In this document: positions 1-64,000 of the stretch, in pieces
How positions within the stretch are numbered: the stretch's first letter is position 1
Layout of the letters: the number at the start of each line of letters is the position of its first letter
Origin: Isoetes taiwanensis
Lineage: Eukaryota; Streptophyta; Lycopodiopsida; Isoetales; Isoetaceae
Assembly: GCA_021234155.1 (NCBI GenBank)
Contig: JAJEKV010000054.1
Coordinates: forward strand, 5,751,962 to 5,815,961
Direction: 5' to 3'
Length of the DNA: 64,000 nucleotides
Program-made: the position numbers and the translations under genes
The notes under the pieces: model-generated
The model's input: the letters and a program-made list of their open reading frames with translations, nothing else
The model's database searches: none
What the model was told of the DNA's origin: nothing

Positions 1-3000
1 TTGGTAGTGTTGCCATGCCGATGCAACTTGTGCTATCGGTCTTGATTAACACCGGTCCTTGTGAAGGTATCATGATGTCTTCATAATCTGCAGAGCCATA
101 TAGCTTCTTTTGTTGCTTGGCAAATAGCTATATATTACGCTTCAAAGACTTGATAAGGAAATTGTAGGTTGCTTTTTACTACACCCGAGGAGATGGTGCT
201 TTTTCCAAGTTGAAAACAATATCCAGTTGTGGACTTGCGAATTTCAACATCACTTGCATAAGAAGCATCACTATATCCTGTGAGTGTGAGCGAACCACCT
301 TGTAATGTAAGTCCAAAGTTAGGGGTGCCAGAAAGATAGCGAAGAATTCTCTTCACTGCAGCCCAGTGCATGGGTCCTGGATTACTCAAGAATTGACTTA
401 CAAAACTGACTGCATGAGCAATGTCAGGTCTTGTACATATAGCAGCATACATGAGACTGCCTACTGCACTTGCAAAGGGTGTATTCTTCATGATCTCTTC
501 TTCTTGAAGGTTTTGAGGACACATATCTTTGGACAATTTTATATTCATATCCATTGGAGTACTTATGGGCTTACTCTTATCCATCTCAAATTTCTTCAAG
601 AGGTCTTCAATATATTTTTGTTGACTGAGATGAATTGTCTTCTTTTTTCGATTTCTTAGGACTTGGATTCCTAAGCAGTAAGCAATTTCACCATAATCAG
701 TCATTTGAAATTCTTTGGCAAGGATTTGTTTACTCTCGCTCAGAAAAGTCAAGTTGTTGCATATTAATATGGCATCATCCACATACAGAGCTAGGAGCAA
801 AATATGACAGTTTCTCTTCTTGATATAGATATTACTGTCTGCTCCCCCTTGCTCATAGCTATGTGACTTGAGAAAGGTGTCAATCCTTTGATACCATGCT
901 CGTGGAGACTGCTTGAGGCCATATAAAGACTTATGTAACTTGCATACCAAAGTCTCTTGTCCAGGTTGAACATAACCTTCGGGTTGTTTCATGAAGATAT
1001 CTTCTTCCAAGTTACCATTGAGAAATGCAGTCTTAACATCCATTTGATGGATGTGCATATCTTGAGCAGCAGCAAGTGTGAGGAGAGTTCTGATGGATGT
1101 CATTTTGACAACAGGAGAGAAGGTATCAAGGTAATCGATCCCTTCAATTTGAGAATATCCTTTTGCTACTAATCTTGCTTTATAACGATCAATAGATCCA
1201 TCAGGTTTGTATTTGCGTTTAAAGAGCCACTTACAACCAATTGCCTTACGCCTTGGTGGGAGTGGTTGCAAGGTCCATGTTTGATTCTTCATGAGAGAGT
1301 CATATTCAGAAGTCATAGCATCATGCCATTCTTTGGAATTTGGATCCGATAAAGCATCTTTAAGAGTTAGTGGATCGCCAACTATGGGCATAGCAAAATG
1401 CTTCTTTAGTGTTTGCATGGAGGACTCTAAAGCCTTCAAAGATGGAGTACGTTTTCGACCATATCGACTTGTACTTGGGGATGCCACTAGAGGAAGTGGG
1501 CTTTCCATAAATTGTTGCACATGATCAGGGGCTTCGTCACTCGAGGTGATCGGTTGGTCATCTGGAACATCTTCATCTTGCATAATGTCGGGAGCAAGAT
1601 CTTCAATATTTGTAGTTGCTGGGGCTTCCTCTGGAACTATAGCAGGAGCTTGTTGCTCTTCTTGAAGGATTGGAGGATTGAGTGGCATGTTATCATCCTG
1701 AGTGAGAGGAGATATTGGAGGATAGAGAACTTGCCAAGGGCCTTGGCACCAGGATGTAGGAGATACATCTTTCAAATTCCAGAAGGTATCTTCAACAAAT
1801 GTAACATCTCGGGAGATGAAAACCTTCTTGGTAAGGGGGTTGTACATACGATATGCCTTGTATATATCGTAGCCAACAAAGATACACTTGATACTATGGT
1901 CCTCCCATTTTCTTCGTTTTTGTTTAGGTACATGCACATATCCAATACAACCAAACACTTTTAGATGGGATAATGTTGGTTGCTTACCAATCCAAGCTTC
2001 ATATGGAGTTTGATCTTGCAATGCTTGTGTGGGCAATCGATTTTGAATATAGGTAGCTGTTGCTAGAGCTTCGGCCCAAAAATAATGAGGAAGTTGACTC
2101 AAATGCAACATACTTCGTGCACTTTCAGCAAGAGTGCGATTCTTTCTCTCGGCTACACCATTTTGTTGAGGAGAGTAAAAGATCAAATTTTCATCAATTC
2201 CATGTTGTGCACAGAAACTTGTGAATGCTTTGGAGATATATTCACCACCATTGTCAGATCTGAGACATTTGATGGTTCTTCCAAGTTGGTTCTCAGCTAG
2301 AGCTTTGTATTCTTTAAAAGCTTCTAAAGCTGCAGATTTCTTTTTAAGAAAATGCACAGTGGTGTATCTAGAGTAATCATCAATAAACGTGATGAAATAT
2401 TTACAGCCATTATCAGAAAGTATTTCGGACTCACCAATGTCAGTGTGTACCAAGTCAAGTGGATGCTCGGCTCTTGAATGACTGACCTTGGGAAAAGGTA
2501 ACCGATGATGCTTGCCAATTAAACATGCTTCACATACTGGCAAATTTGTATTTGGCTGAATATTGAAATCTCGAACCATCTTCTTGGAGTGGAGTTGCTT
2601 CAAGGCATGCAGTCCAGCATGTCCCAATCGTAAGTGCCATTGATAAACATCATTGGGAGTAGTGGTCACTGCATTGACAGAGTGTTGAGGCACATTAGAA
2701 AGCGGGAATCTATAAAGACTTCCTTCGCGTACGCCTTGAGCAAGTTTGCGTCCATGAGAATCGTGAAGTTGGCACTCATTGATGCCAAATTGGACTTTTA
2801 ATCCAACATCATAAATCTTGCTAACTGAGAGCAAGTTCTTGGTCAAGCGGGGTACATGTAATACATCATGTATTGTTTTGATCGATTCATCGGGCAGTTG
2901 CACCGAAACTTTGCCTTGTCCTTCGATATTGAGGGGACTATCATCTCCTAAGAGAACAGTCTGCCCAGGTGGCATCTTTTGATATGTGATGAAAGAATCA

Positions 3001-3986
3001 CGTTGTGGAGTCATATGAGCAGTACATGCGGAATCTAAAAACCAGCCACTAGAATGGTTAGTCACAGAAGAACATGAAACTTGTGAGACACATAACCTTT
3101 CTTGATGATCATTGATGATCACGTTTGCCTTGTTACGCTCTTTTGCAAGTCGAGTGTGACAATCTCTGGCATAATGGTTTGGTTTGCCACAATAATTACA
3201 TATTAATTTGCGATTCATGGGCTTCTTGTTGAAGCCTTTGCTTGCATCATCCTTGTTGAAGGATTGGTGATTGAAGGACGAACTGGATCGTGTATTGGGT
3301 CGAAACTTGGGCTTGCCTCCAGAGTTTGACCGCTTGTTGCTTGAGTATAAAGCAACAACCCCATCACTAGAAGTGTTCAAGGACTTTCTTCTAGTTTCTT
3401 CTTGAAGAAGCATGGCTATGGTGGATTGCAGTGACATGATATTGGCTGCTGCTGATCTGGCGCCTCCCATTGCTTGAGCGCCTATAGATTGTATGAAAGT
3501 ATCATAGGAAGGAGGCAAACTTCCTAGAAGGGTCATCACTGCATCAGAATCTTGAATTGGAGAGCCAACTGCGGCGAGTTGCTCCAAAAGTGTCTTGAAT
3601 TCATTGATGAATTCGGCCATGCTTTGATTTTCCACCATTTGGAGAGATTTATAAAATCGTTTTCTTAGAAAAAGTTTGGTGCATGCATCTTGAGGTTCAT
3701 ACATACCAACTAGATGTTCCCAAGCTTCTTTGGACGTTTTGGCGCTGCTGACATGAGTCACCACATTGTCCTTCAGATTGAGTATGATAGCAGCGAGTGC
3801 TCTACCATCTCGGGCCTCCCATTTGGCCTTCTCTTCTTGGCCAGTTGGTCGCGCTTCAGAACCATCAACCATCTTCCATAAATCTTTTTCTAGAAGTAGC
3901 ATCTTCATTTTAAGTTTCCAGTGATGGAAACCGACGCCGTCAAATCTCTCTATGAGACGATGTGTCTCGGTTAAAGTAGCAGCCAT
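1..3986 (-). pseudogene. copia gag-pol polyprotein, disrupted in RNase H
   Basis: A long open frame of 1283 codons starts at the ATG at 3986. In order it shows a Gag UBN2-like region (about residues 45-200), a CCHC zinc knuckle (CNYCGKPNHYARDC, about 262-275), a retropepsin-like site (FLDSACTAHMT, about 315-325), the integrase HHCC zinc site and DDE core (RSDNGGEY; SPQQNGVAERKNRT), reverse transcriptase (MDVKTAFLNGNL; YVDDAILI) and the start of RNase H (YSDASYASD). The frame stops at 135-137 (TAA). Beyond it the same frame resumes with YIAICQATKEAIWL, which is typical RNase H, so a sense codon at the EAEY position has become nonsense. A further frame change near base 90 leads into KTDSTSC. 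The protease motif has DSA where D-S/T-G is usual. The element cannot make complete RNase H without readthrough. Confidence 0.93.
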
Positions 3987-4231
3987 GACTATGATTTTAT
4001 TAAAAAATCAATCAAGGGGGGTAAAAAAAAATTCAGAGAATTTCTGTCAGCCTCAAGAATGCGCTTCTTCTGCGGAAAACGCCATTTCTTCGTGCTGCTA
4101 ATCTCTGATTTACTTTGAATATTGCCTTCCGTATTCTTGATTCTCTTCGTCGTGCGATTCGCTTATTGATGCGAGAAATAGCACGCTGGATTCTTGATTT
4201 CTTGGCCATTGCTTGGATCGTGAGAAACCAA

Positions 4232-4243
4232 GCTCTGATACCA
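4232..4243 (-). other. Primer-binding site (initiator tRNA-Met)
   Basis: TGGTATCAGAGC on the minus strand is the 12-base complement of plant initiator tRNA-Met 3' end that most copia elements use. It directly follows the LTR's terminal CA. Confidence 0.9.
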
Positions 4244-4643
4244 TGAAATTAAATATGATGCATATGGCAGAAAACAATAACCTTATATATTCACACACAA
4301 TTGAATAGATAATGGAATCATATATTCATGTATGAATATGAGAGTACATATCTGTCTTGAGACAGTTGCAGACTGGAAGGGCTCCCCCGTAGTTGTGGAA
4401 TGCTTGAGTTGAATGTGTTGTGAATATGGGAAATAGGACAGTTTATGTAGGCAGGTGAAAGGACATATGAAAGGTCATGAGGACATGTCTTTTGGGAAAG
4501 GATATGGCTTATGGAAAGGGTATGACCATTGGAGTCATGGATCAATGAGGTGGACAGGATGACGTGGCTTAGGGAATGACGTGGCGAAGGTGTGCGTTGG
4601 TTTGAAGGCAGCGGATAATCTGCCGGAATCCATTCCGTTAACA
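4244..4643 (-). repeat. 5' LTR of the copia element
   Basis: This 400-bp segment begins TGTTAACGG and ends TTTCA on the minus strand, so it has the canonical TG...CA ends. It lies directly against a tRNA-Met primer-binding site with no spacer. The partner LTR is outside the window, so identity between the LTRs cannot be judged. Confidence 0.85.
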
Positions 4644-4644
4644 A

Positions 4645-4870
4645 TAGAATAGAATAGAATAGAATAGTTTTTTTAACGTCCACGGAGACCAATAGGTCAT
4701 GGGACCCATACAATGGGCTAGTACAATCATTACTACTAGGATTAAAAAACCCTTGCCTCGAAAGGTTTTCAAGGGAAAAACCTTTGCAGTAATGATGATA
4801 CTAGACAAGCAGAGATAATGACTACTGAGGGCTCAGTAATTGCAGACATTTATCTAGAACCTCAAGTATG
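4645..4870 (-). mobile_element. LINE-B 3' end fragment with (TAGAA)n tail
   Basis: Read on the minus strand, this is the last part of the LINE family called LINE-B here: the hairpin-rich 3' UTR, the block GGTCTCCGTGGACG, a run of A, then (TATTC)n. About 80 bases next to the tail are essentially identical to the copy at 25930-26033, so the family has moved fairly recently. No coding sequence remains. The left end abuts the copia LTR and the right edge near 4870 is approximate. Confidence 0.8.
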
Positions 4871-7439
4871 TATAATGTCAAGTATGTATGGAGAGGAACT
4901 TCTCCATTTTGCAATCTACCACCACCTTTTGAATCTTCACATTTCATGACCAATGTATTCACCCATATCTTGTGGTAATTGTCCAAACCTCCTACAATTT
5001 AGCAGTTTTCGTACTAGTCCAGAACTGCATTCTTCAAATTTTCTAGCAAAAGGGACCCAGATTTTTATGATAAAACATATTGTTTTGTATGTTGCCAAGT
5101 TTTTTCACTATTATATGACATTAGATGAAGTCGCCATACCCAATTTCGCTCAAAAGAGCTGTTTGAGGGTATGAATCATTCCTCTCTTACTATTATAAGT
5201 CTTGGCCTAATTCTTGTGGTCATAGGTTGTTGACTCTAAGAGCTATAGTTCGATGTTTTTTTGAAGCATTCATAAGTTAAAATGATTTCAGTGTTGACTA
5301 AAGAATCTTTTACACGATTTAATAAAACTCGTACATCATCTTTAAAAGGGTAATAAACTATGCACGCTATGCACTACACTTATATCTACGTAGATTATAA
5401 TTTTATCAACCTATATATAGTAGTTAATCATGCATTCTCTACATTTAGTTGTGTTCGTTACTACACGATATTGGAGTTTAAGTATGCTAATTGTACATAT
5501 ATTTCATTTTTTAGGAAATGCTATATTTTTTATGAATGCAAAGCTTCATTGGAAACATAGATCTCAAATTTGATGTGAAAGTGACAAAATAGTTGCACGG
5601 TTTAAATATAAATATCCATGGACAATTAATGGTCAATACTTAGACTTGTCAAAATTTTAATCATTTAATCAAGATAACACTCTTTTTCAACTCATATATA
5701 ATAATATATGTGCGTAGAGGTTCTTGATGTCATATATTGCAAAAAACACAAAGAAACCTTCTTTTCTCTTGCTATCATAAACTTATTGCTGTGTTTGCTG
5801 CCAGAAGTATTGTAGGTTAAGTATGATAATAGTGCATATAGATCATCTTTTATGATGAGCTATATTTTTTTTTATCGATGCAAGCCTTCAATTATTAGTC
5901 CACAGAAGACAGAAAACAGTTTTGACCTTGTCATGTTTGATGAACCCTATCTTTCTTCTCATACCTTGGAATGAGGTGCAGTTTTTTGTGTTATACTTTT
6001 TAACTTGCATAGAAAAATAAGAAAATACTGAAAAAAATAAAAAAAATCATTTAACTAAGACATTTTTACCTTATGTAAATATAAGGCAGTCTTGGCATGA
6101 CCCACTTGGATTCACCTAAGCATAATTTCCAAGAATAGAGGTAGATAGATTTTTGTATATTTTTCATATGGAACATGACTGCCATATATGGACTTCTAGG
6201 AAGGGTCTTATTGAATTTTGAGCCATTGATTTCATATGAATTGTAAAGTGAACAGTGCAAATGCACCATTTTTTGTCAATCGCCTGACAACTCTATTGTT
6301 AGATAGAATCAAAGGCTTATAGGATCTATGGATTTTTTTTTTGAAGGATGACAATCTATTATCAAGGAAAATCAAGATACTCATAGGATCTATGAATGGA
6401 AAGGCTCATCCTGGTAAGGCTATGGCGAAACATCTACGAAAGAAATTGTTGCAAGCAACAGCTAGCAGAACATACAACCGTCATGCCAAACGAGTACAAC
6501 TAGTTCTATTATGACTTACTGAATTGCCTGAAGCGATGTCTTATTCATGTCTGTGTTCTGAGCTTGGCAGTCTGTTTAAGATTTAGAGAAAGGCTCATGC
6601 AGTTGCAATAGTCATAAAAAGACATTTGTATGTGAGAATCTACTGGCCTTTGCAAATGCCTTTTAAGATGACGAGCAATAAGCGTTCACTAACAAGTCTC
6701 TTTATCTTCATGCTTTAACAACTATTTTTGACCGTCTTCAGGCAATGAGATATCTGAGAGCCAGGATGATGTCAGAACAGAAGGATTGAGAAAAGTTGCT
6801 CCATCGCTTGACACAGATTGAGAACAAGGAGACTTGATTATGATTGCATGAATGTATTTGCTTACATGAGGCTAATTCCATTCTTTTGATTTGTTATGGT
6901 GTCGAAGTATCTTTGGCTCTAGCCCCCATGTTTTTGCATCATTATGCTAGATATTTCATTTGTTATGTCTGGACTTCTGCTTGGGTTTTTAACTCTACAT
7001 GTTCGCTCATTATACATAGCAGTGTCATAAGGGAAAATCAGTGTTTTATACATGGATTGTGCAATATATTCAAGCTACATTCAAAATGTCCAAGGACATG
7101 CATTGGCATTTTAGGATCAAGAATGATCTTAACATAAAGCAATATAAATGAGATTTACTTAGTGCAATGCAAATGTTGTGTATGTGAGATGGAAAAAAGT
7201 AATGTTGCCTCAATGTCACGTACATGCATTGAATGGGATCGGATCTATGTGTTGCATTGTTGCAAAATGATTTTTTTTTCCCTTTGTGTCCTTAACATTT
7301 TTTACGGCTCCCAAGGGGCCAAATATTCTTATCCACAATATAAACCTCCTACATCTTCCCAAAGCCCCCATATAGATGTACATAACATCACTACACAATT
7401 CCCAAGGCCCTGAAGGCGCCAATTTGGTTTTTAGATTGA

Positions 7440-7834
7440 CACAAACCATTATGTCCAACACTTTTGAATTAAAATCCCCCTAAAACGCCCTTTGGTTTAG
7501 GTGCATATTCACACGGGAGGTGATGTAGGGCAACGAAAGCCCCTTTTGTACTACCTAAAAACGAATAATACATGTACAAAATCAACACCATTTAGTACAT
7601 TGCCTCATAAACCTTATAGTATTTCGCAAGCCTCGTTATACAATATACCAAAACTTGTACAAGCACACCCCACAAACGAGGATTGCTATCTATGGTCTAG
7701 ATTCAGGAATAAGGGGCAAATATGCTCATCCAACAGCTCTCGATGCCCGGAGTCAACACCTCCGTGTGAGTATGCACCCAAACCAAAGGGGGTTGGGATT
7801 TTAAATTCAAAAGTGTTGGACGTAATGGTTTGTG
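7440..7834. mobile_element. MITE with ~80-bp terminal inverted repeats
   Basis: The left end, 7440-7522 (starting CACAAACCATTATGTCCAAC), is the inverted complement, with few mismatches, of the right end 7757-7834 (ending GTAATGGTTTGTG). The core is non-coding and about 235 bp. The tandem partner carries the same element at 29549-29945, so it predates the tandem duplication. A third, inverted and truncated copy lies at 11491-11740. I could not define a target-site duplication because degenerate TIR-like repeats continue to about 7890, so the superfamily is unassigned. Confidence 0.75.
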
Positions 7835-9565
7835 CTTTAGGGCGTTTTAGGGGTTTGTGTAATGGTTTGTGTTGGACGTAATGGTTTTAGGGGGAAGTTG
7901 CTGCAAAACTCTGCTGTATTTTCTTTGCAAATTATCGTATTTGTTGTACCTTGAACTCCTAAATACATTACCACTTGTTGCATTAATCTGCTCCAACATG
8001 AGCATCGCCTAATTTGCTGGTGCACAATCTCTATAAATGGGCAACAAGCTAAGGTTGTGGCCGCCTATAATGCACTTTTTTGACTTGTTAATATGCTACT
8101 TGTGGCAGAAATTATGAAACACATGAGGCAGTGGTAAGCACTCTTCTAAAATTGGAAAAAGATAGACACTCATGTAAACTTAATATACTAAAGGCTGCTG
8201 TCATTCATAGTATTTTGGACAACCTTTCCATATCTTTGTACCTTAAATGCAGAGCTGCTTAGAATTTTAACCATAACATTGTTAAGAGGTGCTACAACAA
8301 ATGCAAAAGTTGTTGAACCCCTCTTTGTTATCTTGATAAAAGCATAATTGAGCACATCAGGTCAACATAGTGCAATGCAAGTGCTTGTAAATATCGTAGA
8401 AAAGCATAGCACATTGCAAATGTCAATTTAACACCAAATAAGGCTATATAACCTCTTGTGGATACTTATGTAAAGTGCTATTTATTAATAAAGTGTTTGC
8501 TCTTTGAAAATGGCTAATAACTTTATATACTTGGGGTGGTAAAGCATTTTAGATGCAAATAAGAAGGGGTACTTTACATGTGCAAAAGGGAGGCTATTGA
8601 ATGGGTTATATTTAATTTAATAACAAACAAGAAAGCAGGTCACACCTTACAATTTTACTATATTTCATTTTGGAGTTATATTATACAAAAATAACATTAA
8701 GTAAGAGATTGTTTATTAATCCTAAGTTGTAAATTTACACAAGATCGCAAACACGAATTTGTTGGATGCAATTATTTTCATGCACGAAGATTTTACATCA
8801 TATGATCCTCTCTAAAAAAGGATGACTTTGGCATTCAAAGTTCTAAGTTTTATGAATGTTCCTTTTGCATATAAGAATGTCACATCCTATTTTTTCTTAG
8901 AAGATAATAGCTCGTTGATTAAATGGATAATAATTCAAAGAGTCCTCCTACCATTTGAATAGTTTCAAGATGTGTTTTTGCTATAATTTAAATAGTAAAT
9001 GATTTATCGATGGATCTATTGTGCAAAATGCCAAAGACTTCGTGCATTAGATGTATCTAAACACAAACACCCTAATTTTTGTACTTCATGATTGTATGCA
9101 TTCTTTGCATTGCAAGCATCTTTATGGACATTTCCTCTCCCTAAAGCGATGCTATTCCAGTGATCTCCAGCTCTTCAACACAATATATTTTTCTGTCATA
9201 GTTATTGACAATAACTGTTGCTTGATAGAACCATTTGGTCATATATTTAGGAGGGTTGGTGGCCGCTTTTCCTCCACCCCTTTGAGTGCATCTATGAAAA
9301 GCTATCTTGGCTGCTTATGAGATTTCTCCATTTCTTGTCCACTCCATATGGCTAAATTGTTTTATTTCTAGAAAAATCAAGTGCATGCGCCATAGGAGGT
9401 GTATGTGTTAGTATATGCATGTACTAAATGCATCTATATGAGCATTAATGATTTTGTTAGAGGCTTCCACAAACTTCTTTACGTGTTGTTCTTTGAGATA
9501 TATTCACTAAGTCCAATAGAGCATATCAAGTTTCTCTCTTTCTCAACAAGGAATGGAATCATCTT

Positions 9566-10704
9566 ATGCCATGCAGAACAACAGTCACCAGGCAGAGCTC
9601 TATGATTGGGGCCATCAGTCACATCTGTTTCGGGCGCTGGTCGAGCCTGTCCTTCTGTACGGGGTCGAGGTTTGGGGTCTGGTCGTCTCTTTGGCGACCT
9701 GGAATGACTTGGAGCAGGTGTAGAAGGCATTTTTGGCACAGGCACTTGGGGTGAAACCTTCAGTTCCCTATCAGATTCTGCTGCAGGAAACTGGATACTT
9801 GCCGCTTCAGCGGGCAGCCCTTGATAGACACATCGCCTATTTTCAGAAATTGGTTAATATGGGTGATGCTCGGCTTCCGCACCTGGCTTACGCTGTGGCA
9901 ATGGGCCCGCAGCGGCTCAGGGCCTGTTGGAGGGGTAAGAGAGATCAGTGGTTCGGGAACGTGCAGGAGCACAGATGCATGCAGGTGGACACAGAGGCCG
10001 ATCGTGACAGCCTGCGGGAGTACCTAGACGTTTGCTTCCTTGCCAAGCTTTGGGACCCCGACGCTCTAGAGCAGGTCAAAACGGCCCATTACAAGGAGCA
10101 CATCAATCCCGCGTTAGTCCGGGGCCCGCAACTCTACCTGCGTTCCCAACTGCCCCTGAAAAAGCGCAGGCTCATTGCCTCCATTCGCACAGGTGCCCAC
10201 CATCTCCGCATCAAGACGGGCAGGTGGATTGGGGAGCCCCGCCAGGACAGGCTCTGTCAGTGCTGTCAAACGGGTGCCATTGAGGATGAGTCTCACACTT
10301 TCCAGAGTTGCCCAGCATTCAGTCAGATCCGGGCCAGATACGTTCCCTTAGTACGGCCGGACTTGCCCCTACATTTGCTGATGAACACACCGTCAGTGCG
10401 TGCTCTGGGGTCGTACATTCAGGAGGTACTGGATCTGCGAGCCCACCTTTGCCCCCGCCTGGCTACCCGCTGATCAGGCACTACGGGTACGGTACATGAG
10501 TGTATATATTTGTGTGTTTTTGCATTTCGTATATTGGAATAGTTTGTCAGGCTGATTGCTGCCACGGTTTTTCCCTCGAAAACCCTTCGGGGCGGGGGTT
10601 TTTTAATCCGGGTAGTAATCCACTTGCTGCGCTGTTGTATTGGGTCCCATAGACCGATTGGTCTCCGTGGACGATAAAAATACCTTCCTTCCTTCCTTCC
10701 TTCC
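9566..10704 (+). mobile_element. LINE-B, 5'-truncated insertion with (TTCC)n tail
   Basis: The segment carries the C-terminal part of a LINE ORF2, a 3' UTR with hairpins (10560-10605), the terminal block TTGGTCTCCGTGGACG and a tail of TTCC repeats (10683-10704). The tandem partner lacks it: near 33950-33985 the flanks, ending GGAATGGA..ATCAT and starting CTCTTATTCAACC, are only a few bases apart. This is therefore an insertion into unit 1 after the tandem duplication. Confidence 0.88.
9571..10473 (+). pseudogene. LINE-B ORF2 C-terminal fragment (zinc-motif domain)
   Basis: About 300 codons in one frame, from MQNNSHQAELYDWGHQSH to a stop after CPRLATR. They correspond to the region downstream of the reverse transcriptase palm. 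A CX2CX9HX4C zinc motif (RLCQCCQTGAIEDESHTFQSC) sits near the end, as in many plant and protist non-LTR elements. One in-frame TAG at 9721-9723 stands where the copy at 32338-32883 reads glutamine (EQVQKAFLAQALG). The reverse transcriptase and endonuclease are missing because of 5' truncation, so it is non-functional. Confidence 0.85.
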
Positions 10705-11488
10705 TCTTATTCAACCTCAACAATCAATTTTCTACCTATATTGCCCATATTGTCCATGGACCAGAATTTGTCCATCGTATCTCTGCCACTTAAACCCATA
10801 TATCTAGAGAGGAACTTCTCCCTTATGCAACCTACCACCACCTTTTGAATCTTCACTTGATTCTCTATGATCTAGAAGAATTTCATGACCAATGGATTCA
10901 CTCACATCATGTGGTAATTATCCAAACCTCATATAAAAGGGTCCAAAACTCGCTAAAATCAAAAGCAAATGATTTTTTATGATAAAACATATTGATTTGT
11001 ATGTTGCCAAGTTTTCTCACTATTATATGACATAAGATGAAGTCGCCATACCCAATTTCGCTGAAAAGAGCTGTTTGAGGGTATGAATTATTTCTCTCTT
11101 ACTATTATAAGTTTTGGCCTAATTCTTGTGGTCGTAAGTTGTTGACTCTAAGAGCTATAGTTTGATATTTTTTTTGAAGCATTCATAAGTTATAATGCTT
11201 TCAGTGTTGACTAAAGAATCTCTTATATAGAATTCAGGACAAAAATAAATCTAAAATGATTTAATAAAACTCATATATCATCTTTAAAAGGGTAATAAAC
11301 AATGCACGCTATGCACTACACTTATATCTACGTAGATATAATTTTATCAACCTATATGTAGTAGTTAATCATGCATTCTCTACATTTGATTGTGTTCGTT
11401 ACTACACGATATTGGAATTTAAGTATGCTGATTGTACATATAGTTCATCTTTTAGGAAATGATATATTTTTTTATGAATGCAAGGCTT

Positions 11489-12955
11489 TTGGATAGGCAT
11501 ATTCACCCCTTATTCCTTAATCTAAACCGTACATAAAGTTCCTCGTTTGTGGGGTATGCAAGTACAAAATTTGCTATACTGTATAACAAGATTCACAAAA
11601 TACTATAAGATTTCAAACGGAATACTATATGGTGATGAGGGCTCTCGCTGCCCTACGTCACCCCCCATGTGAATATGCACCCAAACCAAAGGGGGTTTAA
11701 GGGGGATTTTAATTTAAATGTGTTGGACCCAATGGTTGTGTTAATTAATGTCAAAGATGCAAAGAAAATCAATCGATATACCGAACACGACCACAAAGAT
11801 TTCCTTCCATAAAACTTACTTCATTTAGTTATGTGTTGGTTGTTAATGTCAATGGTTGTTATGTGTTCGTTGTTATGTGTTGGGGGATTTAATTTTTATA
11901 TGTTGGATGTTAATGGTTTGTGTTGCAAAAAATTTTTTTAGGCTCCGGTTGGATGTTAATGGTTTATGTTGCCAAATTTTTTTTTGGCCCCTTCGGGGCC
12001 TTAGGGACGTCGCGTGTGACAAAAATTTTAGAATTCAAACCAGAAAAAAACTAGAATTCATTTGAGGCTTTCATCACCTGTAGCTTTTGAATTTGATCAC
12101 AATAAAACAAATAGAACATAAGTAAAAGTTACCATAAAGATAGAGCAGATTGATTCCATTATTCTGAAAGTCATAAAGTTTGCAACACCCATATACAAAC
12201 ATTTTTCAACTGGAATTTAACAGCAGCCTTTGGCCTCCATGGATTCTTATGGTGAGAAACCAAAGTGGGAAACTTTTCTGCTTCTTAGCACAAGGATCTA
12301 GAAGCCTTGGAATTTGCTTAATAATTGCCTCAAAATCTAAAAATGCATGGTAATTTTTTGCAAGCTTCATTCAGAATGAGCCATAAAACAATATCCAATA
12401 GCGCAATCCTGTATAATCAGCTGGTAGGATGTGAAAGCCTACCAAACTCGGCCGAAAAATTGCTGTTTTAGCATAGATAACTTAACCAAACATATCAATA
12501 TCATACACTATCAAAAGGATCTCGGAAGAGCTTTCCAAGCAATAAAAATCATCTCAAACAGAGCTCTGGATCAAAAGTTATGATAAGAAATGTGTTGCCG
12601 GCGAGGAAACTGCACTACATGCTCCCTTCAAGCCCTTCATGTGCCCATTATGCACCACACACACAAAAAGAGGGCTTTTGTTGTGAGCCATTGGTTGTTG
12701 ACCATTGAAAAAAAAGGCTAAAATCAATGGCCCTTCATGTGCCCATTATGCACCACACGCACAAAAAAAGGGCTTTTGTTGTGAGCCATTGGTTGTTGAC
12801 CATTGAAAAAAAAAGGCTAAAATCAATGGCTCAGAAATGGTGCACTCTAGATGTACGCATTAGTACATCCATTCGAATACATCACGCAATCATAGGAAAA
12901 CCTTAGTGAAAAGCGTACAAAAACACAAAACAACCCCCCTGTTATTTTGCTACAT
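11489..12955. mobile_element. 1.5-kb composite insert in unit 2
   Basis: In unit 1 the sequence GCAAAGCTTC runs directly into ATTGGAAACATAG near 5540. Here those flanks are separated by about 1467 bp. The insert starts with an inverted, truncated copy of the 395-bp MITE (11491-11740). It continues with diverged TIR-like words (GTTGGATGTTAATGG, 11900-11965) and ends with a tandem repeat (12633-12828) and AT-rich DNA. It has no coding potential. The element class is undetermined. Confidence 0.6.
12633..12828. repeat. Tandem duplication, period 98 bp, two copies
   Basis: The block starting CCCTTCATGTGCCCATTATG at 12633 repeats at 12731 almost without change; the differences are in an A-run and CACACAC versus CACACGC. 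Each copy contains GAGCCATTGGTTG and an A-run followed by GGCTAAAATCAATGG, which can fold back on CCATTG. Confidence 0.85.
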
Positions 12956-13021
12956 ATTGGAAACATAGATCTCAAATTTGATGTGAAAGTGATATAATAG
13001 TTGCAAGATTTAAATATAAAC

Positions 13022-13051
13022 TAGTAAACGTGTGCCCAGCGTTGCCGGGCT
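13022..13051 (-). other. Helitron 3' terminus: hairpin plus CTAG
   Basis: On the minus strand GCCCGGC-AAC-GCTGGGC (13051-13035) forms a 7-bp stem with one G.T wobble. It is followed by ACACGTTTA and the terminal CTAG at 13025-13022. A subterminal hairpin just before CTRR is the hallmark of Helitron 3' ends and is thought to act as the replication terminator. Confidence 0.85.
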
Positions 13052-13506
13052 AATGTCCTGGAATATGTTTTTACTCCACCTTTAATGTTCATATGCGCAA
13101 CTTCTTCATATGTCTTGCTATGTGTTTTTACTTGGCTTTCACCTCCACGTGTGCAACTTTTGACAACACTACATGTTGATGTTTGCAAGAGTAAGCATGA
13201 TTTGCTTTTCTAATTATTTTTGTTGCTGATTGAAGTTTTCTACTAAGAGTATCATCCACGTATTAACTTTGCACTTAAAGGATGGATTTTAGCAAAGAAA
13301 ACAATGCTGCATAAGAAGGTGGGGGGCGAATGTACCCTTCCTTTAAAGTGAAAATATGGGAAGACAGACCCAAAACCTATGCTCAAAATCTCATGCTTAG
13401 AAGTAAAGTAAATTATCGGTACAGATATGCAAAACATGAATATATAATAGGGTTTGTTGGTGTTCTTTTGTTCATGATAGATCTCTAAATATACATCTCC
13501 ACGTAG

Positions 13507-13985
13507 CAAGGTAGTTGAGTACTTAGAAATCCGTACCTTAAAAATCCGTATGCAAAGATTTTTTAAAGGTTTTTAAAAAAAATATAAAAATCCTTAGAAT
13601 ACAAATTTTATAGAAATTACAATATAGCCATTACAATATGAAATTCTAAACCTGTAAGCCTACAATTCTAACCCTAAACCTAAATTCTAAACCTGTAATC
13701 CTAAATTTTCAACATTCTAACCCTAAACCTAAGTGTACACAATGTAAGCCTAAACATTCTAACCCTAAATTTAAACATTCTAACCCTAGACCTAAACATT
13801 TTAAACCCTGTAAACCTTAATTCTAAACATTCAAACCTAAACCTAAATGCGCACAAACAAATTAGGGGCAAATTTTTTTATTTTATTTTATTTTTGCTAT
13901 CCCATTCCATAAAAATCTTTTAGAGTACGTACGGATTTTTATAGAAGATTTTTATGAATAAAAAACGGGTTTTTTAACCACCTTG
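13507..13985. mobile_element. hAT-type MITE with telomere-like core
   Basis: The left end CAAGGTAGTT and the inverted right end CAAGGTGGTT are flanked by an exact 8-bp direct repeat, CCACGTAG (13499-13506 and 13986-13993). An 8-bp target duplication and CA(A/G)GG-type ends fit the hAT superfamily. Subterminal inverted copies of AAAAATCCGTA lie at both ends. The 479-bp element has no coding capacity; its core is a CCCTAAA-like array. It lies inside the Helitron. Confidence 0.85.
13640..13855. repeat. Degenerate plant-telomere-like array
   Basis: Repeated variants of ATTCTAACCCTAAACCTAAA, AAACCTGTAA and AACATTCTAACCC occur across about 200 bases. The motif CCCTAAA is the plant telomere unit, but the spacing is irregular and units are interrupted, so this is an interstitial or internally amplified array within the MITE. 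Confidence 0.75.
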
Positions 13986-14116
13986 CCACGTAGCGCATAT
14001 CACCAGGGGCATAATGTCAATCTTTGCTTTTACTAAGAAGCATATATGTACTCCATTGTCCACTTACCTCTCTCGTAGCACATCCACATGAGGCTATAGC
14101 AGCTCTATAATTACTT

Positions 14117-15749
14117 GCAGATATAATATCCTAGTCTATTATGATCAGAAATGATCACAACACTCTGGATCATGTCCTGACACTTCGAACTCTGATAGAA
14201 AAGGCTAAAGCCCATAATGCATCGCTGTTTGTAGCATTCATAGATTTCACGAAAGCTTTTGATACCGTACCACGTAAGGAGCTTAGTGAAAGAATGATTC
14301 AAATTGGCGTCCCACAGAATATCAGAGAGGCGGTTTCACAGTTGTATGCAGAAGTATTGATCAAAGTCTCGTGGGACCTGGAAGCAGATATAAAAAGCAC
14401 AGTCGGGGTACGCCAAGGCTGCCCGTTATCTCCAACGCTATTTGGAATTTTCATAGATGAACTAGAAGATTGGTTGAAAGTCAGATCTCTTGCAGGCACA
14501 AAATTAGGTACATATGTGATTCAATTACTTCTTTATGCCGATGATGTGGTATTGCTAGCAAATCACAAGAAAGTGCTACAAGACCATTTATGCAGTTTGG
14601 AGCAGTTTTGTGAATCAAAGAGAATGAGTGTAAACTTATCCAAATCCAAGATCATGGTATTCGGCACAAGGGACAGACCTGAGTTCACATACAAAGGCCA
14701 AACATCGAGGATGTTGATAGTTACAAATACCTAGAAATTGATATAGCATCAAATTACAATTTGAAAAAGCGTGTGAAACGGAGATCATCGGGGAGGCAAG
14801 GTCGCCTCAGATAAAGATCTTTGGCGAGATCTTCGCAGGCATCACTCACAGATTGGGGGCTGAAAAGAATCTTATTTAAGACTCTAGTTCAAATGGTTCT
14901 GTTATATGGTGTACCTATCTGGGGACCCGAACTTTCCAACAGATTATGGAAAGAGCTAGAAGCAGTTCAGAAAATGTTTTTAAAAGAGGAGCTTGGTATC
15001 AGATCCCAAATCCCCTATGCCATCATGCTGGCGGAAGTAGGTATGTTTCTTCTAGAACTTGAAGGCCTATACCAATCTGTTAATTTCTACAATCGAGTTA
15101 TGGCACAGAATCCAAACCGTCTGTCACATCGCGCTATGATGGCATCAGATCAGGGTTGGAAGAAAAATTTGATGCAATGGGCAAACAAATGGGGCTTGAA
15201 TAATCCAAATTGGCCTGCAGATAAAGAGGAAGCACGGTTTTTGCTAGAAAAGCTGGAAATGGACAAATTATGGGCTGAACCAGGAAAAAGGATGTTGCAG
15301 TATCGGGCCAGCATTAACCATATGGATGTATATACATGTCAAAACTATTTAAATGCATCTATACCAAAAGGAGGCAGTTGATTGCGAGATACCGAACAGG
15401 ATCCCATAAGCTCGAAGTAGAAATAGGGAGATGGGCAAGAACACCACCAGAAGACAGACTTTGTAAGATATGTAATTCAGGGGACGTTGAGGATGAACAA
15501 CATGTATTCCTGCAATGTTCAGAATATGGGCACATTAAACGCAGTTTTGGTGTTCAGACAACAGATTTATATTCATTATGGTTGATGCCACCATCATGTT
15601 TAGGGCTTTTCAGAAGGACGGTGGATGCACATCGATCCTTTTTACTCAAACTGTAAACAAGATGTTCATGTGCTCCATGGCCTCTCGAGGCATTAGATAT
15701 AAATTAAAATTAAAATTAAATTAAAATTATTATGTTCTGCAGATATAAT
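14117..15749 (+). mobile_element. LINE-C insertion with 11-bp target duplication
   Basis: The direct repeat GCAGATATAAT at 14117-14127 and 15739-15749 flanks a 5'-truncated LINE. Its 3' end carries a (TAAAAT)n-like tail at about 15690-15730. The zinc motif spacing matches LINE-B, so the two families are related, but the protein and tail sequences differ. Confidence 0.85.
14128..15656 (+). pseudogene. LINE-C reverse transcriptase and zinc-motif region, frameshifted
   Basis: The first frame (14141-14734) holds reverse transcriptase motifs in order: FIDFTKAFDTVPR, GVRQGCPLSPTLFGIFIDEL and LLLYADDVVLLA with the catalytic YADD. The reading then shifts: 14821-15381 carries the post-palm region (QMVLLYGVPIWGPEL) and 15336-15656 carries the zinc motif CX2CX9HX4C (RLCKICNSGDVEDEQHVFLQC). 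At least two frameshifts and a short scrambled stretch (14735-14820) separate them. No endonuclease is present. It is a dead, 5'-truncated copy. Confidence 0.9.
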
Positions 15750-16234
15750 GTGCATTTTATTATGTTCTATAATGGTCGGCATTGCAGCGTGTAAGTAGAG
15801 GTTATGTTTATAAGGGTGTGTAGATTTGCTAAAATTGTTGTCTCTTCTAGATTCATCCCTATTATGTTCAAATTTAATAGCATTGTACTTTGGGGTTATG
15901 ATGTAGACGTTCGGCCAATTACATGTTTGTTAAGAACAATGTATTGTGTTGGGTATAGACGTTGGAACAATTACACGTATTAGATTGGGCTCATGGCTTT
16001 GAAGTTTCACTAATTACGTGTTCTTTCATTATGCAAAAGTATAATGAGCTTGTAATAGATTGGGAAGTTGTGCTATAAGAAGGCACTCTACATGGTCTTG
16101 AAGGCACTCTCCATAACCTGGAACTTGGCTTACATAAGCCATGCTAGTAACCCTTTGATCGCGGTTGGATGAACATCCAAAACAAACATGAATAAGCAAC
16201 ATCAACTTACATAACCATCTCATAATTGCTTCTG

Positions 16235-16235
<1 letters not shown>
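15750..16235. other. AT-rich Helitron DNA, nothing recognised
   Basis: About 490 bp between the LINE-C copy and the first (CA)n tract. I see no coding potential or repeat other than short AT-rich words. Confidence 0.5.

Positions 16236-16269
<34 letters not shown>
16236..16269. repeat. (CA)n microsatellite, left edge of duplication
   Basis: About 16 CA units, directly followed by AATTTCACTTATTCTCTC, which recurs after the next CA tract. Confidence 0.95.
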
Positions 16270-16273
<4 letters not shown>

Positions 16274-19200
16274 TTCACTTATTCTCTCTTTCTTTCTCTC
16301 TACTAGAGTCCTGCTTTGCCAAATGCTTCAGCAATGGCAAAATGGCTTGAATTTAGCCTTTAATTCCTATGCAAAGTGGCTAAAAACTATACTGATGACT
16401 GGTTGACTGTTTTTTTCTTTAGTACCTTTCTAATTTTATTTTCCTCTGCTAAGTGGCTGGATCTTGTACTGGAGTCTCTTTGGATTTATTTTCCTTTAGT
16501 TCCTTTGTGGTTTTATTTATTTGTCTTGTACCACCATTGTGGGCTTCCACATATCTTCTTTGCTAGTCTAGTAGTTTTCTTAGGACTTCCTAAGCTAAGT
16601 GGCTAATGGTAAATATGATACTTGTTTGCTGTTTTTGCTGTATTACCTTGGTGTTTTTTTATTGTGTATCCCACCCTTCGGGGCTTCCAATTTTTTCAGT
16701 GCTGGGTCGTCCCCTTTCTAGGGCCTTTTTTACTCTTTGGTTATTTGGCAATTTTTTGACCTCCGGTTGTTAGGATTCCTTTTTATGAATTTGTCTTGTT
16801 CGTGTAACCTAATTTATCATTTGCCTTAGTGGTTTTTTGTTTGTTATTTTCCGTTAGTAGTGCTGTGCCTTTATTGCCCTTTCCCGCTTGCCTAGTCATC
16901 CGGACTTCTTGAAATTCTGGAGTTGGCGTCCACTTCTTTCACAAGTTTCGGCACTTCATACAGTCTTCCGCTTGTTTCTTGCAATCTACCTTCTTCAACG
17001 TTGCCTTCTCTTTCTCTCGGGCTTTCTTCTAAGGTATTTCATGCGGGTCTGTTTTTGTCATTTGCTTAGCTATTTGTTTCTGTATATGCTTCTGATATTG
17101 CATTTCAATCTTTTCTGGTGCTTCTGCAATTCTATTGTCTGATTGATGCTGATGTCTTTAACTCTTTCCTCTCTGGTTTCACTTTAATTTGTTGAATTTC
17201 TTCCTCCCTTTACCTTTCTTGGGCTAATTGCTAACAATTTGCCTATTGTGCTTGTTTCTTTGCCAAGATGTGGCGTGCTGGATATGTTTTTCCCCGCTTT
17301 ATTTGTTCTTTTTCCAGCCTATACATGCTGCAGTTAGCTTATCCTGTGCCATTTTTGTCCTATGGCAATTAGCCTCTTTGATTTGCCCTTATGACCAGCT
17401 TGTGCCAATTTAATTTGTGCCTAGTTGTCTAAGTGCTTTTTGCTTAAAAAAATTTTTCTGTCTTGCTTATGCTTGTCCTTCGTTTGCTTGTTGCATTTTT
17501 CTGTAACTTTTCCTTTTTGGTTTCACTTCATTTTCTTGGTTTTCTTCCTCCCTTTACCTATCTTGAGCTTTTTGTTAACAATTTGCCTGTGTGCTGCTTC
17601 TTCATCTGCCAGTTGTGGCATGCTGGCTCTTGCATTTATTTCCCTTGTTATATTTGTTCTTTTTCCTGCATTTAGCTTCTGCGTTTGGCTTCTCCTGTGC
17701 CTTTTGTGTCTAAAGGCATTTTGCTTCTTTGAATTGCCCGTCTGCCTAGCACGTGCCCTTTTAATTTGTGCATTGTTTAACTTGTTCTTTATTTCCTGCC
17801 TTTGCTATTGTAGTAGGCTTCTCATATGCCTAGTTTTCTAATGGCTCTTTCCTTCTATGTTTTGCCTTTCTATTTTTTATTATTTGCTATTGTTGCATTG
17901 ACCTTTTCTCCCTTGCTGGTATTTATATTTTCTGTAATTTATCCCTTACTGCTTTTGCTATCCTCGTCTAGTATGCTACTTTCTCCTTTTTTACTCTATG
18001 TTTGTATTTCTCTTTGCTTTATGCTCTTCTTGTACCTTTCATTTCTAAAGGCATTTTATATTTAATTATCTAGGCTTTTCAGAGCAACGTCATTCTGATG
18101 TTGCCTTCTGAAATATCTGTCTGCTTCTGCAATTCTTTTGCTTGCTTGCTGCTTATTTCTTATCTCCTTCCTATGTGGTTTCTCTTTAGCATATTAATTT
18201 CCCTCCCTTTTCCTTTCTTGGACCTTTTGTTAACTTTTTACCTTTGTTGTGCTAGTTCTTGTACCAGTTTTGGCGTGCTGACTGTGGTTTATATTTCCCG
18301 TGCTTAGTTTCATCTCTATTTCCTGCTTTTAGCTGCTGTAGTAGTCTTCTCTTGCATTTATTGTCTTATGGCTTCTTGCTTGTTTGATTTGCCCTTTTAC
18401 CTAGCTTTTGCCATTGTATTTTCTGTTGTGTCTGGTTTGATCTTTCTTCCTGCCTATAGCTAATGAAGTAGGCATATCCTGTACCTTTATTTGTAATGGC
18501 ATCTCCTGTAGACTGTTTTGCCTTTGTTGCATTCACTTTCCATGCTGGATTTTTTTTCTGTAAGCTGGTTTTTTGAAGGAACAAAGTATATAATTTAGCA
18601 GGTGCGGATATTATGTCTGGTAGTGGACCATTTGATCAGTAGTTTTAGGTTTTGTTTTTCCTTGCTTCTTAGAACAGTGATGGCTAATTCCAGACTGGTC
18701 CCTTAATTTATTTTTTACATTTACCCTTTGCCCTTGTGCTTTGGGTAGTATATCTCTTGTTTCTGAAGTTGGCCTCTTATGGTGTGAGTTTTTTCCTATT
18801 CTGTCCTTTGTTTGTATTTTTCATTGCTTTGTTGCTCCTCTTGTGGCTTTATTATTTTTCTAAAGGCTAGTTGTGCTCCTCTGTTTTATGTTAAGTTCAT
18901 GACATTTAATTTCCTGAAATGCATCTCCTTTGCCACTTAACTGATATTAGCAGTTACCTTGTGGATACACACAAGACTGCTATACATAGCAGTAAGGAAT
19001 TTTATTTGAAGGAATTTACCCTAGTGATTTGAACACTAATTTTGCTAGTAGAGATGAAAATTCTTTAAGAGATCTATTGCTAAAATGTATGTCTTTTTAA
19101 GAATATATGATGTTATCATTCTTAAAGTTTCATGCTTAGATCTATATTTTAGCTTTGACATGGATAACAACTGGGTGGTGGCTATGACACCTGCAGTTCC

Positions 19201-22200
19201 CAGGTCTAGTTACTATTACTATACTAACTTAAGCTCCTGGATGGTCTGAGGTACCACGCCTCTACCCTTGAGCAAAAATGTAGATGCTTACATTGAAATT
19301 TTTAGGATGTGCTGAGATCCTTCCTATGAACTTCCTGAGATTTACCATGCTAGATGTTTTTTTATTCCAGAAAATAAATTCCTGTTTTCAGACAGTTGGG
19401 AAAAAATCTTTTTATATTATATTATATCATGTGAATTCATGTAATTTATGCATCCCAATGAGGTGTGTCTGTTCAGTGATCAATTTATGAATTTAAGTGG
19501 CTTCTTTGTCTTATGATATGACCTGTTCTTTACACACACACACACACAAAATTTCACTTGTCCTCTCTTTCTTTCTCTCTACTAGAATCCTGCTTTGCCA
19601 AATGCTTCAGCAATGGCAAAATAGCTTGAATTTATCCTTTAATTCCTATGCTAAGTGGCTAGAAGCTATACTAATGTCTGGTTGACTGTTATTTCCTTTA
19701 GTACCCTTTTAATTAATTTTATTTTTTATCCCACCCTTGGGGCTTCCATAGGTTAATGATATCCTATCTTGGGCTGATTTTCCTTTATGGTTATTTATCC
19801 TTTACCATTTTCCTCTGGGTGGAGGTATATCTGAGGTTTTTTGGATGGTGTTCCCTTTTACCCTTGTATTTCTCCTTCCCATGCTAAGCTTATTTTTGGT
19901 TTTGTTTATGGGTGGTTGATAGCCCTTCTCGGAAATTTTTTTTCTATATGGTTGATTGTCTTTGGCTCTCAACCTTTAGTTTGTTAGGATTTAGTTTTGT
20001 AAGTTTGTCCTTTTCGTTTTAACCTAATCTATCATTTAGTTTAGTGGTGTAGTGGTTCCGGATCTCACTTCTGTTAATCATGCCTGGCATTTATTGCCCT
20101 CTCCCGCGTTTCTACTCTTCCTATTTCTTGAATTATTCATTCGCCCCTGCTGTCGTCCATCTCGTTCAAAAGTTCCAGCCCCGTTTACTTGCCTTTGCTG
20201 GTGTCCTGCATTTCCTCTTCTTCAACGTTTCCTTCTACCTTTCTCAGGCTATCTCCTAAGGTATTTCTTGTGATTCATGTTTTCGGTTTATGCTTAAGTA
20301 GTTTCAATTGCCTTTCTTCTGTTTTTGCTCTCCAATTTGTTTATTTGCTGCTGTTCTCCTTTGTTTTTTCTGTATTTTCCTCTCTGGGTTCACTGTAAAT
20401 TGTTGGTTTTCATCTTCCCTGTGCCCTTTGCTTGAGTTTTTTGTTAACATTTTGCATATGTTGTGCTTGATCCTTTGCCAGTGGTGTCAAGCTGACTTTG
20501 GCATTTATTTCCTTTGCTAATTTTGTTGTTTGTCCTGCCCTTTGCTGCTACAGTAAGTTTTCCAATTTATCTGCCAGCTTCTGCAGTCTAATATATGGCT
20601 TGTTTCTTTCTTCCCTACTCTAATCGTTCCTCTGGCAGTTGTGGCTTGCTGACCTTTGCTTCCCTTGCTATTTTTGATTTTTTCCTGCCTTTAACTGCTG
20701 TAGGAGGCATCTTCTGTGCCTTAAATTTCTAAAGGCATTTTGCTTCCTTGATTTGCCTTTTGCTGGTGCTGACCTCCTCTGATATGTTTCGTTTGTGCAC
20801 TTCTTGTGCCTTTCTTTTATTGTCTAAAGGCCTTTATGTTCTAGTTGTCTAAGCTGTTTTGAGCAACGTCATTCCTTTGTTGCTTGTTGTATCTTCTTTC
20901 TGCTTGTGCTTTTTCTTTGCATGCTTGCTGCTTTTTTCTGTCCTGCTTCATATCTGTTTTCTCTGATCAGATTTAACGGGCTGGCAGTGGTTCCCCTTTC
21001 CCTTGTTAATCTTATTTCCTACCTCTAGCTGCTGTTGTAAATTTCTCCAGTGCCTTTGTGGTCTTTTGACAAGTTTCTTGTTTAATTTGCCTTTCGGCCT
21101 TGGTTCTGCCATGGTATTTGTGGCAATGCTAGATCTGACCCTTGCTCCAGCCTGTTGCTATTGATATAGGCTTCTCCTTTATTTTCTTTAAACTCTTTGA
21201 TTCTATGGTTTGCCCTACTACCTTTGTTAATTTCTTTGCTGTACATGCTTGGACCTTACTGGTTCTGCTAACCTTCTCTGATTTATTTCTTTCTCCTTTA
21301 TTGCTACTTGTTTGTCTTCTTCTATGGCTTACTGCAATTCTTGTGCCTTTAATTTGTAAAGGCTTTTCAGATTTATTATTTAAGTTGTTTTGAGCAACGT
21401 GTGTGCTCTTGTTGCTAGTAATATCGTATGTCTTCTTCTCCAGAACAGTTCATTTTTTGTAGTTTTCTTTTGTATGCCGTTAAGTCCTAATTGTCTAAGT
21501 TGTTTTGAGCAACGTCATCCCTTTGTTGCTTGCTGCTTCTTCTTTCTGTTTCTGCTTTTAATATGCATGCTTGTTGCTGTTTTCTGTTCTGCCTCACTTG
21601 TGTTTTCTTTAATCATGTTAATTTCCTAGAGTTGATGTGCCTTTCTGCCCAGATTATGCCAGTGTATTTTATGCAGTACATTTGCTTTGCCACTTTACTG
21701 ACAGTAGCAGTTACCTTGTGGATACACACAAGACTGCGATATATGAATACAAATAGTAATGAATATTCTATGATGGACTGTACCTAGCGAATTGAATACT
21801 ATGCTAGGACAGCTAGTAGAGATGAAAATATTTTAAGAGAGTTATGGTTGGAAAGTATGTTTCTTAAGAATTTATGCTGCTATCATTCTTAAAGTTTCAT
21901 GCTTAGATCTATGTTTTAGCTTTGACATGGATAACAACTGGGTGGTGGCTATGACACCTGCAGTTCCCAGGTCTAGTTACTATTTTTATACTAACTTAAG
22001 CTCCTGGATGGTCTGCAGGTACCACGCCTCTACCCTTGAGCAAAAATGTAGATGCTTGCATTGAAATTGTTAGGATGTGGTGAGATCCTTCTTATGAACT
22101 TCCTGAAATATTACCATGCTAGATGTTGTATTGATTCCAGAAAATAAATTCCTGTTTTCAGACAGTTGGGTAAATCTTTTATATTATATATCATGTGAAC

Positions 22201-22290
22201 TCATGTAATTTATGCATCCCAATGAGGTGTTCATGTTCCGTGATCAATTTATGAATTTAAGTGGCTTCTTTGTCATATGATATGAAATCT

Positions 22291-22291
<1 letters not shown>
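16270..22291. repeat. Tandem duplication of a pyrimidine-rich segment
   Basis: Copy 1 is about 16270-19531 and copy 2 about 19549-22291. The left ends match (TTCACTT..TCTCTCTTTCTTTCTC, then GCTTTGCCAAATGCTTCAGC). The right ends match over about 350 bp (TTTTAGCTTTGACATGGATA, GGTACCACGCCTCTACCC, AATGAGGTGT). The middle parts are more diverged but share the same T-rich texture and words such as GAGCAACGTCATTC. The plus strand is strongly T/C-rich, which produces many short open frames that I do not regard as genes. The nature of the segment is unknown; it could be intronic DNA or non-coding RNA captured by the Helitron. Confidence 0.8.
19532..19548. repeat. (CA)n microsatellite between duplicate copies
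   Basis: A short CA tract at the junction of the two copies, in the same relative position as the tract at 16236. Confidence 0.9.

Positions 22292-22346
<55 letters not shown>
22292..22346. repeat. (CA)n microsatellite, right edge of duplication
   Basis: About 27 CA units, followed by a short (GACGAC)-like stretch to 22375. It corresponds to the junction tract at 19532, so copy 2 ends at a CA tract as copy 1 does. Confidence 0.95.
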
Positions 22347-22347
<1 letters not shown>

Positions 22348-22375
22348 GACGACGCACGACGACGACGCACACGCA

Positions 22376-24030
22376 CACATTTTTGAGATACAACCAATTC
22401 AAAAATACCAAAGAGCTGCTAATTCTAAAATTTCTTATCCTTCATAAAACCATAATTGTCATTTCAGGAGCAGTAGTTATTGTTCAAGGCTTTCTATCGC
22501 AAGACATAGCTTGCAAAGTTAAGAAAATAAATGATTTCATATGGCACATGTTCTCTACCTTTGAATCAATTTCATTTAATCTTCAACAAATATCACATTC
22601 TCGTCTAATATGTCAGCAGATGATAATCCATTTGTTGTCAATATCGTTGGACACAAAATAAACTATACTTTCTAATTTCCTGCAAACCTGCTCCTAATAA
22701 TTTCTTTTCACGTGGCATGATAATGGCTACTATGGCCGGCCAACTGCTTTTAACTGGCAAGAAGTGGAGAACCTTGGGACCTTCGATCATGCATCATCCA
22801 AAATTGCTCTGGCAGCAGAGCTTGACTACCAACGCATTACACATACGACGAATGGACTGGAACATCAGAATAAAATGTCAAGCAATCTAAGAATGTGATT
22901 GCAATGATAGAGATGGACATCAAAACACTAATAGAATATGATAGGTCACAAGTCACTATATGGGATTTACATTCCTCTTGTATGCAACTAATTGATCCCA
23001 TCCTTATGACTGGCAGAAAAACAACCATGAAACCATGATCAATACATGCTGCTAGTTGAAATATATATTTAGAGAACAATTGCTGCATAGAAAATGGAAC
23101 TGTCATTACAAATGCTAAAAGAGTAAATGTGAAACCCTGAAGAATGCACAAAGATAAAAGGCAAAAAAAGTTGTAGGACCCGTAGAAATGTTGGACTGAC
23201 CAAATGTATGGTGCATCATAACAATTCAAGCAGGGCCTTTTATTAATCAATAGCAATTTGACCTGCTTGTTCTTGTAGTCATATAGCAGCTATAAGCTGC
23301 CAAATTATTATGCTAGAGGAATGGGAAAGCAATGATAATAGCAAGTCTAACGTTAAGTGAGAATATTACTGCTGCACATAATAAGCTTGTAAATAATGCC
23401 ATCAATTCAGAATCAACATGTTCATATGGCTTATTGAAGCATCAGGATAAAGGTACATAGTAGAAGGAAAAAGGAAGCATAACCTATGCCCTGTAATAGA
23501 AACGACGTTCTATCTTATAAATTTGTCCATCAAATTGGCGTCATACCTTAGTTAAACTCTTTTTGGAGAAGAGTAATGCCCCTGAACAATGCCAACTTTA
23601 GAAAATGGTCCAAATCCTAGCTGCAAAGGAACTTTGGCAATATTAGGACATTGTATTGCAATACATATTTTGCAAGAAGACACAAATGCTTTTAACAAAT
23701 TACTGGAAAACAGTAGACTGCAAAATAAGCTTACTTATAATGCCTGAGACAATTTTAGAGGAAAGCCAAGATGTATACGCCATGAAAACTGTATAAATAG
23801 ACATGACTTTGAGACTATACTATAGAGTACAATCTGCAATCTAGAAACTTGAAAGAACACCTCTAAACATTAATAAAAGTAAACCTTCGGGGAAATGTGG
23901 AGTCAAAATTCTAAAATCTGCACTTATGGGCAAACATGGAACATGCTGTGACCTTCCTTTTGCTGCAAGCTCACTTCCTTCTTACTACTGCAAGCTATCG
24001 TGATGGCCAAAAAATGCCGAAAATCAGCCC
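22376..24030. other. Helitron DNA without recognised gene
   Basis: About 1.65 kb of moderately AT-rich sequence. Open frames are short (up to 139 codons) and resemble no family I know. On the minus strand it lies downstream of the candidate exons, so it may include introns or the 3' flank of the captured gene. Confidence 0.45.
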
Positions 24031-24039
24031 CTGAACCAT

Positions 24040-26278
24040 TTAAAAAACAATGCCTGGATAATCATATCTTGGTGAAACCTTCAAACGCTCATAACCTGCT
24101 CTGGAAGGATCCACCTGCAGAAAGAAAAAGAAGAAAAGAAATGGTCAAGCAGGAAAATATGGGAAAAGGAAACCCATCGAGCATCAAATTTGAGCACAGG
24201 AGCTACCTGGTTTTGGACAGGGCAGGTGCAGCTAATGCATTACGTTAAATGCATCATGCAAGAAGGTCCTTCATAAGGAAACATCCTCCAAAAACCTGCT
24301 CCGTAATCTGAGAAACAGGCGAACGAAAATAACCCAAAACATTATATCATCTTTAAGAAAATAATATAACAAATTCGTAAATCTTGAGCTCTAACCATTG
24401 GGCAGAGAATAAATTCTACCTAAATGAGTCATTCAGACAATGTAACCATTCGAGAATAGCAAATTTTAGCACATGCCACTTTGGTGCAAGATTGAACAAT
24501 ACAAAGCAATCAAAATACAATGGCAAATCATGAAAAAGAGCTTACAGAGAAGGGGGACAGCTGCCCTGCACCAGCGAAGTGTTTGGCAGACAATGGCACC
24601 AACCCATTTCTAATCTTTGAAAAAGTGGAATGCTAGTCGAGGAAAATCCTCCCAGATTGTGGAAGTTTTCCATAAGAAGTTTGTTGTGCATGTAAAACTG
24701 CTAGATCAGATCTGCAAAGACATAACTGTGTCTGTGCTAGGCCAAGGTATATTTGCAAAAGCAGACCTGGCAACAGACCTGGCATTTGCATGCAACTCTA
24801 TCTAGCAGACCAACACAGCTGCAAATTGATCAAGTACATGCAACACAACTGTAAACTAAAGCTTAACAAAGGTACAAAATATGTAAGCTATATAATGCAT
24901 GGAAAAAACATGGCACGTATATTTTGAAAGACCTAGTTTTGAACTCCCATTTCTACACACAAATCCTCTTGTAAAATGCATTCATCCAAGCATTATGTAA
25001 CAAATGGCAAAAAGTTCAAACAATTGCCACCTGTATGCTTCAAATAGAGAAGATATATCTATTGTTGTCATCGTGTTAGTGCTGTGTATTTCGTTTGCCT
25101 CCATAGATCAGCCACTTAGTCAAGCCATGTTAGAATTATGGATTTCGGGCATAGACGATTGAGGATTGAGGGAATATGAACATGAAGTTTATGTAGCTAG
25201 CAAAACTTGATTGAGATGTCTTCTGGTAGCTTGATTGTAGATGCAAGTGCAGCTGCATGTCAAGGCTAGAACTAAATATCACCTGCAAAAGCCTGAACCA
25301 AATGACAGATCAAGTAATTTACCTGCAAACTCACTACTTTCTTGCTCTTGCACAACATTAAAAAGCTCCCAAATCCGCAAACACAAATAGAACTTTTTTG
25401 CTTGCATTTGCCACAAACACAAAGCCATTTCAGCAGGTGATATGGACCCATATTTGATCCCGAGCAGCTCAAACCTTACATGTACAAAAATGCAGAGTAA
25501 TAGGACACTGTGCAAGGAAACAAAACGTAATGCATTTGGGCAGACCTTATTAGCACCAAACAATCAGGTTGAAAACCAAAGGAGATGGTACAACAAAAAA
25601 AAAAAGGGAATATGAGAATCTACCTAAGACCAGGACCAATTTGCTGCCTTGAATAAGCCGATTTTACTCCTCTGATAAGCCCATTTTTGCTCTCATCGAA
25701 ATGAAAAAGATACAGAGACAGCTCAGAGCCAGAAATCAAGTCACCACTTGCTACAGACGGCTTCCATCTCTATCGTGAATTGAATCTGCATAAACTGAGA
25801 CCAAAGCCAACACAAACTAAGCACATATTGCATTTTGTACAGGCAAAGAAGCACTGAAGTACATACACCAGTGAAAAACCGTCTGGAAAACCAAAAATAT
25901 CATGAAAAATAGGAAGAGAAGGAAACAGAAGAATAGAATAGAATAGAATAGATTTTTTAACGTCCACGGAGACCAATAGGTCATGGGACCCATACAATGG
26001 GCTAGTACAATCATTACTACTAGGATTAAAAAGCTAGGTTCTACCTGTGATGGTGCTGGATGAAGCTCTGGTGCTGTCGCTCTGCCGCAGACGAGAACGT
26101 CACGTAACAGGGAGCGGCCGTTATGTCTGAGAGGAGCAAAAATGTATGAAACGTAAAGAGCGAGAAATATTGCCGAAATTTTTTTCCCTATTTTCGTATG
26201 ATTAGATGGGAAGGGGGAAAGATAGCCGGAAAGAAAAAATTTGGTCGAAAAACCCATTTTTTTCTTCCAAAAGTCCAC
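24040..26278 (-). pseudogene. Candidate host-gene exons captured by the Helitron, function unrecognised
   Basis: Two minus-strand blocks have splice-like ends and matching phase. One is 25769-25624 (48 codons, 2 bases over; VASGDLISGSELSLYLFHFD to QQIGPGLR, then AG|GTAGAT). The other is 25474-25323 (FELLGIKYGSISPAEMALCL to EQESSEFA, then GCAG|GTAAAT). A strong acceptor (long pyrimidine run, CTGCAG|GTG) starts a last block at 24114-24040 ending YDYPGIVF and TAA. A GC-richer block with donor CACAG|GTAGAA near 26036 may be a first exon. The exons run in the Helitron's orientation, as usual for captured fragments. I do not recognise the protein and cannot tell whether the gene is complete. A LINE-B tail sits in the first intron. 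Confidence 0.45.
25930..26033 (-). mobile_element. LINE-B 3' end fragment with (TAGAA)n tail
   Basis: About 100 bp: the tail (AATAG repeats), then on the minus strand the terminal block GGTCTCCGTGGACG and TGGGTCCCATGACC up to CTAGTAGTAATG. It is nearly identical to 4650-4738 and is truncated just inside the hairpin region. Confidence 0.9.
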
Positions 26279-26380
26279 TTTCTTCCAAAGGAAAATTTTA
26301 GATGCCGGATTTTAATTTTCTGATCACAAAATTTCGCTTTTTCGCCGGATTTCAGTGTCTACAGGCGGCCGGAAAAAAGA

Positions 26381-26416
26381 GGACACACCCCCACAAAAAC
26401 ATTTTAAGTAAGTAGA
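26381..26416 (-). other. Helitron 5' terminus
   Basis: TCTACTTACTTAAAATG starts at 26416 on the minus strand. TC is the invariant Helitron 5' dinucleotide, and TCT(A/C)TACTA-like AT-rich starts are usual in plants. A G-rich stretch (GTGGGGGTGTGTCC) follows. Confidence 0.8.
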
Positions 26417-27721
26417 TATCCATGGACCATTAATGGTCAATACTTAGACTTGTCAAAATTTGAATCATTTAATCAAGGTAACACTCTTTTTCAACTCATA
26501 TATGATAATATATGTGCATAAAGGTTCTTGATGTCATATATTGCAAAAAACACAAAGAAACCTTCTTTTCTCTTGCTATCATAAACTTATTACTGTGTTT
26601 GCTGCCAGAAGTATTGTAGGTTAAGTATGATAATAGTGCATGTAGATCATCTTTCATGATGAGCTATATTTTTTTTATGGATGCAAGCCTTCTTTGGTAA
26701 TATAGATCTCTAATTTCATGTTCAAATAATTATTGGTCCACAAAAGACAGAAAACAGTTTTGACCTTGTCATGTTTGATGAAACCCATCTTCCTTCTCAT
26801 ACCTTGGAATGAGGTGCAGTTTTTTTTGTTGTACTCTCTAACTCGCGTAGAAAAATAAGAAAATACTGAAAAAAAAAAAAATTATTTAATTAAGACAGTT
26901 TTACCTTATGTAAATATAAAGCAGTTTTACCTTATGTAAATATAAGGCAGTCTTGGCATGACCCACTTCACCTAAGTATAACTTCCAAGAATGGAGATTG
27001 ATAGATTTTTAGATATTTTTTATACGGAACATGACTGCCATATATGAACTTCTAGGAAAGGTTTTATTGAATTTTGAGCCATTGATTTTATATGAATTTT
27101 AAAGTGAACAGTGCAAATGCACCATTTTTGGTCAATCGCGTGACAACTCTAGTGTTGCAAGCAACAGCTAGCAGAACATACAACCGTCATGCCAAACAAG
27201 TACAACTAGTTCTATTATGACTTACTGAATTGCTTGAAGCGATGTCTTATTCATGTCTGTGTTCTGGGCTTGGCAGTCTGTTTAAGATTTAGATGCAGTT
27301 GCAATAGTCTTAAAAAGACATTTGTATGTGAGAATCTACTGGTCTTTGCAAATGCCTTTTAAGACGAGCAATAAGCGTTCACTAACAAGTCTCTTTATCT
27401 TCATGCTTTAACAACTATTTTTGACCGTCTTCAAGCAATCAGATATCTGAGAGCCAGGATAATGTCAGAACAGAAGAATTGAGAAAAGTTGCTCCATTGC
27501 TTGAGACAAATTGAGAACAAGGAGACCCGATTATGATTGCATGAATGTATTTGCTTACATGAGGCTAATTCCATTCTTTTGATTTGTTATGGTGTCGAAG
27601 TATCTTTGGTTCTAGCCCCCATGTTTTTGCATCATTATGCTAGATATTTCATTTGTTATGTCTGGACTTCTGCTTGGGTTTTTAACTTTACATGTTCACT
27701 CATTATACATAGCAGTGTCAT

Positions 27722-29163
27722 AAAGGAAGGAAGGAAGGAAGGTTCTTTTATCGTCCACGGAGGCCAATTGGCCTATGGGACCCAAATTACAGGGGTCCAG
27801 CAAGCCCGTTGCTACCCGGATTAAAAGACCCCCCTTAAGAGGGAAAAACCGTCGCAGCAACAAGCCTGCTGGCAGCTGTACACATATACATATACACATG
27901 AATTCCCGGCACCTCAGGTAGGCGCCTGGGGGCAGAGGTGAGTCCGCAGATCCAAAACCTCTTGGAGGTAGGAGCCAAGGGATCGAACTAACGGGCAAGA
28001 CCGAGTAGCTTCGTCGGTGAGGGGCGAACTGTGTCGCACCAAGAGAATGTAGCGAGCCGAATCGACTATAGGCCGGGCGGACTCACGGAAGGCATGGCTT
28101 TCATCCTCAACAACCCCCAGTGGACAACACTGACAAAGCCTGTCCTGGCGCAGCCCTCCAACCCACCGACCCATCTCAAGCCGAAGATGGTGGGCCCCTG
28201 TTCGAATGGACACGATGATCCTGCGCTTCTTCATGGGCAACTGAGAACGCAGGTAGAGCTGTGGGCCTCGAACCGTGGTGGGGTTTATGTGTTTGTTTGT
28301 AGTGTGCCACCTTTACCTGTTCGAAGCATGGTGGTCTCGAGCTTCCCGTGAAACAAGAGTCCAAATACCCCCTCGGCCTATCCCTACCGGCTGCGTAGTG
28401 CACACTGGGACGCACCTATGTCGCGTCTATATTCCCAAGCGCCCCATCGGGCCCTCTTGTCCTTCCAACAAGCCCCGAGTCGTTGCGGGCTCATCGCCGG
28501 CGCCAGAAGCCAAGTGGGAGCCGAAGTGTCGCCCATGCCGGCCACCTTCCGAAATAAACAATGTGTCTATCGAGGGTCGCGATGCATCGCGGGGCATGAA
28601 TCACGTCTCCTCGCAACAAGATCTCGATATGGGCGAGGGCTTGACCCCAAGTGCCGCGTCAAAAATGCCTTCGGACTGCTCTAAGTCGTTTCCAAGTCGC
28701 CAAAGACACCACTTGGGCCCCACACCTCGACCCCATACGTAAGAACTGGCTCCACCGGTTCGGAACAAATGTTTGGTGGCCCCAGTCTTTACTACCGCCC
28801 TATGACTATTGTTTTGCATTGTGTACAGCGCTTTCCAACCTGCGGTCACCCGAAGGCGAATGGATGCATCCCAATACATTGAGAACGGAAATTCCACCCC
28901 CAGGTACTTGTAGCTGGGTGTGACCTCTACCATCTGCCCCTGATAAGTGAGCGCCGGAGGTGCTGGATGACGTAAGGAGGATATGAGGACCACCTTAGTC
29001 TTGGCCAGGTTGACACACATGTCCGACGCCTGGCAGAATGTGCCCAGGGCATCTAGGTGTGCCTGCATGCCCTCTGGTGTATGGGCCAAAAGGTCCACAT
29101 CATCCACATAGATGAGCTGCCGGATGACCTGGTGCAAGAGCTGTATACCGTCCCCCCCATTGA
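27722..29163 (-). mobile_element. LINE-B insertion with (CCTT)n tail
   Basis: On the minus strand it runs from reverse transcriptase sequence to the 3' UTR block GGCCTCCGTGGACG and a (CCTT)n tail at 27722-27742. The uninterrupted site is in unit 1 near 7027-7040 (CATAAGGGAAAATC). It is 5'-truncated just upstream of the YVDD motif. Confidence 0.88.
27914..29163 (-). pseudogene. LINE-B ORF2 fragment: YVDD to zinc motif, frameshifted
   Basis: The upstream part (29163-28601) holds the reverse transcriptase C motif (RQLIYVDDVDLLAHTPEG), the thumb-like region (CVNLAKTKVVL; YKYLGVEFPF) and the start of the post-palm domain. The frame then breaks. The downstream part (28240-27914) carries the arginine-rich stretch RRIIVSIRTGAHHLR and the zinc motif, RLCQCCPLGVVEDESHAF. 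The expected final cysteine is altered (RESARP where related copies have SCPAF). Multiple indels make it non-functional. The stretch between the parts (28241-28600) is a degraded remainder of the same domain. Confidence 0.85.
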
Positions 29164-29548
29164 AAATCGGTGTTTTATACATGGATTGTGCAATATATTC
29201 AAGCTACATTCAAAATGTCCAAGGACATGCATTGGCATTTTAGGATCAAGAATGATCTTAACATAAAGCAATATAAATGAGATTACTTAGTGCAAATGTT
29301 GTGTATGTGAGATGGAAAAAAAGTATTGTTGCCTCAATGTCACATACATGCATTGAATGGGATCGTTGCAAAATGATTTTTTTTTTCCCTTTGTGTCCTT
29401 AACATTTTTTATGGCCCTGAAGGGGCCAAATATTCTTATCCACAATACAAACCCCCTACATCTTCTCAAAGTCCCCATACAGATGTACATAACATCACTA
29501 CACAATTCCCAAGGCCCTGAAGGTGCCATTTTTTTTTTTTTAAATTAA

Positions 29549-29945
29549 CACAAACCATTATGTCCAACACTTTTGAATTAAAATCCCCCTAAAACCCCCT
29601 TTGGTTTAGGTGCATATTCACACGGGAGGTGATGTAGGGCAACGAGAGCCCCTTTTGTACTACCTAAAAACGTATAATATATGTACAAAATCAACACCAT
29701 TTAGTACATTGCCTCAAACCTTAATAGTATTTCGCAAGCCTCGTTATACAGTATACCAAAACTTGTACAAACACACCCCACAAACGAGGATTGCTATCTA
29801 TGGTCTAGATTGAGGAATAAGGGGCAAATATGCTCATCCAACAACTCTCGATGCTCGGAGTCAACCCCCCGTGTGAGTATGCACCCAAACCAAAGGGGGT
29901 TTTAGGGGGATTTTAATTCAAAAGTGTTGGACGTAATGGTTTGTG
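29549..29945. mobile_element. MITE with ~80-bp TIRs (second tandem copy)
   Basis: Counterpart in unit 2 of the element at 7440-7834, with the same ends (CACAAACCATTATGTCCAAC ... GTAATGGTTTGTG) and similar length. Just outside its right end, the word GTAATGGTTTGT is further repeated to about 30003. Confidence 0.75.
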
Positions 29946-30103
29946 TTTTAGGATAGGGGTTTGTGTAATGGTTTGTGGTAATGGTTTGTGTAATGGTTTG
30001 TGTTGGACGTAATGGTTTTAGGGGGAAGTTGCTGCAAAACTCTGCTGTATTTTCTTTGCAAATTATCGTATTTGTTGTACCTTGAACTCCTAAATACATT
30101 ACC

Positions 30104-30726
30104 AAAAGAGAGGAGCAGAAAGGAGCAGGCCGCCTCAGTATCTTCTGTTACCAGAAGCCTGAACTTGCGTATTATAGGAATTGCAGAGGCAGAAGATGAT
30201 GCCCATTCTCATGTGGATGCGGCTTTGCATTTTTTCACTGATGTCATGCATGTGAAGGTTGGTAGAGTTGTCTCCGCTACTAGGGTGGGAGCGGCAAGAC
30301 CTGATCGTCCTCGCCATCTTTTGGTTCAATTTCAAGACACTCTTAGTCGCTTACATATTCTTCAGCATGGCAACCATATCAGAGGGACTAGTTTCTCAGT
30401 ACAAGAGGACCTCTCCCCTCTTCAGTTGTGTAACCGTAAAGAGGAGCTCTGCAAGGTGAGGGCAGCCTGCCTGCAAAAGAAATGGGCAGTGTACAAGGGA
30501 GGCGCAACAATTATTCTAGATCAATGGCCTTCCAATCCTTGGACTTTCTATGTCTAGAGAATTTTAGAAGCACAAAATTACCGCTAGCATTAGCATTATC
30601 TTCTTCTTGGTAGTCTTTTAATATTTGGTTCTTGTGTTTGGTGACGGGGCCTAGTCCCCAGGTTTTAGATGGGTTGTTGCCCTTGCATGTGCCGTCAAAC
30701 CCGTTGGGTTCCTTATCTTATCTGTA
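30104..30726 (+). mobile_element. Insert carrying a LINE ORF1-like fragment
   Basis: Unit 1 reads AAATACATTACCACTTGTTG into TTAATCTGCTCC near 7970-7990. Here about 620 bp separates these flanks. The insert is GC-richer than its surroundings and contains an open frame from about 30105 to 30557. No tail or clear target duplication was found, so its mode of insertion is unknown. Confidence 0.65.
30105..30557 (+). pseudogene. LINE ORF1-like protein fragment (RRM/CTD type)
   Basis: About 150 codons containing LNLRIIGIAEAEDDAHSHVD, a hydrophobic/basic stretch RPDRPRHLLVQFQDTLSR, and TSFSVQEDLSPLQLCNRKEE, followed by KKWAVYKGGATIILD. The order 'RNLRIxGI', 'RPRxLLVxF', 'xxxDLsPxqxxxRkxL' resembles the RNA-binding ORF1 proteins (transposase-22 type) of L1/Tx1-like LINEs. 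Both ends lack the expected coiled coil and the rest of the protein. Assignment is by motif resemblance only. Confidence 0.6.
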
Positions 30727-31667
30727 TTAATCTGCTCCAACATTGAGCATAGCCTAATTTGCTGGTGCACAATCTCTATATAACTTTTATTGATATGGAT
30801 AATGGGCAACAAGCTAAGGTTGTGGCTGCCTATAATGCACTTTTTTGACTTGTTAATATGCTATTTGTGGCAGAAATTATGGAATGCATGAGGCAGTGGT
30901 AAGCACTCTTCTAAAATTGGAAAAAGATAGACACTCGTGTAAACTTAATATAGTAAAGGCTGCTGTCATTCATAGTATTTTGGACAACCTTTCCGTATCT
31001 TTGAACCTTAAATGCAGAGCTGCTTAGAATTTTAACCATAACATTGTTAAGAGGTGCTACAGCAAATGCAAAAGTTGTTGAACCCCTCTTTCTTATCTTG
31101 ATAAAAGCATAATTGAGCACATCATGTCAACATAGTGCAATGAAGTGCTTGTAAATATATTAGAAAAGCATAGCACATTGCAAATGTCAATTTAACACCA
31201 AATAAGGCTATAGAACCTCTTGTGGATACTTATGTAAAGTGCTATTTATTGATAAAGTGTTTGCTCTTTGAAAAGGGCTAATAACTATATGTACTTGGGG
31301 TGGTAAAGCATTTTAGATGCAAATAAGAAGGGGTACTTGTGTTTAATTATAATTTGACAACAAATAAGAAAGTAGACCACACCATGCAAATTCACTGTGT
31401 TCTAATTTCTTTGCATATGTGTTATTCCCTTGATACGATCCTTCTTAAAAAAAAGTATGCTCTTTGAAAAGGGCTAATAACTTTATGTACTTGGGGTGGT
31501 AAAGCATTTAAGATACAAATAGGAAGCAGTATATATGTGTAATTTCAATTTGACGAAAGAAAACGGATCACACCATGCAAATTTAATGTATTTCCATTTT
31601 TTTTGTTTTTTTTTCATATATATTATCCACCCAATGTGACCCTTCTTCAAAAAGATAGCTTTCAAGT

Positions 31668-32828
31668 AAAGAATAAGAATAAGAATAAGAATAGATTTTT
31701 AGCGTCCACGGAGACCAATTGGCCTATGGGACCCAAAGCAAAAAGAGAGCAGCAAGCCTATTACTGACAGGATTAAAAAACCCCCGCCCCGAAGGGTTTT
31801 CGAGGGAAAAACCTTAGCAGTAATAAGTATGCTGGAATGCCCCAACAAACCCACTGACGCTGTAGTCAATAACTGATGCAACGGCTGGCCAGGCACTAGT
31901 AATCGAGCATATCGCTCTCGGATATGAGCAAATGCTGGGCAGATCTGGAGGACATGACATTCATCCTCAATAGCACCCTGGTGGCAACACTGGCAAACCC
32001 TTTGCTCCCGTGCTTCCCGAGCCCAATGTCATGTTTCAATGCGGAGGCGATGTGCACCCGTGCGAATGGAAGCTATAAGTCTGGCGCTTCTTCATGGGTA
32101 CCGGGTGTACAAATGCTTGGTGTGGGCCTCTCGTGAGCCTAGGATTGACTTGTGCTGGCGATAGTGTGCCCCGACTTAACATGCGTCGAGCATCGCATCC
32201 CCAGAGCTTGCGAAGGAAAGTAGCATCTAGGTACGACTTAAGTGCCCTGCGATCTTTCTTTTCCCGACACGGGCGCTGCTTGTTCGCGACACCCCCCGCG
32301 GAGAACCACCGAGCTTGCTTGTCTTTCCGCCAGGATTTCAGCGTTGAGGACCCATCGCGGGTGGCCAAAGCAAAGGTTGGGCAAAGCGTGTATCAGCCAT
32401 AGCGACCACCTTCTGGAAGTAAACGATATGGCGTTCCAATGCAGCCCGTTGAAGGGGCAGAAAGCCTGTCTCCTGAAGTAGGATCTGGTATGGAACTGTG
32501 GACTTCACCCCAAGGGCCTGTGCCAAGAAGGCCTTCTGCACCTGCTCAAGATCATTCCAGGTGCTAAGGGATATCACCGGACCCCACACTTCTGCCCCAT
32601 ACAAAAGGGCCGGCTCGACCAAGGCCCGAAACAGGTGTGACTGGTGGCCCCAGGCATACAACTCTGCCTTGTGGCTGTTGTTCTGCATGGCGTATAGTGC
32701 CTTCCAACCTGCCGTGACCCGCAACCCGATGGCAGCATCCCAATGGGTGGTAGTTGAGAACTCGATCCCCAAGTACTTGTAGGTCGGAGCCACCTTAACC
32801 TCCTGTCCCTGGTAAGTGAATGAGGGAA
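31668..32828 (-). mobile_element. LINE-B insertion with (AAGAAT)n tail
   Basis: On the minus strand the copy runs from FTYQGQ (post-palm) to the 3' UTR. It has the conserved block TTGGTCTCCGTGGACG, the hairpin stretch (31770-31815) and a hexameter tail (31668-31698). The corresponding part of unit 1 lacks it. Confidence 0.87.
32036..32828 (-). pseudogene. LINE-B ORF2 C-terminal fragment, frameshifted
   Basis: The first frame (from about 32828 down to 32338) reads YKYLGIEFSTTTHWDAAIGL through QVQKAFLAQALGVKS to PAMGPQR. Translation then shifts to another frame (32368-32036: LKSYLDATFLRKLWGCDA ... PVPMKKRQTYSFHSHG). The zinc-motif region (about 32040-31930) is further degraded. This copy keeps the glutamine codon that is a stop in the copy at 9571-10473. 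Non-functional. Confidence 0.85.
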
Positions 32829-33231
32829 AAACAAAGAAATATCTTAGCATAAATGTCTCATTTAAAGTGTAAAGTGTTGGCACGTAAAGTATTGATTTAT
32901 TGATAAGGTGTTTGCTATTTAAAATAGACCTTTACATGTGCAAAAGGAAGCTATTGAATGGGTTATATTTAATTTAATAACAAACAAGAAAGCAGGTCAC
33001 ACCTTACAATTTAACTATATTTCATTTTGGAGTTATATTATACAAAAATAACATTAAGTAAGAGATTGTTTGTTAATCCTAAGTTGTAAATTTATACAAG
33101 ATCGCAAACACGAATTTGTTGGATGCAATTATTTTCACACACGAAGATTTCACTTCATATGATCCTCTCTAAAAAAGGATGGCTTTGGCATTCAAAGTTC
33201 TAAGTTTTATGAATGTTCCTTTTGCATATAA

Positions 33232-33268
33232 TAGAATATAATAGTTTTTTTTTTTATAGAATATAGGA
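33232..33268. repeat. Tail-only LINE-B-like insertion
   Basis: Unit 1 has GCATATAAGAATGTCACATC near 8868; here about 37 extra bases made only of TAGAATATAATAG and a T-run separate those flanks. It looks like an insertion consisting of little more than the LINE tail. Confidence 0.6.
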
Positions 33269-34002
33269 ATGTCACATCTTATTTTTTCTTAGAAAATAAT
33301 AGCTCATTGATCAAATGGATAACAAATCAAAGAGTCCTCTTACCATTTGAATAGTTTCAAGACGTGTTTTTGCTATAATTTAAATAGTAAATGATTTATC
33401 AATGGAATCTATTGTGCAAAATGCCAAAGACTTCGTGCATTAGATGTATCGAAACACAAACACCCTAATTTTTGTACTTCATAATTGTATGCATTCTTTG
33501 CATTGCAAGCATTCTTATGGACATTTCCTCTCCCTAAAGCGATGCTATTTCATGCTATTTTAGTGATCTCCTCCTCTTCAACACAATATATTTTTCTGTC
33601 GTAGTTATTGACAATAACTGTTGTTTGATAGAACCATTCGGACATATATCTAGGAGGGTTGGTGGCCACTTTTCCTCCACCCCTGTGAGTGCTTCTATGA
33701 AAAGCTATCTTGGCTGCTTATGAGATTTCTCCATTTCTTATCCACTCCATTTCTAGAAAAATCAAGTGCATGCGACATAAGAGGTGTATGTGTTAGTATA
33801 TGCATGTACTAAATGCATCTATATGAGCATTAATGATTTTGTTAGAGGCTTCCACAAACTTCTTTGCATCTTGTTTTTTGAGATATATTCACTGTATGTA
33901 TAGGAACAAGTCCAATAGAGCATATCAAGTTTGTCTCTTTTTCAATGAGGAATGGATATCATCAGCACCCTCTTATTCAACCTCAACAATCAATTTTCTA
34001 TA

Positions 34003-34520
34003 TTCATATTCCTTTGCCTCATGAATGTCAATAAGCCATCATCATTAGCCGCGATGGTTTAATGCCATACATATTTTTTCTTTGTTTTCTATATGTGAAA
34101 ATGGGATAATAAATGCGGCTCCCATGAAATCCATGAGAAATAATTATGGAGGGTAGGTATCCTACTCCCCATTGGGGAGGAGAATACAAAAGCTGACGTG
34201 GAATGGCTCTTATGAAGCTATTTTGAGATCCCAAATCCACCCTAATGTTTGTTTAAGATTAAGGTTAATTAACCTAGATTGTATCAATTGGTATCAGAGC
34301 CAGGTTGGAGCAGAAAAATCTGTCAGATCTTAGAGACAAGATCATGAATCATAGTAGATCATGGCAGACGACCTTAAACACTCGAATACTTTCTGTCCCT
34401 TGGAGAGCTACCTCAATATCAGAACCAGAATTCCATTCTTCTTTACCATTTTTCGATGGCAAATGCATTACCATCACCAAACTTTTCTGTCAAATGCACG
34501 AGATGATCTTCAGTAATTAG
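34003..34520 (+). mobile_element. LTR-element remnant: LTR end, primer site, gag start
   Basis: TGGTATCAGAGC at 34289-34300 is a tRNA-Met primer site, two bases after a CA that would end an LTR. Downstream, 34305-34520 encodes a fragment with LPFFDGKCITITKLFCQMHE, which resembles the FDGKNYxxWKxxM start of plant copia Gag. The LTR probably spans about 34003-34286, but its start is uncertain. The element is truncated after about 220 bp of the internal region. Confidence 0.6.
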
Positions 34521-35039
34521 GCACTTGAACTAGCTCTGAAGATACATTAACCTACCTATGCTCGGGTGTGGGCCTTTGTATACGTGATTGTAATGGAGGA
34601 AGCATATGGAGCTGCTTAGGAAGAGATTGCCACAATCGCCCATATGTGTTTTCCATCATATCAGGACCATTGAAGTAACTTGATGGAGATGGTGGCATTT
34701 TTTGTCTCCCCTCTCTGGCTTCGGTCTGCTTCGTTATTATTTGTTGAGATTCGTTGAAATTCTGTTGAGAATCTCAACGTGTATGTTCATCTTCATTATT
34801 ATCCAGTGTAGCATCTTTTAGTGCCATATCATCATCTCATTCCTTGCATGCCTACTCCCCAAATATATTAATGCCATATTGCTTCAAATATGTACTTTTA
34901 TTCATGCCTGAAATATTAGGTTTCCTTTCTTCTTTTATTTCTAGTATCACATGTTAGAGTTGCGAATCCAGATTCTAGTGTCAGTGGAATCATGTCAGGG
35001 GAATCACTGGTGATCACTTCACGATCACTTCCACATCTA
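34521..35039. other. Unassigned spacer
   Basis: About 520 bp of AT-rich sequence up to the LINE target site, with no convincing gene or repeat. Confidence 0.5.
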
Positions 35040-35993
35040 CCTTCTAGAGATTTTTTTTTTTTTTTTTTTTTGAGAGAATGAAGTTTTTTCCATTAATTAT
35101 AGAAGAAAAGTACAATAAAGTTCATTATCAATGTGGTAACATGACAATAGGACTGTAGGTAATAGCAGTAATTACAATAATTATAAAATAGATGTAGATT
35201 GAGGATCCACAAAAAGTCTGCTGGAATAACAGTAAGTGAGATAGCCATATGAAGATATAACATGATAAAACCTGCAAAAGACCTGCAAGACCTGCAATAG
35301 ACCTGCTGATAGCCGAGATCCAGTGGATGTCAACCATAGACAGGTTACTTAGATAGTAAATTATGGAGCCAAAAGGTAGACAAAAGGTTAGAAAATAGGA
35401 TTGGGAAGGATAAGTTAAAATTGGTATATGTCAAGACAGTTGAAATGAGCTAGGTAATCTGGCTGGATGATGAGGATTCGATTGTTCCCCCAGTTTAGTT
35501 CCTGAATCAGAGTATCAGAGTTAATAGTGGCCATCAGAATAAGAGAACCATAAGCATCTGCCATTCCTCTATGGTAGTAGTAGCATCCCCTATAGAAATC
35601 AAACTGCTGCTCTGTCATGTTGCTGCCAAATCTTTCTAAAAACTACCATAACTCGTGCATTAGATAAGTGCCTCTGCAGAACTCGATGGTCCAGTCAATC
35701 TCCCTATCAGGAATATCAAGGATGTCCACATCAGTTCTGCCCCTAACTAGACCTGTCCATAAACCTTCTGTATATTCAATGTCATTGTCAATCATCTGTT
35801 CAACATAAATATGATATTCATGTCCTAGATCTCTCCTGAGGTTGTTCATGTAATCTGATAGATAAAATGTCACTGTTAGCAAATTCATCATGACAATGTA
35901 ATCTAAACAAGTTAAAAGGACCATTGAAGACTCCCAAATTATTCCATCTTTCCTCGAAGTGTGTTTCCCTTTTGTTACAAGTGGCTGACAGCT

Positions 35994-38900
35994 CTAGATC
36001 ATAAATAAAATGCAGTTTAATCCAAGTACATGAAACTGAATGCTTGCCATGTAAACATCTATTCCTGTTCCATAATGCTGTAAAAGATAAGAGTTAATAA
36101 AAGCATCATCATTCAGAAGGAAATTTAGTAGGCAATTGGGCTTGGGGATTGCAAATTGCTGCTGAAACCAGTGCCAGAAGGAATTTAATTTGGGACACAA
36201 AAAAATATGATTCATATCTTCAATTCCATTACAATGCAAGGGACAATTAGAATCAATAGGAGCTGCATTTCTAGACTGATGTCTGGCAAGGGAATGAAGA
36301 TTTGGAACACTGCCATTTGCAATAAGCCAAATGAAGTATTCAACCTTTGGAGATAAGAAGGATTTCCAAACACTTTGAAACAATTTATGCTCGATATCAA
36401 TGGAGATATTCCAGAAATTTTTGGCTTTGGAAGCAGAATCAGATTTACTCAGAAATTTATATACCAGGGAAACTTTGTATGCATGTTTGTTGTTCAAGGT
36501 CCAATCATGAGAGGAAATAGAATTAGAATCTAAATTCAGACCATTAATTTTCTGAAAGAAATGTTTGAATAATTTCCTATCAGAAATGGTACCCCTAATT
36601 TTCTGCTTAAAAGCAGTCCAAGTGATCCATCTATTGTTGACCCTCAGATCCCCTAAGGTGAGGAAATTGAATTCACTCCATTTTTTGTAAATCCTAGGAT
36701 GAATTATAGCCAGAGGAGATGAAATATCATTGGATAAAGCAGGATTCCATAAAATAGAAGATCTAAGATGACAATATTGAAGGTCAACATGCTTGAAGGC
36801 TCTATGAGATAGGTTCCAGGCTAAAATAATGTTTCTCATCAGAGGAGATGAGTTTGAGCCAGATTGAAGATTAAAGAAAGCAGATGAAGGTAGTTGATGT
36901 AACACAGAGGGATGCCCTTTTATAAAACTACAAGATAGCCAGTGCTTTATAAATATGGAAGCAGGATTATTTGATTGAAACAAGGATCTCCAAACATGCT
37001 TACCTGCCAAGGCATATCCTTGAAGAAGAAGATTTTTGCAGCCAAGCCCCCCATGAATTTTGCTTTTAGAAACAGATTTCCAATTTACCATATGATGCTT
37101 GCCCCAAATAAAATTCCTAATAATCCTTTCAAGTTGTTGATAAATAGATTTTGAAGCAAGTAGGGCAAATGAGAAATAGATGTGGGAGGTAGCAATGACT
37201 GAGTTGGCAATAATAGTTCTGCCAGCTAAAGAAAGACAAGAACCATAATTTGACAGCTTCTTCTTGATCCGAGAAATAATTGGAGACCAAAGACCTTTAA
37301 TAGATGGATTCGAGGACAGGGGCATGCCAAGAAGTTTGGTAGAATCATTTGAATGTATGCACTTAATGCCAAAGATGCTGTCCACAGAGATATCCCCAAT
37401 TATGACACACTTGTCCCTGTTTAAGTAAACCCCTGATGCAGCACTGAAAGAGTCAATGATCCTAAAGAAAGAATCAATGTTTACAGGATCATTTTTTAGA
37501 AAAGTGAAGGTATCATCTGCATATTGAGATATAGTGAGAGTAGAATTGTCAGGGAGAGTGAGACCGTGCAGATTGCTTGCATTCTGATGAAAGTGAATAG
37601 CAGAGGTAAGCATTTCAGCTACTGCAAGAAATAAATAGGGAGCTAATGGACACCCTTGCCTAACACCTCTGGCCAAAGAGAAGAATTTAGAGGGAGATCC
37701 ATTTATTAAAATGGCAGATTGAGATCTTTGATTAAGTCCAATAATAATCTTCTCAGAGAGGCCAAGCTTATTAAGGCAAATTCTAGGAAGTCCCATCTAA
37801 CAGTATCAAATGCTTTGGAGAAATCCAGCTTTAACAAAATGCAATTCTGTTTAGTTAAGGAATTCCAATGAAGACCCTCCATAGCTGCAATATAGTTATC
37901 AAGAATAAATCTATTAGGGAGGAAAGCAGACTGGCATGAGCTGATTACTTTCTGGAGATGATCTTTGATCCTGTTGGCAACTATTTTAGCACAGATTTTA
38001 TAGGAAGAATTGGTTAAAGAAATAGGCCTCCAGTCAATAAATTTGGAAGGGTTGTCAACTTTGGGGATCATGGTAACAAATCCAAAGCAGATAGAGGGGT
38101 GTAAATGATTGAGATTCCAAAAACCATGAATCATGTGCATCAGGTCAGATTTGATGATTTCCCAAAATTTGATGTAAAATTCAATGGGCAGATCATCAGG
38201 CCCAGGGCTTTTGTTTTTCCCAAGAGATTGGATAGTGGATAAAACTTCTGCTTCAGAGGGGAGATTCTCAATGTCAGGTGAAGTAGAAATAGGATTTGTG
38301 TTTGGCAGATTGTTTAAGAAGTCTCTGAAGTTATTTCCCTGAATAGATTGAGCAATATTATCTGATGGTTTAGCAAAGATGCCATAATATTTATCATGGA
38401 AATAGTTCGAGATATCTATATGACTTGAGATTGAGGATCCATCATCCTTGACAATATGAGATAACTGGGATCTCAGGATTCTATTTTTGGCCACCTTGTA
38501 AAAAAATTTTGAGTTACTGCTGTCCATACAAGATTGATATTTAAGTTTACTCCTAATAGCAGCCCCTTTGGCATCATGCTCTTCTATAGCTCTAATGGAC
38601 ATTTCAAGATTTTCCTCTAGCCTATGAAGATTACAATTCAAAGGATCAATTTGGAGATTTAGCCTGATTTCTTTCATTCTCTGGAGATAATTGTTTTTCT
38701 CAGCAATTTTGGAGTCATGAAGATTCTTGAACCAGTTTTTTATCCATGATTTAGAGAGCTTGATATTAGAATAAAAGGATTTCATGGAGTTAACTGCTGT
38801 CACTCTTGGCAGGGAATTATAGAATGAAGTAAATTCAGTAATGAATCTGTCTGAATCAAGAAGAGAACAATTCAGTTTGAAGGGGATATTTCCTGACCTT

Positions 38901-39625
38901 TTCATGCTAATATTATGCTTGGTAGACAAGAATTGAGGCTGGTGGTCAGATATAGAGGTGGATTCATCACTGAAAACTATACAATTATCCCAGAAGGAGT
39001 TAGATAGATTGTTTATATAGAATCTGTCCAGAGTGCAGAATACTCGAGTATTTCCAGTTTGCTTATTGGACCAAGTAAATCTTGCAGTAGAGGAAGGGAT
39101 ATAATTAAAAAGATGTTGATCCAGAAGATAGTCCCAATTTGTCCTCTCAGAAACAGACATATTGAGATTTTTGCCACATTTAAGATCCCAAGTAGGGGTA
39201 TTGTTGAAATCACCAGCTAAAATCCATGTTTGACAAGTTTGAGAGAGAAGCCATGTATTGAGTTCCAGCCAAGTTTTTTCTCGGACTCTAGAGTCAGTTG
39301 AGGCATAGATGTTGATAATACCAAATGAGAGGTCACCATGTTTAAGAATGACAGACTGCCAAGTTCTACAGGGACTATTGTAAACATTCTCATGATTGAA
39401 ATTCCTCCAAATAATACAAATACCTCCAGATGTGCCTGAGGCTTCAATCCGAATGGAGGAATAGCCTGGACCAATCCAATCACCAAGATTGGAGCACTCA
39501 AAGTTTGGGAGCCTGAGCTCCTGTAGAAGAATAATATCAGAGTTGTAAGATCTAATTTAAGAAATTGCCCTTCTCCTTTTAAGAGGGCCTTTGATTCCCC
39601 TGAGATTCCACGAGAGAATCTTCAT
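35994..39625 (-). pseudogene. L1 ORF2: endonuclease, reverse transcriptase, zinc-binding domain
   Basis: The ATG at 39625 begins MKILSWNLRGIKGPLKRRRA, the usual start of plant L1 ORF2. An early TAA lies near 39557. APE-type endonuclease motifs follow (LLQELRLPNFE; ILAGDFNN; SDHQPQF), then reverse transcriptase (SPGPDDLPIEFYIKFW; LLKLDFSKAFDTVRWDFL; GVRQGCPLAPYLF; ISQYADDTFTFL) and the C-terminal zf-RVT region (VEYFIWLIANGSVPN; CPLHCNGIEDMNHIFLCPKL). A frameshift at about 37706-37796, between the RT A and B blocks, splits the frame. The length of about 1210 codons is normal for the family. The element cannot transpose without help. Confidence 0.93.
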
Positions 39626-39671
39626 TAAGGAAGAAAGGGAGTTAAGGTCCAAAGACAGATCCAAAGATAGA

Positions 39672-42374
39672 TTAAGAGCAGTGGCTCCGGGTGACTCTTC
39701 TCGAGCTATTTCTAGTATTAGCAGCTGGAGTACCTGAGAGATAAGAAGTCCCTTTGGGCTTGCTTGATTTCAATTTCTTTTTCCTTTTATTCTGTCTTTT
39801 TTGATAAATAGAAGTAGAAGTGATGAGATTACCTTTAACAGGGTTATTCAGAGTTGTCTGTATGGAATTATTGATAAGATATGAATCATCATCCCAAGAA
39901 TCAATAGATATGTTGCCTTGAGGACATAGATTTTCTTTTTCAAGATCAGTGTCAGATTCAGTATTAGAAGCATGAGGACATGTCCAAAATTTAGAATTGC
40001 AGCAAGCTTTAGGATCAGAAGAAACCAAAATATTAGGATAATCAAACCCAGAATTATCACAAGAGTTATTAGCATTATACTTGCTCTTATCTTGAGAATG
40101 AAAGGAATTAATATCTATGAAGGAAAGATCTTGCCTGGAACAAAGTTGAGTCTGCAAGTTTCGTTGTTGAATGCCAGGATCCTGAGGCAAATGAATTTCT
40201 TCAGAAATCAGTAAGGCTGATCCTTTATGCATCTGAGTCTCCATATGTAGCTCTTGGCATTTGTTACTGTCACATGCTGAGTCTGAAACCTTTGATGGTT
40301 CTTTGTCCAAAAAACTTAACAAATTTTCCATTTCTGCTCGATATGCTTGATCTGTTGAGATTGCAACCTCATATCCAACTGATGGCACAACTAACTCTTT
40401 TAACAATGACTCAGTGTATGGGGAAATAATCTCATCCTGTTTATGGCAAGGAAGGATATTAGGTTCAGTGAAAAGAGTGGGAGAGAGGTCAACAAGTTCA
40501 ACTTGGGGTAATTGAGCAATTGAAGGTTCAGGAAATTCAATTTTTTTGGAAGTAATATGAGAAGGGTCAGGGAGATGAGCAGGCTCTTTTGGAAGCAAGT
40601 TTGGATGCAAATTTGACTCCAAATTACTATCCAAGTAGTCTTCATTTAGGTCTGCAAGAACACTGAAGTTATTGGAACAAATAATACCATGGTCCTCCTC
40701 AGAAGACATTTGCACAACTTCTGTTACAGCTGTATTTGCATTTGCCTCATTGACTGTATTTTTGGTTTGGATGTCCAGCTTGATAGTGTAATTACACTGC
40801 TTATCAGTAGAATTATTGATATTTTTTTCCATAATTAATGGAACTTCATACTCTCTGTCTGAAGATGTACCTGTAGACTGACCTGCAACATAGTTTTTCT
40901 TGCCATTTCGGTATGTACTAGTATTTCCAGAATTATTGCTATTTCTGTTTGAATTTGAATGGCTGAGAATATTCTTCAAGGTACTGTGAAGATCAAAGTT
41001 CCTTGTAGTCAAAGGCATTTTTCCTTTAAGTAATCTAGATTTGAGTGAGTCTGGTCTATTAAATAAAAAATTCTTTCTTGTGTCAGAGCCACCTGTGTTA
41101 TTTTGTGCAGCTGAAGAATTTTATTTTATAAAAATGCCTTTGTTGAGAATCTTGACCTTTGACTGACTGTCAAGAGCATATGAAAATTTTTGTGACTGAG
41201 CAGCATCAAAACCTTTGGGAAAAACTTCCCTAGCTTTTAGTTCTCTTTGTTTAGAGATTCTCTTCTGACTCCCATTGATTCTTTTCCATGGAGTGAATTG
41301 CCTGTTTTCCTGATTGCCTGAATTTGCTTTGACTTGAGGAAAACCAATCTGATTGATGAAATTCTCATTCTCACTTGTGTTATCATCCTTGTTGTCACAC
41401 TGATCAAGATGATTATGTCTATGATTACACTTTTGGCAAATACTTGGTAAACCAACCCAATTAAGCTGCAAGTTAATTTGATTTCCAAAAAAAATCAGTG
41501 ATAGGTATAGAAGTTGGAACAGTTTTGGAAATATCGATTTGTGCAAAGCATTTTGGAGGTCTGTAAGGTGAGAATTCAGTTGTCAAGTATGTGCCAATTG
41601 AGTTGAAAATATTAGAAAAGAAGTCTTTATTCTAGTAGATGGGATTAAGATCACTCATAGTGACAGAGGCAACTTGAAATTTTCTGAATTCATTCAAAGG
41701 CAAGGTGGGATACCATTTAAGGAATGAAAGCTGATAGGTGTCACAGGTAGATTTGCCAAGCTTGAGAAAATAATTGGAAGTTCTCTCACAACCACATTCA
41801 GCTAGAAGATAAGGGTGAGCCAATAGATTGAGTTAATTGTGATCCCTTTATGAAGCCTAAGCAAATGATCCCAAAGCTTTTCAATTTTTAATCCCACCGA
41901 ATCGACTTTGATAATAACAGCACATTTTGAAAGGCAATCAATTCTAGAAGAAATCAGAGGGGAATTAAGTTGAATACCTCTGAATACTTGGGTGTTAACT
42001 GGAGATCTTGATTGCTGGAAAGCGAAGTCTTCAGCAAGAGTCTGATCAGAGATTAATGGAGCAACAGGCCTCGGGACCATTTGTAAAGGAACTCCATTGG
42101 CATCCAGTGGGGGATCATTAGAAAGATTGTCCCATTGAGGAGGAGAAGTGCTGAAATGATGCATATTTTTGGCAGAGTAAACCAAGTCAGAGAAATCTCC
42201 AAATTTCCAAACTTTGGAGAGATCAGAGTTGAAAGAACTTAACTGTGTGAGGAGCTCGGATCTCTAATCAGCACGGAGAAGCATGTAGTTGTGAAGTAGG
42301 GCCAAAGATTGCAAGTTTAGGGTAGCCGAGGTGGCTAAAGGAGAAATTTGATTTTTTTGGGGAATTTTAGCCAT
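39672..42374 (-). pseudogene. L1 ORF1 (gag-like, DUF4283/zinc-knuckle type), multiply disrupted
   Basis: The ATG at 42374 begins MAKIPQKNQISPLATSATLN. Downstream pieces include LISSRIDCLSKCAVIIKVDS and RFKKVxxxW-like LWDHLLRLHKGITINSIYWL, resembling the DUF4283 region of plant LINE ORF1. A cysteine/histidine knuckle, CQKCNHRHNHLDQC (about 41440-41400), has histidine one position off the standard CCHC spacing. A long serine/asparagine-rich tail (41018-39672) closes the ORF. I count at least four breaks: TAG near 42265, a frameshift near 41820, TAG near 41640, and further shift or stop positions near 41490 and 41115. Confidence 0.8.
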
Positions 42375-42573
42375 TAATGCAATGAAAAGATAAAGGTTAA
42401 TATGAAAATTTGAGAAAGAAAGGGGAATTAGAGCAGAGTGGATGGCAGAAAGGGAAAATGAGGGAAATTAAGCAAGAACCATGAGATCAAGGAAAAAAGA
42501 TTAATTTGGAGCTTAAAAGATTAACTTACCAAATAAATGCCAAAAGGAACCTGCCAAAAGAAACAAAATCCCT

Positions 42574-42873
42574 TCATTCTGAGTAGACTTGGACTGAAAT
42601 TTTAAGATCTGACCAATTGCAGAACACTTTAAACTGAGCTGTAGGTGTGATATTTCTTTTTCCAGTGAATTCAAGAGTCCAAGCTTCAATAATTTCTTCT
42701 GCAAATTCTTCAGAGTTCGGGACAAAGGAAAATTCAAATTGGAACAGATGATCAGGGAAGGTTTGTTTGCGGATAAATTGAAACCAAAGTTCAGAGAAGG
42801 ATCCCTGCAACAAACCACATGTAATTCTTTTATCCTGCTTCAAGATTGTGAAGAATTTTGTATCCATAGACAA
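42574..42873 (-). other. Short open frame in the LINE 5' region
   Basis: About 99 codons (MSMDTKFFTILKQDKRITCG ... LKISVQVYSE) between the LINE 5' end and ORF1. It resembles nothing I recognise. It could be leader-encoded or fortuitous; it does not overlap ORF1. 42880-43061 is GC-richer and probably belongs to the LINE promoter/5' UTR. Confidence 0.3.
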
Positions 42874-43099
42874 AACAAAGCAGGGAGAATTGAATGGAGA
42901 CCGGCCCTCTACAAGGCCGGGAGGGGATCAAGCAGTAGAAGGGATCGATCAGGCAGGGAATTGAGGTTCGGGCTCGAAGTTGTGCCAAGAACATTCAAAA
43001 GTGAATAGGACAAAGAATTCAAGAAAAAGGGCGCTCATATTTTTCCTGTAGAAGAAAAAACCCTTCTAGAGATTCCTAACAAACTAGCTAGATATAACA

Positions 43100-44110
43100 G
43101 TAGTCTTTATTCTCTCATAGTATATTAGGGACAGATCTTCCTTTTACATTTACGTAGTTCTTCAGCATTGTAGTTGCATTGTAATCTTTGTTCTTTGTTC
43201 TTGTTCTTGTAGGTTTGTGGCCTAGCAAGAATTGATGCACAACTTCCAGGATATCTGTTTGTGATGGTTCACCAATGATCAAACATTTCTGCATGTTTGA
43301 AAAAGCCCTAGATGCTGCACTAGATGTCTTAAAAATCTCAACAAAGAATTTAATATTCTTAATGTCATTCCTAAGAAGACTGAAGGAATCATCAACATAT
43401 TGCAAGATGCTCAGATTATTGACAATATCACGTAGGGTAAAGCCAATGCTAATGATAAATAATAACCCATGACCTATTGGTCTCCGTGGACGTTAAAAAA
43501 TCTATTCTATTCTATTCTTTGTTAATTGCTCAGCTACATCAATGAATAAATATGGAGCAAATTACTCTAGCCAAGGGGAAGAAAGTTTCAGAGAAACTAT
43601 GGTGAATGATTTTTGCAGTAAAGTCAAGTTTCTTGAGCGCAAATCATAAAAAGTCCCACTTCACGTGTCAAAAGCCTTTGAGAAGTCGAGCTTAAGAAAA
43701 ACATAATTTTCATTTGAGATCTTATTCCAATGCAATTCCTCCATAGCTGCAATGTAACTATCAAGGATAAATCTATTTGACAGGAACAAACTGATTGAAG
43801 CTAATATTTCTCTCTAAGAAGCCTTTGATTCTGTTTGCTATAATTTTAGCACAAATTCTATCAGCGGTATTTGTCACAAATTGGTTTCCAATAAGAGAGT
43901 GATTCAGGGTTCTCGACTTTTGGGATAAGCATAATCATGCCAGAGGATAAAGTAGGGTGGAAGTGGTTATAGTTCCAAACGTCATCCATTATTTGAATAA
44001 AGTCTAGCTTTACAATATTCTAGAATTTTATATAAACTCTGGTGGTAGCCTGGCCTTGGGGCTCTTACCTTTAGCTAAACTTTTAATAATTGAAAACATC
44101 TCACCCTCTA
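43100..44110 (-). pseudogene. Older L1 reverse transcriptase fragment
   Basis: Minus-strand pieces match the neighbouring L1 in order: YVDDSFSLLRNDIKNIKFFV with FKTSSAASRAFSNMQKCLII (43405-43115), and a block near 43700-43660 encoding FLKLDFSKAFDT. Frames change often and stops are frequent. A LINE-B tail interrupts it at about 43468-43520. It lies outside the target duplication of the full-length L1, so it is a separate, earlier insertion. Confidence 0.75.
43468..43520 (+). mobile_element. LINE-B tail insertion, about 55 bp
   Basis: CCCATGACCTATTGGTCTCC, GTGGACGTTAAAAAA and (TCTAT)n: only the last ~30 bases of the LINE-B 3' end plus its tail, inserted into the older L1 fragment in the opposite orientation. 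Confidence 0.85.
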
Positions 44111-44139
44111 CAAGTGCTTTATGAATATTTGCCACAAAG

Positions 44140-45210
44140 CGGAGCTCTACGATTGATGCACGCTTGTTAAGGGTTTCGGTAAAACCACTCCTTTTTTATG
44201 GAGTTGAAGTATGGGGACTAGTGATATCCCTGCCACTTGGAAAGATTTAGAATGGATCCAAAAAACCTTTTCTACTTGGGCTCTCCGACTCAAGTCCACA
44301 ATTCCATACACAATTCTCCCCCAAAAAACATAGTGCTTGCCTTTACAGCGTCCCACTTTGGAACATCATATAATCATTGCTAGAAGGTGGTAGACATGAG
44401 GGGATGGGAGGCACACATCTTCTGATACATTGGCCATGAGTCCACAATGTCTTAAAGCCTATTGCAAAGAGAAAACATGCATATTGGTCCTCCAGATGGA
44501 ATAGCAGGAATGGGGATGTTCACATGTACAAAATAACAAACATCACACTCACGTAAAGCAGTATCTCAATATATTTGCGAAGTTTTGGAATGGCAGTGTT
44601 CTCGAAAAGGTGATACATTACAAAAGCAAGATTAACATCCACACTTGCTCATGGCCCATATCATACCTTTTATCATATTTGCCCATGAAAAGGCGTAGAA
44701 CAATTGCATTCATTCGTGCACTATTCACATTGTCTCGGAATTGGAACATGCAGATGGGGATGGGGTCATGAGGAGCTTGAAAATAGGTATATCAATATTG
44801 CCATATGAGAGCCATAGAAAATGATTGCCAAGACTCTTTATAGTTATCCAGTGTTAGCAACTCTCGAGTACGATATGTTGACTTGATTACACCTAGTCAA
44901 CCACTATATACGCCTATAGTAATGGCAGTATCATCCTTTATCCTGGAGGTTCTTGACAAACGAGATGAAATAAATCCTGCTCATCACATCGATATGTACA
45001 AATGTATATTTTCTCAGCATTGATATGTACAAATAAAGAGATTTATAATTTTTGTGAATCTATTACTGCTAAGGTTTTTCCCTAAAAAACTGTTTTGGAG
45101 CTAGCTTTTATCTTAGACAGTAATGGTTTTGATGTGCTCTCTTTTCCATATTGGTTCCCATAGACCTCATGGTCTTCATGGATGACAGAAGTTAAATCAA
45201 TTTAATTCAA
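44140..45210 (+). pseudogene. Highly diverged LINE-B copy
   Basis: Plus-strand fragments read LLFYGVEVWG, then in shifting frames resemble the LINE-B post-palm domain (EWIQKTF, LEHHIIIARRW-like). The 3' end keeps recognisable LINE-B features: AAGGTTTTTCCC near 45071, TTGGTTCCCATAGACC near 45152, GGTCTTCATGGATGAC and an AATTTAA-type tail. Stops are frequent. Older than the other LINE-B copies. Confidence 0.7.
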
Positions 45211-46740
45211 TCTCAAAATTTGTGATATTTGAGGTTTTATGTGTAGATACAACAAGGTTTGCTCAAGGTTCGCATTAAATGCTGGACATCTCATGAAAAA
45301 ATAGCCACATATGGTGTTCATTAGATGTTAGATGTTTTAGACATCATGTTGAAGAGTCATGGCCTCTCTTTTTATATCAAGATTCAGATTAGTAACTATA
45401 ATAGAATCAAGGATTTGGATGTAGGAATATAGTGGTAGTGAAATAAATCAGTTATACAGAATTTGCATATGACAGTACGCAATGTCAATTATAGATGCCT
45501 AGTAAATAGGCATTCGGTTGAGCGTCCAGTTGATGATACATTTATAAGTAACATTTTGACACGTACAAGTACGAGGATGATACATTTACAAGCAACACTA
45601 CTTGACACATACAAGTACGAGTCTCAACGCTGCAAGACAAGGATGCACAAGTATCATTAGATATTTGAAGTATGTGTTGCTCAAGGTTTTCCCAATGGAA
45701 ACACCTTCTTGCAATATTTTAACTCTGGGTTCACAATAAATGCGAGCGTATTTTACCCGATTAAAACAAATGTATTGTAATTTCTTACACTCTAAGTGAG
45801 GCTCATATAAATAACAGTGTGTTCATATGCCCAGCATAACTCTAAAATTAAACTAGTATATTATCACATCCATGCTCGAATTGAGAAATGATATTTAAAT
45901 AAAAGTAAGTATTAATTACTGTAAAATGTAGTATAACAAATAAACCATAGTTCATGCTTTATAAAAGAAAGAAAATCCTTTACGCAAGTCAACTAAGAGA
46001 GTAATGTGTCATGGCTATCCATCGACACATTCCTGGGCAGGTTTTCACACATCCCATCATATCTGCATCGATTTTGGTTTATCAACGGCCATGGTAATAC
46101 TCATGGACAAAAATGTTATATGGCTCATGCTATTCTTTTTCTACCATTGTCGATTTCATAAAATATTTGTTGACTTCCATGTGACACGTCTGTGTTGTCA
46201 CCATTAGAACGAACGAACAACATCGGGTAATGCATATTGCATGGTGTAGTGTCACTTTCTTTACTTGATTGATGCAAATAAAAATGATAATAACAATCTA
46301 CACTTCCAAATTCTTATTTCCCACATTGTCATTATAAAAAGGATTGTAAAAGATGTCAAGTTCATCATTCACATCTAGCCAGCTTGTAGTGTTGATGCAA
46401 ACATAGGATGCACGTAATAGTCACAACTTGCCATATCCTCGATGTGGAGCATAACTCAAAAGTCTTTCTCTTTGTCTATCTAAACTATAGGCATGCATGG
46501 CACCTTGACCACTTTCTTGTATGCATATAAGGTCAGGATGAATAGATAGTAGTTTTTACGTCACAATACCACATTTTGGGCATCTTGTAGTACATACAAC
46601 AATCCCCTACAAAATGCACTATGGTGCATGCACACACGAATATTCATCTTTGCTTTTTTTTTTTTCTTTTTCTTATCAATTGAACATAATACTACAGCTA
46701 GCGCATACTTAGGGACACGCAAACAGGAAAGCACACAACA
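45211..46740. other. AT-rich spacer, nothing recognised
   Basis: Short open frames only (up to about 67 codons). A short direct repeat (ACACGTACAAGTACGAG / ACACATACAAGTACGAG) occurs at about 45560-45620. No family resemblance seen. Confidence 0.5.
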
Positions 46741-46741
46741 T

Positions 46742-46830
46742 AATAGAATAGAATAGATTTTTTTTTTCTTTTTTTAGCACACCAGCCCTACTAGACCTAC
46801 ACCACTTTCTGCAATTCTAGCGTATCCACG
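46742..46830 (-). mobile_element. Retroposon 3' ends: LINE-B-like tail plus second family
   Basis: A (TAGAA)n tract and a T-run precede AGCACACCAGCCCTACTAGA. The complement of the latter, TAGGGCTGGTGTGCTAAAAA, recurs on the plus strand at about 53995-54030, and a related GCCAGCCCTACTAGATC lies at about 47809. This indicates a second short retroposon family with an A-rich end. Confidence 0.55.
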
Positions 46831-48560
46831 TATCACCTCCACGTCACGTAAATCCAATGTGGTTATAATTATACACCATTAGATCTCGATTATCTAAAAT
46901 CTAGTGCCAGGGAAACTAGAAAAGCCCATGAAATTTGGAAAGAATCACCACGAAGAGGAGATGAAAGTTGAAATAAACAGCTGATCTTTCAACATTATGT
47001 AGTTGTTTGTATATTTCCATCGATTTTGCTAGAGCAGTGTAGTGACCAATCTGACTACCCTGCAACAATTCCTTAGTCTCTCGATTTATTTTATTTTTTA
47101 AACAAAAGAACGTGGATTGAGGGAGGGAAGAGATAGAAAGGAGGAGATAAAGAGTTGAATTGAGTTGAATTTTAAGGTATGGGGTGGCCTATTGGGAGGA
47201 GGGATGGTAATTGATTGATAATGGTCATAAATGAGAAGTTTATTTTCAAACTTTTGTCCAAGTGCTAGAGGTGACCATTGCAGTTCTAGTTGGGCCCAAG
47301 TCCCATGTGCAAAAGGTCCAACCCCAACCACTAATAATGCAGAGAGGTTGGTAAGGAGCTTCTTGGTAAGGAGCTTCTGAGTGGGGTGGGGGTGCCAGAG
47401 GGGGAGCATGGGATAATTCAAAGGGTTAGATAAGGTCATGTTCGCGTGCACTCTCTCGAGCGACCTCACATAATTGCATAGCAATTGGCAAATGAGCAGG
47501 GCCATGTGCAGCCATATGCATGGCGGCCTATGGGCCCAATACTGCATGGGCCATAGTAGTTATGCTAATACTGCATGGGCCATAGTAGTTATGTTGTGAG
47601 CATTGGGGTGTAAATGCATGAGATGGAACATGAAGGCTGGTTTGGAGGTTGTGCATGTCCAAACAAGGAAAAGGGACAAGAGAGATTCTAGAAATGATGG
47701 AAATAAATCTTGTTGGCTTTTTAACAAAATCTACCTCTAAAAGGATTAGCAGAGGCCAAAGTATGAAGAAGACAACAACGTGGGTGGTGGGCACCATGAG
47801 AGTAACAGGCCAGCCCTACTAGATCTTCCTAGAATTCTTTAGGATATGGCCAAAAGCCATGATTGACCCTTTGTTAACAAATCAAAAGTGAAAGACCACC
47901 CTAAAAAACAAATAAACAAATAAACAAAATGAAAAGAGTGTTTTATATCTATGTTGTGTATATATATGTATTTTCCCCCAACTAAAAAATAAGCTAAATT
48001 AAATAAAAAGAAAAAGAAAAAGAAAATGTTTTATTGTATCTTTTTTTCCCAGTTGTCAAAGAGAAGAACATGGAAGATTGATGATGATGAGAAGAAATAG
48101 TGCAAGAGATGCAGAAAACCATCTTTTTGAGTAGTATTATTAGGGAAGAACCAAAATTCTGAACAGAAAGCTCAACATTGCTTTTGTGGCTCTGTACAAT
48201 GATGCAAAAGCAAAGAAACAGTCCTGCAGAAGGCAACAGAGTTGAGAGGCAGGCTGAACTGATGGACGAACCTCTCAAGGCCTCGAAGAATGAAGCAAGA
48301 TCTGGTCCAAAATGCACGGATCAGCTCTGCAACAAAATGATGCAGGGCACCCACAACGAGGTTTGGTTTCGAGTCCAATCCATGCAACAAAAAAACACAG
48401 CACAGGCTCTGCCCTCTGTTCTGCACTGCTGCAAGACTGCAGCACAGCCTTTTTTTTCCTTTTTTTTTTTGGGTTTGTGCTGGAGCTTCTGGGTGCATGA
48501 TGAAGCATGCTCACAGTTGCACTACGTTGGCGTGCAATGTTGATATTTCACACCCTTCTA
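46831..48560. other. Spacer downstream of the ARF gene
   Basis: About 1.7 kb. No supported gene. 48180-48560 lies just past the ARF stop codon and likely includes its 3' UTR. Overlapping open frames here on both strands (for example 47098-47547 and 48178-48543) have no recognisable domains. Confidence 0.45.
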
Positions 48561-48563
48561 ACT

Positions 48564-50670
48564 TCAGCCCAGGTACTGATTTGCAGGAGTGCTTTGTAAG
48601 CATCCCTGCTGTGATGAAGAACCCTTCTCATCTCCATTTGTGTAGAATGCAACCTCTGATGGAGACAATATCCTGATCCCCCTCACTGATGTCACAAATT
48701 CCCTGCATTACACCACACTTCAAGTTATGCACCAAACCAAAAAAAAAAAAAAAGAGAAAAAAATAAAACTCTTAAATCTGCAAATCTGTGCCTATTATGG
48801 AAAGGAACTAACTAAAAGATTATGCTTTAGCTACTCACTCCCAAGGATCATCTCCAACTAGTAATATGTCATTCTCATGATCAATAAAAACTAGCTGCCA
48901 GCCTGATTTTTGGTCTAATTGGCCTTCTAATCCAAACATCCGCGCAAGTTCGGCTCGAAGCTCAGTGTAGTTGTTGAATCTTGTGACATCCAATGCTCTT
49001 CCTATTGATCCAAGCTTGTAAACCTGTTTCAACAGTGCACATAAGTTATCGTTATCAGATGTGTATTCAGGGGAAGGAATGAAAACACGCAGAACAAGTT
49101 TTGGCAATAGATTTCAGGCACAGTTATGATCATAAATAACATGCAGTCCCTACAATAGGATGCAATACACAAGAATGAGGAACCTGCATTGGTAGCTGAA
49201 TGCCAAGATTGATCAAATCTGGCCAAGTAAAAAGATAACATTGAAGAGCAAACTGATAAACAAAAGAGGAAGAAAGATACGGAAAATGAAGAAGTGCTAA
49301 GAAGAAATGAAAATGTTTAAGAAAAACAAGCACAAGAACTGAGAGACAAACTGATGCAGACCAAAAATAAAAAAAAGGGAAGAAGGATTGAATACCTTAG
49401 TATAAGTTCTAGTTGGAGTAGATTTAGGCTGAGAAACTGGAGGAGGAGCAGTATTTCTCTTAGCACTAGGGGTGCATTCTTCAGTACTACCATTACTGGC
49501 ACTATTAGCAGAAGTAGTAGGCAGATCAGTGACAGTAGAAGAGGAAGAATAAGGGCTTCCAACAGGCCCTTTGCCCTTGCAGTTGCCCTGATTCTGGTTC
49601 TGGTTCTGGTTCTGATTCTGATTCTGATTCTGAGACATGTTCATGTTCATGTTCATATTTTGAACAATCTGACCATTTCCAGCATTGCACATCCTATTCA
49701 TAGGAGCCTGCTTAGCCATGGCCACCATGCTTCCCATATTTCCACTCATGCCTTGCTGCATGCCATTAATGGGATCCATCAAATCCTTCATTCCATCTCT
49801 GTACATATCCTGCATGCTAGGCACAGGCAGCAACAGACCAGACTGATCAGAAATCTCGTTTAAACCTCCCGGATTGAAGGACCCAGATGCCATATTAGGC
49901 TGCAGATCCATTCTACCAGGAAAACAGGGCATAAGGGGTGCCATATCCACCGGATTTGAGAACCATGGAGATGACAAATCTCTGGAAAGAAGTCCTGGAG
50001 CGGGGGGTATTATTGGAGATGGAGGAGGAGGGATCATGTTAGATAATGAAACAGCGCTATTTTTAGTATTCATCATCCGATTTATATGATCAGAATCAGA
50101 TTCTGACAAAATAGGCTGGTTAGATCGATTGGGCATAATATTTTGCATGGAGTAACCACCTGGAGCAGAGGTTAATGCAGATAAATAAGAATCTAAATCT
50201 CCAAAACCAACTGGGTTGGATCGAATAGGAGCCAAGGGAGATTGGGGCCTGCTATTCATCTGATTTTGCTGATCGAGCAAAAGCGGCGGAGAGCATTCTG
50301 GCAAAGAAATAGGCTGCTGAGCTTGCATCTGTTGTTGGGTTTGAATCTGTGCCTGCATCTGTGGTTGCATCTGTGGATTATATTTGATTTGAGGTTGATT
50401 TTGCCCCTGTTGGGCCTGATACATATTTCTTCCAGAATCATAACCTCTAATCTCTTGCAATGCCGCTGCAGCCATTACCCTTTGCTGAAAATTTAATGGC
50501 GTGGAAGGATTTAGCCTCATCCATTGGTCAATCAATCCGCCGTAGCCCATGCTTGGCAGATTCACATCTTTTTCTGCTTCATCAGCCCTCATCCAAACCC
50601 TTGGAACCTTGGCACTGTTTTCGTTTACTTCATCATCTCCTGGATTTCTTCTTTTGCCTAAATACGCCAT
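48564..50670 (-). CDS. ARF: Auxin response factor (class A-like), middle region plus PB1; no DNA-binding domain seen
   Basis: Three exons join in phase to 532 codons: 50670-49396, 49023-48839 and 48702-48564 (TGA), with introns AAG|GTATTC...ACAG and GA|GTGAGT...GCAG. Residues about 60-75 ([17 protein letters not shown]) match the block after the DNA-binding domain in activating ARFs. Residues 84-120 are glutamine-rich and about 335-360 are NM/QN repeats. RTYTKV at 421 opens the PB1 domain, which has both the basic face (K428) and the acidic OPCA part (D473, D477, GDDPW 482-486), ending [20 protein letters not shown]1 mediates ARF and Aux/IAA interaction in the nucleus. The B3/ARF region is absent from the 13 kb upstream. 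The ATG may be the true start, as in DBD-less ARFs, or 50680 may follow a splice acceptor (GTTAG) of a long intron. Confidence 0.9.
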
Positions 50671-52450
50671 ACCCAAAAGTCTAACAAATCTCGGTCTTAA
50701 AATCCGGCCTCAATACGCGTCCAAGCTGCAGAAAATTTATTCATATCACGAACCATATTGGATCTGCCATGGTCACATTACTCGGAAACCAGCTAGCCTT
50801 CAAGATTCAACGCCTAAACAGCTGATGATAGTAGAGAACCGGTCGAGCTTAAGATTTTAGCATTCAAAATGAGGTGTTTTGAATCGAAAACGAACTGGGC
50901 ATTCAGGATTCAGCTCTAGAAGTGAAACTAAGCTTCAATACCAAAGTGGGTGTTCAAGATTCAGCTGGATGCGCTGCAAATCAAGTGCTCAAGAATATAA
51001 GATAAGAAAAGGATGAGCCGTGCGGCGGCAAATCAGCGGGAAGAAGAAAAGAAAGACCAAGCTTTAGCTACAAGAAGCTGCATTATTTGCTTGTCACAGC
51101 TGGGCTTGCAGAGCGATAAAGAAACCGTCCTATGCGGAAGAAGCTATATCTAGCAGTCTAAATTTCCTCTTTCCTTTTCATCAGGGTGGAAACAGATTGA
51201 TTGCAAGCATTATGATGGGGTCCAAACCACGAGCTCGTTTGACGCCCAAATCATAAATTGCAAGCAAAAGCTAGTTGAATCCGGAGGCAAATCCTGGAAA
51301 AAGATGGAGTAAATGGAAGAATGGGCTTGAGTTTTATGCCGCTGGTTTACAGTTTACTGCAGCGACGGAGTAAAGGGTAGATTGATCGAACGAGGAAGGA
51401 AGGGGCCAAGAAAAAAATGGATTAATACCCATTACTGCATTGTCAGGAAAGGATTGAAGGGGATGGAGGGCGTGAGGTATGGCGTGGGATAGAGCACCTG
51501 GGCTATTACAAGAAGCGTGCCTGCTTGCTTGTGCTGCAGCGGCGAAGAGATAAAGAAAGGCCCAGGCCGGAGACGTGGAAAAGTAAAGTTAAAAAAAAAA
51601 TGGAGAAGCTGATGCTACGTTTTTATCAGAACAGATACTCTAAAATCGCAACAGCAAAGGGCTAAGAATTTATGCCGGACTCAGACTGCGTGGGCCTGTC
51701 TGGCGTCAGCCGTGGGCCTGCACAGCCATAGCCATAGCCTTGGCTATTCTAAAAGCTCAGGATTTGTTTTGTTCCTCAGCCTTGAAGGGCCCATTTCGGT
51801 GGGCACTAGGCTAGGTCCAAATTTAGAAGCCGGAAATGGGGTGGTGATATGAGCAGCAGAATTTCTTAGTTGGGTAGTTCGTTCGGATCTGTTCCGTTCC
51901 GTTCCTCCATAGCCAGAGAGCTTGGAGTACTGTACTGCCGGAGTGGTGGCTGAGGTGTGTGGTTGATAACGGGGTAGGAAAACAGCCGAGTGAAGGGAGA
52001 CCTTCACGAGTGAAGGGAGGGCTAGGGTGGTGGATCACGGGGTCGGGAAACGACCTCGCGGCAGTCCGTGGGACAGGGGTGCAGGACAGGTCTGTTGGGC
52101 AGTGTAAAGGCGCCCCTGACAGCTGCCTGCACTCCGCATTTCAAGCCGGGCAGGTCCCAGCCTTGTGTCTAGATCTCGACAGACCAGCTCCTAACAAGGA
52201 AAATTAGGGTTTGCTCTTTTCGAACCAATCCTCTTCCCCCATCATCGCCACTGTCGAGACCTCGTGAAAATTCGTGCCCCTTGCACCCTTACCCAGACTA
52301 ACCGGTTGTCCTAGCCGGTCAGTCTGACCCCCCTGCCGCGGCCTGGCCGGTCCTTCCCCTCTGCCCTCTCCAGTGCCACGGCCTACGTCCGGTGTCAGAA
52401 CTGCCCCCGCCTCCTCCTCGCCGCAATTACGCCCTAAACGCTTGACGGCT
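50671..52450 (-). promoter_or_regulatory. 5' flank of ARF: leader/promoter or intron
   Basis: About 1.8 kb upstream of the ARF coding start. It has higher GC than the surrounding DNA, particularly 51740-52450, and no transposon signature, as expected for a promoter and long leader. In the ARF frame a stop lies about 13 codons above the ATG. A possible acceptor, TTGTTAG, ends at 50681. I could not identify a TATA box or clustered auxin elements with confidence. Confidence 0.4.
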
Positions 52451-52552
52451 GACGGCCTTCACCCGTCTCCCTGACGGCTCCAACCCGTCGCCATTAGGTT
52501 GACGGCCTCCACCACCCGTCTCCCTGACGGCCCCAGCCCGTCGCCATTACGG
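52451..52552. repeat. GC-rich tandem duplication, period 50 bp
   Basis: GACGGCCTTCACCCGTCTCC (52451) recurs as GACGGCCTCCACCACCCGTC (52501), each followed by CTGACGGC, CCCGTCGCCATTA. GACGG and CCGTC words can pair within and between units. Confidence 0.85.
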
Positions 52553-53769
52553 ATCCCACCTTGCCAGCTATACGTACGTATTTTTTTGTTTGTATTCCAA
52601 CATCTTATTAATGCCTATGGGACCATGTATATTTCTTGCCCATTCCCCAACTTGTGCAACTTTCAAGAATGTTTGTATCCTTCAAGACTCCCCATCTCTT
52701 ACCCACATGGTTAGGATCTTTTGCTTAGGATCTTTTGTTGGCCTAGAAATTCCCCTTAGTCAATATCTTGTGTTGGATTCATATCTAGCGTGCTCCATCC
52801 CTCCCATCCCATCTCAGTTGTCACACATATCCCCATTCCCTCGCCAGCCTCTCCGCCGCTTTCACTGCTCCCTGTTGATTTTATTGCTCCTCTTCCTTGC
52901 CCTGATGCCTCAACCTTCATTCATTTTCCCATTCATTGTTCCTTCCTCTGCAAGTTGTAAAGTAATCCCTTCGATACTGATCGTTTTAACTGACCCCATT
53001 TCTTTGTCGTATCGTTGTAGATTTGATTCGTAAATCGGTGTTTTGACCGTCCCACCCCGGTCTTCCATGATAATTCGAGAACAATAGCTGTGTCTTGCCG
53101 TCATCTACTTATATTACTAATAGCTGCAAGAATTCAAGGTGAACAAAGTTATAATATTGAGCCTGCATGCTTTGGAATAATGTCTCTTCCACGTTCACCA
53201 CAAAAGGAAAGAAATTTAGAAGTTAATAATGAATTTTCTTTTGCCAATGCATTTGATTACTTAGTATCCACGTTGAATGTGTGTATATTGCACAATGATC
53301 AAGGCCCATCGGCTAATTTTTATCAATTTCTTTCAAAAGTCTACTGTTGAAATCTCTCTATCCACTTGTCTTGCGCGCCCGCCCAAACTAATTAGATATC
53401 CCTGCGTGGCATCTCGATTCTTACTAAGTGCATGCACACACTCCATAGTTTTTAATCTTAGATTGCCACAATCAAAGCTTTATGACTTCTATAATCATCA
53501 ATCAGTTCTTATGTTTTGTATTCTCATGCCTTAATATAAGTTCTCCCTAGCTAAGATATAGTTCGGTTTTTATAATAGTCAATCAATATTAAGTTTGTTG
53601 AAGCTACTCATTTGGTAAGTTAACATTGGACAAACCTATAAATTTTATAGACAACAATCAATGCAAAGACAATAATGACAATATATAACTAATGAGAAAA
53701 CCATATATATTGCATAATATATAACCTTCCCCTTTGTCTATGCAACCCAATACATGAAGAGTATAATAA
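52553..53769. other. Spacer without recognised gene
   Basis: T/C-rich from 52560 to 53030, then AT-rich. A 147-codon open frame (52590-53033, plus) is hydrophobic and low complexity and matches nothing I know, so I do not call it a gene. Confidence 0.45.
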
Positions 53770-53850
53770 ACCTATTTTTTTTTAAAGATTATAAAAAAAC
53801 TTGCCTTGAAGGGTTTTCGAGGAAAAAACCTTGACAATAATAAGCTTAAT
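53770..53850 (-). mobile_element. LINE-B 3' UTR fragment (hairpin region)
   Basis: AAAAAAACTTGCC, GAAGGGTTTTCGAGG and AAAAAACC line up with the minus-strand 3' UTR of other LINE-B copies (31770-31815, 4745-4795). The terminal block and tail are missing. Confidence 0.65.
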
Positions 53851-53974
53851 GAGGAATATGTTGCCCAAAATGGGAGCGGGACCTTGAACCTATAATTCGG
53901 AATGGGAACTGATAGGAACAGGAATGTAAAAAATTTTGAAATTTGAAATGATTTTGAAATTTGAAATGAAATTT

Positions 53975-54030
53975 GAAATGATCCTAGAAAAGGCTGTAGG
54001 CCCAGTAGGGCTGGTGTGCTAAAAAAAAAA
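53975..54030 (+). mobile_element. Short retroposon 3' end
   Basis: TAGGCCCAGTAGGGCTGGTG then TGCTAAAAAAAAAA. It matches, inverted, the sequence at 46775-46815. The upstream extent is not defined; ATTTGAAATGA repeats lie just before it (53935-53980). Confidence 0.55.
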
Positions 54031-55400
54031 GGTGAAATGCATGCTATTATGTGAATGTAAATAGATAAAACAGTTTATAACGATGATCAGGAGTTTAGAA
54101 ATAACAATTTGAAAAAGTCATAAGCTTCTAGTGTCATTATATAAAGCATAATAACAAATGTAGTACAAAACATATAACTAGAATATAGTAGCTGAAAACA
54201 AATAAATAGAATATACTAACTGAAAACACATAAATAAGTTTTAGAGTTCCATTTCCCATTGATTCATAACATTGTTTGCGCTCATTAATTTCATGAATTG
54301 TCAAAATCTGATTTATAATATGGGCCGTGTTTTAAACATAACAAATGCATATCTATTTGGTTTCTATTCAGTTCTCCTTTCAAGCTTTCAAAACGTCATT
54401 TCAATCAATGGTGCCATAGCATGTACAAAAGCTGATAATAATGCTTCTTTGTTTCTTCTGCCATAGCTTTAGGACCATTCAGCAATAGTGGTTATAAATT
54501 TAGCACTAGAGCATCCTAATCAGGGCTTCATAAGCTTCACCTGCCTGGAGATGAGTCATTACAAAATTTGATGATATAGCAACTACGTTTAATCCCTCAT
54601 GCATAGAGAAATTGAGGGAAATGATTGTGAGTGGCCTCCTACCTATGAGATGGGGCAGATCATCTTAATATAGCTTGTCTGCATGTACTGATTAGTGAGC
54701 CGCTCAATTTCATATTTTAAATGTATCACAAATGGACAGAGATTGCAAATGCATGACTTGCAAAAGAAGGAATGCGCCATTTTTAAGACTTACCAAGCAA
54801 GGAAATTATTTCTACCTCAATTAACGTGGTTAAGGATTTTAGAGACTGTCTGTGCAAGCCTAGACAATAACATGATTTATTTCTTATAAAAGCTCAAGCA
54901 TGCAACTCGTTTCAAACAGTCCTTTTATCATATACAAGTAAGCAAAATCATCAAAATCGTGGATATGGGACATCAGGTTGACCAACTTTGGCCATATTTC
55001 CAAAGAGGTTCTTGAACTGACTAGAAACTATCCTTTTCAGCTGACAGATTGGTATTTACAAACGAATGAATATATTGTCACTTTACTGTATCAGAAAGCT
55101 GGATAGCCCTCAAAGTCCTCTAGAGTCCATTGCTTTCTTGTCAAAGGCTCTAGCAGCTACATATTGTAAAAAGAACACGAAGTATTTCACTATAAAAAAG
55201 GTGTTATCATGCATGTAAAATGCCTGAGCAAACCTCTGATAATATCGTTATATAGATAATTGGATGATTAGAATCAATTCACAACAATTTAAAGGAGGTC
55301 AAGCAGACCATATAGGATGTAAATTTATGCCAATGAGCGATCCAAGGACATTAAAATCCTATTTACATCACTAAACCCAAAGGACAGATTGCCAGTTCCT
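54031..55400. other. AT-rich spacer, nothing recognised
   Basis: No open frame over about 65 codons and no repeat shared with the rest of the window that I could see. Confidence 0.5.
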
Positions 55401-55407
55401 TCCTTTC

Positions 55408-56095
55408 ATTTTTTTTGGAAGGACAAAAAAATTTATTAATCAATAAGAATAAGTACAAAATAATCAATAAGAATAAGTACAAAGTGCCACTGGAACACGA
55501 GCCTGAGGCATCGTGTACTTACTCCATACTAAATAAGAAAAAGGAGATACGGCTCCACTTAAGGGACTAATTTCATTGGACTTGTAATGGAGTCAATTTG
55601 GATGCGGCTATTGAAATCTCAGGGGAGTTTGAAGTTGTATCCTAGTTCTATAGCAAGGCAGCGTTATCTTCGACCAAATCAACCCACTGAAGTGGAGCAA
55701 AATGGGTGCAATCACGTGAAGCAAGTGGTAGGAGAGTCTGTGATGCAAATGTATTAGACCCCTTAGCGATTTTTGAGGTTGACGAAGAACAAGTAGATGT
55801 TTAGGTGGAGAGTGGGCTCCATGACGATCAATGTCCATGTACTGCCCACAAGCCTCTTTAACTTGCTCTTGCGATCTCTGAATCTCATTCAATTTTTGTC
55901 TTGATCCAGCACCTGAGGAGTGGGACCTGTGGTTGGAATAGAAGCAAAGGAAGTGATAGGGGGAATGAGAGACATCCATTGAAGATGGAGCAGAGCTAGA
56001 AGTAGGAGCTGTAGCAGATGCCAATGGAGGAACCTGCTAGTGAGACTTACAATACTTTGTTCTACCTCTTGAGAAAAAATCACATTTGCAGTCAA
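55408..56095 (-). mobile_element. Probable LINE or retroposon 3' end with unknown open frame
   Basis: A T-run followed by GGAAGGACAAAAAAATTTAT and duplicated CAATAAGAATAAGTACAAA looks like a minus-strand poly(A)/3' UTR of a plant LINE (compare 35055-35115). A 138-codon frame upstream on that strand (56024-55608; SGAGSRQKLNEIQRSQEQVK) has no domain I recognise. Assignment is tentative. Confidence 0.35.
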
Positions 56096-57277
56096 AGATT
56101 AAACTGATTAACCTGAACTTTATTCATCCAAGATTATAACCCGCTAACAGTAACAAAAGAAGAAAAAACTACATGTTATTCTACATTTGCTTGCTCTCCT
56201 CTTACAAAATATGATGGCATAAGACAAGCTCCAGTCTTCAAAATTCAGAGAGCAAGGGGCAAACTCCAAATGCCAAAGGCCGGATCAGCAGCAGCCAATC
56301 TCATCCTGCTTCTCAAAATATGAATGGAAAAAGATTTCTGAATGAGGGAATGCTAGTTGAGCAACTAGATTTAAGATTGAGGCTATGTTGGAAGGTTTAA
56401 ACTTGACTAGTAGCAAGCTCCGCTAGAGGCCGATAGCAGACTGCAAGCTCCAGAGATCATCTCGATATCGGTTCCGATAGAGTCAACCGTCCAAAATGTA
56501 GCAGACCAAGAAAAACAGAAAGAAAACATTAACACAACCTTTGGTTTTTGATATATTCAAGTTTTTTCGCCTTCCTTTGTAATTTCCTAAAATTTGATGC
56601 CAAGATTTTTTACCGTCAGGAAGGAGGTTCCCATCCGGAACGTGATTTCTGGTAGCACCCATATTGGGAACTTAATTAGGAGTTCCCGGAACTCTGGATC
56701 CTAGGACAGAGTTGGGAATGGAAATCAAGTTCAAAACTTGGTTTCTGGTAACTATGTCATTAATGTGTTCGAGGTGGGCATAAATGGGTCCGTCAAGATA
56801 GATAAATAGATAAAATTTTAATATCCATGAAGACCAACATGGGCAACTATGATGTAATAACTGAGAGAATGGTTTAGGGTTTTTCATGGCAAAGGCAAGA
56901 ATACTTTCTGGTTTTTCAAAATGGAAGGTGGATAGGAACATTTCGAAAAGTGTGGAAATGGTAAAGTGAATTGATCAAGAGTGTATAAGGGATCAAAGAG
57001 AAGAGAAACTTGAAAGGGCTCGGTGCGATACACAGTGTTCAGGAAGAAATATTCAAGCATGTTAAAGAAGAAAAGAAAAGCATTCATAACGGAGCAACAT
57101 GAGAGAAATGTTGTATCAATTAAAAAGACATCTAAGGGGTTTCTAAAAAATAGATAAAACAAAGTTAAAATAACAAATCAGAGGGCATGGAAGGAGCATT
57201 TAAACCAACTTTACAATTTTGAAGCAGAGCAATCCAGTAGTGCAATCCTGACTAAACCATCATTCAATTAAATTGGG
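56096..57277. other. Spacer with LINE-B tail relic
   Basis: No gene supported. At about 56800-56850, ATAGATAAATAGATAAA followed by ATCCATGAAGACCAACATGG resembles a diverged LINE-B tail plus terminal block on the minus strand. Confidence 0.45.
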
Positions 57278-57472
57278 ATTATGTCTTGATTTTGGGACAA
57301 ATTTCATATTGCAAGTTTTTTAGTAACTTGATTAAAGTCACTATACGTTAACATATAATCACACACCTTAATATAAATTCACACCTTAACTTCAAATTAT
57401 AAAATCATATATCATGAAACTCAAGTAGTACACAACTTTTATTAACTGTGATTGATACATAGTAACTGTTTT

Positions 57473-60357
57473 TCATTTTTCCACCAGCATCCCCAAGGAT
57501 ATGAGAACCTTATTCCTTACATCCTGAGGTATTGTAACTCTCGCTTTTTTACTTGGAATAATTTTTGGAGTCCACAAGTACAATACGGTTTCAATGTCTA
57601 GCCAAAGATCAGGATCACTAGGATTTCTCCTCCACCTCTTTGTCCAACAATCTGAATATCTTTCTTTATTGGTGACATTACTCAACCGATGTCTTGGACA
57701 CCACCATTCCACGCCAAGCACCTTATTGAAGTTAACATCACCTTCTTCTTTGCAAATATCCGAGATAGTGTATCCCAACCACCTTTGGATAGGTCTCTAG
57801 ATCTATTTTGGTTTTACTACTACAAATTGGTGGCACTCCACGTCGATTAGAAGGTTCATAACAATCCATGCCTAGATATTTTGGCCTATCCTTCTTAGGA
57901 CCAACATAGTGTTTATCGATTGAGGAGGAGCATATGCCTTCACAATGCTACTAATGGTACCATCATCTTTCGGCCAACCGACTAATGTTTTCCACTTACT
58001 TTTAGGGAACCACCCTTCTTTTCGGCTCTCCGAGGATGTGTCTACCTCATCCAACAAGTTGATCACCTTCTTCCAATAATCTATCAATGTACGATTAGTC
58101 TCATCTGAATTAGTTTGCCAATGCTTGATGTAGTCGTTGATGCCATCCTTAGTCAATCCCAATTGCTTGACTTCTTCAGTTGGTTTTAGAGCTTTTGGTT
58201 GACCAGGAGGTATCATAGGCTTGCCATTTGCATCCATGTGCCAAATTTCTGCCCCACCTCTCCACTTCTCCTCTGAAGGTCTCATTTTCCATTGCATGAT
58301 TGGAATCCCTTCTCTCACCCAAAAAGTGAATTGAAGAGGTCTAGAATGACCTTCCATGTCGAGAGCATAACCATCCACAAAACTCTTCCAATCAGACACT
58401 TCTTCTATGAAAGATCCTATAGGAGATGGATTTGTACATCCATGAAATATTTCCAATAGCCTGGAAAAGTTGGTAACTGTCTGTTGTCTCAATACATGAC
58501 TATATTTTCCAAACAATGCGTCCACATCCTCATGAGTATGTCCGGGCATTAGGAACCCCAAATTGACTCTTTCAAAAATACCCACAGCTGTTAAGTAGGA
58601 TAGGAAAGAAAACATCCACCTGTTCTTATTTTGACCAGCACAATTATCTAGTTGCAAGAGGAGCTTTTTCGGGGCGGATCTCGAGGTCTAGCATGCGAGA
58701 TGTTGAAGCTCCAACATGTTCATTAGGTCCATTCCTCCTAAACCTTGCCTTGCTAAACTTTTCAATACTATTAGGGGTTCCATCCAACAATACACTATGT
58801 AGTGCCTGGCTAGCTGTAGGATCCTGGAGGTGATCATTGTAACCCTTCTCATAGTTTCTTAAACACCTCATGATACTCCCAATGTGAAAATCTGGACCAT
58901 CACTCCACAACTCTAAACTAAAATGGCCATAGTAGGTGCAGAGGCGCCCATGCAATATTGCCCCAGTCATTGAAATCTGCAAAGGGTATGATCTTCCACA
59001 TGACTTAGGAATGTACTTGAATTGTGGAAGACAAGTCTTCTGTTGGTCTATTTTATCATGTATAATACATAGATAGTTATTAGGTTCCATTGCAGATAAG
59101 GTCCTCCACATCCAATAAGTTGATCTACATGATAGTTGATCTGTCATATGGTCCTTCATATGTTCCCTTATCTTTGCCCTTAGACTTGGTTGCACAGTCT
59201 TATCTAGTGTCTCCTTCAGCTTAGCACATAAATTGCACTTGGCAAAGTTGTTTGAAGTTGCTATGGTCACATGCTTGAAATGCTTATTCCATAGCCTACA
59301 AAAACTGGGTTGGGATATAGAGGCCACTCCAAGTTCCTGTTTCAATCTCTTTTCAATGGGATGGCAATCTCTTTTCAACAATAACTCTACCCTGTTCATC
59401 CTTCTTACTCTTATGTTGCATGTTTTCTGCATTGAAATCCACATATTTTTCAAATATTTCCTTTGCAGCTATAGTTCTTGAGGTAGGCCTTACCAGGCCA
59501 GTGTTCCCGTGCAATGCAATTTTACTACCATTTTCATGTCTCTTTTGCCAGTTGTGCCAAGAAGAGGTTGGAATTCCATGTATAGCCATCCATGCTTTTG
59601 AACATATCCACTTTCCATTCAATGGGAATCTTTTCTTCTTTGATCTTTCATCCTGAATTGCATAGCCAAATATGGTGTACATGAAATTCCTCCTGCTATT
59701 ACACTTATGTTCCTGATATACCACCATCTCCTCTATTGTGAACATTCTAATACAGGAGGCCCAACAACATTCACTTCCTCTAACCATCATCAGGGCTTCA
59801 GGAGAACAATCATAATCTGACTTGCATCTTTTGGTGGGATAATGTTTGAAAGTTGGAAGTGGCCTCTTGCTACATCGTGTGAACATTATTGACAATGGTT
59901 CTACATCTATAGGAAACATGTAGTTCCCCTCCAGTTGAATACTGTCCCTAGGCCATGCAACAATAGTTGGAACCTCTAGTTGCTTCACACAAGCAAGGCA
60001 TTCTTGTTTGCCTGAACCCTTTTCCTTCCAATTGTTATATAATTTTGAGATTGCCACACCTAACCTGTCCTCCCCTAATCTTTCATCATTCACTGCATTG
60101 ATAGGATCTGCTAGAACAATAATCCCTTCTCCTACTGCCTCTCTGTTGCATGCATGCAGGATCTTGACCTTTTTGTTTTTCCAATCGACCCGAGTATAAA
60201 GTACAATTTTTTTTCCTTTGGCATCATCCTTTTCATTTCTGGTCTTTTCCTTTCCTTTGCCATCATCTTTGTCATCTTCATTAGTTGCGGATTTTTCCTT
60301 GCCTTGATCAGCATCATTGGGGGCCTTGGGGGGTTTAGCATTTTGCATGCCATTGAC
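57473..60357 (-). pseudogene. Transposase-like DUF7869-type protein, copy 1, frameshifted
   Basis: The frame opens after an acceptor-like TTTTAG near 60358 (VNGMQNAKPPKAPND). It carries a charged stretch (GKGKEKTRNEKDDAKGKK), then a cysteine-bearing segment (GSECCWASCIRMFTIEEMVV; FMYTIFGYAIQDERSKKKRF; WICSKAWMAIHGI). The next frame (59453-58644) has CNLCAKL and SGRSYPLQISMTGA-like residues. The core frame (58657-57872) begins QLDNCAGQNKNRWMFSFL and holds PGHTHEDVDALFGKYSHVL. The pair DNCAGQNKNR and GHTHEDVDALF is typical of a family widespread in plants, algae and some animals, which I take to be DUF7869. An RNase H-like nuclease fold is my inference. Frame breaks occur near 59360, 58650, 57915 and 57780; the last is shared with copy 2. 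Confidence 0.75.
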
Positions 60358-60419
60358 CTAAAATGCATAAAAACATATAGTAAATTAGCATATCCAATTA
60401 ACATCTCCCTAGCATGAGT

Positions 60420-60790
60420 TAACCTATAATATATTAACCTATAATAACCTTAAATGTTGTAACCTTAGAAACAACTTTTAAGGTTATTATAGGTTAGCAG
60501 TTTTTAGGTTAGAAGTTAATTATAATTATAGGTTATTATAGGTTAGAAGTTTTAAGGTAGGTTATTATAGGTTAAAAGTTAAGGTTAGAAGAAGTAAGTT
60601 TACAACTTTTAAGGTTAGAAGTTCTAAGGTTAAAACTTCTAACCTTAAATAAATATAACCTTTAAACTTCTAAAACTTAAAACTTCTAAATTCTAATTCA
60701 TAAACTATTAAACTTAAAACCTTAACTATTAACTTATAACCTTAAAATATTACCTTAAAATTTCTTATAACTTATAACCTTAACCCCTTG
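60420..60790. repeat. AT-rich array of AGGTTAGAAGTT words, inverting midway
   Basis: From about 60480 to 60640 the plus strand repeats GGTTATTATAGGTTAGAAGT and AAGGTTAGAAGTT. From about 60630 the complement (AACTTCTAACCTTAAA) takes over. The array could fold into long imperfect hairpins. It lies just upstream of the DUF7869-type gene on its strand. Confidence 0.75.
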
Positions 60791-61320
60791 TAATAAATTT
60801 TCGCGGCAGTTATTATGGCGCGGTACGAATTTTTTAAAGTAGTTATTACATTCAGTTTACACTCCCTTTCCAAATTTTCTGTCTCTCTTTCGAACTGCTG
60901 GTGCGATTTCGAACTTCATACTAGTGTGCTTACAATCTGCCGACCGGTGCGTTTACAATCGCTTTAAACACAATCTCTATTTGGTGTGCTTACAATCTGG
61001 TGCTTTTGAATAATCACTGGAGCTTTTTTATCTTTGGTGCACTTCGAGCTTCTCGGCTTTCGAGGTAAAGCTTTTATTTAAAGCTTTTCTAGTTTTTAAC
61101 ACGGCTTTCGAGTTTTTCGCCCGGCTTTTCGATTTTTTACGGCTTTTTCTCTGTGGCTTTTCGGCTTCTACAATCTTCTGCTTTTGGTTTTTCTGCTCAA
61201 AGGTTTCTCGGCCGGGGTTTTGATTTCTACAAAGCCGCCGGCTCAAAGGTTTTCGGCTTCTTCGGCTTCTATTGGCTCAAATCATCCGCTATTGGCTTCT
61301 TCTTCGGCTCAAATCAAAAC
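60791..61320. other. Spacer with CGGCTTTTCG-type repeats
   Basis: 61050-61310 has many variants of CGGCTTTTCGA, TTTTCGGCTTCT and CTCAAATC, a degenerate short-period array. No gene seen. Confidence 0.55.
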
Positions 61321-64000
61321 CGGGATTATGTCTTAATTTTGGGATAAATTTTATATTGCATTTTTTTAGTAACTTTGTTAAATTCACTTTTTTAGTAACT
61401 TTGTTGCCCTTAGACTAGAATAGACGCGTTAACATATAATCACACACGGAATATAAATTCACACCTTAACTTCAAATTATAAAATCATATATCATGAAAC
61501 TCAAGTAGTACACAACTTTTATTAACGTGGTTGATACATAGTAAGCGCTTTTTCATTTTTCCACCAAAGCATCCCCAAGGATATGAGAACCTTATTCCTT
61601 ACATCCTGAGGTATTGTAACTCTCGCTGTTTTACTTGGAATAGTTTTTGGAGTCCACAAGTACAATACGGTTTCAATAGATAGCCAAAGATCAGGATCAC
61701 TAGGATTTCTCCTCCACCTCTTTGTCCAACAATCTGAATATCTTTCTTTATTGGTGACATTACTCAACCGATGTCTTGGACACCACCATTCCATTCCACG
61801 CACCTTATTGAAGTTAACATCACCTTCTTCTTTGCAAATATCCGAGATAGTGTATCCCAACCACTTTGGATAGGTCTCTAGATCTCTTTGGTTTTACTAC
61901 TACAAATTGGTGGCACTCCACGTCAGTAGAAGGTTCATAACAATCCATGCCTAGATATTTTGGCCTATCCTTCTTAGGACCAACATAGTGTTTATCAGAT
62001 TGAGGAGGAGCATATGCCTTCACAATGCTACTAATGGTACCATCATCTTCGTCAGCACCAGCTAATGTTTTCCACTTACTTTTAGGGAACCACCCTTCTT
62101 TCAGCTCTTCTGAGGATGTGTCTACCTCATCCAACAAGTTGATCACCTTCTTCCAATAATCTATCAATGCACGATTAGTCTCATCTGAATTAGTTTGCCA
62201 ATGCTTGATGTAGTCATTGATGCCATCCTTATTCAATCCCAATTGCTTGACTTCTTCAGTTGGTTTTAGAGCTTTTGGTTGACCAGGAGATATCATAGGC
62301 TTGCCATTTGCATCCCTGCACCAAATTTCTGCCCCAATCCACTTCTCCTCTGAAGGTCTCATTTTCCATTGCATGATTGGAATCCCTTCTCTCACCCAAA
62401 AAGTGAATTGAAGAGGTCTAGAATGACCTTCCATGTCGAGAGCATAACCATCCACAAAACTCTTCCAATCAGGCACTTCTTCTATGAGAGATCCTATAGG
62501 AGATGGATTTGTACATCCATGAAATATTTCCAATAGCCTGGAAAAGTTGGTAACTGTCTGTTGTCTCAATACATGACTATATTTTCCATCCTCATGAGTA
62601 TGTCCGGGCATTAGGAACCCCAAATTGACTCTTTCAAAAATACCCACAGCTGTTAAGTAGGATAGGAAAGAAAACATCCACCTGTTCTTAATTATCTAGT
62701 TGCAAGAGGAGCTTTCTGGGCAGATCTCGAGGTTTAGCACGAGATGTTGAAGCTCCAACATGTTCATTAGGTCCATTCCTCCTAAATCTTGCCTTGCTAA
62801 ACTTTTCAATACTATTAGGGGTTCCATCCAACAATGCACTATGTAGTGCCTGGCTAGCTGTAGGATCCTGTAGGTGACCATTGTAACCCTTCTCATAGTT
62901 TCTTAAACACCTCATGATACTCCCAATGTGAAAATATGGACCATCACTCCACAACTCTAAACTGAAATGGTCATAATAGGTCTGAGACTGCCCATGCAAT
63001 ATTGCCCCAGTCATTGAAATCTGCAAAGGGTATGATCTTCCACATGACTTAGGAATGTACTTGAATTGTGGAAGACAAGTCTTCTGTTGGTCCATTTTAT
63101 CATGTATAATACATAGATAGTTATTAGGTTCCATTGCAGATAAGGTCCTCCACATCCAATAAGTTGATCTACATGATAGTTGATCTGTCATATGGTCCTT
63201 CATATGTTCCCTTATTGGTTGCACAGTCTTATCTAGTGTCTCCTTCAGCTTAGCACATAAATTGCACTTGGCAAAGTTGTTTGAAGTTGCTATGGTCACA
63301 TGCTTGAAATGCTTATTCCATAGCCTACTAAAACTGGTTGGGATATAGAGGCCACCCAAGTTCCCAAGCAATGCATTTATTTCCTCTAATATGCTCTTCT
63401 AGCATTACAATGGGATGGCAATCTCTTTTCAACAATAACTCTACCCCTGTTCATCCTTCTTACTCTTATGTAGCATGTTTTTCGCATTGAAATCCACATA
63501 TCTTTCAAATATTTCCTTTGCTTCGGCTATAGTTCTTGAGGTAGGCCTTACTGGGCCGGTGTTCCCATGCAATGCAATTTTACTACCATTTTCATGTCTC
63601 TTTTGCCGGTTTGTGCCAAGAAGAGGTTGGAATTCCATGTATAGCCATCCATGCTTTTGAACATATCCACTTTCCATTCAATGGGAATCTTTTTCTTCTT
63701 TGATCTTTCATCCTGAATTGCATAGCCAAATATGGTGTACATGAAATTCCTCCTCGCTATCACACTTATGTTTTTGGAACGATATGTAGCTCTTGCTTTC
63801 CCATTAAAACTAGTACAAAAAAAAGTTCTCCTCTATTTGTGAACATTAGGTACTTTTTGGTCAACACAAGCTTTTACCCCAACAACATTCACTGAACATT
63901 CTAACTAACCTTCATCATCTAACCTTCATCATAGAGAACAATCATATCTTTTGGTGGGATAATGTTTGAAAGTTGGAAGTGGCCTCTTGCTACTTTGTGG
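61321..64000. repeat. Tandem duplication, copy 2, cut by window end
   Basis: Parallel to 57278 onward with scattered substitutions and small indels. Between about 63765 and 63890 it contains unrelated inserted or rearranged sequence (CGATATGTAGCTCTTGCTTT and onward), after which similarity to copy 1 (TTTTGGTGGGATAATGTTTG) resumes. Confidence 0.85.
61522..64000 (-). pseudogene. Transposase-like DUF7869-type protein, copy 2, broken, runs off window
   Basis: Frames at 63677-63441, 63371-62688, 62677-61820 and 61860-61522 together parallel copy 1. Compared with copy 1, a 14-base deletion near 62690 removes most of DNCAGQNKNRW and shifts the frame. A further in-frame deletion near 62587 removes VDALF, leaving GHTHEDGKYSHVL. 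Other differences include loss of SLRAK near 63216 and a longer, different stretch near 63375-63420. Downstream it keeps the frame that copy 1 lost (PPQSDKHYVGPKKDRPKYLG), then shares the stop after GYLQRRR. Both signature motifs of the core are therefore damaged in this copy. Confidence 0.75.

Follow-up and report, generated by a model that had tools for sequence, protein, structure and literature searches.

Canonical plant Helitrons begin with TC, end with a hairpin followed by CTAG, insert between A and T without duplicating their target, have RepHel-coding partners and carry chimeric cargo, the capture of which has been explained by read-through and filler-DNA models. Simple repeats are known to serve as targets of other mobile elements, namely of microsatellite-specific non-LTR retrotransposons such as Waldo. 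In PMC5876387, which names Xiong et al. 2016 among its references, head-to-tail junctions and tandem arrays of Helitrons are reported for plant and bat genomes. Here we describe an insertion from Isoetes taiwanensis (assembly GCA_021234155.1, contig JAJEKV010000054.1, positions 5,751,962-5,815,961 of the forward strand), which is located in a stretch of 64,000 nucleotides, hereafter referred to as the window. This element resembles canonical plant Helitrons in all of the listed properties, whereas it differs in that it consists mostly of nested DNA and in that its best RepHel partner lacks a second frame of at least 150 aa. With a probability of about 0.93, we regard it as a non-autonomous canonical Helitron with a chimeric body of about 5.3 kb, which would have been mobilised in trans into an A-T dinucleotide of a dispersed host repeat and which contains about 8 kb of nested DNA. 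This reading builds on direct observations, namely the termini, an empty site, sisters from which the inserts are missing and RepHel elements with the same ends.

Termini, empty site and host repeat

The whole insertion, delimited by its termini and by an empty site, lies on the minus strand and measures 13,396 bp (13021-26416). On this strand, it starts with TCTACTTACTTAAA and finishes with a hairpin of 7 bp, followed by 9 nt and CTAG, which results in a layout where A precedes TCTACTTACTTAAAATG at the 5' end and where GCCCGGCAACGCTGGGC-ACACGTTTA-CTAG is followed by T at the 3' end. The 5' terminus beginning with TCTACTTACTTAAAATG (26303-26416, minus strand) is conserved over about 113-125 bp, and the 3' terminus comprising hairpin, 9 nt and CTAG (13021-13050, minus strand) is defined by family matches and by its fold. 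The hairpin contains a 7-bp stem and a 3-nt loop and, folded as DNA, has an energy of -6.4 kcal/mol (z -2.06). Since 5 of 200 shuffled controls are equally stable, the fold by itself is weak evidence. The element is flanked by A and T and target duplication is absent. The original prediction, which had placed the Helitron at 13022-26416, was accurate at the right end and one base off at the left. It had also described the minus-strand order of TC, hairpin, 9 nt and CTAG, which we read in the window and find matched by family copies, and the A and T flanks without target duplication, with which the alignment of the empty site agrees.

This alignment relates the left host flank (12960-13020, plus strand, ending with TTTAAATATAAA), joined to the right host flank (26417-26520, plus strand, starting with TATCCATGG), to an unbroken copy of the host site in a tandem repeat (5550-5720, plus strand), with neither a gap nor an added base at the junction. 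The exact correspondence to one empty site rules out that the two ends originate from two different elements. The tandem copies are collinear in pieces (5601-9563 with 26403-33963, at 85-95% identity), with the second copy containing extra DNA. Hence, the unbroken tandem copy noticed earlier near 5600-5620 is real, and in the comparison of the joined flanks with the 5560-5660 region that had been proposed as a check, homology is unbroken at the junction. The claim that such internal proof of boundaries is rare has to be moderated, because the element resides in a dispersed host repeat, many copies of which are unbroken: the joined site GATTTAAATATAAATATCCATGGACCATTAATGG is found in 78 empty sites genome-wide at up to 3 mismatches, compared to 0 for the reversed control. 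Among these sites, 28 are letter-identical to the joined site by our own count from the listing, and the window's own empty copy at 5599 is two letters off.

A second copy of the host repeat (C1091), which aligns to the host sequence over 551 bp, contains another 3' end of the family at the identical base. Searches allowing up to 2 substitutions found no 5' end within 12.7 kb for the element at C1091 and none within 14.7 kb for the one at C1036, and a second insertion into the same site is thus proven on the 3' side only. Counting the window itself, nearly identical 3' junctions with TTTATATTTAAA occur at 101 places with up to 3 mismatches. The comparison of such junctions with the host covered C1091 and five others, and the latter (C1064 twice, C1055, C1066 and C257) align to host positions 5401-5760 over no more than 19 bp.

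A large Helitron family with RepHel-coding members

The 21-base 3' terminus of the family occurs 833 times in the genome as an exact match and not once as reversed control, with the window copy deviating from it by one letter. In searches with the 3' and 5' termini, the best 40 of 1,156 and the best 40 of 512 candidates, respectively, scored as matches, each including the window's own copy. Together with the best 150 of 1,813 and 40 of 241 candidates scored in other searches of sequences and families, these numbers are lower bounds; pattern counts, including those of 833, 101, 78 and 182, are complete for the whole genome. Ends were read in 20 of the 40 scored copies on either side. The 5' start TCTACTT(A/G)CTTAAA is present in 20/20 copies and is preceded by A in 17, the base in the remaining three being the G of a preceding CTAG. 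Intact 3' ends are found in 18/20 copies, with L003 and L013 being degenerate, and the following base is T in 19/20. The genome search for the termini that had been suggested with the original prediction has thus identified numerous relatives at both ends, and the window element is a real canonical Helitron of the RepHel type from a large and otherwise ordinary family.

RepHel-coding elements with both termini of the window element exist at C1018 and C907. The best partner (C1018:33456295-33469735, 13,441 bp) contains a RepHel frame of 1,979 aa with the domains Helitron_like_N (E 1.5e-57) and PIF1 (E 2.8e-78) and, as no further frame reaches 150 aa, no RPA-like frame of such a size. At C907:2680949-2690907, RepHel homology is spread over several frames. 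As noted before from the sequence, the cargo of the window element contains no detectable Rep/helicase, and a tblastn search with the RepHel frame of the sister returned nothing below E 0.99. The window copy is non-autonomous because it lacks RepHel, a condition that is allowed within a Helitron family, and the RepHel proteins of sister elements with the same termini may have acted on it in trans.

In 182 of the 833 exact 3' ends (22%), the terminus runs straight into the 5' end of another element. As in the arrays described in PMC5876387, a 3' CTAG is joined to a 5' TC with nothing between them; compared to these arrays, the junctions found here are spread over many contigs.

Composite interior of the insertion

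Sister copies permit a dissection of the 13.4-kb interval. The sister at C1042:13272237-13276128 (3,892 bp) has the two termini of the window element and shares 1.95 kb of its cargo with 95.6% identity, while about 0.8 kb of its 5' part is unlike that of the window. It lacks the whole region around a MITE (13152-14078), a LINE and a T-rich block. The sisters at C624, C1036 and C1049 contain neither the MITE nor the LINE, the last of them containing about 90 bp of other sequence in place of the LINE. The MITE (13507-13985, 479 bp) has short inverted ends CAAGGTAGTT and AACCACCTTG and is bordered by an 8-bp target duplication, CCACGTAG (13499-13506 and 13986-13993), which is single-copy in C624 and C1036; from the length of this duplication and the sequence of the ends, we take it to be hAT-like. 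The LINE (14144-15727, plus strand) is a 5'-truncated non-LTR retrotransposon with an (AAATTA)n tail, a remnant of a reverse transcriptase (RVT_1 in Pfam, E 4.5e-31) and a duplication of TATTATG at its edges (14137-14143 and 15728-15734). With C624 and C1036 each having a single copy of either target, both elements are insertions. Pfam searches of nine open reading frames of the window found, at E below 0.001, RVT_1 and a sub-threshold zf-RVT, which both belong to the LINE, and no match outside it at E 0.01 or better; Rfam detected 0 matches in the window.

The remaining cargo contains two segments on the minus strand, which join at about 24632/24633. Segment 1 (24633-25931) is common to other places in the genome, some of them beside Helitron ends (C1087, C1074, C996). 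Segment 2 (22741-24632) has relatives at C445, C963 and C941 (80-81%) and, in part, at C1060 (93%), and is mostly present in the sister C1042, which lacks 22645-23086. The Helitron body is chimeric, with DNA from no fewer than two sources between conserved ends. With about 0.48 kb contributed by the MITE, 1.58 kb by the LINE and 6.0 kb by (CA)n-bounded T-rich DNA, about 8 of the 13.4 kb look like other DNA added to a Helitron body of about 5.3 kb. The span given for a single large Helitron was correct apart from one base at the left end, whereas its interpretation as one Helitron body was not, as the sister copies lacking the inserts reveal a composite.

The T-rich block consists of two non-coding units on the plus strand, with (CA)n between them and on both sides. 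It is bordered by (CA)17 on the left (16236-16269), where C1042 contains one (CA)n tract, followed by unit a (16270-19531), which measures 3,262 bp, consists of 46% T and 18% A and lacks a long ORF, (CA)8 (19532-19547), unit b (19548-22292, 2,745 bp, identified by sequence comparison as a rearranged relative of unit a) and (CA)27 on the right (22293-22346). Stops in every frame (89-132 in 2,007 codons) and a longest frame of 138 aa rule out that the block is coding. Unit a has a counterpart of 3.27 kb at C1100, likewise bounded by (CA)n, with 92.5% identity over its length. Among the sisters, C1042 is the only one to cover this place and contains plain (CA)n there; the block is judged from this copy, since the alignments of C624, C1036 and C1049 end at 16.01-16.07 kb, short of the tract. 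Within the window Helitron, this cargo between (CA)n tracts is the least ordinary component, and we saw no direct precedent for it among the open-access papers listed in our searches.

Origin of the nested DNA

The proposal that the boundaries reflect a coincidence in AT-rich sequence, and that the interval is no Helitron, draws on the information-poor, AT-rich target and is refuted by the abundance of the exact 3' terminus against a blank control, the uniform 5' ends and the exact empty sites. It is unlikely that the entire interior, including the T-rich block, was acquired by Helitron capture and moved as a single 13.4-kb unit. A clean insertion with precise ends, the chimeric segments 1 and 2, part of which is common to other Helitrons, and a RepHel sister of likewise about 13.4 kb would all fit such a scenario, whereas the single-copy targets of MITE and LINE identify these as insertions. 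Moreover, no other Helitron copy with the T-rich block inside was recognised among the best 40 of 241 candidates, few of which were read. In the favoured reading of a smaller Helitron with nested DNA, the element would have inserted without target duplication at one A-T dinucleotide of the dispersed host repeat, and the MITE, the truncated LINE and the two T-rich units, which reside in a (CA)n tract, would each have arrived in an event of its own, earlier or later than this insertion. As a point against this reading, no second copy of the whole 13.4-kb element was found that would show its movement as one unit.

How the T-rich units arrived can be approached from their relatives, whose limits likewise coincide with (CA)n, in many cases amid unrelated flanking sequence. 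In selected loci, the fixed unit end adjoins (CA)6 or longer in 19/19 copies where this end was read, and the other end resides within (CA)n in 9/15 copies with the end motif (17 right ends examined, with C1019 and C1058 dropped for lack of a motif match and the two rows of C1089 counted once); the reading of left ends did not extend to those of C985, C1089 and C1076, and no unit end is visible at C1035. The regular fixed end and a truncated copy at C1036, which borders (CA)n also on its truncated side, would be consistent with a non-coding retroposon targeting (CA)n that inserted twice into the tract of the Helitron, an interpretation that we find doubtful, as we do its specific form with a fixed 3' end (...AGTGAAATTTTGTGTG on the minus strand) and a truncated other end. 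Although the units resemble Waldo-type elements in their location in a simple repeat and their one fixed end, they are non-coding and have an apparent native locus, and we do not claim their membership in this group. In the window block, there is no long frame that would encode a reverse transcriptase and a poly(A)-like tail is missing from the ends seen; units break off at (CA)n on one side, be it the left or the right, or on both; and the first copy at C1007, whose left flank is common to four other copies and whose right flank is common to four others, looks like a native place without a long (CA)n on the right. It is somewhat improbable that the block is old in the subfamily and was lost from C1042 by recombination between (CA)n tracts. 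Gain and loss would both leave one (CA)n in this sister, but the block has dispersed relatives of its own, and reading across C1100 and C1036 we find unit homology to end at (CA)n, without continuation into Helitron sequence. Tentatively, segments of about 3.3 kb bounded by (CA)n, originally located beside repeated gene-like sequence, might instead pass between (CA)n tracts of this genome, perhaps in a circular form that is closed and opened again at (CA)n, and a Helitron with such a tract would have acquired two of them in head-to-tail order. This possibility gains strength from C1007, where both common flanks are present, and from the fact that copies break off at (CA)n to the left as well as to the right. 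If true, simple repeats would be docking sites for large Helitron cargo, a route unlike those of the read-through or filler-DNA models.

As a single genome provides this exactly bounded Helitron together with its sisters, its RepHel partners and dozens of empty sites, the growth of such an element becomes readable in a stepwise manner. The case also cautions that what is described as a large 'Helitron with cargo' may be a small element containing nested DNA. The head-to-tail junctions at 22% of exact 3' ends make the formation of Helitron arrays testable, as the (CA)n-bounded units do for the gain of long inserts by Helitrons.

Termini and insertion site of the element

The Helitron, a 13,396 bp element on the minus strand, occupies positions 13021-26416 of the window (G000:C1061:5751962-5815961 in a genome of 1.658 Gb and 1,110 contigs); the published assembly of Isoetes taiwanensis comprises 1658.30 Mb in 204 scaffolds and 909 contigs, and the word Helitron is absent from the main text of the paper that describes it (PMC8566536). 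Read on the minus strand, the element opens at 26416 with TCTACTTACTTAAAATG and closes at 13021 with GCCCGGCAACGCTGGGC-ACACGTTTA-CTAG, with A before its 5' end and T after its 3' end. The 3' hairpin has a 7-bp stem, whose stability was equalled upon folding in 5 of 200 shuffled sequences. The original prediction of a minus-strand Helitron with hairpin, CTAG 3' end and A/T neighbours is thus borne out, except that its left boundary, placed at 13022, lies one base too far. The empty site that it located in the same window is equally real: flanks 12960-13020 and 26417-26520, joined by script, match 5550-5720 without a gap at the junction, the homology breaking precisely at 13020/26417.

The unbroken host copy at 5600 is part of a rearranged tandem duplication. 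Since the host site is found at 78 places genome-wide at up to 3 mismatches (the unbroken copy of the window counted; none in a reversed-sequence control), 28 of them counted from the listing as letter-identical to the joined flanks, the host is a dispersed repeat. At C1091:1553705 (L047), another 3' end of the family is located at the same position between TTTAAATATAAA and T of this repeat, with a flank matching the window host over 551 bp at 87.8%. The interior of that element departs from the window element beyond about 200 bp and is in part similar to the C907 type of coding element described below. This second insertion at the same base is half proven, because its 5' side was not found at up to 2 substitutions within 12.7 kb. 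Two insertions at one base of a repeat of about 80 copies, by a family of about 10^3 copies in 1.66 Gb, suggest a local target preference.

A large family with coding partners

The termini are shared with numerous other elements. Among the best 40 of 1,156 candidates scored with the outermost 179 bases on the 3' side as query, own copy counted, 38 matches begin at query base 1, and on the 5' side all of the best 40 of 512 begin at base 1. CTAG is present in 18 of 20 extracted 3' ends, and T follows 19 of the 20 ends, with two of the 20 (C941 and C1073) having a common flank and possibly reflecting one event. All 20 extracted 5' ends start with TCTACTT(A/G)CTTAAA, preceded by A in 17 cases and by the G of a preceding CTAG in 3. 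Exact copies of the family 3' sequence GCCGGGCACACGTTTACTAGT number 833 genome-wide (control 0), not including the window element, which carries CTGGGC in place of CCGGGC.

Many of these elements adjoin each other. Directly after the exact 3' end, 182 of the 833 run into TCTACTT (control 0), and the junction of GTTTACTAG with TCTACTTACTTAAA occurs 419 times at up to 2 mismatches (control 0). In the array at C317:50586-63215, two adjacent 4.2-kb units are 95% identical, as expected for rolling-circle multimers, and a sister copy of the window element on C1042 directly follows another 3' end. Head-to-tail Helitron arrays are known from plants (PMC5876387). At C1101:285228-285259 (L061), a 32-bp miniature that consists almost wholly of one 5' Helitron end plus one 3' end is found between two elements.

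The genome contains at least 150 scored matches to Helitron_like_N (best 150 of 1,813 candidates). A 13,441-bp element with both termini of the window element (C1018:33456295-33469735) encodes Helitron_like_N, PIF1 and Pif1_2B domains in one 1,979-aa stop-to-stop frame, and a 9,959-bp element with the same termini (C907:2680949-2690907) shows RepHel homology across several frames. The C1018 RepHel finds nothing below E 0.99 in the window element, in line with the Rep/helicase previously noted as missing, and the window copy is therefore non-autonomous. The C1018 frame opens with three repeats of 453-bp spacing and 83-90% identity (7022-8370 of the joined loci L067 and L068).

Nested insertions and cargo

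The element was compared with sister copies on C624, C1036 and C1049, which align from the 3' end as far as roughly 16.0 kb in the window, and with the complete C1042 sister (3,892 bp, both ends present). A 479-bp MITE at 13507-13985, whose ends are inverted and which lies between two copies of the 8-bp CCACGTAG, is absent from the former three; we take it to be hAT-like. C1042 lacks all of 13152-14078 and is hence uninformative on this piece. Missing from all four sisters is a stretch at about 14144-15727, a 5'-truncated LINE with the remains of a reverse transcriptase (RVT_1, E 4.5e-31), an (AAATTA)n tail and TATTATG at both edges. C1042, the only sister covering the next difference, contains a single (CA)n tract in place of 16236-22346, and also lacks 22645-23086.

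Without MITE, LINE and the T-rich block described below, 5,310 bp remain, and this body is a chimera. Its segment 25931-24633 recurs elsewhere, at some places next to Helitron ends (C1087, C1074, C996), and segment 24632-22741 recurs on C445, C963 and C1060, where the extracted stretches contain no Helitron end except a weak one on C445. Pieces of both adjoin on C996, and neither segment yielded a recognisable gene.

Elsewhere in the window, two 2.5-kb stretches (57275-59711 and 61322-63772) are 92% identical and perhaps represent a duplicated transposon gene; the former includes a DUF7869 frame (57875-58687). Labelled by eye, a 1,290-aa open frame at 138-4007 (minus strand) resembles a Copia-type polyprotein and large frames at 35997-41582 (minus strand) an L1-like LINE.

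The T-rich block and its boundaries

Unit a (16270-19531, 3,262 bp) and unit b (19548-22292, 2,745 bp) are flanked and separated by (CA)17, (CA)8 and (CA)27. Both are rich in T on the plus strand (T 44-46%, A 18%) and contain no long frame. A 3.27-kb unit between (CA)14 and (CA)85 on C1100 is 92.5% identical to unit a along its length. The end corresponding to 16270 adjoins (CA)6 or more in all 19 copies where it was read. The other end adjoins a tract of that kind in 9 of 15 copies, runs into one common sequence in 5 and into CACT-rich DNA in 1 (C1039). The common sequence leads to a frame starting with MARNEA on C1056, C1069 and in the second C1100 copy, two scanned pieces of which gave no Pfam match.

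Left flanks are alike in 5 of 17 copies (C1007 twice, C1039, C1075, C1100); the remaining 12, including that of the window, match none at E 0.001, among them two that are mainly simple repeat of little information (C1052, second C1075 copy) and two that are short (C941, second C1100 copy). Right flanks are alike in 5 of 15 (first C1007 copy, C1028, C1056, C1069, second C1100 copy), those of C1036 and C1039 have 120 bp in common at 76%, and the remaining 8, each preceded by (CA)5 or more, are without a match. The strongest candidate for a native arrangement is the first copy on C1007, which carries both common flanks.

We read these sequences as DNA of a native repeated locus that would have spread to other places, with (CA)n as the points of breakage, for which exchange between tracts, circles or a retroposon targeting (CA)n may be considered as routes. 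The flank comparison slightly reduced the weight of the retroposon, which we now regard as rather unlikely, and raised that of segments of about 3.3 kb passed between (CA)n tracts, perhaps via circles, from 0.25 to a still tentative probability of about 0.3. The window element itself is a typical non-autonomous plant Helitron of a large family; out of the ordinary are the amount of unrelated DNA that it holds and the way its T-rich part is bounded.
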